Assembly (NCBI GenBank): GCA_020831525.1
Contig: JAFIGH010000020.1
Location: 1-60,842, forward strand
Direction: 5' to 3'
DNA: 60,842 nucleotides
Origin: Opitutales bacterium
GTDB lineage: Bacteria; Verrucomicrobiota; Verrucomicrobiia; Opitutales; Oceanipulchritudinaceae
Shown here in pieces: positions 1-60,842 of the stretch. The notes under the pieces were generated by a model. It saw only the letters and a program-made list of their open reading frames with translations, ran no database searches and had not been told where the DNA came from. Position numbers and translations under genes: made by a program. Numbering within the stretch: the stretch's first letter is position 1; each line of letters starts with the position of its first letter.

Positions 1-197
1 ACATGATAGACGGCGATTTCATCTGACTTTAGCCTTTTATCTCCCATAATAAATTTATAATCTCAGAGATTTTAAATTATTGTCAAGATTTGAAGACGGT
101 TCTCTCCCGCCCTCAAGGCTCGCCGGGGTATCCATACAGGCATGGTTCGATAAACTGCTTGTAGATTGCCAACGAGGTCGACGCTGCTGAAAGCCAT
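1..197. other. Intergenic left edge, no supported gene
   Basis: The first 100 bases are AT-rich compared with the rest of the window and look non-coding. Directly after the permease stop on the minus strand there is a 41-codon ATG frame (197 down to 72), and another minus frame ending at 113 gives a protein-like tail (IYKQFIEPCLYGYPGEP). Neither has a recognisable family, and both are too short to call. Confidence 0.4.
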
Positions 198-1889
198 TTA
201 CACCCGGAAAATCGCGCCGAGCTTTTTGCCCAGCAACAGGCTTGCGCCGATGATGGTAACAGCGAGAAACGCCATGGCCCAGACACCGAGCGCGCTGGCG
301 ATGAAACGCCCGTCGCCGAGGAACTGCATCAACTCGAAGATGGCCTTGGTGATGGGATAATACTGCGCCTTTTGCGCGAGAATGAGCGAATCCGAGACCT
401 CGAGCATCGACTGCGAGAAGGCAAGCAGACCGCCCGCGAGAAGGTTCGCGAGGATGAGCGGCAAAGTGATGCGGAAGGCGGTCTTGAGCGGGGGCGAGCC
501 GAGGTTTTGCGCCGCCTCTTCATAAGTCTCGCTCGTCGTCTGGAGTCCCGCCACGGCGGAGCGCACGACAAACGGCAGCTTGCGCACGGCGTAGGCAATG
601 ATGAGGAGCACGGTGGGGTTCTCGACGGCGTTGATAAACGAGAAAAATTTGCCCTCCTGACTCATTGCGAGGTACCCGAAGGCCATGACGAGCCCCGGCA
701 CAGCGAGCGGAAGCATGGCCATGGTGTCAAGGGCGTGGCGGCCCGGCAGGCGCGTGCGCACGACGACAAAGGCTATGCAGACCCCGATGACGATATTTAG
801 GGCTGTCGCCACACCGGCGTAGAAGAGACTGTTGCGGATGGACGAAACGGTGAGGGGGTGGCCGAGGGCCAGCTCGAAGTTGCGCAGAGTCCAGTCGAGC
901 GGAAGGATGCTCGCATACCAGTCGCCCGCGAAAGCGACGAGGACCACGCCCGCGTGGGGAAGCAGGGCGGCAAGGATCACTCCGCCGAAGATAAGCACGC
1001 AGACGGCCTGTCCGAAAATTCCCGGGCGCCGCGCGCCGCCGGCATGGCTCGCCTTGGCGAGCATGGAGAAGGTGTTGCGCCCGAAGAGGCCCTTGCCCAC
1101 GGCGTAGAAAAGGATCGAAAAGAAAAGCATCACGGCGACCAGCGCGTAGGGAAAGGGGCTGCCCCCGATATCCTTGATGCCGAAGAAAATCTGCACCGAG
1201 GTGAGCCGCGAGTAGTCGAAGATGAGGGGAACGCCCAGCTCCGTGAAGGCCCAGATAAAGACGATCGTGCAGCCCGCGAAGAGACCGGGCCGCATAAGCG
1301 GAAGCGTGATCTTGAAGAAGCGTTTGAAGCCGCGGCAGCCGAGGTTCTCCGCCGCCTCCTCCATCGCCGGGTCGATGTTAGCGAGCGAGGCGACGGCGTT
1401 GAGGTAGAGGATCGGGTACAGGCTCAGCGCAGTGACGACAACGACTCCCCAGAACTGCCCCTGCCCCAGCCAGTCGATGGTCTGGCCCTCCGCGAGAACG
1501 CCCACCGTCTCGAGCAACGCATTCACCGCCCCGTATTGTCCGAAGATCTGCTTCACTCCGATGGCCCCGACAAAGGGCGGCAGCATGATCGGCAACAGGA
1601 CAAGGCCCATAAAAAGCTTCTTGAACGGAAATTCGTAGCGGTCGGCAATATAGGCCAACGGCACCGCAATGAGGAGCGAAAGAATCGTTGCGAAGATCGC
1701 CAGACCGAAGGAGTTGAGCAGCCCCTCAAGGTATATCGGGTTGCGGAAGACCTCGACGACATAGGCGAGGGTGAATTCGCCGGCGTCGTAGAACCCGCCC
1801 TGTAGGATCTGCCAGATCGGCCAAAGAAAGAAGGCCCCGAAAAACACCAGCGTGAAGATATAGACAGTGATCGCTAAAGGCTTCGACAT
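198..1889 (-). CDS. Iron(III)-type ABC transporter permease, double-domain
   Basis: This 563-residue inner-membrane protein is a tandem permease: two copies of the binding-protein-dependent transport fold, each followed by an EAA loop that docks the ATPase. The loops are EEAAENLGCRGFKRFF in the first half and EEAAQNLGSPPLKTAF in the second. About twelve hydrophobic segments are visible. Length and layout match the FbpB/ThiP/PhnV-type permeases that import ferric iron, thiamine or 2-aminoethylphosphonate. Ferric iron is the commonest substrate of such fusions, but no binding protein or ATPase is in view to decide, and nothing downstream within the window supplies them. The partner genes may lie to the left of the window or elsewhere. 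It diverges from the PP2C gene. Confidence 0.85.
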   Translation of the reverse strand: MSKPLAITVYIFTLVFFGAFFLWPIWQILQGGFYDAGEFTLAYVVEVFRNPIYLEGLLNSFGLAIFATILSLLIAVPLAYIADRYEFPFKKLFMGLVLLPIMLPPFVGAIGVKQIFGQYGAVNALLETVGVLAEGQTIDWLGQGQFWGVVVVTALSLYPILYLNAVASLANIDPAMEEAAENLGCRGFKRFFKITLPLMRPGLFAGCTIVFIWAFTELGVPLIFDYSRLTSVQIFFGIKDIGGSPFPYALVAVMLFFSILFYAVGKGLFGRNTFSMLAKASHAGGARRPGIFGQAVCVLIFGGVILAALLPHAGVVLVAFAGDWYASILPLDWTLRNFELALGHPLTVSSIRNSLFYAGVATALNIVIGVCIAFVVVRTRLPGRHALDTMAMLPLAVPGLVMAFGYLAMSQEGKFFSFINAVENPTVLLIIAYAVRKLPFVVRSAVAGLQTTSETYEEAAQNLGSPPLKTAFRITLPLILANLLAGGLLAFSQSMLEVSDSLILAQKAQYYPITKAIFELMQFLGDGRFIASALGVWAMAFLAVTIIGASLLLGKKLGAIFRV

Positions 1890-1997
1890 CGGTCCACATA
1901 AGGAAGGTTCAACGGGTGCAGAGGTTCGGTCCCCGAACCCCCGGCGTCAAGGCTCTCGACCGCCAATGCGGTATTTGCTTCCGGTTTCGGTCGACTT

Positions 1998-2013
1998 GTG
2001 ACAGGTTTGTCAC
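1998..2013. promoter_or_regulatory. Perfect 6-bp inverted repeat between divergent genes
   Basis: GTGACA and TGTCAC are separated by GGTT in the 178-base gap between the ABC permease and the PP2C gene. The TGTGA...TCAC look recalls CRP/FNR-type sites, but the half-site spacing is two bases wider than the CRP consensus. It could serve either divergent promoter. This is inferred from symmetry and position only. Confidence 0.4.
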
Positions 2014-2067
2014 CCTGCGTTCATTCCGATTGCCGCCAGAGGCGGGTACGGGCGACGCACCTACCGA

Positions 2068-2778
2068 ATGAAAATTCTAAGCTACGGAGAAACCCACCGC
2101 GGTCGAGTGCGCGCGCACAATGAAGACGCGGTTCTCGTCCGAGGGGACCTCGGTCTCTTTGCCGTCGCCGACGGCGTCGGGGGCCTTCCCGACGGAGACT
2201 ACGCAAGCGAACGAGCACTCGAACTCTTGGCAGCCAAAGTCGGCGAGGCGGCGGACGGCGCCGTCGATCTCGAAGCCGTCCTCGCCGGAATCAACCGGTC
2301 AATCCTCCTTGAAGGACACCGCCGCCATCCCCGCGTCGGAATCGCCACGACGTTAACCTGTCTGCTCGTGCGGAACGAACGTGTCTGGATCGGCCATTTA
2401 GGCGACTCAATGGCGTGGCGCCTGCGCGACAACCACCTCCGCACACTGACCACCGAACACACTGTCGCCGCCGAAATCCAGGGCCGCCGCGAATCCGTTC
2501 CAAGCGAAACCATGCCCGGCCACTACTACCACACACTCACCCGCTGCATCGGCGAAAGCGAACCGACCGCACCGGAAATCATCGCCATGGAAACCGCGTC
2601 ACGGGACCGCTTTCTCCTCGCCTCCGACGGCCTCACGAAGGTCATCCGCCGCCAGGAAATCCACGCCCTTTTCCACGCCGCCTCTTCACCGGAAGACGCT
2701 ACCCGTGCGCTCATGAAAAAAGCGCTCGCCATGGGTGCCCCGGACAACGTGAGCGTCGTCTCCCTCTTTGTGGCCTGA
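2068..2778 (+). CDS. PP2C-family serine/threonine protein phosphatase
   Basis: A 236-residue soluble phosphatase of the PPM/PP2C family, which removes phosphate from Ser/Thr residues using two divalent metals. All metal-binding motifs are present: NED at 18-20, VADGVGG at 33-39, GDS at 112-114, ASDGL at 185-189 and PDN at 225-227. It is near the minimal length for bacterial stand-alone PP2C enzymes (about 240) and has no extra domain or membrane segment. No cognate kinase is visible in the window, which is unusual because such enzymes are often paired with one. The next two genes, a DUF4384 membrane protein and a caspase-like protease, follow on the same strand after 151 bases. Confidence 0.9.
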   Translation: MKILSYGETHRGRVRAHNEDAVLVRGDLGLFAVADGVGGLPDGDYASERALELLAAKVGEAADGAVDLEAVLAGINRSILLEGHRRHPRVGIATTLTCLLVRNERVWIGHLGDSMAWRLRDNHLRTLTTEHTVAAEIQGRRESVPSETMPGHYYHTLTRCIGESEPTAPEIIAMETASRDRFLLASDGLTKVIRRQEIHALFHAASSPEDATRALMKKALAMGAPDNVSVVSLFVA

Positions 2779-2838
2779 GGCAGAGTCGCCGCCGCGCACG
2801 GCAGATTCCCGGCCCGGAAGCGGGCTTGGAATCGGGAA

Positions 2839-2867
2839 TTGACATGCTCCCCGTATATCCGTAACGA
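2839..2867 (+). promoter_or_regulatory. Candidate sigma70-like promoter before the DUF4384/caspase pair
   Basis: A consensus TTGACA (2839-2844) is followed after 17 bases by TAACGA (2862-2867), a weak -10 match. It sits about 60 bases ahead of the DUF4384 gene, so the DUF4384/caspase pair could be transcribed separately from the PP2C gene. Confidence 0.35.
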
Positions 2868-2929
2868 TTTCAAAACGGTCGTTGTCTAACTCTCCTTACA
2901 ACGTATCTCCATTTTGAACCTCTCCATTC

Positions 2930-3712
2930 ATGGCGGACTCACGCACAACGGAGGTAGCGAGCACACCGCTTCGGGCGATCATTGAACGCCTGCAACATCC
3001 GGTTTTGCTCTTCAGTCTAGGCATCGCCCTCGTCATCGTGAGCGGATTCCAGCTCTTCGGCGAGCAGGCGAATCTGGGCGTCGGCGCGCTGCTCCTGGTC
3101 TTCGCGGCCGGGCTCGGCGTCTTTGCCCTTATGGAGACCCGCCGACCGACCGGGACCGACCCGGGTAAGCGCCTTTCAGCTCTTGGTCCCGGCGTATCCG
3201 GCCCGCTGCACGTCCGGCTGTGGCTCGACGCAGAGGCTGCAGGCGCAGCCGCGGGATCGCGTTCGATACGCATCGAAGCCGCACCGGAAGCACAGGCGAA
3301 AACCAACCTCCTGCGCATTGGTTCGCTCGTCCGTTTCAATGTCTCGGTCAGCCACAACTGCCACCTTACGCTCGTTAATATCGGAACCGACGGAAACCTT
3401 GCGCTCCTGTTTCCGAACGAACGGCACGGTGACAACCGCGTCCGCGCCGGAGAGACAGTAAGCATCCCGGACGACGCCCACGCCTTCCGCTTCCGACTTG
3501 CGCCCCCGCCGGGAATCGACCGCGTCAAGGCCATTGTCTCGCTGGATCCTGTCCGCATCACCGCAGCCGACCTGAGCGGCGGGCAGGACGCCCCGGGCGG
3601 GCGTTCCCGCGCGGGCACAGCACGCGCCGTCGAGGTCATCGAGCGCGAAGCCCGCCGCCTCGACCCCGCGCGCTGGGCGGAAGCGCACGTCGAATTCGAA
3701 GTTACACCATGA
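2930..3712 (+). CDS. Membrane-anchored DUF4384-domain protein
   Basis: A 260-residue protein with two hydrophobic segments near the N-terminus (about 24-43 and 48-68), followed by a beta-rich domain at roughly 105-200 that fits DUF4384. Its pattern includes TLVNIGTDGNLALLFPNE, then an extracted-basic NRVRAGETVSIP stretch and an APPPGIDRVKAIVS strand. DUF4384 domains are often found fused to or next to kinases and caspase-like peptidases, and their biochemical role is unknown. Its stop overlaps the start of the caspase gene (ATGA), so the two are translationally coupled. It may tether or sense for the protease; that is inference. Confidence 0.75.
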   Translation: MADSRTTEVASTPLRAIIERLQHPVLLFSLGIALVIVSGFQLFGEQANLGVGALLLVFAAGLGVFALMETRRPTGTDPGKRLSALGPGVSGPLHVRLWLDAEAAGAAAGSRSIRIEAAPEAQAKTNLLRIGSLVRFNVSVSHNCHLTLVNIGTDGNLALLFPNERHGDNRVRAGETVSIPDDAHAFRFRLAPPPGIDRVKAIVSLDPVRITAADLSGGQDAPGGRSRAGTARAVEVIEREARRLDPARWAEAHVEFEVTP

Positions 3713-5160
3713 CCACCGACACCGACCGCCGCGACAAAGTTTACGCGCTCGTTATCGGGCTCGGCCGCTACGCCGACCCTCAAGTAACACCGCTCAAATA
3801 CACCCGCAACGACGCCCAGGCCTTCGCCGACATCCTCACGGACCCAGCGCATTGCGGACTTGCGAAGGAAAACGTCCACGTCCTTCTCGACGAAAAGGCA
3901 ACCCTCTACGCGATAAAGGACGGTATCAGCAATTGGCTCGCGAGTGCGACGGACGACGACGCCACCGCATTTGTCTTTTTCGCCGGCCATGGCGGCGTCG
4001 AAGTCGACCGTACCCAGCGCGACGCGGACCGGTTTTCCACCTACCTCCTACCCTACGACACCAACCCGCAGAACCTTTTTGCATCGGCACTTGCCAAGGA
4101 AGTGTTTGAGCGCCTCCTCCGCACCCTGCGCGCACGACGCACCGTCGTCCTTCTCGACGCCTGCCACGCGGGCGGTGTCATCCCCGAAGGAGGGCGCAAT
4201 GTCGCTGTCCATTACGGCGGTGATTTATATGCGTCCATCGCCGAGGGCGCGGGCAGTCTCCTCATCGCCTCGGCGCAGCCCGACCAGCTCTCATGGGAGG
4301 ACGACTCTCTCGGGCACGGCATTTTCACCCATCACCTTCTCGAAGCCCTCCGAGGCGGCGCGGACCACGACAACGACGGCCGTGTCAGCCTCACGGACGT
4401 CTACCGTCACCTCCAGACGAACGTCCCGAAGACTTCCCGGAGGCTCGGGCGCACGGTCCAGGAACCTGTTTTCAAAGGCAGTTATTCGCGCGATATCGTC
4501 CTCGCCGTGAATCCCCGCCGGATTCTCGAGGCGCGCCTCGAAAGCGAGGAGGCGGAGAAACGGCGGCGCGAGCAATTGTGGACCTTCCGGGAAGCACTCT
4601 TCCGCCTTCACAAGGAAAACGGCCTGTCAACCGATGCCTTCAATGAACTGAACACCCTCGCGGAGAGCGACCCGGAAACTCTCTCCGACACCAACCGGCG
4701 AATCCTCGAACTCGCCCACGCCCTCGTCGCCGGCGCCATAAGCGTAGACGTATTTCACGACAGCCGCGCGGCCTTCAAAGCCCATGCGCAGGCAAGCACT
4801 CCCCGACCGCAGGCCTCCGCTCCGGTGAACCCGGCCCACACAGGCCCTGCGCCTGCCAAGCAAACCACTCCCCCGCGAAGGGCCACGGGACCGTCAAGCC
4901 CCCCGCAGCACACCGGGATAAAGACCGCCAAGCCCCCGGAAAGCTCCGCAGGACTCGTTCTGCTGGCGCTCATCGTTCCGCTCGTGGGCCTTGTCGTCGG
5001 CGTGATCCTCCTTGCCGCGAACGCCGAGTCCAACCGCGGACGCGCTATCCTCTGTATCGTCTTTTCCGTTGTAAATCTGCTCGCATGCCTTTTTCTCCTG
5101 CTCGTTGTCACCGTCGCCTTCGACGAACTCAACGGCCTCTATTACGACACCTATCCGTGA
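3709..5160 (+). CDS. Caspase-family (C14) protease with C-terminal membrane anchor
   Basis: This 483-residue protein starts with a caspase/metacaspase fold. The catalytic dyad is visible as His94 in FFAGHGG and Cys152 in LLDACHAGG, and the N-terminal strand VYALVIGLGRY with the YTRNDA helix are family hallmarks. A middle charged region (about 270-370) and a Pro/Ala/Thr-rich linker (about 355-410) lead to two membrane segments near 414-436 and 446-468, so the protease probably faces the cytoplasm. Prokaryotic caspases cleave after Arg/Lys or Asp, and some act in cell-death or antiphage systems. The partner DUF4384 protein overlaps at the start. The substrate is unknown. Confidence 0.85.
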   Translation: MTTDTDRRDKVYALVIGLGRYADPQVTPLKYTRNDAQAFADILTDPAHCGLAKENVHVLLDEKATLYAIKDGISNWLASATDDDATAFVFFAGHGGVEVDRTQRDADRFSTYLLPYDTNPQNLFASALAKEVFERLLRTLRARRTVVLLDACHAGGVIPEGGRNVAVHYGGDLYASIAEGAGSLLIASAQPDQLSWEDDSLGHGIFTHHLLEALRGGADHDNDGRVSLTDVYRHLQTNVPKTSRRLGRTVQEPVFKGSYSRDIVLAVNPRRILEARLESEEAEKRRREQLWTFREALFRLHKENGLSTDAFNELNTLAESDPETLSDTNRRILELAHALVAGAISVDVFHDSRAAFKAHAQASTPRPQASAPVNPAHTGPAPAKQTTPPRRATGPSSPPQHTGIKTAKPPESSAGLVLLALIVPLVGLVVGVILLAANAESNRGRAILCIVFSVVNLLACLFLLLVVTVAFDELNGLYYDTYP

Positions 5161-5179
5161 CCGACACCGCCGCTGTCGG
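5161..5179 (+). terminator. Short hairpin right after the caspase stop
   Basis: CCGACA and TGTCGG pair perfectly around a 7-base loop immediately after the TGA. There is no T run behind it, so a factor-independent terminator is doubtful. The neighbouring HNH gene converges on this point. Confidence 0.25.
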
Positions 5180-5256
5180 GATTCAGCCGAATACGACCGT
5201 CCATCTGTCAACGGCGACCGCCAGCCGATGTGCGGAAAACCGGAAACTTCCCTCAC

Positions 5257-5916
5257 TCAACCCGCGCTCATTTCTTTCTCCATGTGGAGAAACTGCATCC
5301 ACGAGGCATCGACATCCGATCCCGCCGCCACGCTGACAAACGGCCGCGCCTTTGGCCGCGACGGCTTGCGCACGAGCCGCAGGCCCGCCTCGTGCGGCAG
5401 ACGGTTCGCCTTCACGGCGTTCATCTCGCGCGAGCAGGTGACGATGTTCTCCCATGAGGTGCGGCCGCCGCGCTCGCGCGGGATCACATGGTCGAGGGTC
5501 AGGTCCTTCGCCTTGCAGGTGCGCCCGGAGTACTGGCAGGTGTAGTTGTCGCGCTCGAACACGTTCTGCCGGTTGAACTTCACCTCCGAGACCGGCAACC
5601 GGTCGAATTCGCGCAGAAGCAGGATCTTCGGCAGGATAATATGCATGCGGATCGTGCGCACATACTCCGCCTTCGGCGGCGGCGGATTGCTGCCCATGGA
5701 ATACTCCAGCCACTCCGGCGCCGTGTGCACGGTGTAGTCACCCGTGAAGGTGTTGATGACGCGCGCATGGTCCTGCCAGAGCAGCGAAAACGCCCGGCGC
5801 AGGCCCACAATGTTGACCGCCTGCCAGTTGCGGTTGAGCACGAGAACACGGCGGTTGGGCGTGCGGGCGCCTTCGCCTCCGCACTTTTCCCCAAACCTCT
5901 GCCGGAATGTACCCAT
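5257..5916 (-). CDS. HNH endonuclease with most zinc-ligand cysteines replaced
   Basis: A 219-residue member of the McrA-like HNH family. The N-terminal domain (VLVLNRNWQAVNIVG, then RAFSLLWQDHARVI) is the usual partner of this stand-alone clade. The beta-beta-alpha metal core reads LTLDHVIPRERGG followed by TSWENIV, so the catalytic His and the Asn are kept. The four-cysteine zinc knuckle that normally brackets the core (CxxC and CxxC) is reduced to CQYSG and CSREMN. I recall a Verrucomicrobiota/Planctomycetes subgroup with similar changes. The start was set at the ATG at 5916, where the conserved region begins soon after. The target is unknown; such genes are chromosomally common and not clearly restriction enzymes. 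Confidence 0.8.
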   Translation of the reverse strand: MGTFRQRFGEKCGGEGARTPNRRVLVLNRNWQAVNIVGLRRAFSLLWQDHARVINTFTGDYTVHTAPEWLEYSMGSNPPPPKAEYVRTIRMHIILPKILLLREFDRLPVSEVKFNRQNVFERDNYTCQYSGRTCKAKDLTLDHVIPRERGGRTSWENIVTCSREMNAVKANRLPHEAGLRLVRKPSRPKARPFVSVAAGSDVDASWMQFLHMEKEMSAG

Positions 5917-6024
5917 GACCGAGGCCGAGTATGGTGGAGACCGACCCCGCCCTGTCAACCCGCTTTTCCCACCTATCGCGGGTTCATTACGGGCAACCCG
6001 GTACCTTCGGTGGCGCGCCGCCGC

Positions 6025-6288
6025 TCACAACTTCTTATACACGTCCTCCAATGACAGCCCGCGGGCCAGCAGCAGGACCTGCGTATGGTAGAGCAATTGC
6101 GACACCTCCTCGGCAAGACGCTCGTCGCTCTCGTGCTCCGCCGCAATCCACACCTCGCCGGCTTCCTCCAGAACCTTCTTGCCGATTCCGTGAACCCCGC
6201 CCCGCAACGCCCGCACCGTGCCCGACGACTCGTCACCGCGCTCCGCCTTCGCCTGCAACTCCGCAAACAATCCTTCAAATGTTTTCAC
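6025..6288 (-). CDS. hisE: Phosphoribosyl-ATP pyrophosphatase
   Basis: An 87-residue alpha-helical enzyme of the MazG-like superfamily that hydrolyses phosphoribosyl-ATP to phosphoribosyl-AMP, the second step of histidine synthesis. The signature [18 protein letters not shown] provides the acidic metal-binding helix, and [15 protein letters not shown] the partner helix. The GTG at 6288 was preferred because homologues begin with VKTFEGLF-like residues there; a TTG at 6345 would add 19 poorly conserved residues. From memory it resembles the short actinobacterial type more than the proteobacterial HisE. No other his gene is in the window. A promoter inside a long inverted repeat lies just upstream. 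Confidence 0.9.
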
Positions 6289-6338
6289 CCCGCCCACAAA
6301 GCAGACCCCCGCAACACCCCGCAACCCGTTTCCCGCCT

Positions 6339-6376
6339 GCGACAAAAATTATCACAAATGGGAAAATTTTTGTCGC
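6339..6376 (-). promoter_or_regulatory. hisE promoter embedded in a perfect 12-bp inverted repeat
   Basis: On the minus strand a GCGACA -35 (6371-6376) and a GATAAT -10 preceded by TGT (6348-6353) are 17 bases apart. The two boxes lie inside the two arms of a perfect inverted repeat, GCGACAAAAATT (6339-6350) and AATTTTTGTCGC (6365-6376), with a 14-base centre. A third half-site-like sequence, GCGACGCAAAA, begins at 6375. The layout suggests a repressor operator that covers the promoter, though an attenuating hairpin cannot be excluded. Confidence 0.5.
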
Positions 6377-6552
6377 GACGCAAAACTTCGCACCTGTTAC
6401 GAAAAATGTCGCCCGCCGGATCCCGGCCCGGAAGGGAGGCCGCGTGGGCACAACCGGATCGGCGCGGCGGACTGAGGCAGCAGCGCGGAAAGGAAAGCGC
6501 ACACTCAAACCTTCTCGTTTGCACCCAATCACAACCATGGCCTCCATGCCCC

Positions 6553-8139
6553 TCACACGCCTTCGAGGTCGGCCTTGCGCACGGGATCCTTGGCGCGGAC
6601 GAAGTCGATGAGGAAGGCGCGGCTCTGGTACGGGAGGAGGCGCAGTTCGGAAGCGGGCTGGCGCAGGATATCGCGCATCTTCGGAAAGCGCCCGCCCCCG
6701 CCGGCGGCATCATAGGAGTTGAGGGCGATGGTGTAGCGGCGCGAGCCGGAGAGATCGGCGCCCGAGGCGTCAATAAGCCGCTCGACCTTGGGGCTGCGCC
6801 GCGGCCCGGAGACCTCGGCGGAGATGCCGCCGACGAGACTGCGCAACGTACGCTCGGCGTAGACTTCTTCGAGGACGGTGACCAGTTCGTCGCGCGTGAA
6901 GCGCGCCGTGACGATGAAATTTTCGAAGGGGATGATGCCCCAAAGGTCCTCGACCGTTTTCTTTCCGGGCGGGATAGGATCGTCTTGGAAAAGGAGACCG
7001 TGCAGGGCGGCGTCCACGGAATACCCGCGCTCGCGCAGCCCGTGTAGAATCGAGGTGCCGATGAGCTTCTCGGAACCGCTCGCCCGCCCGGGAGCATTCT
7101 CGATGCCGAGTTCTTCGGCGATGGTGCCGACTTCGGAGGACATCACGCGTTCGGATTCCTCGAGGTCATTCTTGGCGAGACTGAGAATGGCAGGGTCCTG
7201 CGGCACCCGGCCGTCGAGATGCGAGATTATCGGCTGCGCGTGCACGAGCTTGCGTGAATCAGCATTGAAAACAAGGTCCAGCCGCCCGACATGGATGCCG
7301 AAGTAATTGGCCTGCGTGTAGATTACGCCGTTGATGCGCTCGTTGGGGAGGTTGCGGTGGGTGTGGCCGCCGATAATAGCGTCGATCTCCGGGCAGGCTT
7401 CGGTGATGCCGAAGAGGCGGTTGGCCTGATCGTCCTCTGTCATCCGCGGGCGCGTTCCCATGTGGGTGACAAGGATGATCGCGTCCGCGCCGGCGGCCTT
7501 CGCTTCGTCGACCGCGCGCCGCACGGCGGGAACCGGGTCGGTGGCCTCAAAGCCGCGCAGGACCTCAGGGAGAAACCAATTGGGCATATTGGGCGTCATC
7601 GCTCCGATGAGGGCGATCTTGTAGCCGTTGACCTCTTTGATAAGGAAGGGCCGCGCGACATCGGGGCTGTCACCCGCCTCCCACGCCGATTTGCCGCCAA
7701 ACGTGGCGTTGGCCGTGAGCACAGGCATGGCGGAGGATCCGATGGCCTCCCGCACGACGGGTTCGCCCCAGTCAAACTCGTGGTTGCCAAGGACCCAGGC
7801 ATCGTAGTCGAGGTGGTTGAAGCAGTCCACCATGATGCGCCCGCGTGTGCGGTAGCCGACCTCCGTGCCTTGGTAAACATCGCCCGCGTCGACGAGGAGC
7901 GTGTGCGGATTCATCGCCCGCCACTGCCGGATGCGGCTCGCACACCGCGCCATTCCGCCGACATCGGCGATCCCGTCGTACGTCGATGTGGGAAGGATGT
8001 TCCCGTGCAGGTCGGTGGTGTGCAGGATAGAGACTGTTTCCAGCGGCCCGGTAAGCTTGGCGCGCAGAAACGGCGGGACGGCGGACACCGCTACAACCGT
8101 GCCCGCCCAACAGAGAAATCGACGACGTGTGAAGATCAT
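6553..8139 (-). CDS. 5'-nucleotidase / 2',3'-cyclic phosphodiesterase family, Tat-exported
   Basis: A 528-residue periplasmic phosphoesterase related to UshA/CpdB, which releases phosphate and nucleosides from extracellular nucleotides. It starts with a twin-arginine signal (TRRRFLCWAGTVVAVSAVPP). Metal-site motifs follow in order: HTTDLHGNI, VDAGDVYQG, LGNHEFDWG, a VTHMG histidine and GGHTHRN. The C-terminal substrate-binding domain ends with the NSYDAAGGGGRFPKM loop. The ATG at 8139 was chosen because it places the RR motif four residues in. It is divergent from the helicase gene and seems to be a single-gene unit. Confidence 0.9.
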   Translation of the reverse strand: MIFTRRRFLCWAGTVVAVSAVPPFLRAKLTGPLETVSILHTTDLHGNILPTSTYDGIADVGGMARCASRIRQWRAMNPHTLLVDAGDVYQGTEVGYRTRGRIMVDCFNHLDYDAWVLGNHEFDWGEPVVREAIGSSAMPVLTANATFGGKSAWEAGDSPDVARPFLIKEVNGYKIALIGAMTPNMPNWFLPEVLRGFEATDPVPAVRRAVDEAKAAGADAIILVTHMGTRPRMTEDDQANRLFGITEACPEIDAIIGGHTHRNLPNERINGVIYTQANYFGIHVGRLDLVFNADSRKLVHAQPIISHLDGRVPQDPAILSLAKNDLEESERVMSSEVGTIAEELGIENAPGRASGSEKLIGTSILHGLRERGYSVDAALHGLLFQDDPIPPGKKTVEDLWGIIPFENFIVTARFTRDELVTVLEEVYAERTLRSLVGGISAEVSGPRRSPKVERLIDASGADLSGSRRYTIALNSYDAAGGGGRFPKMRDILRQPASELRLLPYQSRAFLIDFVRAKDPVRKADLEGV

Positions 8140-8294
8140 AAGCGCAAGACTCCATCCCACGAAATTTTGCGTCCACGGCAAGTCCGGGCGGAACAAAAAA
8201 GGAATTTGCGGCGCGGCGGCAATGGCACAGGTTGAGCGGCAGGGTTCTTTTTCAAAATGACACACGCCGCCGAGACAGACTCCCCGTCCCGCCT

Positions 8295-10769
8295 ATGAAC
8301 AGTATCGACACTGCTTTCGCGAGTCACCTCAAGCTGCCGGATCTTTGGCAGCAGGCTGCCATCCGCGCCCTGCGCGACGGGCGCGACGTCATCGTACACG
8401 CCCCCACGGGAGCGGGAAAAACCTTCATCTTCGAAACCCTTGTCGAAACCGGACTGCGCAAAAACGTCGTCTACACCGTCCCCACCCGTGCGCTCGCCAA
8501 CGACAAACGCCTTGAATGGGCGGCGCAGCGGTGGGACGTGGGCATCGTCACAGGCGACCTTGCCGAAAACACGGAGGCACCGGTCATCGTCGCCACCCTC
8601 GAGACACAGAAACACCGATTCCTTGCGGGCGGGGGTCCGGGCCTTCTCGTCGTCGATGAATACCAGATGCTCGGCGACCCCTCGCGGGGTGTGAACTACG
8701 AACTCGCCCTCGCCCTTGCCCCGCCCGACACCCAGCTTCTCCTCCTCAGCGGCTCCGTCGGCAACCCCGAGTCCGTCGCCGACTGGCTGCGCCGCCTCGG
8801 GCGCGACGTCGAGTTGATCGAGCACTACGAGCGCCCCGTTCCCCTCGACGAAGTCAATGTCGAAGCGCTCCCCGAGCGCTCCGTCCCGGCGTCCGTCCGC
8901 GGTCTCTGGCCCCGTGCCATCGGCAAAGCCCTCGCCGCTGGAATGGCCCCGCTCCTCGCCTTCGCCCCCCGCCGGCGCGCCGCCGAGACGCTCGCCATGC
9001 AACTCGCCCGCGCCCTCCCCGAGGAAGATCCGCTCATCCTCACACCCGAACAGGAGCGCCTCGCCGGAGACACCCTCACCAAGCTCCTCAAGGCACGCAT
9101 CGCCTTTCACCACAGCGGCCTCAGCTACCGCCAGCGCGCCGGTCTCGTCGAGCCCCTCGCCAAAGCCGGGCAACTGCGCGTCGTCGTCGCCACCATGGGT
9201 CTCGCCGCCGGGATCAACTTTTCCATGCGCAGCGTCCTCGTCACCGACCGCGAATACCGCGCCGGAGACCACAGCCATCTCGTGCGGCCCGACGAACTCC
9301 TCCAGATGTTCGGGCGGGCGGGACGGCGCGGCCTCGACAAAAAGGGCTACATTCTCGTCGCGCCGGGCAAACCGAGGCTCAACGAAAGCCGCCCCCTCTC
9401 CCTCCGCCGCACAAACCAGATCGACTGGCCCAGCCTCATCGCCGTCATGCACGCCGCCGCCGTGCGCGGACGCGATCCCGCCGAAGCCGCGCGCGACCTA
9501 TCCTCCCGCCTCTTCAGCCCGCGCCGAGTCGTCCTCGGCCTCGCGGGCTTTCATGCCGACGGCCCGCCCCCCGCCGACGAACCCGCCCCCACCCGCATGC
9601 AGCAAATCGAGGAATTCCAGACCCCCGACGGCGACTGGGAGCGGCTCCGCAGCCCGCGCCGTGCGCCCCTCGGCGAAGCACTCACAGTTGCGCGGGGACG
9701 CTGGACGCCCGCCCTCTCGCAGGCCTTTGCCTTGAGCGGTGTGACAGCGGGCACCCTCTGCAAAATCGATACCGAGGAGGGGAAACTCTACGGACGCGAA
9801 GTGCCCCTCGCGCGCATTGGCAAAGACAAAGCCGAGGGCGAGCTTGTCCTCACCCGGTGGACACACGCCGCCCTGCGCGAACTCCACAAAGACACGCCGC
9901 CACCCGAAGGCCGCCCGCGCGGCCGCAAACGCTGGACCCTCGACCAGCTCGAAGACCACATCCTTCCGCTCCTGCCCCGCCTCGCGCAAGGGGGTGCCGT
10001 CCACGCCCTCGCCGAGCGCGGCGGCATGCTCTACGCGCGCCTCGACTACCGCTGGGCCGAGACATTCGCCGTCATCGACAGCGCCGGCCGCCCCCTCATC
10101 AACCCGCCCCGCCGTAAAGTCGCCGTCGAAGTCAACCTCCACTTCGCGGGCACCGCACCGAAAGAACGACCGCGCGGCCGTACTGCCGCCGAGACATGGT
10201 ACCAACTCGGCCTCATCGACGCCCGGACCCGCCCCACCCGCCGCGGCGTCATCTTCAGCTTTTTCAACCACGGCGAGGGCCTTGCTGTGGCCGCCGCCCT
10301 CGAGGACCCTTCCTATCCGCTCGAAGAACTCGCCTACGACATCGCCAACCTGCGCGCGGGCCACCGCTTCGGCGGGCAGAACGACTACTCCACCCGCCTC
10401 GGCGACACCTGCCGCCTCGCCTTCCGCAACGCCACCTACCCCGGATACCTCCGCAAGGGCGTACCCGAAACCTATGGCAACGGTGCCTCCGAAACCCTCC
10501 AACGCCTTGCCGCCAACCCCGCCCTGCGGGCGCGCGTGCTCGGTGAAGACCTCCTCGCCGGCGACATCGAACGCGCCCGCCTCGAATGGCGCAGCCTCCT
10601 CAACCAAATCGCCCACGCCCCCGATCTCGACTGGGAACGCTGGATCGACTTCCGCCACGAAATCCGCCGCCTCCTCTACTCCCTCGCCCCCCAAAGCCCC
10701 TACGAGGACCTCCCCGCTCTCACCCCCGTCCAGCAAAAACGCCACCGCTCCTTCCTCTCCTTCGATTGA
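8295..10769 (+). CDS. Ski2-like DExH superfamily 2 helicase
   Basis: An 824-residue ATP-dependent helicase. Motif I is APTGAGKT (36-43) and motif II reads DEYQ (121-124) instead of DEAD or DEVH. Motif III is SGSVGN and motif VI is QMFGRAGRRG, with HHSGL and the LAAGINF stretch typical of Ski2/Hel308-like enzymes. The C-terminal 400 residues carry no domain I recognise and hold several basic patches. The family unwinds RNA or branched DNA in RNA decay or repair; the substrate here is not shown by the sequence. The start is the first ATG ahead of the conserved N-terminus. It stands alone, divergent from the 5'-nucleotidase. Confidence 0.85.
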   Translation: MNSIDTAFASHLKLPDLWQQAAIRALRDGRDVIVHAPTGAGKTFIFETLVETGLRKNVVYTVPTRALANDKRLEWAAQRWDVGIVTGDLAENTEAPVIVATLETQKHRFLAGGGPGLLVVDEYQMLGDPSRGVNYELALALAPPDTQLLLLSGSVGNPESVADWLRRLGRDVELIEHYERPVPLDEVNVEALPERSVPASVRGLWPRAIGKALAAGMAPLLAFAPRRRAAETLAMQLARALPEEDPLILTPEQERLAGDTLTKLLKARIAFHHSGLSYRQRAGLVEPLAKAGQLRVVVATMGLAAGINFSMRSVLVTDREYRAGDHSHLVRPDELLQMFGRAGRRGLDKKGYILVAPGKPRLNESRPLSLRRTNQIDWPSLIAVMHAAAVRGRDPAEAARDLSSRLFSPRRVVLGLAGFHADGPPPADEPAPTRMQQIEEFQTPDGDWERLRSPRRAPLGEALTVARGRWTPALSQAFALSGVTAGTLCKIDTEEGKLYGREVPLARIGKDKAEGELVLTRWTHAALRELHKDTPPPEGRPRGRKRWTLDQLEDHILPLLPRLAQGGAVHALAERGGMLYARLDYRWAETFAVIDSAGRPLINPPRRKVAVEVNLHFAGTAPKERPRGRTAAETWYQLGLIDARTRPTRRGVIFSFFNHGEGLAVAAALEDPSYPLEELAYDIANLRAGHRFGGQNDYSTRLGDTCRLAFRNATYPGYLRKGVPETYGNGASETLQRLAANPALRARVLGEDLLAGDIERARLEWRSLLNQIAHAPDLDWERWIDFRHEIRRLLYSLAPQSPYEDLPALTPVQQKRHRSFLSFD

Positions 10770-10788
10770 GCAAATCTTTCGACGTCAG

Positions 10789-11058
10789 CTAGAGAAAGAG
10801 GAAGAGTCCGAACATCATCGAAACGCCAACAAAGAGGAGGGAGTCGGCGAACAAGATAATCAACAAGCGCTGTAATGGATAGAAGAATTGGATACGAACG
10901 ACTCGGCTATTTTCAATCTCCGCACGGATTTCAATGACCGCCGATACAAATATAAGGAAAACGACCGCATGAAAGAACCAATCCGGTAGATCCGAAGTGC
11001 TCTCTGCATCAAGTTTGTGGGCAAACGAAGCACCACTGCGGGCGTGCGGGGGCGTGCC
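10789..11058 (-). pseudogene. Headless open frame with two membrane segments
   Basis: This 289-base gap between converging genes holds an 89-codon open frame on the minus strand that begins in frame directly after the TGA of the host-attachment gene and ends at TAG (10789-10791). It contains no ATG, GTG or TTG before its first hydrophobic segment. The product would read DLPDWFFHAVVFLIFVSAVI, a charged EIRAEIENSR loop, then LLIILFADSLLFVGVSMMFG. The composition is protein-like, and GC is clearly lower than in the neighbours. I do not recognise the family. It is either a 3' remnant of a membrane protein or an extension reached only by readthrough or a non-canonical start. Confidence 0.35.
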
Positions 11059-11526
11059 TCAATAGGCGGCGTCAATGGCCGCCTGGATCACCCGTGGCGC
11101 TTCGGTGGTCAGATTCTTGGGTATTTCGAGCACGACCTTACCGCGTGTCGGCTCGTCGAGCTTGGAACGGAGAAGGCCGAGAAAGCTGGGCTCGGCAACG
11201 AGAACGAGGCGCTCCAGCGAGCCGCGGCTACGGGCTTTTTTCAGTTCGGCGGCGATTTCGCGGGCAAACTTCTCGGCCTCGCGCCGTTTGGAGTCGGATG
11301 CCTCGCCCATGGAGTCCTCCGAGGGATTGGCGGACTGGAAAACCTGTCCGGGCGCGTCGCGGTCGAGGTCGCGGCCGTGCATACGAGATTCCGGGTGGAG
11401 GCGTGTCTCCAGTTCAAGGAGAGGGCTGAACTTCTTTTCGCGCGCGAAAAAGCGCGCATGACCGGCGTTGGCCGCCACGACTAGAATTTGTCCCGCCTGA
11501 ATAGCTCTTTGTGTCTGCGTTGTCAT
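11059..11526 (-). CDS. Host-attachment-family (baeRF-like) protein
   Basis: A 155-residue soluble protein of the family named host attachment protein (PF10116), first described in agrobacteria and related to archaeal release-factor-1-like (baeRF) folds. Seen here are the start QILVVAANAGHARFFARE, the middle RREAEKFAREIAAELKKA and the RLVLVAEPSFLGLLRSKL strand-helix, all family hallmarks. Its biochemical role is unsettled. The ATG at 11526 has a strong AAAGGAG just ahead, but only two bases away. It follows mgtE on the same strand after about 76 bases containing a small hairpin, so it may have its own promoter. Confidence 0.8.
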   Translation of the reverse strand: MTTQTQRAIQAGQILVVAANAGHARFFAREKKFSPLLELETRLHPESRMHGRDLDRDAPGQVFQSANPSEDSMGEASDSKRREAEKFAREIAAELKKARSRGSLERLVLVAEPSFLGLLRSKLDEPTRGKVVLEIPKNLTTEAPRVIQAAIDAAY

Positions 11527-11562
11527 AGCTCCTTTCAATTTACAATAACGGTGGTTTCTAAA

Positions 11563-11584
11563 CCGGTGTCTATCGTAACACCGG
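11563..11584 (-). terminator. Hairpin between mgtE and the host-attachment gene
   Basis: CCGGTGT (11563-11569) and ACACCGG (11578-11584) form a 7-bp stem with an 8-base loop. It lies 19 bases after the mgtE stop on the minus strand. The following TTT is too short for a classical terminator, so it may only attenuate or stabilise the transcript. Confidence 0.35.
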
Positions 11585-11602
11585 ATACACGGCGAAGCAA
11601 CC

Positions 11603-12973
11603 TCAGCCCGCACCGAGGATTTTCACGATGAAGAGCGTGCTGAGGCCGAGGTAGATGGTGACTCCGGTAATGTCGGTGATGGTCGTGAGGACCGGGCCGG
11701 TCATCATGGCGGGATCCTTGCCCATTTTTTTGATAAAGAAGGGCAGCGTGCCGCCGACAATACCGGCGAGGAACACATTGCACGCAAGGGCAATGCCTGC
11801 GACGAGGCCCATCCACGCGTTGCCCTGCAAGACGTAGGCAACAACGGCGAAGAGCACCCCGAGTGCCGCGCCGTTGACGAGGCCGATGAGGATTTCCTTG
11901 CGCGTGGCCTTCCAGAATTCGTTCAGCCGCGCCTCGCCGAGGGCGATGCTGCGGATCGAGACGGAGAGCGCCTGGATGCCGACATTGCCCCCCATGTCCG
12001 TGATCATGGGGAGAAAGGCGGCGAGAATGGCCACCTGCGCGATGGTATCCTCGAAGCCGGAGATGATGAAGACGGCGCCGAGGTTGAGAAAGATGTTGGC
12101 GGCCATCCACGGCAGGCGCATTCGCACGGACCCCATCGGGGGAGTGAAGAAGCTCTCCTCCTTCGAGGCCGCGTTGAGAGCGGTGAACTGGTCGGCAAGG
12201 CTGCGGTTGAGGGCGCGGGCGGCATCGTCGAGAGTGATGATACCGATCATGGCGTTATTCGTGTCGATGACCGGGAGCGAGAGCTGGCGGCGGTTGAGGA
12301 GCATGCGCGCGGCCTCCTCGGCGGGGTGGCGGTCGGGCACGACGGCGAGGCGCCGGTTCATCACCGTGCCCACGGGGACCGTCGTCTCCTGGGAAAGCAG
12401 CTCGCGCAGGGTAATCATCCCGACAGGCGTCCCCGCGCTGTCGATGACGTAGATGTCGGAACGCTGCTCATGGTGCACGGGCAGGCTCTCGACCGCCGCG
12501 ATCACTTCGCCCACCGGTGTCTTTTCGTCGACGGCGAAGAAGTCCGTCGTCATGAGCGCGCCGGCTTCCTCGGCAGTGTAGCGTTCGAGGCTTTCGATCT
12601 CCCCGCGGTCCTCCTCGCTGAGCTGGCCGATATAGGCCGTGCGCCGCTGTTCGGCGAGCAGGGGCGTGATATCCGCGACGCGGTCGACCGGCACATGCTT
12701 TAGCAGGGCAAAGGCTGTCTTGGCTTTGGCGGCGGAGAGCACGTCGGCGACGAGTCGCGTGGGCATGCGCGCAATGATTTCGCCCGCGCGGTCGGGCTTC
12801 ATCTTGCGCAGGCACGGCACAATATGCTCGCGCGGTGCCTGGGCCAGCATGTCGGCGGCGCGCCCGACCGAGATGCGGGCCGCGAGTGAGGCGGCTTCTT
12901 CGGCACGCCCTTCGGCGAGGGCCCCGGCCATTTCCAGCCGCAGTTCTTTGAGTTTTTCAGGTACGAGAATCAT
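11603..12973 (-). CDS. mgtE: Magnesium transporter MgtE
   Basis: A 456-residue inner-membrane Mg2+ channel. It has the three usual parts: an N-terminal superhelical MgtE_N domain (about 25-125), a tandem CBS pair (about 130-255, with [18 protein letters not shown] and [18 protein letters not shown]) and a five-helix transmembrane pore (about 285-455) containing [20 protein letters not shown]. Cytosolic Mg2+ binding between the N and CBS domains closes the pore in characterised homologues. The ATG at 12973 gives the standard length; it is divergent from coaD. A 3' hairpin separates it from the next gene. Confidence 0.95.
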
Positions 12974-13144
12974 GTCGGGTCCGTGGTTTCGGTGAAGAGG
13001 AGACAAGGGCACCAAGAAAACGGGTTCAGGGGGAACCGGCGTCCGTTTGGTCCGGCCCGGAGAATCAAACCGCCCGCCGGAAGGCAGGGAAAGCAAAAAA
13101 AGGTTTTGCGGGGCGGAGCCGTCTGGTGTGCGATGCGCGGTCCC

Positions 13145-13645
13145 ATGCGGAAAGCTTTGTATCCAGGGACGTTCGACCCTTTCACAAACGGCCATCTCGA
13201 CATTCTGCGGCGGGCCTGCCGGATCTTCGACGAAGTGATCATCGCGGTGGCTCCCAATCCACGGAAGGAGCCGCTGTTCTCCGCCGAGGAGCGGATGGAA
13301 ATGATCAACGGAAACATCGTGGGCCTGAACGCGCGGGTGACGGGTTTCGGCGGTCTTGTCGTCGATTTCGCCGAATCCTGCGGCGCCATCGCGCTCATCC
13401 GCGGCCTGCGCGCCGTGTCCGACTTCGAGTTCGAGTTCCAAATGACGCAGATGAACCGCGACCTCAACGACAAGATTGAAACGATTTTCCTCATGCCGGG
13501 TTCGCGCTACTTTTTCACGAGTTCGACGCTCATGAAGCAGGTCTCGTATTATGACACGGCGCGGATCGCGAAGTTTGTTCCGCCCAACGTCGCGGCGGCC
13601 CTGCAGGCGCGCTTCGCCAAAAACCCGGAGGCGGGCGAAGCATGA
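13145..13645 (+). CDS. coaD: Phosphopantetheine adenylyltransferase
   Basis: A 166-residue nucleotidyltransferase that joins ATP to 4'-phosphopantetheine to make dephospho-CoA, the penultimate CoA step. The N-terminus [18 protein letters not shown] carries the TxGH-type active-site histidine, [15 protein letters not shown] the substrate loop and [11 protein letters not shown] the second nucleotide-binding motif. The ATG at 13145 matches the family N-terminus; an ATG at 13133 would add four residues. The stop overlaps the start of an MFS exporter gene (ATGA). Confidence 0.95.
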
Positions 13646-15039
13646 GCAAGCGCACGCCTTCCGGCACCGGCGCGGGCCGACAAAAGGCAGGGCGCTCCTC
13701 CCTCGGGGCGATCCTCCTCGTCGTCCTCATCGACTTGATCGGCTTTTCGATTATATTTCCACTTTTCCCCGCCATGCTCGAGCACTACCTTGGGCAAGAG
13801 GGGCCGGACAGTCTCATCGGGCGGCTCGCGGGATTCCTCGAAGGCCTCGCGCCGGTGCACAACAGCGCGTTCGTCACGGCGGTGCTCTTCGGCGGCGTCC
13901 TCGGCAGTATTTACAGCTTTCTTCAGTTTATCGCCGCCCCGCTCTGGGGCCGCCTCTCCGACCGTGTGGGGCGGCGCCGCGTGCTCCTCTTCACCGTCGG
14001 AGGGACTGCCCTGAGCTACCTGCTCTGGGCCTTCAGCGGCAGTTTTCTGCTCCTTGTCCTTGCCCGCGCTCTCGGCGGGATCATGGCGGGGAATATCGCC
14101 GTCGCAACCGCCGCCGTGGCCGACGTCACGACAGGCCGCGAGCGCACCCGCGCCATGGCACTTGTGGGAGTCGCTTTCGGCGTCGGGTTCGTCATAGGCC
14201 CGGCGATCGGCGGGCTGGCCTCGTTTGTCGACTTCACGCGGGTCTATCCCGGGGCCGCGCCGCTCGGCATCAATCCCTTCTCCTTCCCCGCCCTCTGCGC
14301 ACTCTTTCTCGCCACGGCCAACTTTTTCTGGGTGCTTCTGAGTTTCCGCGAAACCCTCCCCGAAAGCGGTGATGCCGAGGGCGGGGTGCGGGCCGATCCG
14401 CGCCTCATCGGCAGCGTCGCCAACCCCGCCGCGCGCCTCGCCTGCCGCGTGTATTTCGTGCTCATGATCGCGTTTGCGGGGATGGAGTTCACGCTCACGT
14501 TCCTCGCTGTGGAACGGTTGTTTTACCACCCGCCCGACATGATCTGGATGTTTATCTTCATCGGATTCATGCTTGCGCTCACACAGGGCTTTGTCGTGCG
14601 GCGGTTCGTCCGACGCACGGGCGAGATCCCCATGGCCGTGGCCGGAATACTCCTTGCCTTCCTCGGACTCGTCGCCCTCGCCTCCTCCCATGAAACGGTG
14701 CCGTTCTACACCGGCCTCGGTCTGCTCGCCGCCGGCATCGGCCTCACAAGCCCGACACTCAGCGCACTCGTCTCGCTCTACTCCGGAAAAGGCGAGCAAG
14801 GCCGCCACCTCGGCGCTTTCCGCGCCTACGGTGCTCTCGCCCGCGCCGTCGGCCCCTTTCTCGCCGCCATCCTCTTCTGGCAGTTCGGGTCGACCACCGC
14901 CTACCTCGCCGCCGCCGGTGTGATGCTTGTCGCCGTGCTCGGAGCCGTGCTCCTACCCAAGCCCTTCATTCCGGACGACGCTGAACCAGCGACCGGAAAA
15001 AAGGCGGAGCCCAGGCCGTTGCCCGACCTGCCTGGCTGA
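13642..15039 (+). CDS. MFS transporter, TetA-like drug/proton antiporter
   Basis: A 465-residue twelve-helix permease of the major facilitator superfamily. Motif [13 protein letters not shown], sits between helices 2 and 3 as in TetA-type drug:H+ antiporters, and [16 protein letters not shown] is the antiporter motif C in helix 5. The insert of about 35 residues between helices 1 and 2 is longer than in TetA. The substrate is unknown. Translational coupling to coaD (ATGA) is probably organisational. YcjX follows after 52 bases. Confidence 0.85.
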
Positions 15040-15091
15040 ACCGGAATACCGTTGTCATTCGCGGCCCGGCGGGATCGAATGGCACCCAACA

Positions 15092-16540
15092 ATGAGCACG
15101 CGTCCCGATACGGCCCGCGAGGTCGCCGACTTACTCCGCGACCTGCGCCCCGGCAATCCCTTCGAGCGCGCCGCCCGCATCGGCGTTGTTGGCGGAAGCC
15201 GGGCAGGCAAATCCGTATTTCTCACTTCGCTCCTCGATCACCTGCGCCACTTTGACGCGCGGCGCTTCCGGCTCACGGACAACGGCCTCTTCCTGAAAAC
15301 CGCCCTCGACCTGCGCGACTTCACCGAAGAACCGCTGCCGGAGCCCCCGGCGCGCTTTCCCTACGAAGCCTTCCGCGCCCAGTTGTCGGAGGCCGCCGCG
15401 TGGCCGCGCAAAACCCGCGACGCCTACCAGATCCGTGTGCGCATGAGCGTCAACGCCGGCCCCTTCGGCCTGCGCGTTCCACTGCTGCTTACCTTTCTCG
15501 ACTTCCCGGGCGAACGGTTTGCCGACGCCGCCATGGCCGGACGCTCCTTCGGGGAGTGGTCCGACACAATGGAGCGCACCCTCCTCGCCAGCGCCGCGCA
15601 CGGCGAGGCGGTTGCCGCATACCGCAAAACACGCATGGCTCCTGAGGCCACGGCGGAGAGTGTGGCCCTCGCCTATAAGCGGCTTCTCGCCGTCATGATC
15701 GCGGACTACCGCGTTCTCATCTCGCCCTCCGCCTTCGCCCTCGGCCCGGAGGGCGACTCCCCGCCGCGCGACGCCGACCCCGAGACACTCGCCGCGCAAC
15801 GGTTGTGCGGTCTCGACGCAGAGCGCCCCTTCGCCCCGCTCGACAGCGTGGAACAGCGCCGCCACCCGGAAATCGCCCGTGTGTATTCGGAGAACTACGA
15901 CGCCTACCGCCGCGAACTTGTCGAGCCCCTCTTCGCCGCCCTCAAGCGGTGCGACCGTATCGCCTTTCTCGCGAATATCCCCGAAATCCTGCAGAGCGGC
16001 GTAGGCGCGCTCAACGACACCTCCGATCTCCTGCAAAACGTTCTCGCCGGGTGTTTTGCCGATTCCAATCTCCTCACCCGCTCCGCCCGTGCCCTCGGCA
16101 ACCGAGTCCTCCCGCTCCTTCTGCGCGAGGACTGGCGACCGGGCGGCGTCAACCGTGTTGCCCTTGCCGCTACCCAGGCCGACCGTATCCACCCCGCCGA
16201 TACCGACAGGCTGAAGCACCTTCTGCGCGAACTGGCCGCGCCCGTCCTGCGCAACGCGGGGGCGTCCGCGCATATCGAACTCTTTACCTGCGCCGCCGTG
16301 CGCGCCACGGAATCGCACGCCGACCGTCTCCGCGGCGTTCCCGCGCGCGAGGCGGGAGCCAGCCCGGAGGAGCGGCACCCCCACGACTACGACGTCTCCC
16401 GCCTTCCCCCCGCATGGCCGGACGACTGGGATCCCGCCGCCTACAGCTTCGAGGACGTCCTCCCACGCCTCTCGCCCAACCGCCGCCGCCCGCCCGCCCA
16501 GGCAGGCCTCGACACACTCTTCCAGTTTCTCCTCCCATGA
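15092..16540 (+). CDS. ycjX: YcjX-family GTPase-like protein
   Basis: A 482-residue P-loop protein of the YcjX (DUF463) family. The Walker A sequence GGSRAGKSVFLTSLLDHL near residues 30-47 matches the family's modified loop, and LLTFLDFPGERF is the switch region. In proteobacteria ycjX and ycjF are adjacent and belong to stress regulons (sigma32, Psp), and structures show GTP-dependent conformations, but the function is unknown. The ATG at 15092 precedes the conserved REVADLLRDLRPG. Its stop overlaps the following ycjF start, so the classical pair is preserved here. Confidence 0.85.
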   Translation: MSTRPDTAREVADLLRDLRPGNPFERAARIGVVGGSRAGKSVFLTSLLDHLRHFDARRFRLTDNGLFLKTALDLRDFTEEPLPEPPARFPYEAFRAQLSEAAAWPRKTRDAYQIRVRMSVNAGPFGLRVPLLLTFLDFPGERFADAAMAGRSFGEWSDTMERTLLASAAHGEAVAAYRKTRMAPEATAESVALAYKRLLAVMIADYRVLISPSAFALGPEGDSPPRDADPETLAAQRLCGLDAERPFAPLDSVEQRRHPEIARVYSENYDAYRRELVEPLFAALKRCDRIAFLANIPEILQSGVGALNDTSDLLQNVLAGCFADSNLLTRSARALGNRVLPLLLREDWRPGGVNRVALAATQADRIHPADTDRLKHLLRELAAPVLRNAGASAHIELFTCAAVRATESHADRLRGVPAREAGASPEERHPHDYDVSRLPPAWPDDWDPAAYSFEDVLPRLSPNRRRPPAQAGLDTLFQFLLP

Positions 16541-17613
16541 CGAAGCCAACCGCGCCCCGCGAAGACGACACCGGCTACAACAATCCCACGCGCCCAAGCC
16601 GGTCCTCCCGGCCTCTCGGCGCGGAGGAGCGCGCCGCCTTTCATGCCGCCGAAGTCGAGCCCCTCGATCCCGATGAAATCCGCGGCGAACTCACCGAAAC
16701 AGAGGACAATCTCCATGGTGCCTTCCGCCGGGCGCTGCGGTGGGGCCGGGGCGCCATCCTCCTTGTCGCCCTCCTCGTCCTCTTCACCGGCCTCATGGCG
16801 TATGTCGTAGCCGTCGACATCTACCTCCGCCTCGAAACCCTGCCCCTTGCCCTGCAAGTTCCCTTCTGGATCCTTCTCGCGCTCTTTTCCGTCCTCCTCC
16901 TGCGCGTCGTTTTCCAAGGCATGAGGCTCTGGTGGCGGCTGCGCTCCCTGCCCCAAATCTCACTCCCCGCGCCGCTCGCGGAAGCGAATCCGCCCTCCGA
17001 CACCGAGGCCGCAAAAGCCCGTGAAGCACTCCTGCCCTACGTCAGGGGCCTCCACGAAGACCGCGCCCGCCTCGATGCGGAGTGGTCGGCTTTCTGGCCC
17101 GCCAAAGCGCCGCAACAGCCCGCCGCCGTCCTCCGGGCCGCCCGCGCCCTCACCGACCCGGCGCCCGTGGAGTCCTCACTCTGGCTCGAAGACCTCCAGA
17201 GCGGCGTCCTGCGACCCCTCGACGCCGTCGCCAATGAGCGTATCTGGCACTACACCAAGATTATCGGCCTCAAAACCGCCATCTCGCCCTTCCCCCTCAT
17301 CGACGCACTCGCCGTTCTCTACAACACTGGGCGCATGCTCCACGACCTCGCCCTGCTCTACAACCGGCGCATCCACCGCGCGCAGATCGCCCTCCTTCTC
17401 GGTCTTGTCATCTTCCAGACCTACGTCGCCAGCCAGGCTCAGGAGGTCCTCGAAAGCGGCGCCGAGGAGATGTCCGGCTTCCTCTCCAACAACCTCGCCC
17501 GCGCCTCCGGCAAACTCATCGGCGCGCGCATCGCCGAGGGCACCGTCAACGGCCTCGTCGCCCGCCGTCTCGGGCGCCGCGCCCTCCGCTACCTCCGTCC
17601 CGTCACAAAATAA
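16537..17613 (+). CDS. ycjF: YcjF-family (DUF697) membrane protein
   Basis: A 358-residue inner-membrane protein, partner of YcjX. The N-terminal 65 residues are acidic and polar. Two adjacent transmembrane segments follow (about 69-92 and 100-122). The C-terminal half is the DUF697 region, with hydrophobic stretches around AISPFPLIDALAVLYNTGRM and IALLLGLVIFQTYV, and a Gly/Arg-rich end. It starts at the ATG overlapping the YcjX stop. The role is unknown; the conserved pairing suggests a membrane complex with the YcjX GTPase. Confidence 0.8.
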   Translation: MTKPTAPREDDTGYNNPTRPSRSSRPLGAEERAAFHAAEVEPLDPDEIRGELTETEDNLHGAFRRALRWGRGAILLVALLVLFTGLMAYVVAVDIYLRLETLPLALQVPFWILLALFSVLLLRVVFQGMRLWWRLRSLPQISLPAPLAEANPPSDTEAAKAREALLPYVRGLHEDRARLDAEWSAFWPAKAPQQPAAVLRAARALTDPAPVESSLWLEDLQSGVLRPLDAVANERIWHYTKIIGLKTAISPFPLIDALAVLYNTGRMLHDLALLYNRRIHRAQIALLLGLVIFQTYVASQAQEVLESGAEEMSGFLSNNLARASGKLIGARIAEGTVNGLVARRLGRRALRYLRPVTK

Positions 17614-17858
17614 TCCACCTCTTCCTCTTCACCGTCGTTTTGGACCGCGAGTGGGTGCGAGACCTCGTGCACCAGACCGCCGCCGCAATCGTTCTCCGTC
17701 AACCGCGCAGGCCAAGGCCGGAACGGCAGACCGACCGACGACAATCGCGGAATGTGCGGCTCTTCGTAGTCGGCGGACCTTGGCTGGCCCCCGACCGAAT
17801 CGGGACGGTTGCTCTGGGATCGCCCGTGAAGGGCGCACCGGCCCTATCTCGCGTCGGC

Positions 17859-18017
17859 TCACCCCTTCACATACCAAGCAAGCACGATCAACGGCAGGAG
17901 AAGAAAGACAAAGGCGGCGAGAACGATCAGGGCATGGTCGCGCCGTGCGCGGCGGAGCGTTTCTTCGTCCGGCGGCGGCTCCGACGGGTCGCCCGGCGAG
18001 TGCTCAGGCGTCGTCAT
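17859..18017 (-). CDS. Small single-pass membrane protein (52 aa)
   Basis: A 52-residue product with a hydrophilic, acidic N-terminus (PGDPSEPPPDEETLRRARRD) and one strong transmembrane helix (ALIVLAAFVFLLLPLIVLAW), ending YVKG. Its ATG overlaps the stop of the upstream FGE-domain gene by 14 bases, which suggests translational coupling. I recognise no family. The clean topology and the coupling support a real gene; the size makes this uncertain. Confidence 0.55.
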   Translation of the reverse strand: MTTPEHSPGDPSEPPPDEETLRRARRDHALIVLAAFVFLLLPLIVLAWYVKG

Positions 18018-19809
18018 CGGCGGCGAAGACTGCGGCCTCGTCAACAATGGGTCGGGGCGTTGTCTCCATATCGACGACGAAGCGGAAACCGATAATACGG
18101 GTGCGGTCGTTGCGCCCGTGGTACTCCACCGGCATGCGGTTGAGGCGCAACGGGTTGTCCCGCACGGAACCGCCCACGACAATGCCTTCCGACGGATCGA
18201 CGGGATTGGTCTCGCCGGTCCACTCGGCGACGTTGCCGAGGAGGTCGTGGAAGCCGTGGTCGTTCATTTCGCGGGTGCCCACCGGCTGCGTCTCGCGGTC
18301 GGAATTCTGGCTGTTCCATGCTATACGGTCGACGTCGACACCGCGCATCGAACCGACGGCGGCCTCGAACTCATCGCGGGAAGGAAGGCGCACCGGCCGC
18401 GCAAGGATCCAGCCCAGCCGGTCGCAAAACTCCATCGCCTCACGCTGAGTCACAGTTTCCACCGGCAGTTGGTCGCCGCGGCGCGTCGAAGGATTGGAGC
18501 CCATGACCCGCGCATACAGGCCCTGCGGCACTTCGACGGAGAGCATGCGCAAGTGCGGATAGTCCGGAATCTCCACAAGACGCGCGTAGACACTGTCCTG
18601 TATAGCCGAAAAGTCCTCGCGCATGGAATTAAGGTAGCGCGCCTTCAGCAGCATCTCTTCGCTCACCAGCTGGCTGCGCGGGAAGTTCTCGTGCAGTGCG
18701 CGCACGTCCCGGAATACCGCCGGTGCCTGTGACGAGGCACTGTTTACCCGGCGCGAGCGTAGGTCCGCGTCGACCTGGGCCTGGGCGCGGGTGACACGCC
18801 GGGCGCTTTCCGCGCTGGCCGCCGTCTGCACAAGGACGATGAGGTCTTCCTCGGCACGACGGGAGGCGTAGGTGCTCGCGGGAAAAGATTCGTTGAGCGT
18901 GCGCTGCCGGTCATGGGCCTCGCGGAATCTCCGGTGCGCGGCGTCGAAATTGTCTTCCGCGAGGTGTTCGCGCCCCATGGCGACCATTTCCTCCACATCC
19001 GCGGCAAAACCGCGCGCCTCGAAGTCACTCATTTCGCGTTCGAGATCCTGCACATGGCCAAGGCTTGCATAGCGAGTGTCCCGGTGTTCACGGTTGAGGC
19101 GTTGCTGCCCTTCGACGGCTCGGCGCATTGCCTCTTTCGCTCCCTCGATATCGCCTTCGTCGGCAAGCGCGCGCGCGCGCTCAGCGAATTCCTCGATCTC
19201 CTCCACAAGCGGAAGCACCTCCATGTCCACAAGTGTGTCGCGCAGCGCCGTGAGGCGGCCCGTGGAACGACGCGGACTGCGCGCATGCCGCATGTTGATC
19301 TCTTCCTGCAGTCGCACGGCCTCCTTGTAGTAAGCTACTGTCGCCTCCGTATCACCGCGTTCGTATGCGCTTTCAGCGGCCTCCTCAGCCTCGACCGAGG
19401 CGGCGTAGAGGCGCTCGCCGAAGTGCTCGTCACGGAGGGAGCGCAGACTGTCGAGCCGCTGGGAGTCTTCGTTGCGGGGCACGGTGAGTGCCTCCAGCGT
19501 GATGATGCGCCGCTGCAGGTCGACGGCACGTTCCACGTCTTCAAGCACCGCTTCGTCGATCTCGCCGCTGTCAACCGCCTCGTCAATACGGGCCGCGATG
19601 ACCTCCAACTCCGACCGCAGCGGCGCGACTTCCGCCGGATCGCCGCGGCGCACGGTTTCTTCGTCCGCCACGGGGCGCGGCCCGAGAAGCGTAAGCACGT
19701 ACAGCCCGCCCGCAAAAAGCGCGAGGGCAAAGACGATGGCGGAAACACCGAGGAGTTTCTTACGGAACTGTTTCCGCGCGTAATAGTCGACTGAACTTCG
19801 TTTGGCCAT
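18004..19809 (-). CDS. Membrane-anchored coiled-coil protein with non-catalytic FGE-sulfatase domain
   Basis: A 601-residue protein. One membrane helix near 20-43 (LLGVSAIVFALALFAGGLYV) follows a basic N-terminus. Then come about 330 residues of charged, helical, coiled-coil-like repeats (many EEAAESAYERGD-type segments), and a C-terminal formylglycine-generating-enzyme/SUMF1 fold (about 400-585) with DLLGNVAEWTGE and the GFRF strand. Catalytic FGEs need cysteines before the final GFR; here the segment reads GGSVRDNPLRLNRMPVEYHG with none, so oxidase activity is unlikely and a binding role is favoured. It diverges from tyrA and is coupled to a 52-residue membrane protein. Confidence 0.75.
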   Translation of the reverse strand: MAKRSSVDYYARKQFRKKLLGVSAIVFALALFAGGLYVLTLLGPRPVADEETVRRGDPAEVAPLRSELEVIAARIDEAVDSGEIDEAVLEDVERAVDLQRRIITLEALTVPRNEDSQRLDSLRSLRDEHFGERLYAASVEAEEAAESAYERGDTEATVAYYKEAVRLQEEINMRHARSPRRSTGRLTALRDTLVDMEVLPLVEEIEEFAERARALADEGDIEGAKEAMRRAVEGQQRLNREHRDTRYASLGHVQDLEREMSDFEARGFAADVEEMVAMGREHLAEDNFDAAHRRFREAHDRQRTLNESFPASTYASRRAEEDLIVLVQTAASAESARRVTRAQAQVDADLRSRRVNSASSQAPAVFRDVRALHENFPRSQLVSEEMLLKARYLNSMREDFSAIQDSVYARLVEIPDYPHLRMLSVEVPQGLYARVMGSNPSTRRGDQLPVETVTQREAMEFCDRLGWILARPVRLPSRDEFEAAVGSMRGVDVDRIAWNSQNSDRETQPVGTREMNDHGFHDLLGNVAEWTGETNPVDPSEGIVVGGSVRDNPLRLNRMPVEYHGRNDRTRIIGFRFVVDMETTPRPIVDEAAVFAADDDA

Positions 19810-19857
19810 GAATCAAGGTGTAGGGACGAGGACGAAAAGAACTTGAACCCCCAAACC

Positions 19858-20754
19858 ATGCGCATGACTTTCGTCCCTTCAAGCTTCATCCGACCCGCCG
19901 TGAGCCCGCCCTTCGACAATCTTGCCATCCTCGCGCCCGGACTCCTCGGCGCCTCCCTCGCCATGGCCGTGCGCGAACGAGGTCTCGCGCGCCGGATAAC
20001 TGTGTGGGCCCGCCGCCCTGAAGTGCGGCAGGCATGCGCGGAAAGCAAATGGTGCGACGCCGCCTGCACCGAGCCCGAGGAAGCTGCCCGCGATACCGAT
20101 TTCGTCGTCGTCTGTACGCCCGTCTCCATGATCGCGGCGCTTGCCGCGCGCGTCGCCCCCGCCTGCCGGGATGGCGCAATCCTCACCGATGTCGGCAGCA
20201 CAAAGAGCCTCATTTGCCGCGAGGCTACTGCCGCGATGCCGGACGGACGGACCTTTGTCGGCTCACATCCCATGGCGGGCTCCGAAAAAACCGGCATGGA
20301 CCACGCACGCGCCGACCTCTTCGCCGGGCGCAACTGCTTTGTCACCCCGCTCGACGATACGCAGACAAACGCCGTCGACCGCGCCGTCCGCTTCTGGCGC
20401 GACACGGGCATGGACGTCGCCACGGTCAGCCCGGAAGAGCACGACGAAATCGTCGCCCACATCAGCCATCTCCCGCACATCCTCGCCTCTGTCCTTAGCT
20501 CGCAACTCGCCGGCAAACCCGCCGATTGGCCGCACTACGCCGGCAACGGCCTGCGCGACACCACCCGCGTCGCCGCCGGCGGCCCCGGTCTCTGGCGCGA
20601 CATCCTCGAGCAAAACCGCGAGGAATCCCTGCGCGCCATTGAGGGATTCGAAGACGAACTGCACCGCCTCAAAGCAGCGCTCCACAACCGGCACTTCGCC
20701 ACCGTAAAGAGCATTCTGCAACGCGGCAAAGAATTCCGCGACCGCCTTAGCTGA
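19858..20754 (+). CDS. tyrA: Prephenate dehydrogenase
   Basis: A roughly 298-residue NAD(P)-dependent enzyme that converts prephenate to 4-hydroxyphenylpyruvate for tyrosine. The N-terminal Rossmann loop reads LAPGLLGASLA, with Ala-Pro where GxGxxG is usual. ILTDVGSTKSLI, FVGSHPMAGSEKTG and the HDEIVAHISHLPHILAS helix are family signatures, and GGPGLWRDI ends the dimer domain. No chorismate mutase or ACT domain is attached. The ATG at 19858 was chosen; a TTG at 19843, ten bases after a GAGGA, is a real alternative. The fused FAD oxidoreductase starts 10 bases downstream, so the two are probably co-transcribed. Confidence 0.9.
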   Translation: MRMTFVPSSFIRPAVSPPFDNLAILAPGLLGASLAMAVRERGLARRITVWARRPEVRQACAESKWCDAACTEPEEAARDTDFVVVCTPVSMIAALAARVAPACRDGAILTDVGSTKSLICREATAAMPDGRTFVGSHPMAGSEKTGMDHARADLFAGRNCFVTPLDDTQTNAVDRAVRFWRDTGMDVATVSPEEHDEIVAHISHLPHILASVLSSQLAGKPADWPHYAGNGLRDTTRVAAGGPGLWRDILEQNREESLRAIEGFEDELHRLKAALHNRHFATVKSILQRGKEFRDRLS

Positions 20755-20764
20755 AGACCCCCTC

Positions 20765-23752
20765 ATGCCTCCGCCTCCGTCCGCCCCCGCCTCTCCCGAA
20801 TCCGCCCGCGCCGACAACTTCAGCGCTTTTCTCAAGGCCATGGACGCATCGGAGCGCAACCGGCTCCTGCGCCTCGACGAGCCTACACGGCGGCTCTTTG
20901 CCACCGACGCCTCCGAGTACCAGGAAATGCCGCTGGGCGCGGCCTTTCCCCGCACGGAAGGAGACGTCGCCCGCATTGTATCGCTCGCCCACCGCTTCCG
21001 CGTGCCCCTCATCCCGCGCGCGGCGGGCACCTCCCTCGCCGGTCAATGTGTCGGCAACGGACTCGTCGTGGATGTCTCACGACACCTCACGGAAATTCTC
21101 GAAATAGATACCGCAACCCGCCGCGTGCGCGTGCAGCCGGGTGTCATCCGCAACGAACTCAACCAAGCCCTCGCCCCGCACGGCATACATTTCGGCCCGG
21201 AAACGTCGACCGCCAACCGCGCCACCATCGGCGGGATGGTCGGCAATAACTCCTGCGGCTCCAACTCCATCGTCTACGGCAGCATCCGCGACCACCTCGT
21301 CTCCGCGCGCGGCTACCTTGCCGATGGTTCGGCAGTCACCTTCGAAGCCCTCGACCGCGCCGCCTTTGAGGCAAAATGCGCCGGTCCCCCGGACTCCCTC
21401 GAGGCGCGTATCTACCGCGCGGTGCGCGATCTCCTCGCCGATCCCGGCAACCGCCGGGCCATCCGCGAAAACTATCCCCGTCCCTCCATACCTCGCCGTA
21501 ACACCGGCTACTGCCTGGACCTCCTCATGGACGCGGAAGTATTCGACCCCGCTTCCGACAAACCCTTCAACCTCTGCAAGCTCATAGCCGGTTCCGAAGG
21601 CACGCTGTTTTTCGGCGTCGAATTCACCCTCGCCTGTGATCCGCTCCCGCCGCCGCACGCCGGTCTGCTCTGTGCCCATTTCGAGACGATCGACGAATCC
21701 CTCCGCGCCACGCTCGCCGCCCTCCCGCACAATCCGTCGGCCTGCGAACTGATCGACCGCCACATCCTCGAATGCACCCGCAACAGCCCGGAGCAGTCGC
21801 GCAACCGCGACTTCGTCGAAGGCGACCCCGGTGCCGTCCTCGTCGTGGAAATCCGCCGCGGCTCGGCCGAGGAACGCGACGCCGTCCTCAAGGCCGTCAC
21901 GGAAGATCTGCGGGCCGCCGGCCTCGGATACGCGTACCCGATTCTTTGCGACGAGGAGAGCAACAAAGTGTGGGAACTTCGCCGCGCCGGCCAAGGACTG
22001 ATGAGCAATATCAAGGGCGACGCAAAGCCGCGCGAAGTCGTCGAGGACACCGCCGTGGATGTGCGCGATCTGCCCGCTTACATCCGCGAGTTCGACGCCC
22101 TCCTCCAGTCGAAGTACAAAATCAATACCGTCTATTACGCGCATGCGGGCTCCGGAGAACTCCACACGCGGCCCCTCTTCAACCTCAAGACCGAAGAGGG
22201 GCTGCGCACATTCCGCGGCGTCGCCGCCGATATCGCCGCCCTCGTGAAAAAATACCGCGGCTCCCTCAGCGGTGAACACGGCGACGGCCGCCTCCGCGGG
22301 GAATTCATCCCGTTCATGGTCGGCGGACGCTGCTACGAAATGATGCGCTCCGTAAAGGAAGCCTTCGATCCGCAACACATTTTCAATCCCGGTAAGATCA
22401 TCGACACCCCGCCCATGGACACCCACCTGCGCTACCTCGTGGGTCAGGCGGAGCCCGAACTACCCACGGTGTTCGACTGGTCGGAGACCGGCGGCATGCT
22501 CGCCGCCGCCGAGAAGTGCAACGGCTCGGGTGACTGCCGGAAGACCGAGAGAGCGGGCGGCACCATGTGCCCCAGCTTCATGGCCACCCGCGAAGAGCGC
22601 GACACCACCCGCGCCCGCGCCAACCTACTCCGCCACCTCATCACCGAGGGCGGCGCCGACGCCTTCGCCTCCGACGATCTTAAGGACGTCCTCGACCTCT
22701 GCCTTTCCTGCAAAGGCTGCAAAGCCGAGTGTCCCTCCACCGTCGACATGGCCAACCTCAAAGCGGAGTTCCTCCAAGGCTACTACGACCGCAACGGCGT
22801 TCCCCTGCGCTCCCGCATGGTCGCTGGTTTCGCCCGCTTGTCCCGCCTCGCCTCCACTGCACCGTGGGCGTGGAACGCTCTCTTCGGCACCCCAATCCTG
22901 CGCCGCGTCCTCAACCGCCTCGCCGGATTCCATCCCGACCGCACGATCCCCCCGCTGTCACAGACCACCCTGCGCCGCTGGTTCCGCAAACACCGGCCCC
23001 ACGCCAACGCCGGCACACGCGGCAGCGTCTGGCTTTTTGCCGACGAGTTCACCGACGCCCAGGACGCCGCCGTCGGCATCAAGACAGTCGAACTGCTCGA
23101 AGCCCTCGGCTACGCCGTCGAGATCCCACCCCACCGGGAAAGCGGACGCGCCGCCCTCTCCAAGGGCCTCCTCCGCCGCGCCCGCGGCCTCGCCGCCGCC
23201 AATGTCGCCGCCCTCGCCCCGCTCGTTTCCGCCGACCGCCCTCTCGTCGGTATCGAGCCCTCCGCCCTCCTCTGCTTCCGTGACGAATACCCCGTCCTCC
23301 TCCGCAGCCAAGCACAAGACCAAGCCCGCGACCTCGCCTCGAACTGCCTCCTCGTCGACGAGTTCATCGTCCGCGAGCACGACGCCGGTCGGCTTCCCCG
23401 CGATGCCTTCACCCCCGCCGAACGCATCATCCGCCTCCACGGACACTGCCAGCAAAAGGCCCTCATCGGTCTCGTCCCCGCGAAGCGCGCACTCGAGTTG
23501 CCGCGCGGCCACAAAGTCCGGCTCATCCCCTCCGGCTGCTGCGGCATGGCCGGAAGCTTCGGCTACGAGAAAGAACACTACGACCTCTCCATGCGCATCG
23601 GCGAACTCGTCCTCTTCCCCGCCGTGCGCGATACCCCCGCCGGCCACACCCTCTGCGCCCCCGGCACCTCCTGCCGCCACCAGATCCACGACGGCACCGG
23701 CCGCCGCGCCCTCCACCCCGCCGAAATCCTCCACGCCGTCCTCGCCCCCTGA
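20765..23752 (+). CDS. Fused FAD-linked oxidase / 4Fe-4S oxidoreductase (YdiJ-like)
   Basis: A 995-residue fusion. The first half is a PCMH-type FAD domain (about 55-250; PRAAGTSLAGQCVG, then TIGGMVGNNSCGSNS) plus a GlcD-like C-terminal domain ending in GSLSGEHGDGRLRGEF. The second half is GlcF-like, with two cysteine clusters CNGSGDCRKTERAGGTMCP and CLSCKGCKAECP for 4Fe-4S centres, then a CCG-type segment SGCCGMAGSFGYE. Such proteins oxidise D-2-hydroxyacids (D-lactate, D-2-hydroxyglutarate) and pass electrons to the quinone pool. Length fits E. coli YdiJ (about 1,018). Its position behind tyrA has no obvious pathway link. Confidence 0.85.
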   Translation: MPPPPSAPASPESARADNFSAFLKAMDASERNRLLRLDEPTRRLFATDASEYQEMPLGAAFPRTEGDVARIVSLAHRFRVPLIPRAAGTSLAGQCVGNGLVVDVSRHLTEILEIDTATRRVRVQPGVIRNELNQALAPHGIHFGPETSTANRATIGGMVGNNSCGSNSIVYGSIRDHLVSARGYLADGSAVTFEALDRAAFEAKCAGPPDSLEARIYRAVRDLLADPGNRRAIRENYPRPSIPRRNTGYCLDLLMDAEVFDPASDKPFNLCKLIAGSEGTLFFGVEFTLACDPLPPPHAGLLCAHFETIDESLRATLAALPHNPSACELIDRHILECTRNSPEQSRNRDFVEGDPGAVLVVEIRRGSAEERDAVLKAVTEDLRAAGLGYAYPILCDEESNKVWELRRAGQGLMSNIKGDAKPREVVEDTAVDVRDLPAYIREFDALLQSKYKINTVYYAHAGSGELHTRPLFNLKTEEGLRTFRGVAADIAALVKKYRGSLSGEHGDGRLRGEFIPFMVGGRCYEMMRSVKEAFDPQHIFNPGKIIDTPPMDTHLRYLVGQAEPELPTVFDWSETGGMLAAAEKCNGSGDCRKTERAGGTMCPSFMATREERDTTRARANLLRHLITEGGADAFASDDLKDVLDLCLSCKGCKAECPSTVDMANLKAEFLQGYYDRNGVPLRSRMVAGFARLSRLASTAPWAWNALFGTPILRRVLNRLAGFHPDRTIPPLSQTTLRRWFRKHRPHANAGTRGSVWLFADEFTDAQDAAVGIKTVELLEALGYAVEIPPHRESGRAALSKGLLRRARGLAAANVAALAPLVSADRPLVGIEPSALLCFRDEYPVLLRSQAQDQARDLASNCLLVDEFIVREHDAGRLPRDAFTPAERIIRLHGHCQQKALIGLVPAKRALELPRGHKVRLIPSGCCGMAGSFGYEKEHYDLSMRIGELVLFPAVRDTPAGHTLCAPGTSCRHQIHDGTGRRALHPAEILHAVLAP

Positions 23753-23839
23753 CCCCACTTGCCGCCGAGCCAGCCCCGCTTTGGTTAATTGCCTAGTATT
23801 GTTTTCTTGGCGCCTAAAAAGCACTACATATCTTCCCTG

Positions 23840-23975
23840 TATCCCTCCGTGTCTTGCTCCGTGGTAAAAGTATGCGGCGAAAAAGCCTCTGCTTCCTCTG
23901 CAGCCTCCTGTTCAATCCCGGTTGGAAAGTTGTTGCGGTGTGTTTTCAAGGACGCGGAGAGCGCAGAGGCTCGCC
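23840..23975. repeat. Low-complexity intergenic repeat block (CTCCGTG / CTCTGC units)
   Basis: The 365-base gap after the FAD oxidoreductase (23753-24117) has no gene. It holds short recurring words: CCCTCCGTGTCTTGCTCCGTGG near 23843 (written here in two parts, CCCTCCGTGTC and CTCCGTGG), CTCTGCTTCCTCTGCAG near 23887, and GGACGCGGAGAGCGCAGAGG near 23950. These resemble the dispersed ACGGAG/CAGAGG intergenic repeats I recall from Verrucomicrobiota, Planctomycetes and cyanobacteria. Only one block is present in this window, so dispersal cannot be shown here. Confidence 0.45.
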
Positions 23976-24020
23976 AAACGGATCCGAATCAAAATCTTCG
24001 CGTTCTTGAGCGAAGCCTGT

Positions 24021-24044
24021 CCGCCGAAGCCTTGGCGAAGGCGG
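24021..24044. repeat. Imperfect palindrome with symmetric GAA internal loop
   Basis: CCGCC-GAA-GCC, a TT centre, then GGC-GAA-GGCGG. The outer 5 bp and inner 3 bp pair perfectly and the GAA triplets face each other. It lies in the same gene-free gap as the repeat block, about 75 bases from the PEP-CTERM stop, and could be a bidirectional terminator or REP-like element. Confidence 0.4.
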
Positions 24045-24117
24045 GGCGGGCGGGGGCGAGGCTCAGTCGCTACCGATACGGATGGAGTGCCGATTCGAGC
24101 ACGGCCAACCGCAGATC

Positions 24118-24722
24118 CTAACGGCGGGCGCGGCGGCGGAGAAGGAGGGCAAGGCCGGTTGCGCCGAAAACAGCCGCATAGGCCGACGGTTCGGGGATCG
24201 CCACGATGTCGCTAATGCGAACACCGTAAGTGTCCGTGATGAACATGTTGCCGGAGAACGATTGGGTGACCCCGGGATTGAATCCGGATGTCGCGGCAAT
24301 GGTGTAGTTGCCCGCCAAGAGGGTAACGGTGCCTCCACTGCTTACGGAACCAACGGAATAAGGAAAAATATAGATAAAGCCATCGTTCGGCCCTATGTCG
24401 CTTGTGTTCGTGGCATAGTTGTCGTACAGGACCGCACTCAAACTCGTGTCCGGCCCGCCGTTGATGGAAATGGCCAGTTGTGGATCCAGTTGTGCCGAGC
24501 GTTGCATGTCATCGGAAGTGACCCAGTCCTGGAAGACGATCGTCAGCATGTCCCCATCCTGGGTAATGGGAAAGTGAACATCCTGGGTCACCTGGAGGGT
24601 GCCGGGATCGTCAGTCGTCGGGGCAACCAAGAGGATGGCCGCGTGCAGACTGGAGCCGGGGGAGGCCAGGCAGATTACAGTACAGCCAATGCAGTAATCC
24701 CGGGGAGGGTTCGAATGGTCAT
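24118..24722 (-). pseudogene. PEP-CTERM surface protein, frameshifted in its signal peptide
   Basis: The 3' part codes for a secreted beta-rich protein ending in a PEP-CTERM sorting tag: IPEPSAYAAVFGATGLALLL followed by RRRARR, the anchor handled by exosortase and rhombosortase-like systems. The only start in this frame is a TTG (24630) lying past the signal sequence. One frame away an ATG at 24722 begins MTIRTLPGITALAVL and hits TAA at 24675. Restoring one base there would give MTIRTLPGITALAVLVICLA and then SPGSSLHA, a textbook signal peptide running into the long frame. So the gene was full length (about 201 residues) and lost one base, or the base is missing from the assembly. Function of the mature domain is unknown. 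Confidence 0.7.
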
Positions 24723-25025
24723 AGATATCTTTTTTCGGGCTATTCTTTTAGGTATAAAACCCCATTGTTTCACTGGTGGATAGGGTTTAGCAATGCGCAT
24801 TAGCGTGACCCCGTCGCTATAAAAGAAAAGGCACCCTTACCGTCATCTTCGTATTAGGAGCACTGATCGGAAAACAAGAGCCGGTTCGGGAAAACCTCCC
24901 CGGAGCAGGTATTCGCGGAAATGCGCGGTGCGCGCGGGCCTGGCGGAGCGGGCAGAGGGTTCCCATTCCGGGAGTGGCATCAACCAAGGCGCTCCCCCCG
25001 GCGCTACCCTGCCCCGCCGGAAGCC
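24723..25025. other. Gene-free interval between proB and the PEP-CTERM gene
   Basis: About 300 bases with mixed composition: an AT-rich 5' part that should hold the PEP-CTERM promoter and a GC-rich part near the proB 3' end. I see no protein frame with family features, no tRNA and no convincing terminator. Confidence 0.5.
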
Positions 25026-26132
25026 TCAGAGAAGCACGAGGGAGTTGCGGTGGACGGCTTCGGTGCGCTTGCAACCGGGCAGGCGGGCGCGGATTGCATC
25101 AGAATCGAGACCGGCAATGGCGCGCATTTCGTCGGCACCGAACTGCGCGATGCCACGGGCGAGGACAGAGCCGTCCGGACCGGCAATGGTGACAACCGCA
25201 CCATGGTCGAATTCGCCTTCGACGCACTTCATGCCTTTGGCGAGGAGGCTGCCGCCGCCGTGTCTGAGGGCCTCGGCGGCACCGGCGTCGATGTGCAGCG
25301 TGCCGCCGGGCGACTCGAAAAAGGCGACCCAGCGCCGCTTGGCGTCGAGGGACAGCGAAGCGGGGACAAAAAACGTGCCGCGTGAGCGACCGCTGACGAG
25401 GTGGAGGAGGATTTGCGGATCGCTGCCGTCGCCGATGTAGACAGCGGTGCCGGAGCGCGTGGCCACCTTGGCGGCGGCGATTTTGCTGACCATGCCGCCG
25501 GTTGCGAGGGGATTGTCGGAACCGCCAGCCATGGCCTCGATCTCCGGGGTAATCTCCTCGACGACCGGCACCAGCGATCCGTCGCCGGTGCGGTTGAGGA
25601 GCCCCGGAATGGTGGATAGGATGACGAGGAGATCGGCGCGGGTAAGGCTCGCTGTAAGCGCGCTGAGCATATCGTTGTCGCCAAACTTGATCTCCCGCGC
25701 GCTGACGGTGTCGTTTTCATTGACGACGGGCACCACCCCGAGCTGAAGGAGGCGTTCGAGCGTGTTGCGGCAGTTGAGGTGGCGATTGCGGCTGCGGACG
25801 TCGTCGTGCGTGAGAAGGACCTGCGCCACACCGATGCCATGCTTGTGGAAGCCCTCGCGCCATGTCTGCATGAGGATCGTCTGTCCGATGGCGGCGCACG
25901 CCTGGAGCGAGGCCAGATCGGAAGGACGGCGCGGGAGTGCCAGGTTTCCCACACCCAGCCCGATGGCACCTGAACTGACGATGACGACCTCAATACCGCG
26001 CTCGCGGAGCCCGGCGATTTGTGCGCACAGACCGCGAATCCGTTCTTCGTTGAGCGTGCCGTCCGCGTGGGTGAGCGTGTGCGTGCCCAGCTTGACGACG
26101 ATCCGCCGGGCGTTGTGCCGGAGAAAGTCCAT
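25026..26132 (-). CDS. proB: Glutamate 5-kinase with PUA domain
   Basis: A 368-residue enzyme that phosphorylates glutamate, the first committed step of proline synthesis. The amino-acid-kinase domain (about 1-255) has VVKLGTHTLT, VIVSSGAIGLG, VVNENDTVS and FGDNDMLSA; the last two bind glutamate and metal. A C-terminal PUA domain (about 270-355) is present as in long ProB forms. The ATG at 26132 was chosen; a TTG at 26204 overlaps the frr stop and would add 24 low-complexity residues. It follows frr on the same strand, so the two are probably one transcript. No proA is visible nearby. Confidence 0.95.
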   Translation of the reverse strand: MDFLRHNARRIVVKLGTHTLTHADGTLNEERIRGLCAQIAGLRERGIEVVIVSSGAIGLGVGNLALPRRPSDLASLQACAAIGQTILMQTWREGFHKHGIGVAQVLLTHDDVRSRNRHLNCRNTLERLLQLGVVPVVNENDTVSAREIKFGDNDMLSALTASLTRADLLVILSTIPGLLNRTGDGSLVPVVEEITPEIEAMAGGSDNPLATGGMVSKIAAAKVATRSGTAVYIGDGSDPQILLHLVSGRSRGTFFVPASLSLDAKRRWVAFFESPGGTLHIDAGAAEALRHGGGSLLAKGMKCVEGEFDHGAVVTIAGPDGSVLARGIAQFGADEMRAIAGLDSDAIRARLPGCKRTEAVHRNSLVLL

Positions 26133-26200
26133 ACGCGCGGAGAGCGTCTCCGCTGCGGAACCGCCGCCCTGTCCAAAACCGTCAGCGGAAGGACGTGCTT

Positions 26201-26767
26201 TCAAACCTGCAGAAGTTCCTTTTCCTTGGCCTCGAAGGCCTCGTTGATACGACCGACATACTTGTCAGTGAGGGCCTGGATCTCCTTCTCGAACATCTTG
26301 ATGTTGTCCTCTGACTCATGGCCGTCCGCCTTGATTTTCTTGATGGCTTCCATCGCCTGGTGGCGGGCCTGGCGGATGCTCACGCGACCGTCCTCGGCAT
26401 GGGCGGAACAGATCTTGGCGAGGTCGCGGCGGCGGTCGCCAGAGAGTTCCGGGACGGGAACGATGATATTCGTGCCGCGCACGACGGGATTGAGCCCGAG
26501 GTTGGCGTTACGGATGGCTTTCTCGATCGGTTTCGACGTCGACTTGTCCCACGGCTGCACGGACAGCGTGCGGGTGTCCGGCGTCGTGATGGCAGCGATC
26601 TCGCGCAGGGCCATGCTTGTCCCGTAGGCCTCGACGGGCACCTGTAGATTTTCGATCATTGCGGGAGTCGCCTTGCCGGTATGCAGGTTCGCGAACTCGT
26701 GCAAGGTGTGGTTGAGCGCCTTTTCCATGCTCTCCTCGGCCTCGAGGTTGATTTCGTCAAAGTCCAT
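26201..26767 (-). CDS. frr: Ribosome recycling factor
   Basis: A 188-residue protein that, with EF-G, splits the post-termination ribosome. Helical domain I and the beta domain are intact: ANLHTGKATPAMIENLQVPV, then ALREIAAITTPDTRTLSVQP and the KAIRNANLGLNPVVRG signature. The ATG at 26767 is preceded by AAAGGA with good spacing. In most bacteria frr follows pyrH or tsf; here its partner is proB instead. Confidence 0.97.
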   Translation of the reverse strand: MDFDEINLEAEESMEKALNHTLHEFANLHTGKATPAMIENLQVPVEAYGTSMALREIAAITTPDTRTLSVQPWDKSTSKPIEKAIRNANLGLNPVVRGTNIIVPVPELSGDRRRDLAKICSAHAEDGRVSIRQARHQAMEAIKKIKADGHESEDNIKMFEKEIQALTDKYVGRINEAFEAKEKELLQV

Positions 26768-26875
26768 AGTCGTGTCCTTTCCGTTCGGTTCGGGAATTGT
26801 GAAAGAGTCACTGAGAAAAGGAGGCGTTTGCCCGACTGGCAAGATTGTTTCGGAACGGCGCCCGTCCGATTGCGG

Positions 26876-26903
26876 TTGTCCTTTGCGTCCGCCGTGCTAT
26901 CTT
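26876..26903 (+). promoter_or_regulatory. Candidate extended -10 promoter for the metallophosphoesterase
   Basis: TTGTCC (26876-26881), 16 bases, then TATCTT (26898-26903) preceded by TGC. This is 29 bases ahead of the ATG, in the divergent gap with frr. Confidence 0.4.
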
Positions 26904-26931
26904 TTCGAGAATACCTACAACCCCATCAACT

Positions 26932-28587
26932 ATGAAGCCGGTTATCCTACTACTCCCGCTACTTTTCGCCCTTGTGGCGTCGTACGCCGCCGGACCCGCT
27001 GGTGTTCCGGTTGCGCAAGCCGGTGAACCCGGGATACCCGGTATACGCGGCATCGCGGGCGCGGGGTTTGATCCGCCGGGGCTGTTTCTCACGTGGGAGG
27101 AGGATCCCACGCGGTCGATGGTCATCGACTGGCACACGCACAACACCGCGGCAACCCCGGACCTTCAATACCGCCGCCGCGGCCACGGGGACTGGATCAC
27201 CGCCACAAAAACCAGCCTTGCCTTTCCGTTCACCGACCACTGGATCCACCGAGCCCGGCTCAGGGGACTGCGCCAAGGGACGGAGTACGAGTTTCGCTGG
27301 GGTTCGGGCAGCTCCGTCTATCGATTCCGGACGATGCCCGCGCACGCGACCGATTCGCCGGTGCGCGCCGTAATCGGAGGCGACACAATGCACCATCGCC
27401 ATTTGATGGACGCAATGAACCGGGTCGCCGCCGCGACGGAGCCGGACTTCATCGTTTGGGGCGGAGATCTCGCCTACGCCGACGGTCGTTCCGACCTCGC
27501 CTACCGTTGGATCAACTGGTTCGACTCCATAAAGAAGACCCTTATAACGCCGGACCGGCGGGTCATCCCGATAATCGTCGGTATCGGCAACCATGAAGTG
27601 CGCGGTGGATACGTTAGCGCACACGGGAGCTACCGCCAGGAGAACGATCTCCGCCTCGACATGGCCCCCTATTTCTACCGCCTCTTCGCTTTTCCCGGGC
27701 AGCCCGGATTCGGATACCTGGACTTCGGTGACTACCTGAGGCTGATCATACTCGATTCGGGCCACACGAACCCCGTGGAAGGCTTGCAGACGGAATGGCT
27801 CCGCGCGCGCTTGGGCGAACCGCGAAGTCCCCGGCATGTCGTCCCGGTCTATCACGTGCCGGCCTACCCTTCGGTCCGCACCTTTTCCTACCCGTTGTCC
27901 GAAGACGTCCGGCGCCACTGGGTTCCGCTCTTCGAAAACCACGGAGTACGGGTGGTCTTTGAGAACCACGACCACGCCTACAAACGCACCTTTCCGATCC
28001 GCCGGGGCATGGTTGATTTCGACGGGATCGTCTACCTCGGCGACGGATCGTGGGGCGTGGAGACACGGACGCCGAGCGCGCCGAGGCACCGTTGGTACCT
28101 CGTTGAGACGGCGGCTCTACACCATGGAATCATTGCCGATATCGACGAAAATGAAATAGAGATCACCGTGCTCGGAACAGACAATGCGGTAATCGATTCC
28201 TACGGTATCCCTCCGACGGATGACGACATCTACACGGCAGTAAACCAGATTTTCCCACGCGCGTACCCGGTCGGGGCGGGTTTCTGGTTCTCGGATTGGT
28301 TCGGACTCTTCAACATGAACCGCTTTCCGTGGATCCACCACGACGAGCATGGCTGGCTCTTCGTGCGCGGACGCGATGCGCAGGGAATCTGGTTCCACGA
28401 TCCCGGCAACGGCTACGGATGGTTTTGGACAAACTCACGCACCTATCCCAACCTCTTCCGCATGAGCCGCCGCGACTGGGTCCGCCTTGACCCCGAATCC
28501 GGACAAATGGTCCGCGGCCTGTGGTTCTTCGGTTTCAGCGACAACGTCGGTTGGCTGGCCAACCCACGTCCGGAACCGGAGTTCTAA
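26932..28587 (+). CDS. Secreted purple-acid-phosphatase-like metallophosphoesterase with C-terminal aromatic repeat
   Basis: A 551-residue exported protein. A signal peptide (MKPVILLLPLLFALVASYAA) precedes a fibronectin-like N-terminal domain and a metallophosphoesterase core with metal ligands in IGGDTMHH, WGGDLAYADG, GIGNHEV, VPVYHVPAY and ENHDHAYKR, the purple acid phosphatase order. The last 100 residues (from about 440) form a Trp/Tyr/Phe-rich module (FSDWFGLFNMNRFPWIHHDE and YGWFWTNSRTYPNLFRMS) that I recall as a recurrent C-terminal unit in Puniceicoccales surface proteins. It probably releases phosphate outside the cytoplasm, and the tail may anchor it to the cell surface. Confidence 0.85.
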   Translation: MKPVILLLPLLFALVASYAAGPAGVPVAQAGEPGIPGIRGIAGAGFDPPGLFLTWEEDPTRSMVIDWHTHNTAATPDLQYRRRGHGDWITATKTSLAFPFTDHWIHRARLRGLRQGTEYEFRWGSGSSVYRFRTMPAHATDSPVRAVIGGDTMHHRHLMDAMNRVAAATEPDFIVWGGDLAYADGRSDLAYRWINWFDSIKKTLITPDRRVIPIIVGIGNHEVRGGYVSAHGSYRQENDLRLDMAPYFYRLFAFPGQPGFGYLDFGDYLRLIILDSGHTNPVEGLQTEWLRARLGEPRSPRHVVPVYHVPAYPSVRTFSYPLSEDVRRHWVPLFENHGVRVVFENHDHAYKRTFPIRRGMVDFDGIVYLGDGSWGVETRTPSAPRHRWYLVETAALHHGIIADIDENEIEITVLGTDNAVIDSYGIPPTDDDIYTAVNQIFPRAYPVGAGFWFSDWFGLFNMNRFPWIHHDEHGWLFVRGRDAQGIWFHDPGNGYGWFWTNSRTYPNLFRMSRRDWVRLDPESGQMVRGLWFFGFSDNVGWLANPRPEPEF

Positions 28588-28614
28588 CTACCGCAGGCGA
28601 GCCGGGCCGGAAGT

Positions 28615-29763
28615 TCAGAAAACCCAAATCAACACGAGGGCGGCGGCAGTCCCTAACGCAAGGGCAGGGACGGACCACAAGTGGAATTCCCTCCACAGAC
28701 CCGGTTCACGGGCCAGACGCAGAGCGATGAGATTCGCGAGCGAACCGACGGCAAAACCGAATCCGCCGACGGTCGCACCCCACGCCAGTGCCCGCCAGTC
28801 GTCCGTAAACTCCGCGAGAAAGAGTGTGGCGGGCACGTTGGAAATCCCCTGCGAGAGCAGGGCAGCCGCCCCGAAGACGCCGCCGGGCCACGTGTCCACA
28901 CCGGCAAAGAGGGTCGCCACACACCCGAATCCGGCGACGATCCCAAGGTTGAGGAACATAAGAACGAACACCGCGAGGAGAAACCAGTCGGTGCCGGCGA
29001 CGACCCGGCGGTCGATGCAAAGATAGAGTGCCACCAGCGCGAGCGCCGTCGTCACGGGCCAGCCTTTGTCGGCGAGGACAATAAAAACCGGATACAGCGG
29101 AAGCGTCGCCATGAGCAGGCGCGGGCGCGAACGCACCTCTCCCGCAGGCGGCCGCACGGCAATCGCGCGCCTCGGAAATCCGATAGGCACGGCAATCAGG
29201 AGCAACACTGTGAGCGCGACCGCCAACGGGGCCATCATCATGGTAAACTCAAGAAATCCCATACCCGACACCTGCCAGAGAAAGAGATTCTGCGGATTGC
29301 CGATCGGACTGACGGCCGAACCCGCGTTGACCGCCAATGCTTGAAAGACGACGAGTCGCCCGAGCGGAATGTCCGCCGCCACCCGCATGCCGACGGTGAG
29401 CGGGACAACAATAAAGAGCGCCACGTCGTTCGTCACAAAAGCAGACAGGACGGCGGCGAAAGCGACGAGACACAGCGCAAGCGTACGCTCTCCCGTGATT
29501 TTCGACAACAGCGCGCGACCGAGGCGCTCGAGGTATCCGCTGTCCTCCAGCGCGCGGCTCAGCAGCATGAGCCCGGCGAGGGCACCGATGGTATTCCAGT
29601 CGACCAGCGCAGGCAGGTTCGACCACTCCCCCGGGCGCAGGGCAAGCAGGATGACGAAGGCGGCAGCGAGGACCAGCAACAAACGCTCACGCGCAAACCG
29701 CGCGCAAACCGCGCGGGCGGTCCGGGCGAACAGAATCGTCAATCCGCCCATGGCCTCCCCCAT
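28615..29763 (-). CDS. SLC13/ArsB-type anion permease (YbiR-like)
   Basis: A 382-residue membrane protein with about eleven helices and the ion-transporter-superfamily hairpins SAFVTNDVALFIVVPLTVG and AVNAGSAVSPIGNPQNLFLW; the latter matches the SPIGNPQN signature of ArsB/YbiR/CitM proteins. The second repeat has SQGISNVPATLFLAEF. It likely exchanges an anion or Na+/H+; arsenite is possible but there is no arsenic gene nearby. The gene begins 3 bases after the yhbY stop, pointing to an operon with yhbY and carB. Confidence 0.8.
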   Translation of the reverse strand: MGEAMGGLTILFARTARAVCARFARERLLLVLAAAFVILLALRPGEWSNLPALVDWNTIGALAGLMLLSRALEDSGYLERLGRALLSKITGERTLALCLVAFAAVLSAFVTNDVALFIVVPLTVGMRVAADIPLGRLVVFQALAVNAGSAVSPIGNPQNLFLWQVSGMGFLEFTMMMAPLAVALTVLLLIAVPIGFPRRAIAVRPPAGEVRSRPRLLMATLPLYPVFIVLADKGWPVTTALALVALYLCIDRRVVAGTDWFLLAVFVLMFLNLGIVAGFGCVATLFAGVDTWPGGVFGAAALLSQGISNVPATLFLAEFTDDWRALAWGATVGGFGFAVGSLANLIALRLAREPGLWREFHLWSVPALALGTAAALVLIWVF

Positions 29764-29766
29764 TCC

Positions 29767-30069
29767 TCAGCGCAAGAGAGAGGGTAGCTCCGGATTGCGC
29801 CGGTAGAGCAGCCCCGTCTTTCCCGTGCGCCCGACGACCTCCGCGCCGAGGCGGTCGGCGAGTCCGTCAAGCATGCGCGCACGCTCCGCGCGGTCGTCGA
29901 TGAGCAGACGCACCTTTACGAGCTGCTCCCGTTTGAGGAGGTTGTCTACATTGGATACAAAGCCGTCGGCGAGACCGCCCTTGCCGAGCGTGGCGCCGTC
30001 GCCGCGGCGCATGGCGAGGCCGCGCAACTTCGACCGGTCGGCGCCCTTCAATACGGGAGTGTCTTCCAT
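29767..30069 (-). CDS. YhbY/CRM-domain RNA-binding protein
   Basis: A 100-residue protein with one CRM domain. The pattern SKLRGLAMRRGDGATLGKGG, FVSNVDNLLKREQLVKVRLL and a closing strand GKTGLLYRR is the bacterial YhbY layout; the usual GxxG loop is GKGG. YhbY homologues bind pre-50S ribosomal particles. It sits 6 bases after carB and 3 bases before the permease, all on the minus strand. Confidence 0.85.
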   Translation of the reverse strand: MEDTPVLKGADRSKLRGLAMRRGDGATLGKGGLADGFVSNVDNLLKREQLVKVRLLIDDRAERARMLDGLADRLGAEVVGRTGKTGLLYRRNPELPSLLR

Positions 30070-30075
30070 GGAACG

Positions 30076-33000
30076 TCAGGCTTTGCCCTTGAGGCGCTTG
30101 TGGTAGTGCTGGATGGGACGGACATTAAGCTTGTGCTGCCGCAGGGAGCGGAGGGCAAGCGCGGTCGTGCGCGCCCCGCTGAGCGTCGTCATGATGGGAA
30201 TACCGTGCTTCATGGCCTCCGCGCGGATCGTATTTTCGTTCAGGCGGGGAATCATACCGCTGGGCGTATTGACAATCATGTGCACGTCGCCGTTTTTGAT
30301 GAGGTCGACGACGTTGGGACGGCCTTCATTGATCTTGTGCACGTGCTTCGCGGGAACGTGGTTGGCCTTCAAGATTTCGAGCGTGCCCGACGTCGAAATG
30401 ATCGTGAAACCGAGTGCGACGAATCGCCGCGCGATATCGACGGCACACGCCTTGTCGGCGTCCTTCACGGAAAGGAAAATCGAACCGCTTTCGGGCAGCG
30501 ACGGCCCGACCGCCATCTGCGTCTTGGCAAAGGCGATGCCGAGGTCGTCGTCAATGCCCATAACCTCACCGGTCGAGCGCATCTCGGGGCTGAGCGTGAT
30601 GGGCGAACCGGGAAAGCGCACAAACGGGAAGACCGACTCCTTGACCGACCAATAGTCGGGGACGATCTCGCGCGTGAAGCCAAGATCCTTTAGGGTCGAC
30701 CCGGCCATCACCTGCGCGGCGAGCTTGGCGAGAGGCACGCCGATAGCCTTGGAGACAAACGGCACCGTGCGGCTGGCGCGCGGATTGACCTCGAGGATAT
30801 AGAGGTCGCTGTCCTTCACCGCATACTGGATGTTCATGAGACCGACGACCTTCAACTCCCGGGCGAGCGCATATGTGGCCTCGCGCACGTCATTGAGGAG
30901 CTTGCGGCCGAGGGTGTGCGGGGGCATGACCATGGCGGCGTCGCCCGAGTGGACACCCGCGAACTCGATGTGTTCGAGCATACCGCCGATAACCGTGGTC
31001 TCGCCGTCGGAGACGGCGTCGACATCCAGTTCGATGGCGTCTTCGAGGAACTTGTCGAGAAGGACCGGCTTTCCGGGCGCGACATCAAAAGCCTCGCGCA
31101 CGACGCGCTTCATCTCCTCCTCGCTGTAGAGGATGAACATGCCTCGTCCGCCGAGGACAAAACTCGGGCGCAGGAGAATCGGAAAACCAATACGCTTGGC
31201 CTCTTCCATAGCCTCCTCGACCGTGCGGGCGATGCTGTTGACCGGCTGTTTGAGTCCGATCTTGTCGAGAATGTCCTTGAAGAGGCGGCGGTCCTCCGCC
31301 GTATCGATCATCTCGGGAGAAGTGCCTATAATGTTGACGCCCGCCTCCTTGAGCTGCGTGGCGAGGTTGAGGGGCGTCTGCCCGCCGAACTGCACGATGG
31401 CACCCTCGCAGCCTTCCTGTCGGTAGATTTCAAGGACGTCTTCGAGCGTGAGCGGCTCGAAGTAGAGCCGGTCGGAGGTATCGTAGTCGGTCGACACCGT
31501 CTCGGGGTTGCTGTTGACCATGACCGTCTCGAAGCCGGCCTCGCGCAGGGCGAAACTCGCGTGCACGCAGCAGTAGTCAAACTCGATGCCTTGGCCGATG
31601 CGGTTGGGACCGCCGCCGAGAATCATAATCTTGCGCCTGTCACCGGGGCGGACCTCGTTTTCGTCACCGTATGTGGAATAATAATACGGCGTAAAGGCCT
31701 CGAACTCCGCCGCGCAGGTGTCGACGAGCCGGTAGACCGTCTCGATCTTGTGCTCACGCCGCAAGTCGCGCACGACCTCCTGGGAGAGCTTCGTAACGTT
31801 AGCGATCTGGACATCGGTGTAACCCGCCTCTTTGGCGCGGCGAAGAAGCCCACCGTCGAGCGAGGTGCCGACGGCTTCGAGGCGGCGCTCCATCTCGACA
31901 AGCTGGTGCAATTGCACGAGGAACCACCGGTCGATCTGTGTAAGCGTGAAGACCTCATCGACGGACATTCCCGCGCGGAAAGCGTAGCGGATGAAGTACG
32001 GACGCATGCAGGTCGGGCGGGAAAGGCCGACCTTGATTTCGTCGACAAGGGTGATTTCGTCGCCGCCCCACTTGCCGCCGCCCCCGAAACCGAGTGATCC
32101 GACTTCGAGCGAACGGAGCGCCTTTTGGAAGGATTCTTTGAAGGTCCGGCCGATGGCCATGGCCTCGCCCACCGACTTCATCGAGGAAGTGAGGGTGTCG
32201 TCGGTGTTGGGAAACTTCTCAAAGGTAAAGCGCGGAATTTTGACGACCACATAGTCGATGGACGGCTCGAAACTCGCCGGGGTCTCGCGCGTGATGTCGT
32301 TCTGCAGTTCGTCGAGGGTGTAGCCGACGGCGAGCTTGGCGGCGATCTTCGCGATGGGAAACCCCGTCGCCTTGGAGGCCAGCGCGGAGGAGCGGCTCAC
32401 ACGCGGATTCATCTCGATGACGACCAGGCGCCCGTTCTCCGGGTTGACGGAAAACTGGATGTTCGAGCCCCCTGTCTCCACCCCGACCTCGCGGATGCAG
32501 GCGAACGAAGCGTCGCGCATGAGCTGGTATTCCTTGTCCGTGAGCGTCATGGCGGGTGCCACCGTGATGGAGTCGCCGGTGTGAACGCCCATGGGGTCGA
32601 AATTCTCGATGGAGCAAATGACGACGCACTGGTCCTTGCAGTCGCGCATGACCTCCATCTCGTACTCTTTCCATCCGAGGAGGCACTCCTCGATCATGAC
32701 CTCGTGCACCGGACTGGCGTCGAGCCCGCGCTGGATCAGTTCTTCGAAATCCTCCTTGTTGTAAGCCACGCCGCCGCCGGTACCGCCAAGAGTGAAGCTC
32801 GGGCGGCTGATGACGGGGAAGCTGCCGATCTCTTCGATGGCCTCGCGCGCCTCCTCCATGGAGCCGACCACCGAACTGCGGGCGACATCGAGCCCTATCT
32901 TCTGCATGGCCTCCTTGAAAAGCTCGCGATCCTCCCCTTTCTGGATGGCGTCGTACTTCGCTCCGATCATCTCGACGCCGTGCTTCTCGAGGATGCCCTC

Positions 33001-33312
33001 TTCGTAGAGCTTGCAGGCGAGGTTGAGGGCGGTCTGCCCGCCGAGGGTGGGCAAAAGGGCGTCGGGCTTCTCGCGCTCGATGATCCGCTCGATGACGGGA
33101 ATCGTAAGCGGCTCGATGTAGGTCACATCGGAAAAATCCGGGTCCGTCATGATCGTCGCCGGATTGCTGTTTACGAGCACGACGCGGTAGCCTTCCTCCC
33201 GCAGAGCTTTACAAGCTTGTGTCCCGCTATAGTCGAACTCACACGCCTGTCCGATGACAATCGGGCCCGAGCCAATAATCAGAATCGTTTCAATGTCCGT
33301 TCGTTTGGGCAT
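30076..33312 (-). CDS. carB: Carbamoyl-phosphate synthase large subunit
   Basis: A 1,078-residue enzyme that makes carbamoyl phosphate from bicarbonate, ammonia and two ATP for pyrimidine and arginine synthesis. Both ATP-grasp halves are complete: [20 protein letters not shown] and [20 protein letters not shown] open each half, followed by [12 protein letters not shown] and [12 protein letters not shown]. The C-terminal MGS-like allosteric domain (about 935-1078; [13 protein letters not shown]) is present. The ATG at 33312 gives the standard length. No carA is in the window, so the small subunit is encoded elsewhere. It appears to lead a carB-yhbY-permease transcript. Confidence 0.97.
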
Positions 33313-33470
33313 TGAAGGGAGGAATAAGCGTCCCGCTTTCGCCTCAAGCAAGGTATTTTTCGCATTGTTCCGATTCCGGCGGCCGACGGACCGGCGATCG
33401 ACGGTCGACGGGCCGAGCGTACAGTTGCAAAAATAACACCTGTGCGCGTGCGGAATCGATCGATCGTCCT

Positions 33471-34214
33471 ATGCTGCTTCGTAGACGCATGGATAGCCGC
33501 ACAGAAAACGGACCGCTTCTTGAGGCGGAGGACCTCTCCAAGAGCTACGCGGATGTCCCCATCCTCGACAGGGTGACCCTGCGCGTGGACCGGGGCGAAC
33601 GCGTCGCGCTCATGGGGCCGTCGGGCTCGGGCAAGACCACGTTTCTCAATCTTGCTGGCGGCATCGACACGCCCGACAGCGGTTCGCTGCGCTTTGAGGG
33701 GCGCGAACTGAGCGAAATGACCTCCGACGAGCGCGCCGGACTCCGCCGCACCGCCGTCGGCACCGTGTTCCAGTTTTTCCATTTGCTCCCGACAATGACG
33801 GCGGCGGAAAACGTGGAGGTTCCGTTGCGCCTCCTCGGCGTTCCCCGCGCCGAACGCCGCCGCCGCGTAAGCGAACTTCTCGACGAAACCGGCGTCGCCC
33901 GCCGCGCCGATGCCCTTCCCTCCGAAATGAGCGGCGGGGAAATGCAGCGGGTGGCCATCGCCCGTGCTCTCGCGCCGGCACCGCGCCTGCTCCTCGCCGA
34001 CGAACCGACCGGCAACCTCGACTCGGTGACCGGCGAGCGCATCCTCGATCTCATCGAATCCGTCTGCCGCCGCCACAACACCGCCCTGCTCATGGTCACG
34101 CACAATCCCGACGCCACCCGCGTCTGCCACCGCGTTCTCCAAATGCGCGACGGGCGCATCACCGGCGCAAGTGAAAGCGCCACCCCGGAGCGAGACGCGG
34201 AGGACCGCCCATGA
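33471..34214 (+). CDS. ABC exporter ATPase, MacB/LolD type
   Basis: A 247-residue ATP-binding subunit. Walker A GPSGSGKTTFLNLAGGID, Q-loop FQFFHLLPTM, signature MSGGEMQRVAIARAL, Walker B LLLADEPTGNLDS and switch histidine VTHNP are all canonical and match the LolD/MacB/FtsE branch, which powers mechanotransmission rather than solute transport. Starts at 33471 or 33489 are equally possible. Its stop overlaps the start of the large permease (ATGA), so they form a two-component system, probably for lipoprotein, peptide or lipid release from the inner membrane. Confidence 0.9.
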   Translation: MLLRRRMDSRTENGPLLEAEDLSKSYADVPILDRVTLRVDRGERVALMGPSGSGKTTFLNLAGGIDTPDSGSLRFEGRELSEMTSDERAGLRRTAVGTVFQFFHLLPTMTAAENVEVPLRLLGVPRAERRRRVSELLDETGVARRADALPSEMSGGEMQRVAIARALAPAPRLLLADEPTGNLDSVTGERILDLIESVCRRHNTALLMVTHNPDATRVCHRVLQMRDGRITGASESATPERDAEDRP

Positions 34215-36874
34215 ACGGGCCGTCGGGCGCCCTCCCCTTCCTGCTCGCGCGGACGACGCTGCGCCACTGGCGCCGCTCACCGTGGCAAACCACCGCCTAC
34301 ATCGCCATCCTCGCGCTCGGCGTCGCCGCCTTTCTCTCCATCCGCATCGCCAACCGCGAGGCGACGGCAAGCTTCAGCGGGTTCACCGTAGCGGCCACCG
34401 GCGGCACCGACTGGACCCTCCGCCCCATGGCCGGACGCTTCGACGAATCCGTGCTCTTCGAGGTGCGCGGCCTCCTCGACGAAATCGACGTGCATATCCT
34501 GCCCGTGCTGGAGGCGACTGTCACACCGGTCCGCGGCACCGACACCGGAGTCCGGGGACAGGAATATCCCCTCTCCAGCGGGCCCCGGCGGAGCACGGAC
34601 GACATCCTCCCTGTGCGTGCGCTGCGCATCCTCGGTCTCGACCTGCTGGGGTTGGGCAACCTCTTTCCCGACGACCGGGGGCGGCGCGTCCTCTCGGCGG
34701 CGGCGGACGCCGTCGGCGTCGACGATATCTGGGAACTCCTGCGCGATCCCCGCGCGGTGTATGTGAGCCCCGCCCTCGCGCGGCAGGCGGAGCTCGGCGT
34801 GGGCGACGCGCTGCCCGTCCTCATCGACGACCATAGAGTGACGCTGCGCGTGCGCGGCGTCCTGCCCGTCCTGCCGGGGTCCGGACCGCCCCCGCCCGGC
34901 CTGGCCGTGATGGATATCGCGGCCCTGCAGGCACTCCTCGGTGCCGAACGGCGCGTGGGAAGGATCGAGTTCATCGTGCCGGACGGCCCGATGCGAGAAA
35001 CCGGTCTCGCGGCCCTGCGGGCGCGACTCACCGGAGGCGAAGGCACACGCTGGCTCAGCCAACCGCCCGAGGACGAGGCGGAAACCGCCGCCCGCATGAC
35101 AGCCGCTTTCCGGCTCAACCTCGCCGTCCTCGGGCTCATCGCCCTGCTCGTCGGGCTCTACCTCATCGCCCAGGGGATGGACGCCGCCGTTGTCCGCCGC
35201 CGCCATGAAATCGCCATCCTCCGGTCCCTCGGATTGACGGAGGGAGGTGTCGCACGGCTCTGGCTGGGCGAGTTGCTGCTGCTCGGCCTCCTCGCCGGAT
35301 CCTTCGGATCGTTCCTCGGCTACGCTCTTGCCCATGCCGCCGTCGGCGCGATGGGCGAGACGGTGTCGGCGCTCTACCGCGTCTCCGATCCCGGGCGGCC
35401 CCGCTTTTCCGGCACCGACCTCGCACTTGGCATGGCACTCGGCCTCGGCGGGAGCCTGATCGGCGGATGGCTGCCTGTGCGCGATGCCGCGCGCACGCCC
35501 CCGGCGCAAGTGCTCGCACGCGGCAACTTCAGCCCCGGCTTCGGGTTCTTCCGCCGCCACGGCCTCGGATGGGGTGCGGTCGCCCTCGGAGCCGTCCTCG
35601 CATTTCTCCCGCCTGTGACGCTCGACGGCGGGGCACGCTTCCCGCTGGCAGGCTATACTGCCGCCTTTCTCTGGCTCATCGGCGGTACCATTCTTGCCGC
35701 CGGGCTCCTCGCTCCCGGCGCCCGCGCCCTCTCCCCGCTGCCCGTCGGCAGCGCCCCTTGGGCCGTCGCGCTCTCCCGCCTGCGGCGGCCCGGCAGCCGC
35801 CACCGGCTCGCCGTCGCCGGACTCTATATCGCCGTCGGCATGGCCGCCGCGATGAACATCCTCGTCGGCAGCTTCGAGCACACGATGGAGCGTTGGATTG
35901 AAACGCGCTTCCGGGCCGATGTCTACGTGAGCCCCCTCGGCCGCGCCGGGGCCGACGCCGGCGGCGTCCTGCGCGAAGACACATGGCGCGCCATCGCCGC
36001 GATGCCCGAAGTCAAGGCCCATGATCCCTTCCGCACCGAACGGATCAGGCTCGACGGCATCGACACCTTCCTCTCCGGCAGCGACTTCGCCCTCCTCGGC
36101 ACGCGCCAGCGCCTGCTCTGGATCGCCGGTCCCCTGCCCGAAGAACGCATCCCGACCGGTGCCGACGCCCCCGCCATTGCTTCGGAGAGTTTTGTCCGGC
36201 GCTTCGGCGCCGCCGTCGGCGACACCGTCACCGTCCCGACGCCGTCGGGACCGCGGCGGCTTTTCATTCAGGGCGTGCAGGCCGACTTCGGCAACGAACG
36301 CGGTTCGCTCCTCATTGACTTCGAACGGTTCGCGGAGTGGTGGGGCGATTCCGGTCTTACCAACCTCACCCTCTTCCTTCGCGAAGGTACCGACGCGGGC
36401 GCCTTCGCGCGCCGCATCGAAGAAACCTACCCGGTTCTCAACGCACGCGACAACGCCAGCCTGCGCGCCGCCATCCTCACCGTTTTCCGGCAGACCTTCG
36501 CCACCACCCATGCCCTGCGCATCATCGCCGTGGTCGTCGCCCTCGCCGGTCTCGTTCTTGCCCTCGCCACACTTCTGCGCGAGGATGCCCGCGGACTCGC
36601 CACCCTCCGCGCGCTTGGTTTCACCCGCCGCGAAATCGCCCGCTGTACCCTCTTCGAAGGGCTCGGCATCACCCTTGCCGGTCTTCTCGGCGGGTTGCTT
36701 CTCAGCGGCGCGCTCGGAGCCCTTCTCGTCTACGTCATCAACCGCCAGTCCTTTGGCTGGACCCTCCTCTTCCGCATCCCGGCCGGCGACCTCTTTCAAC
36801 TCGCGCTCGCCCTCACCGCCACCGCCGCCCTCGCCGCCTACCTCACAGGCCTCCGCGCGGCGGGCGGACGATAA
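34211..36874 (+). CDS. FtsX/MacB-family ABC permease, duplicated
   Basis: An 887-residue permease with two FtsX-type units. An N-terminal membrane helix and a large extracytoplasmic domain (about 40-290) lead to a first set of membrane helices (about 300-460). A second set begins near 490, with another periplasmic region (about 560-740) and three terminal helices, within which EDARGLATLRALGFTRREIA is the FtsX coupling signature; RHEIAILRSLGLTEGG is its counterpart in the first unit. This double arrangement resembles the SalY/YbbP-type permeases. The substrate is unknown. Confidence 0.85.
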   Translation: MNGPSGALPFLLARTTLRHWRRSPWQTTAYIAILALGVAAFLSIRIANREATASFSGFTVAATGGTDWTLRPMAGRFDESVLFEVRGLLDEIDVHILPVLEATVTPVRGTDTGVRGQEYPLSSGPRRSTDDILPVRALRILGLDLLGLGNLFPDDRGRRVLSAAADAVGVDDIWELLRDPRAVYVSPALARQAELGVGDALPVLIDDHRVTLRVRGVLPVLPGSGPPPPGLAVMDIAALQALLGAERRVGRIEFIVPDGPMRETGLAALRARLTGGEGTRWLSQPPEDEAETAARMTAAFRLNLAVLGLIALLVGLYLIAQGMDAAVVRRRHEIAILRSLGLTEGGVARLWLGELLLLGLLAGSFGSFLGYALAHAAVGAMGETVSALYRVSDPGRPRFSGTDLALGMALGLGGSLIGGWLPVRDAARTPPAQVLARGNFSPGFGFFRRHGLGWGAVALGAVLAFLPPVTLDGGARFPLAGYTAAFLWLIGGTILAAGLLAPGARALSPLPVGSAPWAVALSRLRRPGSRHRLAVAGLYIAVGMAAAMNILVGSFEHTMERWIETRFRADVYVSPLGRAGADAGGVLREDTWRAIAAMPEVKAHDPFRTERIRLDGIDTFLSGSDFALLGTRQRLLWIAGPLPEERIPTGADAPAIASESFVRRFGAAVGDTVTVPTPSGPRRLFIQGVQADFGNERGSLLIDFERFAEWWGDSGLTNLTLFLREGTDAGAFARRIEETYPVLNARDNASLRAAILTVFRQTFATTHALRIIAVVVALAGLVLALATLLREDARGLATLRALGFTRREIARCTLFEGLGITLAGLLGGLLLSGALGALLVYVINRQSFGWTLLFRIPAGDLFQLALALTATAALAAYLTGLRAAGGR

Positions 36875-36999
36875 CGGTGCCGACCGGCCGGCGACATTCT
36901 ACCCCGATCAACCGCTTGCCCTCGGCGGCGCTTTCTCACAAGATTGATGCCATGCAAACGCGGCGCATGGAAAAATCTTGACCCGCCTTTGGCGCAGAA

Positions 37000-37019
37000 C
37001 ATACCAACCAGTCTGTATG
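37000..37019. promoter_or_regulatory. TetR-type operator overlapping the regulator's start codon
   Basis: CATACCAACCAGTCTGTATG is an imperfect palindrome (7 of 10 half-site positions match) whose right end includes the ATG of the TetR gene. Its length and the ACCAACCAGT core look like sites bound by TetR-family repressors. Autoregulation at the translation start is inferred. Confidence 0.5.
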
Positions 37020-37703
37020 CAAACGGAGGACCGAAAAAGGGGAAAGCAGGGCAAGCGTGGAACCGGCTCGCGGCGGCGGGCACCGGAGGCGACCCGGCTC
37101 GCGCTGGTCGAAGCCGCCGTCGACCTTGTGCGCGCGTCGGGGGTGCATGCGACGACGGTGGATCAGATCTGCGCCGCGGCCGGAGCCACGAAGGGGGCGT
37201 TCTTTCATCACTTCCGTTCCAAGGAGGCCATTCTGGAGGCGGCGGTTGAACATTGGTGCCGGGGACGGGCGGAGTTGTACGGGCGTGATCTGGGAGGAGT
37301 AACCGATGATCCGCTGGAACGCCTGGACCGGATGCTCAACGGGCTGGCGGCGAGCGTGCGGGCACCGGGCGAAAGAACAGCCTGCCTCCTCGGGATGGTT
37401 GCCCAGGAGCTGGCGGGCTCCAACCACCGCGTGCGGGCACTCTGCGAACAGATGCTGCAAGGGTGGACGGACCTTGTCGCCGGTCTGCTGGCGGATGCGA
37501 AGCGCCGGCATCCGCCCGCGACCGATTTTGACGCGCACGGAATGGCGTGGTTGCTCAACAGTCTCTGGCAGGGGTCGCTGCTGGCGGCCAAGACCCGCCG
37601 TGATCCGGAACTGGTGGCGGCCAATCTCGAGCACGCGCGGCGCTACATCCTTGCCCACTTTTCCGCAACCAACCCTCAACCACCGTCTCAAAAATGCCCA
37701 TAG
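37017..37703 (+). CDS. TetR/AcrR-family transcriptional regulator
   Basis: A 228-residue repressor. A basic N-terminus is followed by the HTH domain (about 25-70: LALVEAAVDLVRASG, TTVDQICAAAGATKGAFFHH, FRSKEAILEA). The C-terminal part holds the ligand and dimer region with a TetR_C-like ERTACLLGMVAQELAG stretch. The ATG at 37017 has no Shine-Dalgarno sequence and lies inside the presumed operator, so the message might be leaderless; a TTG at 36978 is the alternative. It overlaps the DUF899 gene by 10 bases, making DUF899 and the downstream AraC gene likely targets. Confidence 0.9.
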   Translation: MQTEDRKRGKQGKRGTGSRRRAPEATRLALVEAAVDLVRASGVHATTVDQICAAAGATKGAFFHHFRSKEAILEAAVEHWCRGRAELYGRDLGGVTDDPLERLDRMLNGLAASVRAPGERTACLLGMVAQELAGSNHRVRALCEQMLQGWTDLVAGLLADAKRRHPPATDFDAHGMAWLLNSLWQGSLLAAKTRRDPELVAANLEHARRYILAHFSATNPQPPSQKCP

Positions 37704-38455
37704 CCCGTATACCCACCGAAGAAGAACTCAGGAACCACCCGGCGGTCTCGCCGGAGGTATGGCTGGCCGCCCGCCGCGAACTGCTCGCAGCGGAGAAAGA
37801 AGTCACCCGGATGAACGACCAATTGAGTGAAATGCGGCGCGCCCTGCCATGGGTGAAGGTCGAAAAGGAGTATGTTTTCGATACAACCGGGGGAAAGAAG
37901 CCCCTCGCCGGTCTCTTCGGCGGGCGGAGCCAGTTGATCGTCTATCACTTCATGTTCGGGCCGGACTGGGAGGAAGGCTGCGACGGTTGCTCCTTCTTGT
38001 CCGACCATTTCGACGGGGCGAATCTCCACCTGCCCCACCACGACGTGACCCTGCTGGCGGTCTCCCGGGCACCGCTGGCGGAGATTCGGAAGTTCAAGCA
38101 AAGGATGGGCTGGCGCTTCGAGTGGGTTTCCTCGTACGACAGCGATTTCAATTACGACTTCCATGCATCCACGCCTCCGGGCGTAAAGAAAGTTCTCTAC
38201 AATTTCGAGGAAATCGACGCCGCCGATGCCGGTGAAGAGCACCATGGCATCAGTGTCTTGTATAAGAGTGAAAACGGAGAGATTTTCCACACCTACTCGG
38301 CCTACGCCCGCGGGGTCGACATTTTGTGCGGCACCCACAACCTGCTCGACCTGACGCCGAAAGGACGCAACGAGCGGAGCACCATGGATTGGGTGCGGCT
38401 CCACGACCAATATGAACAACCGGAAGCCGGCGGAGAGTCCTGCTGTTCAACATGA
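37694..38455 (+). CDS. DUF899 thioredoxin-like protein
   Basis: A 253-residue member of DUF899, thioredoxin-fold proteins of unknown reaction. The start LAARRELLAAEKEVTRMNDQ and the YHFMFGPDWEEGCDGCSFLS segment, with a CDGC pair, are the family core; a YARGVDILCGTHNLLDLTPK motif follows, and the C-terminus ends in CCST. It is commonly found next to small TetR or AraC regulators, as here. The gene overlaps the TetR gene at its start and the AraC gene at its stop. Confidence 0.85.
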   Translation: MPIARIPTEEELRNHPAVSPEVWLAARRELLAAEKEVTRMNDQLSEMRRALPWVKVEKEYVFDTTGGKKPLAGLFGGRSQLIVYHFMFGPDWEEGCDGCSFLSDHFDGANLHLPHHDVTLLAVSRAPLAEIRKFKQRMGWRFEWVSSYDSDFNYDFHASTPPGVKKVLYNFEEIDAADAGEEHHGISVLYKSENGEIFHTYSAYARGVDILCGTHNLLDLTPKGRNERSTMDWVRLHDQYEQPEAGGESCCST

Positions 38456-39327
38456 ACCTCCGGAATCATCCAAGGCATCGCCCCGTCCAACCATGGATAG
38501 GGACATCGAAGGCCCAGCCGCCGGTAAAGGAGGACCTGCAATATCGCGAGTTCGCACCGCCAACCGGAGTAGAGGACATTCTTCTCGTGGTTTGGACCCT
38601 TACCGGCCAAAGTGCCGGCGCTGCCCCTTTCTCCTACCATGTCGTTCCCGACGGCTGCTCGGATTTGATCTTCGACCACGAGTCCGGGGAAGGGTTCATC
38701 TTCGGCACCGCCTCCAACGCCAAAACGGTTGAGATGAGCGGCCGGGTGTCCATTGTCGGCGTGAGGTTGCAGCCGCACCTGCTCCCAGCCTTCACTGGAA
38801 TTCCGGCTTGCGCCGTGCGGAATAGCGAACCGTCGTTCGACGAGGTCTCCATGGACGCTATGAATGACCTTTTCGCGCGTCACACCGCCGCGGAAAACGA
38901 TCGCTTCGATGTCCCCGAAGCAAACGCCCTGGCCCATGCCGTTGCAGCGAGACTCCGCCCGGAACGAATCAATCCGCGCGCCCAATGGTTGATCTCCGCC
39001 CTCCTGCACGGCGGTGGATCGGTGGACTGCGCGGCGCGGGCCACCGGCTTCTCCGTCCGTCAATTGCAGCGCATCGCTCAACGCGAGCTGGGTCTCTCCC
39101 CGAAACGGATGGGCCGCATCCTGCGGCTCCACCAAGCCTTTCCACAGGTGCTGGGCAGCAACGAAAGCCATGCCCTCATCGCCGCCGACCACGGTTACGC
39201 GGATCAAGCGCACATGATCCGCGAGTTCACCTCCCTTACCGGATACTCCCCCGGGTTCTGGCACTCCCGAAGAATGTCCGATTTATCCAATCCTAACGAA
39301 GCGGGAAAAGGTAATGTCTTTCCGTGA
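38452..39327 (+). CDS. AraC-family regulator with DUF6597-like N-terminus
   Basis: A 291-residue transcription factor. The N-terminal domain (about 25-140) with YHVVPDGCSDLIFD and SIVGVRLQPHLLPAFTG is the pattern of the DUF6597/AraC group. The C-terminal pair of HTH motifs includes SVDCAARATGFSVRQLQRIA and ALIAADHGYADQAHMIREFT, followed by GYSPGFW. Translation is coupled to the DUF899 gene (ATGA). The inducer is unknown; the VOC gene 54 bases downstream is a plausible target. Confidence 0.85.
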   Translation: MNLRNHPRHRPVQPWIGTSKAQPPVKEDLQYREFAPPTGVEDILLVVWTLTGQSAGAAPFSYHVVPDGCSDLIFDHESGEGFIFGTASNAKTVEMSGRVSIVGVRLQPHLLPAFTGIPACAVRNSEPSFDEVSMDAMNDLFARHTAAENDRFDVPEANALAHAVAARLRPERINPRAQWLISALLHGGGSVDCAARATGFSVRQLQRIAQRELGLSPKRMGRILRLHQAFPQVLGSNESHALIAADHGYADQAHMIREFTSLTGYSPGFWHSRRMSDLSNPNEAGKGNVFP

Positions 39328-39380
39328 AATCAATCAGCAAGATTTCCAAACACAAAATACCCAAACAAAACGAAAATACC

Positions 39381-39827
39381 ATGAACAAAGTAAACCCCAT
39401 TCCCAAAGGTTATCACAACGTCACTCCCTACCTGACCGTGCGTAGCGCCGACAAGTTGATTGAATTCCTCAAAGAGGTGTTCGATGCCGAACTGGTGGAG
39501 CGCCATGACCAACCCGACGGAAAAATCATGCACGCGGAAGTCCGTATCGGCGATTCCATGCTGATGATCAGCGAGGCCTGCGAACAGATGGGCGCGATGC
39601 CTTCACATCTGTACTTCTATGTCGAGGACACCGACAGCACGTACCGGAAAGCCTTGGCTGCCGGATCGGAAACCGTCATGGCGCCGGAGAATCAGTTCTG
39701 GGGCGACCGCATGGGCGGGGTGAAGGACCCATGGGGCAACCTTCTTTGGATCGGCACGCATTTCGAGGACGTTTCAAAGGAAGACTTGGAGAAACGCGCC
39801 GCCGCTTTCGCTGCTTCGATGAAGTAA
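39381..39827 (+). CDS. VOC-family (PhnB/glyoxalase-like) protein
   Basis: A 148-residue protein of the vicinal-oxygen-chelate fold, with paired beta-alpha-beta-beta-beta units: VTPYLTVRSADKLIEFLKEV, IMHAEVRIGDSMLMIS, HLYFYVEDTDSTYRKALAAG and MGGVKDPWGNLLWIGTH. It fits the PhnB-like subgroup. Such proteins bind or modify small hydrophobic toxins or antibiotics, but the substrate is unknown. The ATG at 39381 precedes the fold; a GTG at 39324 would add 19 Lys/Ser/Asn-rich residues. Confidence 0.85.
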   Translation: MNKVNPIPKGYHNVTPYLTVRSADKLIEFLKEVFDAELVERHDQPDGKIMHAEVRIGDSMLMISEACEQMGAMPSHLYFYVEDTDSTYRKALAAGSETVMAPENQFWGDRMGGVKDPWGNLLWIGTHFEDVSKEDLEKRAAAFAASMK

Positions 39828-39912
39828 CCGGACGTTTGAGATTCGGCAACCTTTATTGTAAGTCGCCTAAGCACAACCGACACATCGACCCCGTCGTACA
39901 AAAACACTGAAG

Positions 39913-40263
39913 ATGCCCAGGAATCATATATTTGAGATGGCCTTTGCAAAGGTTTATCCGCTATATGTCAAGAAGGCGGAAAACAAGAATCGCACCAAAG
40001 AGGAAGTGGATAAGATTATTTGCTGGTTGACGGGCTACAATCAGTCTGAATTGCAGCAACAGATCGAACGCGGAAACGATCTTAAAACCTTCTTTGCGCA
40101 GGCACCCGAAATCAATCCAAATAGCTCGCTTATCAAAGGCGTAGTGTGCGGCGTCCGTGTAGAAGAAATCGAGGATCCTCTCATGCAGAAGATCCGTTAT
40201 CTGGACAAGCTCATTGATGAGCTGGCGAAAGGAAAGGATTTGGAGAAGATCCTTCGGGAGTGA
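39913..40263 (+). CDS. DUF2200 family protein, low GC
   Basis: A 116-residue protein matching DUF2200: [60 protein letters not shown] and [19 protein letters not shown]. The fold and function are unknown. Its GC content is near 46% by eye, much below the neighbours, and AT-ending codons (AAG/AAT/ATT) are frequent, which points to recent transfer from a lower-GC donor. It stands between two VOC genes. Confidence 0.85.
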
Positions 40264-40376
40264 TTCCGGCAGCGTGCTGATCACCCGCTATACGCGCGCC
40301 GGCGAGGTGCGCGCCGGAGCGTTCGAACCCATTGAATCGAAAAAGTAAAACAACTACCCATACAAAAGACAAATCC

Positions 40377-40850
40377 ATGAAACCCATCACCCCCTGTCTC
40401 TGGTTCGCAGGCGACGCCGAGGAAGCTGCGAACTTCTATGTCTCCCTGGTGCCGAACTCCCGCATCGACACCGTTTTCCGCTCCCCTGCGGATACCCCGA
40501 GCGGGGCCGCCGGCACCGTGCTCACCGTCGAGTTCACCCTCAACGGCAGCCCCTTTCTCGCCTTGAACGGCGACGAAAAGGCGGAGTACAACCACGCCGT
40601 GTCCTTCCAGATCCATACCCGCGACCAAGCCGAAACCGACCGCGTGTGGGCGGCCATCCTCGACAACGGCGGCAAGGAAATCCAATGCGGCTGGATCACC
40701 GACCGCTGGGGCCTCTCCTGGCAGATCGTTCCGGAACGCCTCACCGAACTGATAAAGGATCCCGATTCCGACCGCGCGCGCCGCGCCATGGAAGCGATGA
40801 TGACCATGGTCAAAATCGACGTGTCCGCACTGGAGAAAGCCGCAAAATGA
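40377..40850 (+). CDS. VOC-family PhnB-like protein (3-demethylubiquinone-type fold)
   Basis: A 157-residue VOC protein. MKPITPCLWFAGDAEEAANF, FYVSLVPNSRIDTVFR, GSPFLALNGDEKAEYNHAVS and GWITDRWGLSWQIVPERLTE are characteristic of the subgroup that public databases label 3-demethylubiquinone-9 3-methyltransferase domain; methyltransferase activity is not expected. The ATG at 40377 is the family start. The last 12 residues lie beyond the fold. Confidence 0.85.
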   Translation: MKPITPCLWFAGDAEEAANFYVSLVPNSRIDTVFRSPADTPSGAAGTVLTVEFTLNGSPFLALNGDEKAEYNHAVSFQIHTRDQAETDRVWAAILDNGGKEIQCGWITDRWGLSWQIVPERLTELIKDPDSDRARRAMEAMMTMVKIDVSALEKAAK

Positions 40851-41019
40851 GCCGTCCCCCGTTCCATCCACTCCATGCCGTCAGTCCGAATGGTGCGGTT
40901 GCGCCCGTACACGGTTCGGGCGAAGCCCGCCATGGACTGCGGTGATCCTTCACCGCCTTCGCCCCCTGCCGCGGTGTTGCATCTGCAACGACCGAAGTTC
41001 CGCGCAAACATGAGCCATC

Positions 41020-41499
41020 GTGACCGCCTCACCAACACCACATATCCGCCAACTCACTACGGCTGACACCAGCCTCATGGAGTCGATGCTCGATATGTTC
41101 GCGGAGGCCTTCCGCGAGCCGGAAACCTATCGTGCAAAAAGGCCGAATCAGGCTTACCTTACGCAACTGCTCGCCCGGGACCACTTTATCGCCCTAGCGG
41201 CCGTCAAGAGCGAAACGGTGGTCGGCGGGCTCGCCGCTTACGAACTCCCGAAATTCGAGCAGGCCCGCAGCGAGATCTACATCTACGACCTCGCCGTGGC
41301 CGCTTCTCACCGCCGCCAGGGCATCGCCACCGCCTTGATCCACGAACTCCAGCACATCGCCGCAGATCGCGGCGCATGGGTGCTCTTCATTCAGGCTGAC
41401 CGGGGTGACGCCCCGGCCACCGCCCTCTACGAAAAACTCGGGACCCGCGAAGAAGTGCTGCACTTCGACATTCCGGTGGCGCCCAAACCCAGACCTTAA
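41020..41499 (+). CDS. AAC(3)-I-like aminoglycoside acetyltransferase (GNAT)
   Basis: A 159-residue GCN5-related acetyltransferase. From memory, it follows the AAC(3)-I aminoglycoside 3-N-acetyltransferases closely in its core: [54 protein letters not shown] (the acetyl-CoA pyrophosphate loop), [20 protein letters not shown] and [15 protein letters not shown](3)-I enzymes inactivate gentamicin and fortimicin using acetyl-CoA and are best known from integron cassettes. The GTG at 41020 places the N-terminus correctly, but no clear Shine-Dalgarno is visible. Activity on a given drug is not proven by sequence. Confidence 0.8.
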
Positions 41500-41535
41500 A
41501 ACCAACCAATCCGTCACCAACCAACACCCGTCACA

Positions 41536-42051
41536 ATGATGACCAAAGTCCTCAACCTCTTCGCCATCGTTGCAATCGCCCTGAACCTTGCCGGTTGCGG
41601 CGGCAACGACCCCGCTTCTACCGAGTCCGCGGCCAACGACGCTCCGCCGCCGGCGGATCAATCCGAAGGCGTAGTCCGGGCGGACACCGGGCGCATCGCC
41701 GCCGAACTGATCGCCACCCCCGGCAAAATCCAACCGGATGGACGGGTCCGGATTAATGTCGTCAACCACGGAGCCAGGGCTCTGGAGTTCGGGCGATCCT
41801 TCACCGTTGAAAAGTGGGACGGTGAGTCCTGGGTGGAAACAAGAGAATCCCTCAACGCCATGTGGACGATGGACCTTCTCTTCGTGGAACCCGGCACCAC
41901 CGGCGAGGAACAGACATGGCCCTTTCTGCCCGGCCAACGACCGGATCCCGGTTGGTACCGCATTTCCCAAAGGGTTTCAGCAGATCCTCCCGACCCCGAC
42001 GGGAACCCAATCTCGCTGACGATCCGCACCCGCGTCGAAGTCCGGGAATGA
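41536..42051 (+). CDS. Lipoprotein with bacterial Ig-like (Big_14-type) domain
   Basis: A 171-residue lipoprotein: the signal sequence ends in a lipobox LAGC (Cys21), followed by a Ser/Ala/Asn/Pro-rich linker. The mature domain contains RINVVNHGARALEFGRSFTV, then EKWDGESWVE and a closing WYRISQRVSA, a pattern I associate with the Big_14 Ig-like family of envelope and Firmicutes proteins. The role is unknown. The leader just ahead of the ATG holds two imperfect copies of ACCAACCAA...CGTC. Confidence 0.7.
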   Translation: MMTKVLNLFAIVAIALNLAGCGGNDPASTESAANDAPPPADQSEGVVRADTGRIAAELIATPGKIQPDGRVRINVVNHGARALEFGRSFTVEKWDGESWVETRESLNAMWTMDLLFVEPGTTGEEQTWPFLPGQRPDPGWYRISQRVSADPPDPDGNPISLTIRTRVEVRE

Positions 42052-42346
42052 ATCCATCACTTTTGGCGAAGGCGACGAGATCGACTGGCTGGAGTATGAC
42101 CTCGCGGGCCAGACCCTCGCGCTCGCCAAAGCCTCCGACTTATGGCAACCCAATCCCAATGGCGGCGGCGCATGCCTTGAACTCCACGACCTCGACGCGG
42201 CGGTCGCCAACCTCAAGTCCAAGGACGTTAAGGTCGTCATGGACATTCAGGAATTCCCCTACTGCCGCATGGCCCTCATCGCCGACCCCGACGGCAACAC
42301 CCTCGCCCTCCACCAGCGCAAGGCCAACCATCCGGAAGGGACGTGA
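42050..42346 (+). pseudogene. VOC-family protein remnant lacking its N-terminus
   Basis: A 98-codon open frame that overlaps the lipoprotein stop and reads EIDWLEYDLAGQTLALAKAS, GACLELHDLDAAVANLKSKD and CRMALIADPDGNTLALHQRK, a clear VOC C-terminal half plus the end of the first half. No ATG, GTG or TTG exists before the fold; about 25-30 N-terminal residues, including the first beta strand, are gone. It is best read as a gene truncated when the lipoprotein gene was joined to its 5' side. Confidence 0.7.
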
Positions 42347-42380
42347 AAAACCCGCAAAACACCTCCAGCCCAGCCTTGGA

Positions 42381-43076
42381 ATGCCACCCCTTGGTTCCGA
42401 AGCATTGATCCAATTGGACCACGCCCTCAAGGCGGCGGCTGATCCGGCGCACCGGGCGACAGTGCGGGATCACTTCGGCTCCAATGTGGAGCGGTTTTAC
42501 GGCGCGAGGATTCCGCGGATCCGGCAGATCACTGAGTCCTCAGTCCCGGGGAGGGAACTGTCGCTTGCGCAACGATGGAAATATTGCGACGAGCTGGCCG
42601 CCACGGGTACTTTCGAACACAAAATCGCGGCCTTCCACCTCGCCTCGCTGGCGCGAAGGGAGTGGACGGGAACCGAAATGCCGCGCTTTGCCCGCTGGCT
42701 GCACCGGTCCGTCGATGATTGGATGGACACCGACGATCTCTGCATCCGCGTGATCGGGGAGTTTTTTCTTCGCTTCCCGGAGCAGGCGGCCGCCTCGTTC
42801 GAGTGGAGCAAGATGCCGGGCACTTGGTCGCGCCGGGGCGCAGCGGTTGCGCTGATCCCCAGTGCCCGCAAGGGCGGGCTGTGGGATCTTGCGCACGCCG
42901 TCTGCAACAAGCTCATGAACGATCCCGAGCCGCTGGTCGCAAAAGCCTGCGGTTGGCTGCTCAAGGTGTCCTCACGTCCACACCCGGAACGAGTCCGCCA
43001 GTTCGTAGAGCAGGCCGGGAACCGCATGTCGCCTCTTGTGCGCCGTATCGCTACAGAAAAACTATGCGCACCATGA
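42381..43076 (+). CDS. DNA alkylation repair protein (AlkD-like HEAT repeat)
   Basis: A 231-residue all-helical protein of the AlkD family, DNA glycosylases that remove 3- and 7-alkylpurines without base flipping. HEAT-like helices are visible: LIQLDHALKAAADPAHRATV, PRIRQITESSVPGRE, RFARWLHRSVDDWMDTDDLC, SRRGAAVALIPSARKG and MNDPEPLVAKACGWLLK; the WMDTDDLC acidic segment and GTWSRRGAAVA correspond to AlkD active-site positions. The ATG at 42381 gives the usual length. The stop overlaps the next gene (ATGA). Confidence 0.8.
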   Translation: MPPLGSEALIQLDHALKAAADPAHRATVRDHFGSNVERFYGARIPRIRQITESSVPGRELSLAQRWKYCDELAATGTFEHKIAAFHLASLARREWTGTEMPRFARWLHRSVDDWMDTDDLCIRVIGEFFLRFPEQAAASFEWSKMPGTWSRRGAAVALIPSARKGGLWDLAHAVCNKLMNDPEPLVAKACGWLLKVSSRPHPERVRQFVEQAGNRMSPLVRRIATEKLCAP

Positions 43077-43948
43077 ATTACCAAACCCTCACTCCGGCTC
43101 CGGCGCTGTCGGCGGCGGTGGAATCGATCTGGATCTACTCCGGCTACCGTCCGCCCCATCTCCTCGAGCGGGTGCTGCCTTCGGGGACCGTGGAGATGAT
43201 CGTGCAGTTGGAAGGTTCGCCGTTCCGTTGTTACGACCCGGTATCTTTTGCCCTCAAGCAGGTCATGCACGGACCGCTGATCGTCGGTGCCCGCACCGAA
43301 GTCCAGGTCATCGACACTGAACAACAGCTCGATGTGATGGGCGTTCATTTCAAGCCGGGCGGAATCAGAAGCCTCTTTGCCATGCCGGCAAACGAGTTCT
43401 CCGGCATGGATGTCCCCGTGGATGCCGTCTGGAACGGGTTCGGCGAGGAGATCGCGGTGCGGCTGTCGCAAGCCCCGTCGCCAGTCCGCAAGCTGAAGGA
43501 AATGGAGCGCATGCTCCTAAGCCGGCTTGACGCCGCCCGTCAGCCACACCCCGCCGTTCCCGCGGCACTCCACCGGATCGAGCAGGCGGAAGTGCCGATT
43601 TCCGTCGGCGCTCTAGCCGAGGATCTCGGGCTCAGCTTCCGTCGATTTATCGAGGTTTTCACCTCCCATGTCGGACTCACCCCGAAATCGTATTCCCGTA
43701 TCCGGCGCTTTCAACGGGCGCTCCGCATCATCCACAACCGTCGGCAGCGATCATGGGCCGATCTCGCTTTCGATTGCGGATGGTGTGACCAAGCCCATAT
43801 GATCCGGGATTTCAAAACCTTCTCAGGCCTGACTCCGCGGGAATACGAGTCGCTGAACGTTGAGTTTATGTTGCATGTGCCGGTAGAGGAGAGGGGTCAA
43901 ATTTGTCCAATACCACACGCCCAATCCATGGTAGGATTGCCCCGATGA
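43073..43948 (+). CDS. AraC-family regulator, second copy in the island
   Basis: A 291-residue regulator with the DUF6597-like N-terminus (LSAAVESIWIYSGYRPP, VLPSGTVEMIVQLEG, VMGVHFKPGGIRSLFAMPAN) and a C-terminal AraC pair of HTH motifs (ISVGALAEDLGLSFRRFIEV, then WADLAFDCGWCDQAHMIRDF and GLTPREYES). It is related in layout, not in close sequence, to the AraC protein at 38.5 kb. It overlaps AlkD by ATGA at the start and the VOC gene by ATGA at the stop. Its last 20 residues are outside the HTH fold. Confidence 0.85.
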   Translation: MNYQTLTPAPALSAAVESIWIYSGYRPPHLLERVLPSGTVEMIVQLEGSPFRCYDPVSFALKQVMHGPLIVGARTEVQVIDTEQQLDVMGVHFKPGGIRSLFAMPANEFSGMDVPVDAVWNGFGEEIAVRLSQAPSPVRKLKEMERMLLSRLDAARQPHPAVPAALHRIEQAEVPISVGALAEDLGLSFRRFIEVFTSHVGLTPKSYSRIRRFQRALRIIHNRRQRSWADLAFDCGWCDQAHMIRDFKTFSGLTPREYESLNVEFMLHVPVEERGQICPIPHAQSMVGLPR

Positions 43949-44337
43949 ATCACCCGACTTACAAACCCGAAAGCTACAACTCCGTCTCGCCTTACCTCGT
44001 TGTCACCGACGCGGCGGCGACGATCCGATTCCTTGAATCGGTCTTTGGCGCGACCGAAATCCGCCGCTTTCCCGCAGCCGACGGAAACGGCATCATGCAT
44101 GCCGAAGTCCGCCTTGATGATACGGTAATCATGCTCGGCGATTGCGCCGAAGGATGGCCCGCCACTCCCTCGCACGTTCATGTGTATGTGCCCGATGTGG
44201 ATGCCACCTTCCGCAAGGCCCTTGAGCACGGGGCAACCCCGCTGCAGGAGCCGGTGAGGAAGGACGATGACGACAAGCGGGGCGGATTCAAAGACGCCTC
44301 GGGGACGAGCTGGTGGATCGGAACCAAAGAAATCTAA
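43945..44337 (+). CDS. VOC-family (PhnB-like) protein
   Basis: A 130-residue VOC protein: NSVSPYLVVTDAAATIRFLE, IMHAEVRLDDTVIMLGDCAE, HVHVYVPDVDATFRKALEHG and GGFKDASGTSWWIGTKEI. It parallels the protein at 39.4 kb in its motifs and could be a distant paralogue. It is coupled to the preceding AraC gene, its likely regulator, and lies 5 bases before the NmrA-like reductase. The substrate is unknown. Confidence 0.85.
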   Translation: MNHPTYKPESYNSVSPYLVVTDAAATIRFLESVFGATEIRRFPAADGNGIMHAEVRLDDTVIMLGDCAEGWPATPSHVHVYVPDVDATFRKALEHGATPLQEPVRKDDDDKRGGFKDASGTSWWIGTKEI

Positions 44338-44342
44338 ACGCC

Positions 44343-45209
44343 ATGATCGCCCTCACCACACCCACTGGAAACATCGGTTCGAAGGTGCTCCGCCTTCTCG
44401 CGAAGTCCACCGACCAGCCGATCCGCGTTTTGGCCCGTCATCCCGACAAGATTCCGGCGCCGCTCCGGGCGCGGGTGCAGGTCGTGGAGGGATCCATGGA
44501 GGATCCCGGCGCCCTTCGCCGATTGCTTGACCAAGCTGACGCGCTCTTCTGGTGCCAGCCGGACCCGGCGGGCGCAGATGATTATATCGGTGCCTACGAA
44601 GCTCTTGCGCAACTGGGTGCCGAGGCCATCCGGTCCACCGGCGTGGCGCGTGTGGTGGCCGTCTCTGCGACGGGCGAACCGGGCGATGTACCGGCCGGTC
44701 CCATCACGGGCCTCCACCGGATGGAGTCGATTCTTTCCCGCACCGATGCCTCCGTCCGCTTTCTGCGCTGCGGTTCATTCTACGAAAACCTGCTCTGGCA
44801 GTGGGAGCCCATCACCAAGGAAGGGTTTTTCACCGATCCGGTTTCCGGGGATGTGCCCGGTCCGCAGGTAGCCTCAGCCGATATCGCCCGGGTCGCGGCG
44901 GATTGGCTGCGAAGCGCCAACTGGGACGGGCGGGAATCCATTGCCCTGGTGGGCCCGGAAGACCTGACCTACGATGAAATGGCGTCGATGTTGTCCGCGT
45001 CATTGGGCAAGCCGGTACGCTTCCAGGCATCACCGCCGCAGGCCTACGTCACTGCCCTCCAGTCCGTCGGACACAGCGAACGTGCCGCCCAAGGGCTGGT
45101 CGATATGTTTGCCTATCTGACCAACCACTACCGGTCCCCCGCCGACGCCGACCGCAGCCTCACGCCCACATCGTTTTCCGATTGGCTGGAAAGCCAACCC
45201 TGGAGATAA
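44343..45209 (+). CDS. NmrA-like NAD(P)-binding reductase (atypical SDR)
   Basis: A 288-residue protein of the NmrA/azoreductase-like SDR group. The N-terminal nucleotide motif is TTPTGNIGSKVLRLLAKST (GxxG form TGNIGS), followed by PIRVLARHP at the NADP phosphate position, RVVAVSATGEPGDVPA, LHRMESILSRTDASVRFLRC and IALVGPEDLTYDEMASMLSA. It lacks the YxxxK of classical SDRs, as is normal for this group. It starts 5 bases after the VOC gene and probably ends the AlkD-AraC-VOC-NmrA operon. Confidence 0.85.
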   Translation: MIALTTPTGNIGSKVLRLLAKSTDQPIRVLARHPDKIPAPLRARVQVVEGSMEDPGALRRLLDQADALFWCQPDPAGADDYIGAYEALAQLGAEAIRSTGVARVVAVSATGEPGDVPAGPITGLHRMESILSRTDASVRFLRCGSFYENLLWQWEPITKEGFFTDPVSGDVPGPQVASADIARVAADWLRSANWDGRESIALVGPEDLTYDEMASMLSASLGKPVRFQASPPQAYVTALQSVGHSERAAQGLVDMFAYLTNHYRSPADADRSLTPTSFSDWLESQPWR

Positions 45210-45296
45210 GAGGATCTGGCTCGTCCCGCGTTCTCCAGCGGATTCATTTGCATCCACTCCGCGCCTGAAGTTTCTCTCGAAGCGTCGCAGCAATGC

Positions 45297-45470
45297 TCAC
45301 CATAGAATCGCTACGCCTGCGGCAGGTCCGTGGGCGTGCATTTCTTTATCGGCGGTGACAACGGTCAGACCGTGAAGTATGGCGGCGGCGAAGATGGCGC
45401 GGTCGGCGCCATCGTTTTTCGTGTCGGCCCCGGCGGCGCGCCACCTTTGCCACGGCGCCTTACCCCCGGT
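45297..45470 (-). pseudogene. C-terminal remnant of a VapC-type PIN-domain toxin
   Basis: On the minus strand an open frame of 57 codons with no start reads GADTKNDGADRAIFAAAILH, then GLTVVTADKEMHAHGPAAGV and AILW before TGA. The last catalytic helix and the GLTVVTAD-x-GV-x-W ending are typical of PIN-domain VapC RNases. The N-terminal acidic residues, and the antitoxin gene, are gone. The 317-base gap around it (45210-45526) holds nothing else I can support. Confidence 0.6.
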
Positions 45471-45526
45471 TCACCGATCTTGCGGATTTGACCCCGGCCC
45501 TTGCCCTATTCTATTTTTGGCCCTAA

Positions 45527-47611
45527 ATGAACTTTGTCCGTATCTTCATTTTGGCTACCTTGGTCCTATTCTCGCTCGCCACGCTTCGGGGACAAAACCT
45601 GGAGTTTGTCATCCAGCCCCACGGCACACTCGACATCGCGGCAGACGCGCTTTGGTACATCCCGCTCGATACCGCCGAATCCGGCTACCTCGCCAATGGC
45701 TCCATAGCCCGCGTGAGTTCGAACAAAATCGCGGTTTATCCATGGGGCGACCCGGCCAATTTCGCCCCCGACACCACCAACTGGTCCATCAACCGCATCT
45801 GGTCGCACGAGTTTTTGCGGGTCACCGCAACCACCGGAACCCTCGGCACCCAAATCGTGATTCCCTACCGCCGCGTCCCCACCGACGCCGATTCCTTCAT
45901 CACCGTCACGGTGGCCGACCCGCCCGCCGTCTCCTCCATCGATTTTCTGGATTTCAACCCGGTGACCCACTTCGATCCGGTTTCCTGGAAAATCATCTTC
46001 GACGAGCCCGTGTCCGGGGTAACGGAGGCCAATTTCGACTTGGCGGGAAACCTTGAGGGCGAGGTCGGCATCACCGAGGTGGTGCCGGTGGAGGGAGAGA
46101 ACAACCGGGTTTGGCGGGTGACCGCTTCGACCGGGGAAGGCACCGGGCTGTTGAGACTGGATTGGGCGGGAACCGCCGCGGAGTCGCCCCAGGTGCCGGT
46201 CCCTTTCACCGGGCCGAGCTATGATTTCGCCGGGCTGCCCGTCTTTCTGGAAAACCCCGAGGGAGGCATGTTCATCGTCCATCCCGACCAACCCGGCATT
46301 CCCCTCTCCGGTCTGGCGCAAACACGGGCCACCGACACCCTCTACTATCAGTGGTACAGGCACGACCGCGCGGACCACACCGACGGCTCCCCGGAACGAC
46401 TGGACGGGGAAACCACGCCCGAATTTACCGTCACCGGCGACGATTTGTTGGCCGACAAGGATTCAACCTGGTTCATCCTCATCGCCTCAACCAACGCGTT
46501 TCCCTCCGACCCCGGAACCTTCCCTCCCAACCGCGCCTCGACGGCCGCGGAGATCCAACGGGTCGAACCTCCGGAACTGGGCGACATCTCTCCCGATGCG
46601 GTCATTCCCCAGGGAGCGGATTACCAGATCCACGCCTTCCCCGCGGGCGGCACCGAGCCGCTTGTCTTCGAATGGTTTGCCGGGAAATCCGGCGACACCT
46701 CCCAGCCCCTGTCCGGCGTAAACGCCCCCTTCCTTCACCTCACCAACCTGACGGACACAAAACGGTTTTGGATGCGCCTCAGCAACGCGGCCGGGCTGGA
46801 ACACGCCGCTCACTCGCCCACCATCACCGTCCATGTCTTCAGCGGGGTGCGGGCCGAACCGACAACCGTCCACACCCTCCCCGGCCGCGTCATCGACCCG
46901 GGCCCCCGCTTCACCTTGGTGGATTCCGCGGATCAACCGGTTCCCTGGCCCGGCCAAATGCCTTTGCATCTCCGGTTGGTTCCCGGCAGCGGCGGCGCCG
47001 GGGCCGTCTTCCAGGAGAGCGGCGGCACCCAAATCGCGTGGCAACCGGAAGGAACGGGACCGATGGAGATCCCCGCCATGGTGGCCAACGAAACCACCGG
47101 CTCCCACACCCTGCGCTTCGCCCTCCCCAATCAGTTTGAACAGAGCGTGACCCTCTGGAATCTGGAGGCGCGGCAACTCTGGCGGAACCTGCACTACGGA
47201 CGGCGGGACAACGCGGGCGACGCAGCCGACATAGCCGCGCCCCTCGGCGACGGCATTGCCAACTTGCTGAAATACGCATTGGCCATCGATCCCAAGGATC
47301 CCTCCCGTCCGACCGTCCGTTTGGACGACCCGGCCGGGGGCCTCCCCCTCGTTTACCGGGAGGAGGGACGGCTCCACGTGGTTTTCACCCGTTTGCGGGA
47401 GGCCCATGCGGATGTCACCTACCGGGTCACCTTTTCCACCGACTTGGTCACGTGGGAGGAGGCCCCGGACTTGGAACTGGTGGCCGAAGAAGACGCCCTG
47501 CTTCCCGGCGGTGGTCCGCTGGCGGATTTGTATAAACGAGTCCACTACCGCGGGCCGGACGACAGCGCCGACCCGCGGCAATTCGCGCGGGTGGAAGTGA
47601 GTACCCCATAA
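45527..47611 (+). CDS. Large secreted protein with Ig-like segments
   Basis: A 694-residue exported protein with a signal peptide (MNFVRIFILATLVLFSLATL) and no other membrane helix. The middle contains beta-sandwich-like segments: VSWKIIFDEPVSGVTEANFD fits a Big_-type Ig fold, and two further Ig-like units follow around 240-460. Near 560, RDNAGDAADIAAPLGDGIAN with LLKYALAIDPKD is the linker motif seen before the C-terminal domain of many Verrucomicrobiota surface proteins. No PEP-CTERM tag is present. No enzyme motif was seen; a structural or adhesion role is possible. The upstream gap holds only the vapC remnant. Confidence 0.7.
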   Translation: MNFVRIFILATLVLFSLATLRGQNLEFVIQPHGTLDIAADALWYIPLDTAESGYLANGSIARVSSNKIAVYPWGDPANFAPDTTNWSINRIWSHEFLRVTATTGTLGTQIVIPYRRVPTDADSFITVTVADPPAVSSIDFLDFNPVTHFDPVSWKIIFDEPVSGVTEANFDLAGNLEGEVGITEVVPVEGENNRVWRVTASTGEGTGLLRLDWAGTAAESPQVPVPFTGPSYDFAGLPVFLENPEGGMFIVHPDQPGIPLSGLAQTRATDTLYYQWYRHDRADHTDGSPERLDGETTPEFTVTGDDLLADKDSTWFILIASTNAFPSDPGTFPPNRASTAAEIQRVEPPELGDISPDAVIPQGADYQIHAFPAGGTEPLVFEWFAGKSGDTSQPLSGVNAPFLHLTNLTDTKRFWMRLSNAAGLEHAAHSPTITVHVFSGVRAEPTTVHTLPGRVIDPGPRFTLVDSADQPVPWPGQMPLHLRLVPGSGGAGAVFQESGGTQIAWQPEGTGPMEIPAMVANETTGSHTLRFALPNQFEQSVTLWNLEARQLWRNLHYGRRDNAGDAADIAAPLGDGIANLLKYALAIDPKDPSRPTVRLDDPAGGLPLVYREEGRLHVVFTRLREAHADVTYRVTFSTDLVTWEEAPDLELVAEEDALLPGGGPLADLYKRVHYRGPDDSADPRQFARVEVSTP

Positions 47612-47763
47612 GGCAACCGCGCCGGATTCGATTCTCCGGCGCTAGTTGGGCAAACTCCGGACCATTTCTCTCCGCAACAGCCCTTGACCCAATGTCGTCG
47701 ATAGGGTCTGAATGAAGGGTCGGCCATTGCACACGGGTGTTGGCAAGCGGCGACGTTAAAGCA

Positions 47764-48557
47764 ATGTTGGATAGTCAGAAGATTCGATTGGCGGTCATGA
47801 GCCTGGGATGGGACAATCCCGCAGGCGGTGACCTGATTCCGTTTCTGAAGGAAGCGCGGGAGGCCGGTTACGAGGGCGTCAGCGGGTTCGCCGATACGGC
47901 GTGGAATGATTACATCGCCGATCCCGGAGAATTTCGGCGTGTGCTTGAGGGCGAAGGGCTTTCCCTTGCCAGCATGGACGTTCAGAGCGGGACCCCCTGG
48001 CCGAGGTAGAGCGGATCTGTGCCTTCATGGCCGCGCTGGATTGCCGTCACCTCATTTGTCTCGGGGGCGTGGGCACGGTCGCGGCGAACTACGAAGAGCT
48101 GGGCCCGGTCCTGAGCCGCATCGGTCGCGTCGCGCGCAAATTCGGGATTCGGGCGGCCTACCACAACGGGCGCACCCGCGAGACGATCGCCGATATGAAA
48201 ACGGCCCTCGATCATGCGGACCCGGAGGTGGTTTTTGCGGCCTGCGACACCGGGCACGCCACGCGCGATTTCATCGAGTTTCCGTACCCGGAACGGGCGG
48301 TCCGTTTCATGGAGCGGGAGTGGGACCGGATCGACTTTATCGAGTTCAAGGACTGGAGCCCGTCGACAGAGCTGAACACCCCGGTCGGGGAGGGTTTGTG
48401 CGACTGGCCGGCTGTGTTTGAGCGCGTCGTGACGGGAGGGTATGGCGGTTGGATCGTCGTTGAGCAAAACGGCCACCCCGGTCTGAGCAAGGGGCGGACG
48501 CCCTTCGAGTGCGCGCGCCTGAGCCGGGAATTTATTCGCAAAGGAATGAGTGTATGA
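47764..48557 (+). pseudogene. Sugar phosphate isomerase/epimerase (TIM barrel), frameshifted
   Basis: The 5' part (47764-48009) reads KIRLAVMSLGWDNPAGGDLI, FLKEAREAGYEGVSGFADTA and ends early at TAG. The 3' part, one frame away, continues DPLAEVERICAFMAALDCRH, IRAAYHNGRTRETIADMKTA, FAACDTGHATRDF and GYGGWIVVEQN, the IolE/xylose-isomerase-like barrel with its GH and EQ metal residues. The junction lies at the GGG of 47989-47991; one extra G would give a continuous 264-residue protein ending in an ATGA overlap with the dehydrogenase. It is a real frameshift or a homopolymer sequencing error. Confidence 0.75.
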
Positions 48558-49573
48558 GTGAACGGATTCTGAAAATCGGCCTGCTGGGATGCGGCAACAA
48601 TGGCCAAACACACGCGGAGGCCGCCGCCAACAGCCCCTTCGTTGAGATCGTGGCCTGTGCCGATCTCGACCTTGTGCGGGCAAAGGCCTTCGCGGACCGG
48701 TTCCACATTCCGCAGTGCTTCGATTCGTTGAGGTCGATGGTGGAGGGCGGTGGCTGCGACATGCTGTTGTTTTCGACCTATCCGGCCCATCACCTGGCGC
48801 AGATCCGCGAAGCCTGTGAACTCGGTGCACGGGCGATCCTCTGTGAGAAAGCGCTGACGATGACAGTCGACGAGGCCGAGGAGGTCCAGCGCATTGCGGA
48901 GTCGCACGGAGCGCTGGTCTGTGAAGGCCTCATGTATCGGCATCATCCACAGATCCAAAAGGGACTGGAGCTGGTGCGCGGCGGGGCGATCGGCGATGTG
49001 TGCTATATCCATGGATACTTTTCGGCCCCCTCCCAACCCGATCCTTCCAACTGGCGACACCGAAAAGAGGATGGCGGCGGAGCGATGGCCGCCAAGGGAT
49101 GTTACATGATCGATGCCCTTTGTCAGTTTGCCGGAAAGCCCGCGCTGAGCGTCTACAGCAAGGAGACGGTGCATCCGGAAACCGGCGTCGAGATCGGTCA
49201 CACGGGAACCCTTTGTTTTGAGGGTGCCCTCACGGGGCAATTTGAATCCAATCACCGCTCCGTCTGGCGGGAGGAACTGCACATCATGGGCACCGCCGGA
49301 ACCCTCTGCATTCCACATGCGGTGGTCACGAAATCGCAACCGCGGCACATTGATCTGCAACTGGGTGGAGCCTTCGAGCACCAACCGCGGCAAACCAAAC
49401 GTTTTGATTTCGAGGTAGCGAACAGTTACCAACTCCAGCTCGAAAACATGCGCGCCTGCATCTTCGGTCACGGAGAGCCGGTCGTGCCCATGCATGAAAG
49501 CGTGCGCAATATGCGCGTCACCAGTGCGCTGCGCAAGTCCGCCGAGACGGGCCGGGAAGAGCTGGTTTCGTGA
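48554..49573 (+). CDS. Gfo/Idh/MocA-family oxidoreductase
   Basis: A 339-residue NAD(P)-dependent sugar or inositol dehydrogenase. The Rossmann motif GLLGCGNNGQTHAEAA, the acidic ACADLDL strand end and ILCEKALTMTVDEAEE (EKP varied to EKA) open the protein; GLMYRHHPQIQKGLELVRGG and GGAMAAKGCYMIDALCQFAG belong to the catalytic C-terminal half, with the usual D/H positions. It starts at the ATG overlapping the isomerase stop, so the two act in one sugar pathway. The specific sugar cannot be told. Confidence 0.85.
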   Translation: MSERILKIGLLGCGNNGQTHAEAAANSPFVEIVACADLDLVRAKAFADRFHIPQCFDSLRSMVEGGGCDMLLFSTYPAHHLAQIREACELGARAILCEKALTMTVDEAEEVQRIAESHGALVCEGLMYRHHPQIQKGLELVRGGAIGDVCYIHGYFSAPSQPDPSNWRHRKEDGGGAMAAKGCYMIDALCQFAGKPALSVYSKETVHPETGVEIGHTGTLCFEGALTGQFESNHRSVWREELHIMGTAGTLCIPHAVVTKSQPRHIDLQLGGAFEHQPRQTKRFDFEVANSYQLQLENMRACIFGHGEPVVPMHESVRNMRVTSALRKSAETGREELVS

Positions 49574-49770
49574 GGATTTCTATCGCGGAGTCAATCCCGC
49601 AGAATTTCATCGAGGCACAACCGCACCCAGGCTCGACCAAGCTGACTTCTGCTGATTGACGGAGAATTCGGCTTCGGTCGCGGTTGGCAAAGAATGCCGT
49701 CACAAACATGCCGCCCGCGGCCACGCCCTACACTACCAAATGGACAACCGAACCCGAGATAAAATTCTGC

Positions 49771-50091
49771 TCAGTCGCCGTCGGGTTTCACGGCGAGGGG
49801 GCGGAGGGTGAACTGATCATCGCCGTCGCGACTGTATTCGTGCAGTTGTGTTCGCTGCACGTCGGCGAGGGCGAAGAGCTTGGGCAGCGCTTTGGCGTCC
49901 ACCCCGTGAAGGACGAGTATCGGTTCGTCGTTGGCCAACTCAACGCGGGTATGGAGTGAATCGATGCCTAGACTGGCAGCGAGGTAGCCGCCCAACCGCT
50001 CGGCCAGTTCCTGCAACTGCGGGCTGCGCGGGTCGACTTTGGCTTTGTCGACCAAGGAATAGAGCGGCAGGGCGTAGCTGCGCGTCGGCAT
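49771..50091 (-). CDS. Small protein of unknown function coupled to fabB
   Basis: A 106-residue soluble protein, mixed alpha/beta, with RSPQLQELAERLGGYLAASL and RVELANDEPILVLHGVDAKA. I recognise no family. It starts at an ATG overlapping the stop of fabB (ATGA) and is the last gene of the fabA-fabB unit, so a role in lipid synthesis or its control is possible but unproven. Confidence 0.65.
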   Translation of the reverse strand: MPTRSYALPLYSLVDKAKVDPRSPQLQELAERLGGYLAASLGIDSLHTRVELANDEPILVLHGVDAKALPKLFALADVQRTQLHEYSRDGDDQFTLRPLAVKPDGD

Positions 50092-51311
50092 CAGACAGAG
50101 CGCAGAACGAGGGAGGCGTTGGTGCCGCCGAAACCGAAATTGTTGGTCAGGACGGTGCGCGGGGACGCCTCCCGCACTTCACGTACGATGGGATAGCCCT
50201 CAGCCGACGGATCGAGTTCCGCGATGTGGGCGCTGGCGGCGAGAAAGCCGTGCTTCATCATGAGCAGGCAGTAAATGACCTCCTGCACTCCGGTCGCCCC
50301 GAGGCTGTGCCCCGTGAGGGATTTCGTCGAGGACACCGGCGGCACCTCCTGTCCGAAGACCTCGCGCAGGGCCTTGAGTTCAACAATGTCACCGGCAGGG
50401 GTGCTTGTGCCGTGCGCGTTCACGTAGTCGACCGGGGTGTCCACCGTCTCCGTGGCCATGCGCATGCAGCGCACGGCACCCTCGCCGCTGGGAGCGACCA
50501 TATCGGCACCGTCAGAGTTGGCACCGTAGCCCACGATTTCGGCGAGGATGTTGGCACCGCGCGCTATGGCGCGCTCGTATTCCTCGAGCACCACCATGCC
50601 GCCGCCGCCGCCCGCGACAAAGCCGTCGCGGTTGACGTCAAAGGGGCGACTCGCCGTCGCCGGGGTGTCGTTGAAGGCGCTCGAAAGCGCGCCCATGGCA
50701 TCAAAGAAAAGCGTGAGTTCTGTCGTTTCTTCCTCTCCTCCCCCGGCGAAGATGATGTCCTGCTTGCCCCATGCAATCTGTTCGTAGGCCGCGCCGATGC
50801 AATGCGTGCTCGTGGAGCAGGCGCTCGTCACAGTGTAGTTGAGGCCCTTGATGTGATAGGCTGTGGCGAGATTGGCCGCGACCGTACTCGACATGATACG
50901 CGGCACGCGGAAGGCACCGACACGCCGGATCCCTTTTTCACGGAGAAGGTCGATCCCTTCCCGCTGGTTGAGTGGCGAACCGCCGCCGCTGCCCGCAATA
51001 ATCCCGGTGCGCGGGTTGGATATATCGTCCTCACCGAGACCGCTCTCCTCAATGGCCTCGCGCATGGCAACGTAGGCCCACATGGCGGCGTCGCCCATGA
51101 AACGGGCGAGCTTTCGGTCGATGGACTGGATGAGGGCGTCGCGGTCGCGCACGCTGCCCGCCACCTGGCTGCGCAGCCCGCGCTCGACATAGTCCTCGTT
51201 GCGGATGATGCCCGAGCGGGTGTCGCGCAGCGAATCGAGGACCGCCTCCTTGGAATTGCCGAGGCAGGAAACGACGCCCGCCCCGGTGATTACGACTCGT
51301 CTAGGATTCAT
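50091..51311 (-). CDS. fabB: 3-oxoacyl-ACP synthase I (KAS I)
   Basis: A 406-residue condensing enzyme that extends acyl-ACP with malonyl-ACP. The catalytic Cys165 lies in [20 protein letters not shown], which follows the FabB rather than FabF pattern ([13 protein letters not shown]), and the His pair is in [11 protein letters not shown] and [11 protein letters not shown], with the Lys in [10 protein letters not shown]. It lies 48 bases after fabA. In proteobacteria FabA and FabB together make unsaturated fatty acids without oxygen; the same pairing here supports that role over general elongation. Confidence 0.92.
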
Positions 51312-51359
51312 GGAAATGGAATGAGTGGAAGTTTGCGTGCGCCGCCTAGGGCGGAGTCT

Positions 51360-51863
51360 TCAGTTGAACAGACCGACCCGCAGCCCGGAGGCCGTGTAGA
51401 TTTCTTTGTCGTCGGCGAGGACGCGCCCGTCCGCGATCGCCATCTTCAATCGGCCCGTGAGCACGCGCTTGATGTCGAGCTGATAGGTGACCCGTTTGTT
51501 CTCCGGTAGAATCTGCCCGACGAACTTCACTTCCCCGACACCGAGGGCGCGGCCCTTGCCGAGATGGCCCGACCACGTGAGGAAAAAGCCGACCAGCTGC
51601 CACAATGCATCGAGCCCGAGGCAACCGGGCATCACAGGATCGTCCTGGAAATGACATTGGAAGAACCAGAGGTCGGGCCGCACCTCCAGCTCGGCGGCAA
51701 CCGAGCCCTTGCCGTGGGCACCGTCGTCGCCCGCGATATAGCTGATGCGGTCGAACATCAGCATATTCGGCAAGGGAAGCCGCGCATGGCCCGGCTCAAA
51801 GAGTTTACCCTCGCCGCAAAGGATGAGTTCGTTGCGCTCGTAACTGGATTTTCGTTCGATCAT
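51360..51863 (-). CDS. fabA: 3-hydroxydecanoyl-ACP dehydratase/isomerase
   Basis: A 167-residue hot-dog-fold enzyme that dehydrates 3-hydroxydecanoyl-ACP and isomerises the product to cis-3-decenoyl-ACP, the branch point to unsaturated chains. The central [20 protein letters not shown] carries the active-site His71 and Asp85 (His70/Asp84 in E. coli), which distinguishes FabA from FabZ. The ATG at 51863 gives the family length. The 172-base gap to the beta-barrel gene holds a GCCTCC-GGGC-GGAGGC hairpin, so it probably has its own promoter. Confidence 0.93.
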
Positions 51864-52035
51864 TGGATTGCTACGGTTGCCGCACGGCTCCCCGCCTCCG
51901 GGCGGAGGCTGACCACCGCAGAGAGACTGCTGCTCCCGCAGAGCTGGAAAGTGTGCGAAGCCGCAAGGCAACGGAACACAGCCGCACCCTACAAGGATTT
52001 TCTCGCCTTTCCGCAGAGCCGCCGCGCCCGGACGA

Positions 52036-53259
52036 TCAGAACCGGATGCCGAACCCGGCGTTGACGTATATCTGCGTGTCGAGGTCGACCTCCACAGTCC
52101 GCTCGTCCTGACCCCGGTGGGTGTGGTCGCCCCCCGCGCCCTGATACTGCACAGAACTGAAGAAGCGCACACGCTCATTGATACGGTAGGAAGCACCGGC
52201 ATCAACATAGCCCGCGTAGAAGAAATCCCTGTCTGCTGTTACCACCAACTCGCGTTGCGGAACAAAAAGCACACTGTCGATCTCCATGGTCTCAAAGACC
52301 GAGAACTTCGAAGAATAGAGGCCGGCGGCAATCCCCGCCCCGAAATTGAGGCTCATCCGCCCGAATAGGTCCATGTCGTAGGTCGGCCCCATGCGCAGCG
52401 AAACAATCGACGAGCGGAAGTCCACCGAGCTACGCACGGTTGCATCGTCTTCGACAACAAACTCGCGGGATTCCCCTTCCTCCGGCGACCAGTGGATAAG
52501 GAGCGAATCATCCCCGCGTATACGCGTGCCGTTATATGCCTGACCCTCCTCGGGGAAATCCGGCAAGCTGCCAATGAGCCGGAAAATGTCCTCCGCTACC
52601 CGCAGATCCGCCTGGATCGACTCGTCAAACGAGGAATCAAAGCCATTGAAACCGAAGCCGACCTGCATCGCGAACCGCGTGGACGTGTCGATGAACCTTC
52701 GGTACCGCATCTCCCAACCCATCGCACCGCTACTGCCGACTTCATGGGCGAACTGCGGATCGGACGGGCTCGCCGCGAAGCGACTGAAGGCCACGCCGGT
52801 CTCACCGTCCCCCAGATCGCGGATCTGTCCTTCACGCTGGAAAGCGAAGTTTGCGGAGAACTCATCCGTCGTCGGAACCGACTCGAGCTGCCCGTCCCCC
52901 CCGACTACCTCGCGGCCCTGATAGTCCTGCCGGATGACACCGTCGTCATACTGCCGCCGCCGCTCCACACCGATGACGAGATTCGTCTCCGTTTGTTCCA
53001 CCACGTTGAAGGGAATCTCTCCCAGCCCGCGCACGGAAATATCCGGCGAAAGCAGGTAGCGCGTCCCGATCTCGATCTCGTTCATCCGCGGCGGCGGAGG
53101 CGGACGCTCGAAGCGCACCGGGCGCGACGGCTCGTCGGCTTCGCCCGGCGTCATGGGCAAATACGTGCCGAAAAGTACAACCATACCGAGGGCGGCGCGC
53201 CGCGCCGAAACACTCCCACGTCCCCGAAATATTCGCGGTAACCGGATCATCGCCGTCAT
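52036..53259 (-). CDS. Outer-membrane beta-barrel protein
   Basis: A roughly 407-residue exported protein. A basic N-terminus with a hydrophobic stretch ([18 protein letters not shown]) serves as signal peptide, followed by a Pro-rich linker. From about residue 150 alternating strands dominate: [69 protein letters not shown], and the last residues INAGFGIRF-like end in Phe, the signal for BAM insertion. The function is unknown. Starts at 53259 and 53250 both give the same protein nearly. Confidence 0.7.
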
Positions 53260-53401
53260 GCAACGTCCCGCGGAGACCGCTGTCAAATCATCGCTGCACC
53301 TGCTCCCTCCTGTTTTTCCACGAGCCCCGTCGACCCCGGAATATTCATATCTCTTGGATATATTTTTTGGCAGGAAGTTTCTATCGCAGATGTTATAATA
53401 C

Positions 53402-53430
53402 TTGACATGATTAGGACCCCGAGTTAAAAT
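53402..53430 (+). promoter_or_regulatory. Strong sigma70-like promoter for prfC
   Basis: TTGACA (53402-53407), 17 bases, TAAAAT (53425-53430): a perfect -35 and a 5/6 match at -10, in the AT-rich part of the 301-base gap (53260-53560). It implies a 5' leader of about 120 bases ahead of prfC. Nothing else was identified in the gap. Confidence 0.6.
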
Positions 53431-53560
53431 TTATTGACAGCATGGCACAGCGAAAGTTCCCGCTTGCCACGGTTGCGCGGTCGTGGGACGAATGCCGGGT
53501 TGATCCGGACTGCGGCGCGGGCCATGCCGTGCTGCAATCCGGGGCGACCGCACCGCACCC

Positions 53561-55198
53561 ATGAGTTTGCACAAAGAAATCGCGCGCCGCCGTACGTTTG
53601 CCATCATCTCGCACCCCGACGCGGGCAAGACGACGCTCACCGAGAAGTTCCTCCTCTACGGCGGGGCGCTCAACCTCGCGGGCGGTGTGCGCGACCGCAA
53701 AAACCAGCGCGCCACAGCCTCCGACTGGATGGAGTTGGAAAAGCAGCGCGGCATATCCGTCTCCTCCACCGTCCTCCAGTTCGAATACCGTGGCTACGCG
53801 GTGAACCTTCTCGACACTCCCGGTCACCAGGATTTTTCGGAAGACACCTACCGTGTGCTTACTGCCGTGGACGCGGCCGTCATGGTGCTGGACGCGGCGA
53901 AGGGCATTGAGCCGCAGACGCTCAAGCTCTTCCAGGTGTGCCGCCAGCGCAACGTCCCCATCTTCACCTTTGTGAACAAGTGCGACCGCCCCGGCCGCGA
54001 GCCGCTTGCAATCCTTGATGAGATCCACGAGACGCTCGGCCTGCAGCCTTTTGCCGTGACGTGGCCGGTGGGCGAAGGGGCGGATTTTCGGGGCGTCTTC
54101 GACCGCCTTGAGAGCCGTGTGCATTGGTTTGAGAAAACCGCCGGCGGCCGCCACCGCGCATCCGTGGAGGTTGGCGGGATTGACGATCCCGCCTTCGCCG
54201 GGAAGCTCCCCGCACCCCTCCTCGACAAGGTGCGCGACGAGCTGGAACTCCTCGAAGGCGCGGGCACGGACTTCGACCGGAGCGCCGTCCTCGCCGGAGA
54301 GCAGACGCCGGTCTACTTTGGCAGCGCCATCAACAACTTCGGGATCGAACGCCTCCTGAACGGCTTTCTCGACCTCGCTCCGCCGCCCGCGCCGCGGGCC
54401 GCCAACGACCGGGAGGTACCGCCCGAAGCGCCTTATTTCTCAGCCTTCATCTTCAAGATTCAGGCAAATCTCGACGCCCGCCACCGCGACCGCCTCGCCT
54501 TCCTGCGCGTCTGCTCGGGCAAGTTCACGCGCGACATGCAGGTTTACCATGCGCAGACCGGCAAGAAAATCCGCCTCGCCTTCTCGCACCAGCTCTTCGG
54601 CAACGAGCGCGACACGCGCGATGAAGCCTGGCCGGGCGATATCCTCGGCATCACCGGCCAGAGCGGTTTCGGGATCGGCGACACCCTCACGGAGGACCCG
54701 AAGGTGCGCTACGACGCCATCCCCACCTTCGCCCCGGAGTGTTTCGCATATTTCCACAATCCCAACACCGGCAACTACAAGCGCTTCCGTGCCGGGCTCG
54801 AACAACTCCTGCAGGAGCGCGTCGTGCAACGCTTCCATCCGCTCGATTCCGCTTCCCAGGTGCCCCTTCTCGGAGCCGTCGGCGCGCTGCAGTTCGATGT
54901 CGTCGCCTATCGTCTTGAGAACGAATACAACGCCCCCGCCCGCGTCGAGCGCGCCCCGTGGACCGTCACGCGCTGGCTCGACCCGGCTTTCGACGAATCC
55001 CATCTCGCCGACCTCTATCTCGGCGGGGCCACCCTCGTGCGTGACGACGAAGGCGATTTAGTGCTCCTCTTTCCCGGCGAATGGGAATTCACCTACTTTG
55101 AGCGCAAGAACCCGGACCTCACGCTTCACGCCACACGCCGCCGCGACCGCTTCAACACCACCGCCGCCGATGCCGTGCGCGCAGCCTCCTCCGTCTGA
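53561..55198 (+). CDS. prfC: Peptide chain release factor 3
   Basis: A 545-residue translational GTPase that removes RF1/RF2 from the ribosome after peptide release. The G motifs are SHPDAGKTTLTEKFLLYGGA, the NWMELEKQRGISVSS-like switch (SDWMELEKQRGISVSSTVLQ), LLDTPGHQDFSEDTYRVL and NKCDRPGREP. Domain II and the RF3 C-terminal domain (YRLENEYNAPARVE and the WLDPAF segment) are intact, and the length is slightly above E. coli RF3 (529). HAD phosphatase follows after 18 bases. Confidence 0.95.
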   Translation: MSLHKEIARRRTFAIISHPDAGKTTLTEKFLLYGGALNLAGGVRDRKNQRATASDWMELEKQRGISVSSTVLQFEYRGYAVNLLDTPGHQDFSEDTYRVLTAVDAAVMVLDAAKGIEPQTLKLFQVCRQRNVPIFTFVNKCDRPGREPLAILDEIHETLGLQPFAVTWPVGEGADFRGVFDRLESRVHWFEKTAGGRHRASVEVGGIDDPAFAGKLPAPLLDKVRDELELLEGAGTDFDRSAVLAGEQTPVYFGSAINNFGIERLLNGFLDLAPPPAPRAANDREVPPEAPYFSAFIFKIQANLDARHRDRLAFLRVCSGKFTRDMQVYHAQTGKKIRLAFSHQLFGNERDTRDEAWPGDILGITGQSGFGIGDTLTEDPKVRYDAIPTFAPECFAYFHNPNTGNYKRFRAGLEQLLQERVVQRFHPLDSASQVPLLGAVGALQFDVVAYRLENEYNAPARVERAPWTVTRWLDPAFDESHLADLYLGGATLVRDDEGDLVLLFPGEWEFTYFERKNPDLTLHATRRRDRFNTTAADAVRAASSV

Positions 55199-55216
55199 AC
55201 CTCCCGCCTTTCCGCC

Positions 55217-55831
55217 ATGTTTGAATTCAAACGACCCAACCGCGATTACGCGGGCTACATCTTCGATTGCGACGGCACCCTCGCCGATTCCATGCCTCTG
55301 CACTTCCGCGCATGGAACCACGGCCTCGAAAGAGGCGGTGCGAGCCACCGCCTCGATCCCCATGGTTTCATGAGCGTGGCGGGCATGGCCCTCGCCCAGA
55401 CTGTCGAACACTGGACGCACGAATACGGTGAGAAAATCAACCTTGAAGCCGTCATTGCTGCAAAAAACAGCTACTTTGAGACGAATCGCGGGGAAGTCGC
55501 TCCAATCGAACCCATCATCGCCTTTGCCACCGACCTCAAGGCCGCGGGCAAACCCATCGCCGTCGCTTCCGGCGGACGCCGCGACGACGTCCTCTGGACA
55601 CTCCGGCATATCGGGGCCGGCGACCTGTTTGACATAGTCGTCACCGCCGACGACGTCGCTTCCGCCAAGCCCGCGCCGGATCTCTTTCTGCTCGCCGCCA
55701 AGCGTATGGGTGTCGACCCGGCGCAGTGTTACGTCATCGAAGACTCCGACCTTGGCATCGAAGCCGCCGACCGCGCCGGCATGGCCTCCGTGCGAATCCC
55801 CTCCTTCGCCGATCTGGCGGAACCTCGGTAA
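55217..55831 (+). CDS. HAD-superfamily phosphatase / beta-phosphoglucomutase-like
   Basis: A 204-residue Rossmann-like hydrolase. Motif I is IFDCDGTLADSMPLHFRAWN with the nucleophile Asp, motif II VASGGRRDDV, motif III KPAPDLFLLAAKRMG and motif IV VIEDSDLGIEAADRAGM. The four-helix cap lies between I and II, as in beta-phosphoglucomutase and sugar-phosphate phosphatases (YqaB-like). The substrate is unknown. It probably shares the prfC transcript. Confidence 0.85.
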   Translation: MFEFKRPNRDYAGYIFDCDGTLADSMPLHFRAWNHGLERGGASHRLDPHGFMSVAGMALAQTVEHWTHEYGEKINLEAVIAAKNSYFETNRGEVAPIEPIIAFATDLKAAGKPIAVASGGRRDDVLWTLRHIGAGDLFDIVVTADDVASAKPAPDLFLLAAKRMGVDPAQCYVIEDSDLGIEAADRAGMASVRIPSFADLAEPR

Positions 55832-55879
55832 GGCCTCGCGGCCGTGTAGCTGCGCCCGCCAGAGCGCGGGACGGCAGGC

Positions 55880-56758
55880 TTACTCGACGTTTTGCACTTG
55901 TTCGCGGATGCGTTCGATTTCGTTTTTCGCTTCGATGACGAAGCGGCTCACGTCGACATTGTTGGCCTTGGCCCCGATGGTGTTGAACTCGCGGTTGATC
56001 TCCTGGAGGATAAACTCCAGCTTGCGGCCGACAGCGTTATCCGCGGCCGCCTTGAGCGTCTCGGCGAATTGAGCGAGATGGCTGTCGAGACGCGTGACCT
56101 CCTCGGTGGTGTCGCAACGGTCGGCGAAGATAGCGATTTCCTTGAGCACGCGCTCGTCGTCGAGATCAAGATCCAGCCCGGCGGACTTGAGCCGTTGCGT
56201 GAGGAGTTCGCGGTAGCGGCCGGTGGTTCCCGCCGTGTTCGCACGGATGTCGGCGAGGAGCGTACGCAGGCGGCCGAGGCGCCCGCCGAGATCGGCGGCG
56301 AGGTGCGCACCCTCGCGTGCGCGCATCTCATTCAACCGCGCAAGGGCGGCACGCGTCGCTTCCGCGAGGGCTTCGCGGACATCGTCCGCCGTCGGAAGAT
56401 CGGAATCGGTGCGGTGCAGCGCGATGATGTCGACGAGCCCGGCGCCGTCCGGCGGCCATGCGATGCCGCGCGACTCCGCGAGCACACCGGCTTTGTCGAG
56501 GAAGGCCTCCACGCCCGCGCGGTCCCATGAAAACGCTCCCGCCCCGGAGGCGCGGTCAGCGCGCACGGTGGCGTGGACCTTGCCACGCCCCACCCCGCCG
56601 CGGACGATTTCCGCGATGTCGCGCTCAAGCGACTGCCACTCGCGCGGGAGGGAAAAGGAGGTCTCGAGGTTGCGCCGGTTGACAGCGTTCAGCTCGACGG
56701 CGAGGGTGAGGTCGGCGGCGGTCTTTTCGCCGCGCCCGAATCCGGTCATGGACATCAT
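55880..56758 (-). CDS. yicC: YicC-family RNA endoribonuclease-like protein
   Basis: A 292-residue protein of the YicC family (DUF1732 at the C-terminus). [20 protein letters not shown] opens it, and the C-terminus has [20 protein letters not shown], the [20 protein letters not shown] block and [21 protein letters not shown]. coli YicC was reported to be an endoribonuclease acting on the small RNA RyhB. The two ATG codons at the start overlap the trpB stop, so translation is coupled to trpB. Confidence 0.9.
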
Positions 56759-57975
56759 TTCGCGGCTTCCTCCATCATTTTGGCAACCTGGCTCACATCC
56801 TTATCGCCGCGCCCGGAAAGGTTGAGGCAGAGGATCTGATCGCTCCCCATTTGGGGCGCCCGCTTGGCGGCGTAGGCGATGGCATGGGTCGACTCCAGGG
56901 CCGGAAGAATACCCTCCGTCTCACAGAGAAGGCGGAATGCGCCGAGGACATCGTCGTCGCAGGCGTAGCCGTACTCGATGCGTCCGGCATCGCGGTAGTA
57001 GGCGTGCTCCGGACCGACAGCCGCATAATCGAGCCCCGCGGAGACGGAGTGGGTCAGCTCAATCTGCCCGTCATCGTTTTGCAGGATGTAGGTGCGGCAA
57101 CCCTGAAGGACACCCATCTTGCCCCCCTCAAAGCGGGCCGCGTGCTCCCCGCGGGCAATCCCGCGTCCACCCGCTTCCACGCCGACGAGCCGCACGGAGG
57201 GGTCGCCGAGAAACTCGAAGAAGAACCCGATGGCATTGCTGCCGCCGCCCACGCAAGCCGCCATCTCGTCCGGCAGGCGGCCTTCCAGCGAGAGGATTTG
57301 CTCCCGTGTCTCGCGGCCGATAACACGGTGAAAATCGCGCACCATCATGGGGAAGGGGTGCGCCCCGAGAGCGGAACCGAGGATGTAGTGAGTATTTCGC
57401 GACGAGGCAACCCAGTCACGCATGGCTTCGTTGACGGCGTCTTTGAGGGTCTTCTGGCCCGAATCCACGCCGCGCACCTCCGCCCCGCAAAGGCGCATGC
57501 GGAAGACGTTGAGCGCCTGCCGCTCCATGTCCACGGCACCCATGTAGATGACACACTCCAGCCCGAATTTGGCGCAGGCGGCAGCCGTCGCCACACCGTG
57601 CTGGCCGGCGCCCGTTTCGGCGATGATGCGCTTCTTCCCGAGCCGCTTGGCGAGGAGGATCTGCCCGATGACGTTGTTAATCTTGTGCGCGCCGGTATGC
57701 AGCAGGTCCTCGCGCTTGAGGTAGATTTTCGCGCCGCCGAGTCGCTCCGTCAGTTGCTCGGCGAAATAGAGCTCCGTGGGCCGCCCGGCGTAGTGGCGCA
57801 AAAACCAGTCCAGCTCGCGCCTGTATTCCGGATCCTCCCGCGCCTCGCGGTAGGCCGCCTCGAGATCGAGGAGGGTCGTCATGAGCGTCTCCGGCACGTA
57901 GCGGCCGCCGTAGGGGCCGAAGTGCCCGGAGACATCGGGCAGAGTTGCGGGGTCGTTCAAGGTCGCTGTATTCAT
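56755..57975 (-). CDS. trpB: Tryptophan synthase beta subunit
   Basis: A 406-residue PLP enzyme that joins indole and serine to give tryptophan. [14 protein letters not shown] opens it; the PLP lysine is in [29 protein letters not shown] the substrate loop, [18 protein letters not shown] the phosphate-binding loop, and [11 protein letters not shown] the monovalent-cation end. No trpA follows; yicC takes its place (overlapping). Upstream, 166 bases of GC-rich DNA contain no recognisable leader peptide or T-box. Confidence 0.96.
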
Positions 57976-58141
57976 GGTCCTGAGGCGGCTCCGGACGCGG
58001 TCCCGGCCCGCCGCGGACCACGGATCGCCCCGTCCGGATACCAAACAAAGCCGCCAACATCCGCCCCAACCGGCGCGACCGCAAACCCAAATGTGACGCC
58101 ACCCGGCGCCCGTGGCGTGCCTCCGGCGGCTCCGCGGCGGA

Positions 58142-59254
58142 TTAATGGCTGTGCGTGGGAGCGTAGCGCCGGGCGGTCCACCGCGTGAGCGCCACCCATG
58201 CTTTCCAATTGGCGCGGATTTCCCGCCGCAGGCGGCGGATTTCGATGCGCAGGAGAGCGCGCTTCTCCTTGGAGGCTTCACGGAACTCGGCGAGACTGCC
58301 GGAGAGCGCAGCGACGTTTCCGTCGAAGGTGTCGGCGAGGTGCTCCAGTTTCCGGCTGAGCTCCATTGCCAGTTCGTCAACCTCAGCGGAAAGTCGGTCG
58401 AGAAGGAGGCGTTTGTCCTTGGACACAAGCGCCTTCTGCACTCGCACGGTCTGAATGACGCGCAGGTGCGACGTGAGCCCAACGAGCGATGCGGCGCGCA
58501 CAAGCCACTTTGTGGGATCAAAGTGGTACCAACGCACTCCGTTGCGGTAGTCGGAGGCAAAGGCATGGTGGTAGTTATGGTAGCCTTCGCCGAAAGTGAG
58601 GAACGCGAGCACCGCGTTGTCGACGGCACTCAACTCCCGCGCATAGGTGCGCGAACCCCAGACATGGGCAAGCGAATTGATGAACCATGTGCAGTGGTGG
58701 ACCGCGAAAATCCGCAGCAAAATCACCGCCCAGAACGCGGCGAGCGGAGGCATGAAGAGACACGCCAGCCCCAGCACGGCCGCATTTACCCCGATGGTCA
58801 GCGCAAGGTAATACCTGTCCTGAAAAACCACGCGGGGATTACGCAGAAGATCCGCCACGAGCGCCCGGTCGAACTTCCGCCGGTAAGTGAAGAGCCAAAG
58901 CATGTGTGCGTGCCAAAACCCCTTCTTCACTGAATAGGGATCTTTGTCCGTATCGACATGGTTGTGGTGCAGGCGGTGGTCGTGCGACCAAACGAGAGCC
59001 GACCACTGGAACGCCAGCGTAGACCCGAGGAGGACAGCCCACTCGAACACAGGACGGGCTTCATACGCCTTGTGCGCATACAGCCGGTGGTAGCCCGCCG
59101 TGATCGTCAGTCCGCCGACAACGAAAGTGATAAGGAAACCGGTCCATGCACTCCACGATAATACCCCGAACGCGAACGGCGCCATGCCGACGAGAAGGAG
59201 GTGATACGAGACGACGAAAACAAGGGTCGTCCAATTGATCTTTTGATGGCGCAT
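58142..59254 (-). CDS. Membrane fatty-acid desaturase with coiled-coil extension
   Basis: A 370-residue integral enzyme of the acyl-CoA/acyl-lipid delta-9 desaturase family (DesC/Ole1-like). The three histidine boxes are HRLYAH (56-61), [11 protein letters not shown] (91-101) and HNYHH after GEGY; helices lie around 8-52 and 165-210. They bind the di-iron centre that inserts a cis double bond using O2. After about residue 270 the family usually ends, but here 95 charged residues follow ([20 protein letters not shown] and [19 protein letters not shown]), predicted coiled coil. The ATG at 59254 begins the conserved part. It stands alone between trpB and an MscS gene. Confidence 0.88.
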
Positions 59255-59505
59255 GCGATATGCCGGGCCGCTTCCACAGAACCGGAAGCCAACCGACACC
59301 ATCACTCAATCAGCATAACGGCTCCGGTGCAAGCATGTCCGCTACACTTCCGACCGCACATACCGCGGCCATGCCCGCATGGAACACCGGCTCGCCGCAT
59401 GAACGCCGGTCTGGAACGCCAAAATGACACCGCGACCACGGTCCGCTGCCCGCCCGGACCGGAGTGGAGTGTCGATGGGAGAGGAAGAGGGAGAGTGGGC
59501 GGAGG

Positions 59506-60729
59506 TCAGTCGCCGCCACTTTCCTTCGCCGGAGGGACGCGGTGGAGATGCACATCGCGCTGCGGGAAGGGAATCTCCACGCCGTGCTCCTTGAAGAGAT
59601 CCCAGATGCGGAAGAGCACCGCGCTGCGGACATTGGTGATGCCGTTGTAGGCGTCGTCGACCCAAATGCGCAGTTCAAAGTCGACGGAGCTGTCGCCGAA
59701 GGCAAGGAGCAGGCAGTTCGGCGCGGGATCCTTGAGCACCCGCTTTTCCTCGGCGGCGGCACGGAGAAGCAACTCGCGCACTTGGTGGACGTCGGACTTG
59801 TAGGAGACACCCACCGGGATCTTGAGCCGCACCTTTTCGTCGGAGTACGACCAGTTGACGACCCGCTGCGTGATGAGGTCTTCGTTGGGGATGAGGTGCT
59901 CTTTCCCGTCGCGTGTGAGGACGGAGACGTGCCGCGCCCGCAGGTTGTTGATCCAGCCGTAGCTGTCTTCCACCTCGATGACATCACCCGGCTTGATGGA
60001 GCGGTCGGCCAGAAGGATGAATCCGCAGACAAGGTTGGAAACCACCTTCTGCAAGCCGAAGCCAAGGCCGAGACCAAGACCGCCGCCGAGAAACTTCAGC
60101 AGCGTGAGGTCGATACCGATCACCTCGAAAGCGGCGAGGAGGGCGACGATGATCAACACGATCCGCGCGATCTTGCCGAGCAGCACACGGAGCGACGGGG
60201 TCAAGTTGCTCGCCGATTCGAGCTTGTCCTCGATAAAGCGCGCCAGCCCCATTCCGACATAGAGCGCGAAGGAGAGGATGACGACCCCCTTGAGAATACC
60301 CGCGACCGAGAAGCTCGTATCCCCGAAATGAAACTGAATTCCCGAGAGAAAGTCGAGCAGTTCGCGCATTTCCGGCAGGAGCACAACCGCCGTGCCGAGG
60401 TAAAGCGCCAGCGCCAGCGCCCGCTCCCAATAGCGCTCCGGCACCAATGCGGCAACACGCGCCACAACCATCCAGAGAATGATAAGGAGCGCGAAGCGTG
60501 CCACCAGCCAGAGGTCCTGCCCCATAGCAAACCCGACACCCGCCACCCCGCCGAGGACAAAGGCCAGCAACCCAAAGAATGTCACCGAGCGCCGCCAGTC
60601 ATCCCGCCCGCGCTGACGAAAGAGGCGCGGCCCGACAAACACCCAGAACACCCACAGGACAAGGATCGCGGCGAGAATCAGACTTCCCTCGAATACCGTC
60701 GGATTAGTAAATACCGCACTCCAGTCCAT
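59506..60729 (-). CDS. MscS-family mechanosensitive channel
   Basis: A 407-residue channel that opens under membrane tension to release solutes at osmotic downshock. Six or so membrane helices (about 14-36, 46-68, 75-98, 104-122, 140-160, 185-206) precede the pore helix GLGLGLGFGLQKVVSNLVCG, which has the glycine-rich MscS TM3b pattern. The beta domain follows (RSIKPGDVIEVEDSYGWINN; RHVSVLTRDGKEHLIPNEDL) and an alpha/beta C-terminal domain closes the vestibule. It is longer at the N-terminus than E. coli MscS (286), like MscK/YbdG-type mid-size forms. Confidence 0.9.
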   Translation of the reverse strand: MDWSAVFTNPTVFEGSLILAAILVLWVFWVFVGPRLFRQRGRDDWRRSVTFFGLLAFVLGGVAGVGFAMGQDLWLVARFALLIILWMVVARVAALVPERYWERALALALYLGTAVVLLPEMRELLDFLSGIQFHFGDTSFSVAGILKGVVILSFALYVGMGLARFIEDKLESASNLTPSLRVLLGKIARIVLIIVALLAAFEVIGIDLTLLKFLGGGLGLGLGFGLQKVVSNLVCGFILLADRSIKPGDVIEVEDSYGWINNLRARHVSVLTRDGKEHLIPNEDLITQRVVNWSYSDEKVRLKIPVGVSYKSDVHQVRELLLRAAAEEKRVLKDPAPNCLLLAFGDSSVDFELRIWVDDAYNGITNVRSAVLFRIWDLFKEHGVEIPFPQRDVHLHRVPPAKESGGD

Positions 60730-60842
60730 AGCACCATAACGCCGTCCGCCGCTGAATTGTCAATCCCGCGGATGTCCCCGGAAACGGTTACCCCAATCGT
60801 TAGCGACGGTCTTGGGCAGGGATCGGCCGACGGTTTTGCGGC

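Follow-up and report, generated by a model that had tools for sequence, protein, structure and literature searches.

A candidate two-gene DUF4384-caspase module at the membrane, next to a conserved PP2C phosphatase gene in an Opitutales bacterium

The window analysed here is a stretch of 60,842 nucleotides from an Opitutales bacterium, and one part of it encodes a PP2C phosphatase, a DUF4384 membrane protein and a caspase. We favour, at a probability of roughly 0.6, the reading that the DUF4384 and caspase genes form a two-gene module acting at a membrane face, in which the DUF4384 protein takes the position of EACC1 and which may work like the EACC1-caspase system. The PP2C gene is an unrelated, conserved neighbour, and therefore the apparent three-gene switch is reduced to a two-gene module. 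The features are:

2068-2778, plus strand: PP2C gene, ORF of 236 aa; PP2C-type Ser/Thr phosphatase (Stp1/PstP-like), a neighbour outside the module
2779-5256, no strand: accessory stretch of 2,478 bp from PP2C to HNH (blastn/tblastn against L135); 108 bp in genus mate G002
2930-3712, plus strand: DUF4384 membrane protein, ORF of 260 aa; hairpin at about residues 25-67, DUF4384 domain at 128-206, then a C-terminal strand
3709-3712, plus strand: ATGA overlap of 4 nt, DUF4384 stop and caspase start
3709-5160, plus strand: membrane-anchored caspase (C14), ORF of 483 aa; N-terminal caspase domain, Pfam PF00656 match at 12-256
5257-5958, minus strand: HNH-domain gene (Pfam), which bounds the accessory stretch and is kept in G002; outside the module

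ORFs and Pfam matches verified that the three genes are real, intact and all on the plus strand, and the four nucleotide ATGA overlap between the last two was likewise verified; from it we infer that these two genes would be translationally coupled. The caspase scored 84.0 bits with Peptidase_C14 (cut-off 21.4). His94 (in FAGHG) and Cys152 (in DACH) are present as the earlier note had described, and hydropathy confirmed the two C-terminal helices of the caspase, starting at residues 416 and 449. The AF2 model (mean pLDDT 84) contains helices within residues 269-363, a low-confidence linker to about residue 411, and helices at 413-437 and 442-481, so that the predicted layout runs from the caspase fold through a helical part and a flexible linker to a pair of membrane helices. 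Foldseek matched the model to GSU0716 (3bij), metacaspases and MALT1. Both the His/Cys pair and the fold of prokaryotic caspases (C14, orthocaspases) were thus found in sequence, model and structure comparison.

A contig scan of other genomes with the caspase protein alone found nothing, and a scan with five aligned caspases yielded 275 relatives; the best 80 among them, from other species, were kept. No close orthologue was found, and the comparison of residues rests on more distant relatives. His and Cys were kept in 12 of 12 rows of an alignment of distant relatives (A3), and in all 50 rows of alignment A5, for which one of the two collecting patterns includes the Cys motif; A5 comprises the window protein and 49 relatives (the 50 non-redundant sequences of the 80, minus the short fragment L187). 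Asp150, two residues before Cys152, is invariant in A5 and presumably has a role in binding basic residues. By eye, the helical region seemed likely to share ancestry with KSB3 and Desulfococcaceae caspases, an idea given up because phmmer matched the region only to itself. A scan of viral contigs for the caspase gave two matches, both weak and partial.

The DUF4384 protein scored 76.7 bits with Pfam PF14326 (cut-off 27), and hydropathy confirmed its two-helix architecture, with starts at residues 25 and 49. The net charge around its hairpin is 0 before, -1 in the loop and +2 after, and the DUF4384 domain (128-206) appears to be cytoplasmic. For the caspase hairpin the flanking charges (+1 before, +1 in the loop, -3 after) do not clearly give the orientation. 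Probably both proteins, each held by a two-helix anchor, face the cytoplasm. The AF2 model of the DUF4384 protein is weak (mean pLDDT 50); its best Foldseek matches, to laccases at E 0.0025, were insignificant and were left unused with so poor a model. A search for solved structures related to the DUF4384 domain by sequence found none. The role proposed below for the protein is thus a putative one. The name that Pfam gives to DUF4384 conveys no function. The domain also occurs fused to papain, cytochrome c and OmpA domains and in trypsin-caspase chains. A C-terminal motif of DUF4384 proteins, considered as caspase-specific, was dropped, since members with no caspase nearby have it too.

The DUF4384-caspase combination is a recurring bacterial two-gene pair. 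Among 387 genomes of the phylum, DUF4384 was present in 31 and C14 in 62; 20 genomes had both families, versus 5.0 expected (Fisher odds ratio 13.6, p 1.5e-10, with related genomes not being independent). In 13 of these 20, the window's genome included, the two families lay within 10 kb of each other (12 of 19 without it), compared with a random expectation of 0.36 on average and 4 at most in 20,000 trials; the overlap of the two genome lists was read by eye. A survey of 127 stretches (the window, L042-L077, L149 and L151-L239) contained 24 with both families. L149 and L152 were left out as repeats of L060 and L048, and L052 and L063 were kept even though Pfam C14 is absent from their genomes, giving 22 distinct loci as judged by our own profiles. 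The two genes were on the same strand in 21 of the 22, DUF4384 was upstream of the caspase in 16 and downstream in four, and in 11 the longest ORFs nearly touched (gap of -4 to 36 nt). DUF4384 and C14 were found adjacent or fused also in unrelated bacteria, in genomes of the phylum and on Rhizobium plasmids. Many caspases nevertheless do without DUF4384, since it was present in the flanks (up to 6 kb) of only 5 of the 80 best among the 275 caspase relatives, and since 7 of the 20 genomes of the phylum that have both families carry them apart.

The compartments of the two partners were compared in 15 of the 22 pairs (L042, L043, L052, L057, L063, L169 and L180 were left out). Three of them (L056, L061 and L165) were set aside because of doubtful starts or a cut contig. 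In all 12 pairs that could be judged the compartments agreed, as far as crude hydropathy calls tell, some of which allow a later start codon: nine pairs had signal-like N-termini on both proteins, two had none on either, and the window pair had hairpins on both, an arrangement seen in none of the other 14 pairs examined.

Two-gene caspase modules are known. In the EACC1-caspase system, according to Kaur et al. 2020 (PMC7159879), a small membrane protein is encoded 5' and a protein with an N-terminal caspase domain and a variable C-terminus 3', membrane helices are present in at least 33% of the proteins with a caspase domain, and the system is prevalent among actinobacteria, with sporadic occurrence in proteobacteria. 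The window caspase resembles the 3' component, with an N-terminal caspase domain and a variable C-terminus bearing the helices at 413-437 and 442-481, and its best NCBIfam match was the EACC1-associated caspase model NF047832 (123.7 bits, below the cut-off of 140). In contrast, the first protein of the window pair has DUF4384 and no EACC1 (Pfam, E<=0.5), and two membrane helices instead of the one conserved helix of the EACC1 5' protein; EACC1 (PF19953) had no match in the genome of the window, in a search run without a positive control. Membership in the EACC1 system was therefore rejected on the grounds of the absent domain, the two helices and the score below the NF047832 cut-off, and with DUF4384 in place of EACC1 the pair would, judged from sequence, be a new variant.

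The same two domains are linked in single proteins elsewhere. Published work describes DUF4384 fused to caspases in cyanobacterial orthocaspases, where it was the accessory domain 23 times among 473 proteins (PMC8283722, PMC7475262), and in alphaproteobacterial trypsin pseudo-orthocaspases (PMC6426788). In the window, unlike in these fusions, the genes are separate, each protein has its own hairpin, and the catalytic pair is His/Cys, whereas the alphaproteobacterial clade has Gln/Cys (PMC6426788). A Rhizobium plasmid (NZ_CP020951.1) encodes, in order, a DUF4384-TPR-OmpA protein, a caspase, a trypsin-caspase-DUF4384 chain in one polypeptide and a serpin. As in the window, the DUF4384 gene is directly 5' of the caspase gene, 21 nt apart, and the same order of DUF4384 and caspase occurred in 45 of 45 records listed among the matches to both. 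The Rhizobium cluster differs in its signal-like N-termini, the extra protease and the serpin, and its identity to the window proteins is low (36% over 88 residues for DUF4384).

The PP2C gene presents a different picture. The protein scored 64.1 bits with PP2C_2 (cut-off 24) and 153.5 bits with NF033484, below that model's cut-off of 230, and resembles Stp1/PstP-type phosphatases; its relatives in the PDB include 1txo and 2cm1. The metal motifs are intact as had been claimed, all five being present: RAHNED (15), ADGVGG (34), HLGDS (110), SDGLT (186) and PDNVS (225), which we take to contain the metal-binding Asp residues. Full-length relatives with 34-83% identity were found in 12 of 16 other genomes of the family. 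Both genus mates, G001 and G002, have the PP2C gene, and neither contained any match to the DUF4384 protein or the caspase. In G002 the order ABC permease, PP2C, HNH, HisE, 5'-nucleotidase, helicase is collinear with the window, and PP2C and HNH are separated by 108 bp versus the 2,478 bp occupied by the pair. The pair is thus an accessory module located between conserved PP2C and HNH genes; as the gap was seen in one genus mate, it may reflect gain in the window or loss in G002. A foreign composition of the insert was rejected: its GC content (0.634) equals that of the window (0.635) and its codon usage is inside the range of 11 other genes, so there is no sign of recent transfer. No repeat pair joins the two ends of the accessory stretch.

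These results bear directly on the idea that PP2C, DUF4384 protein and caspase constitute a single phospho-controlled switch at the membrane, which had been the conclusion of the earlier note and which we now regard as highly improbable. In its favour, all three genes share a strand and fit within 3.1 kb, and two Pkinase matches elsewhere in the genome (on contigs C178 and C21 only, neither being this contig) could supply the phosphorylation. However, a neighbourhood search showed that the three genes are not co-conserved in relatives: 14 PP2C loci in 12 other family genomes lack both partners, the collinear empty site in G002 largely refutes the unit, and neither PP2C nor a kinase motif occurred in the flanks (up to 6 kb) of any of the best 80 of 275 caspase relatives. 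Apart from the window, only one of the 22 DUF4384-caspase loci (L062) has a PP2C gene within the retrieved stretch, on the opposite strand and about 3 kb away. The neighbours of a kinase-PP2C-effector cluster were not found, neither a kinase beside PP2C or effector nor co-conservation of PP2C with the effector; as had been noted, no kinase adjoins, with no kinase motif in the gene calls of window positions 1-20000. Nothing was found that shows participation of PP2C. What survives of the proposed membrane proteolytic switch is an intact-looking caspase, the DUF4384 protein, the helices and the recurring pairing; PP2C membership and phospho-control do not.

In the two-gene module that we prefer, both proteins would be anchored in the inner membrane, and their domains would project into the cytoplasm. 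The DUF4384 partner would sense a membrane signal, or hold the caspase in place and control it. Once freed from this control, the caspase might cut proteins of the cytoplasm or the membrane, probably at sites following Arg/Lys, the specificity of orthocaspases (PMC6426788), and cleavage would kill or arrest the cell or switch a pathway. That the DUF4384 protein is not a sensor and instead serves the caspase specifically, as its inhibitor or its partner in folding, antitoxin-like and made first from a shared message, would agree with its gene coming first, with the ATGA overlap, with its upstream position in 16 of 22 loci and with the serpin-family protein of the Rhizobium cluster. We consider this unlikely, because the fusions of DUF4384 (papain, cytochrome c, OmpA, trypsin-caspase chains) are more in keeping with a domain for binding or sensing than with an inhibitor of caspases only, and because DUF4384 is downstream in 4 of the 22 loci. 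Somewhat less probable still is a protease pair for processing or quality control of membrane proteins, with no tie to conflict or death. The signal-like N-termini on both proteins in 9 of 12 judgeable pairs fit envelope processing, and one DUF4384 partner bears cytochrome c domains, but the distribution is patchy, both genes being unmatched in two genus mates and C14 being present in 62 of 387 phylum genomes.

With the false three-gene system removed, the question is sharpened to what DUF4384 does for bacterial caspases, given the company that it keeps with proteases across phyla. A tentative and, on balance, doubtful extension is that DUF4384 is a dedicated partner domain that positions proteases of the cysteine and serine classes at bacterial membranes (caspase, papain, trypsin) and gates them, and that the window pair is the minimal cytoplasmic-face version of a multi-phylum family as yet without a name, of which other members in the phylum are linked to Snf7/ESCRT-III-like proteins and to an AAA ATPase. 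If this were true, the family would be a membrane-remodelling and proteolysis system. The compact pair, with both partners anchored and no ATPase encoded beside it, would be a convenient test case for the restraint and release of a caspase.

Pfam recognised no defence or phage genes beside the pair among the genes of window positions 198-8265, and PADLOC returned nothing beyond a generic match for the caspase (70.6 bits) and, for PP2C, candidate matches to PDC-M21C (46.5 and 24.9 bits). The genome contains a second PP2C gene, and the C14 gene described here is its single one. A sigma-70 promoter of the pair's own was rejected: the scan of 1880-5300 gave no match (0.6 expected), and the spaced pattern matched once in the window, at 53402, far from the pair. 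A TTGACA hexamer lies near 2838, upstream of the DUF4384 gene.

The three open reading frames proposed in an earlier note were found at the positions given there, and their PP2C_2, DUF4384 and Peptidase_C14 matches were well over the Pfam cut-offs. The PP2C motifs and the caspase residues His94 and Cys152 are intact in the window proteins, and the stop codon of the DUF4384 gene overlaps the start codon of the caspase gene in an ATGA. The genes in question are:

2068-2778, + strand, PP2C phosphatase
2930-3712, + strand, DUF4384 protein
3709-5160, + strand, caspase (C14)
5257-5958, - strand, HNH gene

The host genome (5.3 Mb, with the window as one of its contigs) contains one C14 gene, one DUF4384 match in the Pfam family search, two PP2C matches, and two Pkinase matches, both on contigs other than the window.

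The earlier note had regarded the PP2C, DUF4384 and caspase genes as one unit. The genes themselves are as it described them, but PP2C was wrongly grouped with the other two, leaving a recurring DUF4384-caspase pair. A PP2C match was present in all 17 family genomes including the host, although in some it was only a distant paralogue, and full-length relatives with 34-83% identity were found in 12 of the 16 other family genomes (81% in one genus mate and 83% in the other). When 14 PP2C loci from these 12 genomes were each queried with eight window proteins, neither the DUF4384 protein nor the caspase was present at any of them. No PP2C or kinase motif was found within flanks of up to 6 kb among the best 80 of 275 caspase relatives (one genome per species), many of these stretches being cut by contig ends. 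In the open-licence literature on bacterial PP2C and caspase gene neighbourhoods, only PMC7159879 was found.

The genus mate G002 lacks the pair at the corresponding site. Its gene order is that of the window (ABC permease, PP2C, HNH, HisE, 5'-nucleotidase, helicase; 82-99% protein identity), the DNA alignment ends at 2778 and restarts at 5257, and the PP2C-HNH spacing is 108 bp versus 2,478 bp in the window. In the other genus mate, G001, PP2C is followed by a Y1 (IS200-like) transposase-type gene (8841-9848 of the fetched stretch L134) where the window carries the pair, and the junction 3' of PP2C is therefore variable. Neither the window caspase nor the DUF4384 protein matched anywhere in G001 or G002. 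More distant caspase matches were found in the family genomes G005, G011 and G016, and G006 has C14 matches. Most simply, the pair would have been gained in the window's genome; it may instead have been lost from the other genomes. The inserted stretch carries no foreign composition signature, and no repeat pair joins its two ends.

The DUF4384-caspase pair is real and recurring. Searches of 387 phylum genomes with each Pfam family yielded DUF4384 in 31 and C14 in 62, and both in 20 versus 5.0 expected. The two matches lay at most 10 kb apart in 13 of these 20 genomes, including the host, and apart in 7; random placement gave a mean of 0.36 and a maximum of 4 such co-locations in 20,000 trials. 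With custom profiles, both families were found in 22 distinct stretches of 127 fetched, which are not 22 events because related species are not independent. The strand was the same in 21 loci and opposite in one; DUF4384 was upstream of the caspase in 16, downstream in 4, and nearest as a fusion in 1. The gap between the longest ORFs was -4 to 36 nt in 11 of the 22. In one stretch (L048 9705-12344, genome G274), DUF4384 and cytochrome c-type domains occur in one protein, 5' of a caspase gene.

Outside the phylum, DUF4384 was found within 6 kb of five among the same best 80 relatives, in records titled Latescibacterota (L165), Planctomycetota (L166), Deltaproteobacteria (L169), Nitrospina (L180) and Troglogloeales (L187). 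DUF4384 matched 87 plasmid records, 85 of them from Rhizobium. In all 45 plasmid records with both domains among the matches listed, which are close relatives and were taken as one case, the two matches share a strand, with DUF4384 1,584-1,627 bp 5' of the caspase. One Rhizobium plasmid (L159, NZ_CP020951.1 513593-525853) carries a DUF4384-TPR-OmpA gene, a caspase, a trypsin-caspase-DUF4384 fusion and then a serpin gene, which places an inhibitor-type gene beside the proteases. In Azospirillum sp. TSA2s, a caspase-annotated gene contains the DUF4384 match.

DUF4384-caspase fusions are already known. One set of 473 cyanobacterial orthocaspases lists DUF4384 23 times (PMC8283722); the domain is also reported with several orthocaspases (PMC7475262) and in alphaproteobacterial trypsin pseudo-orthocaspases, where it is said often to co-occur with N-terminal kinase domains (PMC6426788). 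A two-gene pair was not found in the accessible open-licence literature on DUF4384 and caspases, in which these three papers describe fusions.

The predicted caspase model was good (mean pLDDT 84). In it the caspase domain is followed by helices in the 269-363 region, by a linker modelled with low confidence as far as about 411, and by two further helices at 413-437 and 442-481; its Foldseek matches were GSU0716 (3bij), metacaspases and MALT1. His94 and Cys152 were kept in all 12 rows of one caspase alignment and in all 50 of a larger one (the window and 49 relatives), a count that is biased because one collecting pattern contains the Cys motif. As no signal peptide was seen on it, the window caspase probably faces the cytoplasm; the charges flanking its hairpin do not clearly favour one orientation. 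The DUF4384 protein begins with a hairpin; the short loop of this hairpin carries a negative charge and the segment after it a positive one, which would suit a cytoplasmic DUF4384 domain. By hydropathy, a crude test on relatives that are not independent, the two partners also agree in compartment in other pairs: among 15 of the 22 pairs, signal-like N-termini were present on both proteins in 9 and on neither in 2, the window has hairpins on both, and 3 were not judgeable. Such agreement would be expected of direct partners. The window pair is an unusual membrane-hairpin form of the recurring pair, in which the DUF4384 protein is inferred to hold, sense for, or restrain the caspase at the membrane.

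Among described systems, the two-gene EACC1-caspase system (PMC7159879) comes nearest. Its upstream gene encodes a small membrane protein and its downstream gene a caspase whose C-terminus varies; the proposal is that it senses at the membrane and acts via the caspase by autoproteolysis. The window pair shares this layout, and its caspase has the EACC1-associated model as best NCBIfam match, but at 123.7 bits, below the cut-off of 140. Pfam detected no EACC1 domain in the first gene, and a search of the host genome run without a positive control gave 0 matches. Because the layout is shared, whereas the caspase score is sub-cut-off and the domain was not found, the pair may work similarly but is not a member of this system.

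In four phylum genomes, DUF4384 genes also cluster with Snf7/ESCRT-III-like genes, with an AAA ATPase gene and with one related to a 311-aa multi-helix protein; by phmmer, this cluster recurs across L050 (G298:C5), L053 (G413:C114), L055 (G315:C168) and L060 (G225:C10). L050, L053 and L060 have a papain-type protease nearby, and in L060, where the Snf7 match scored 35.7 bits (cut-off 27.3), caspase genes adjoin. Snf7 had no match in the window's genome. Elsewhere in the window, its sole exact TTGACA/16-18/TANNNT match (shuffles mean 0.09) lies at 53402-53430, 5' of the ORF 53561-55198.
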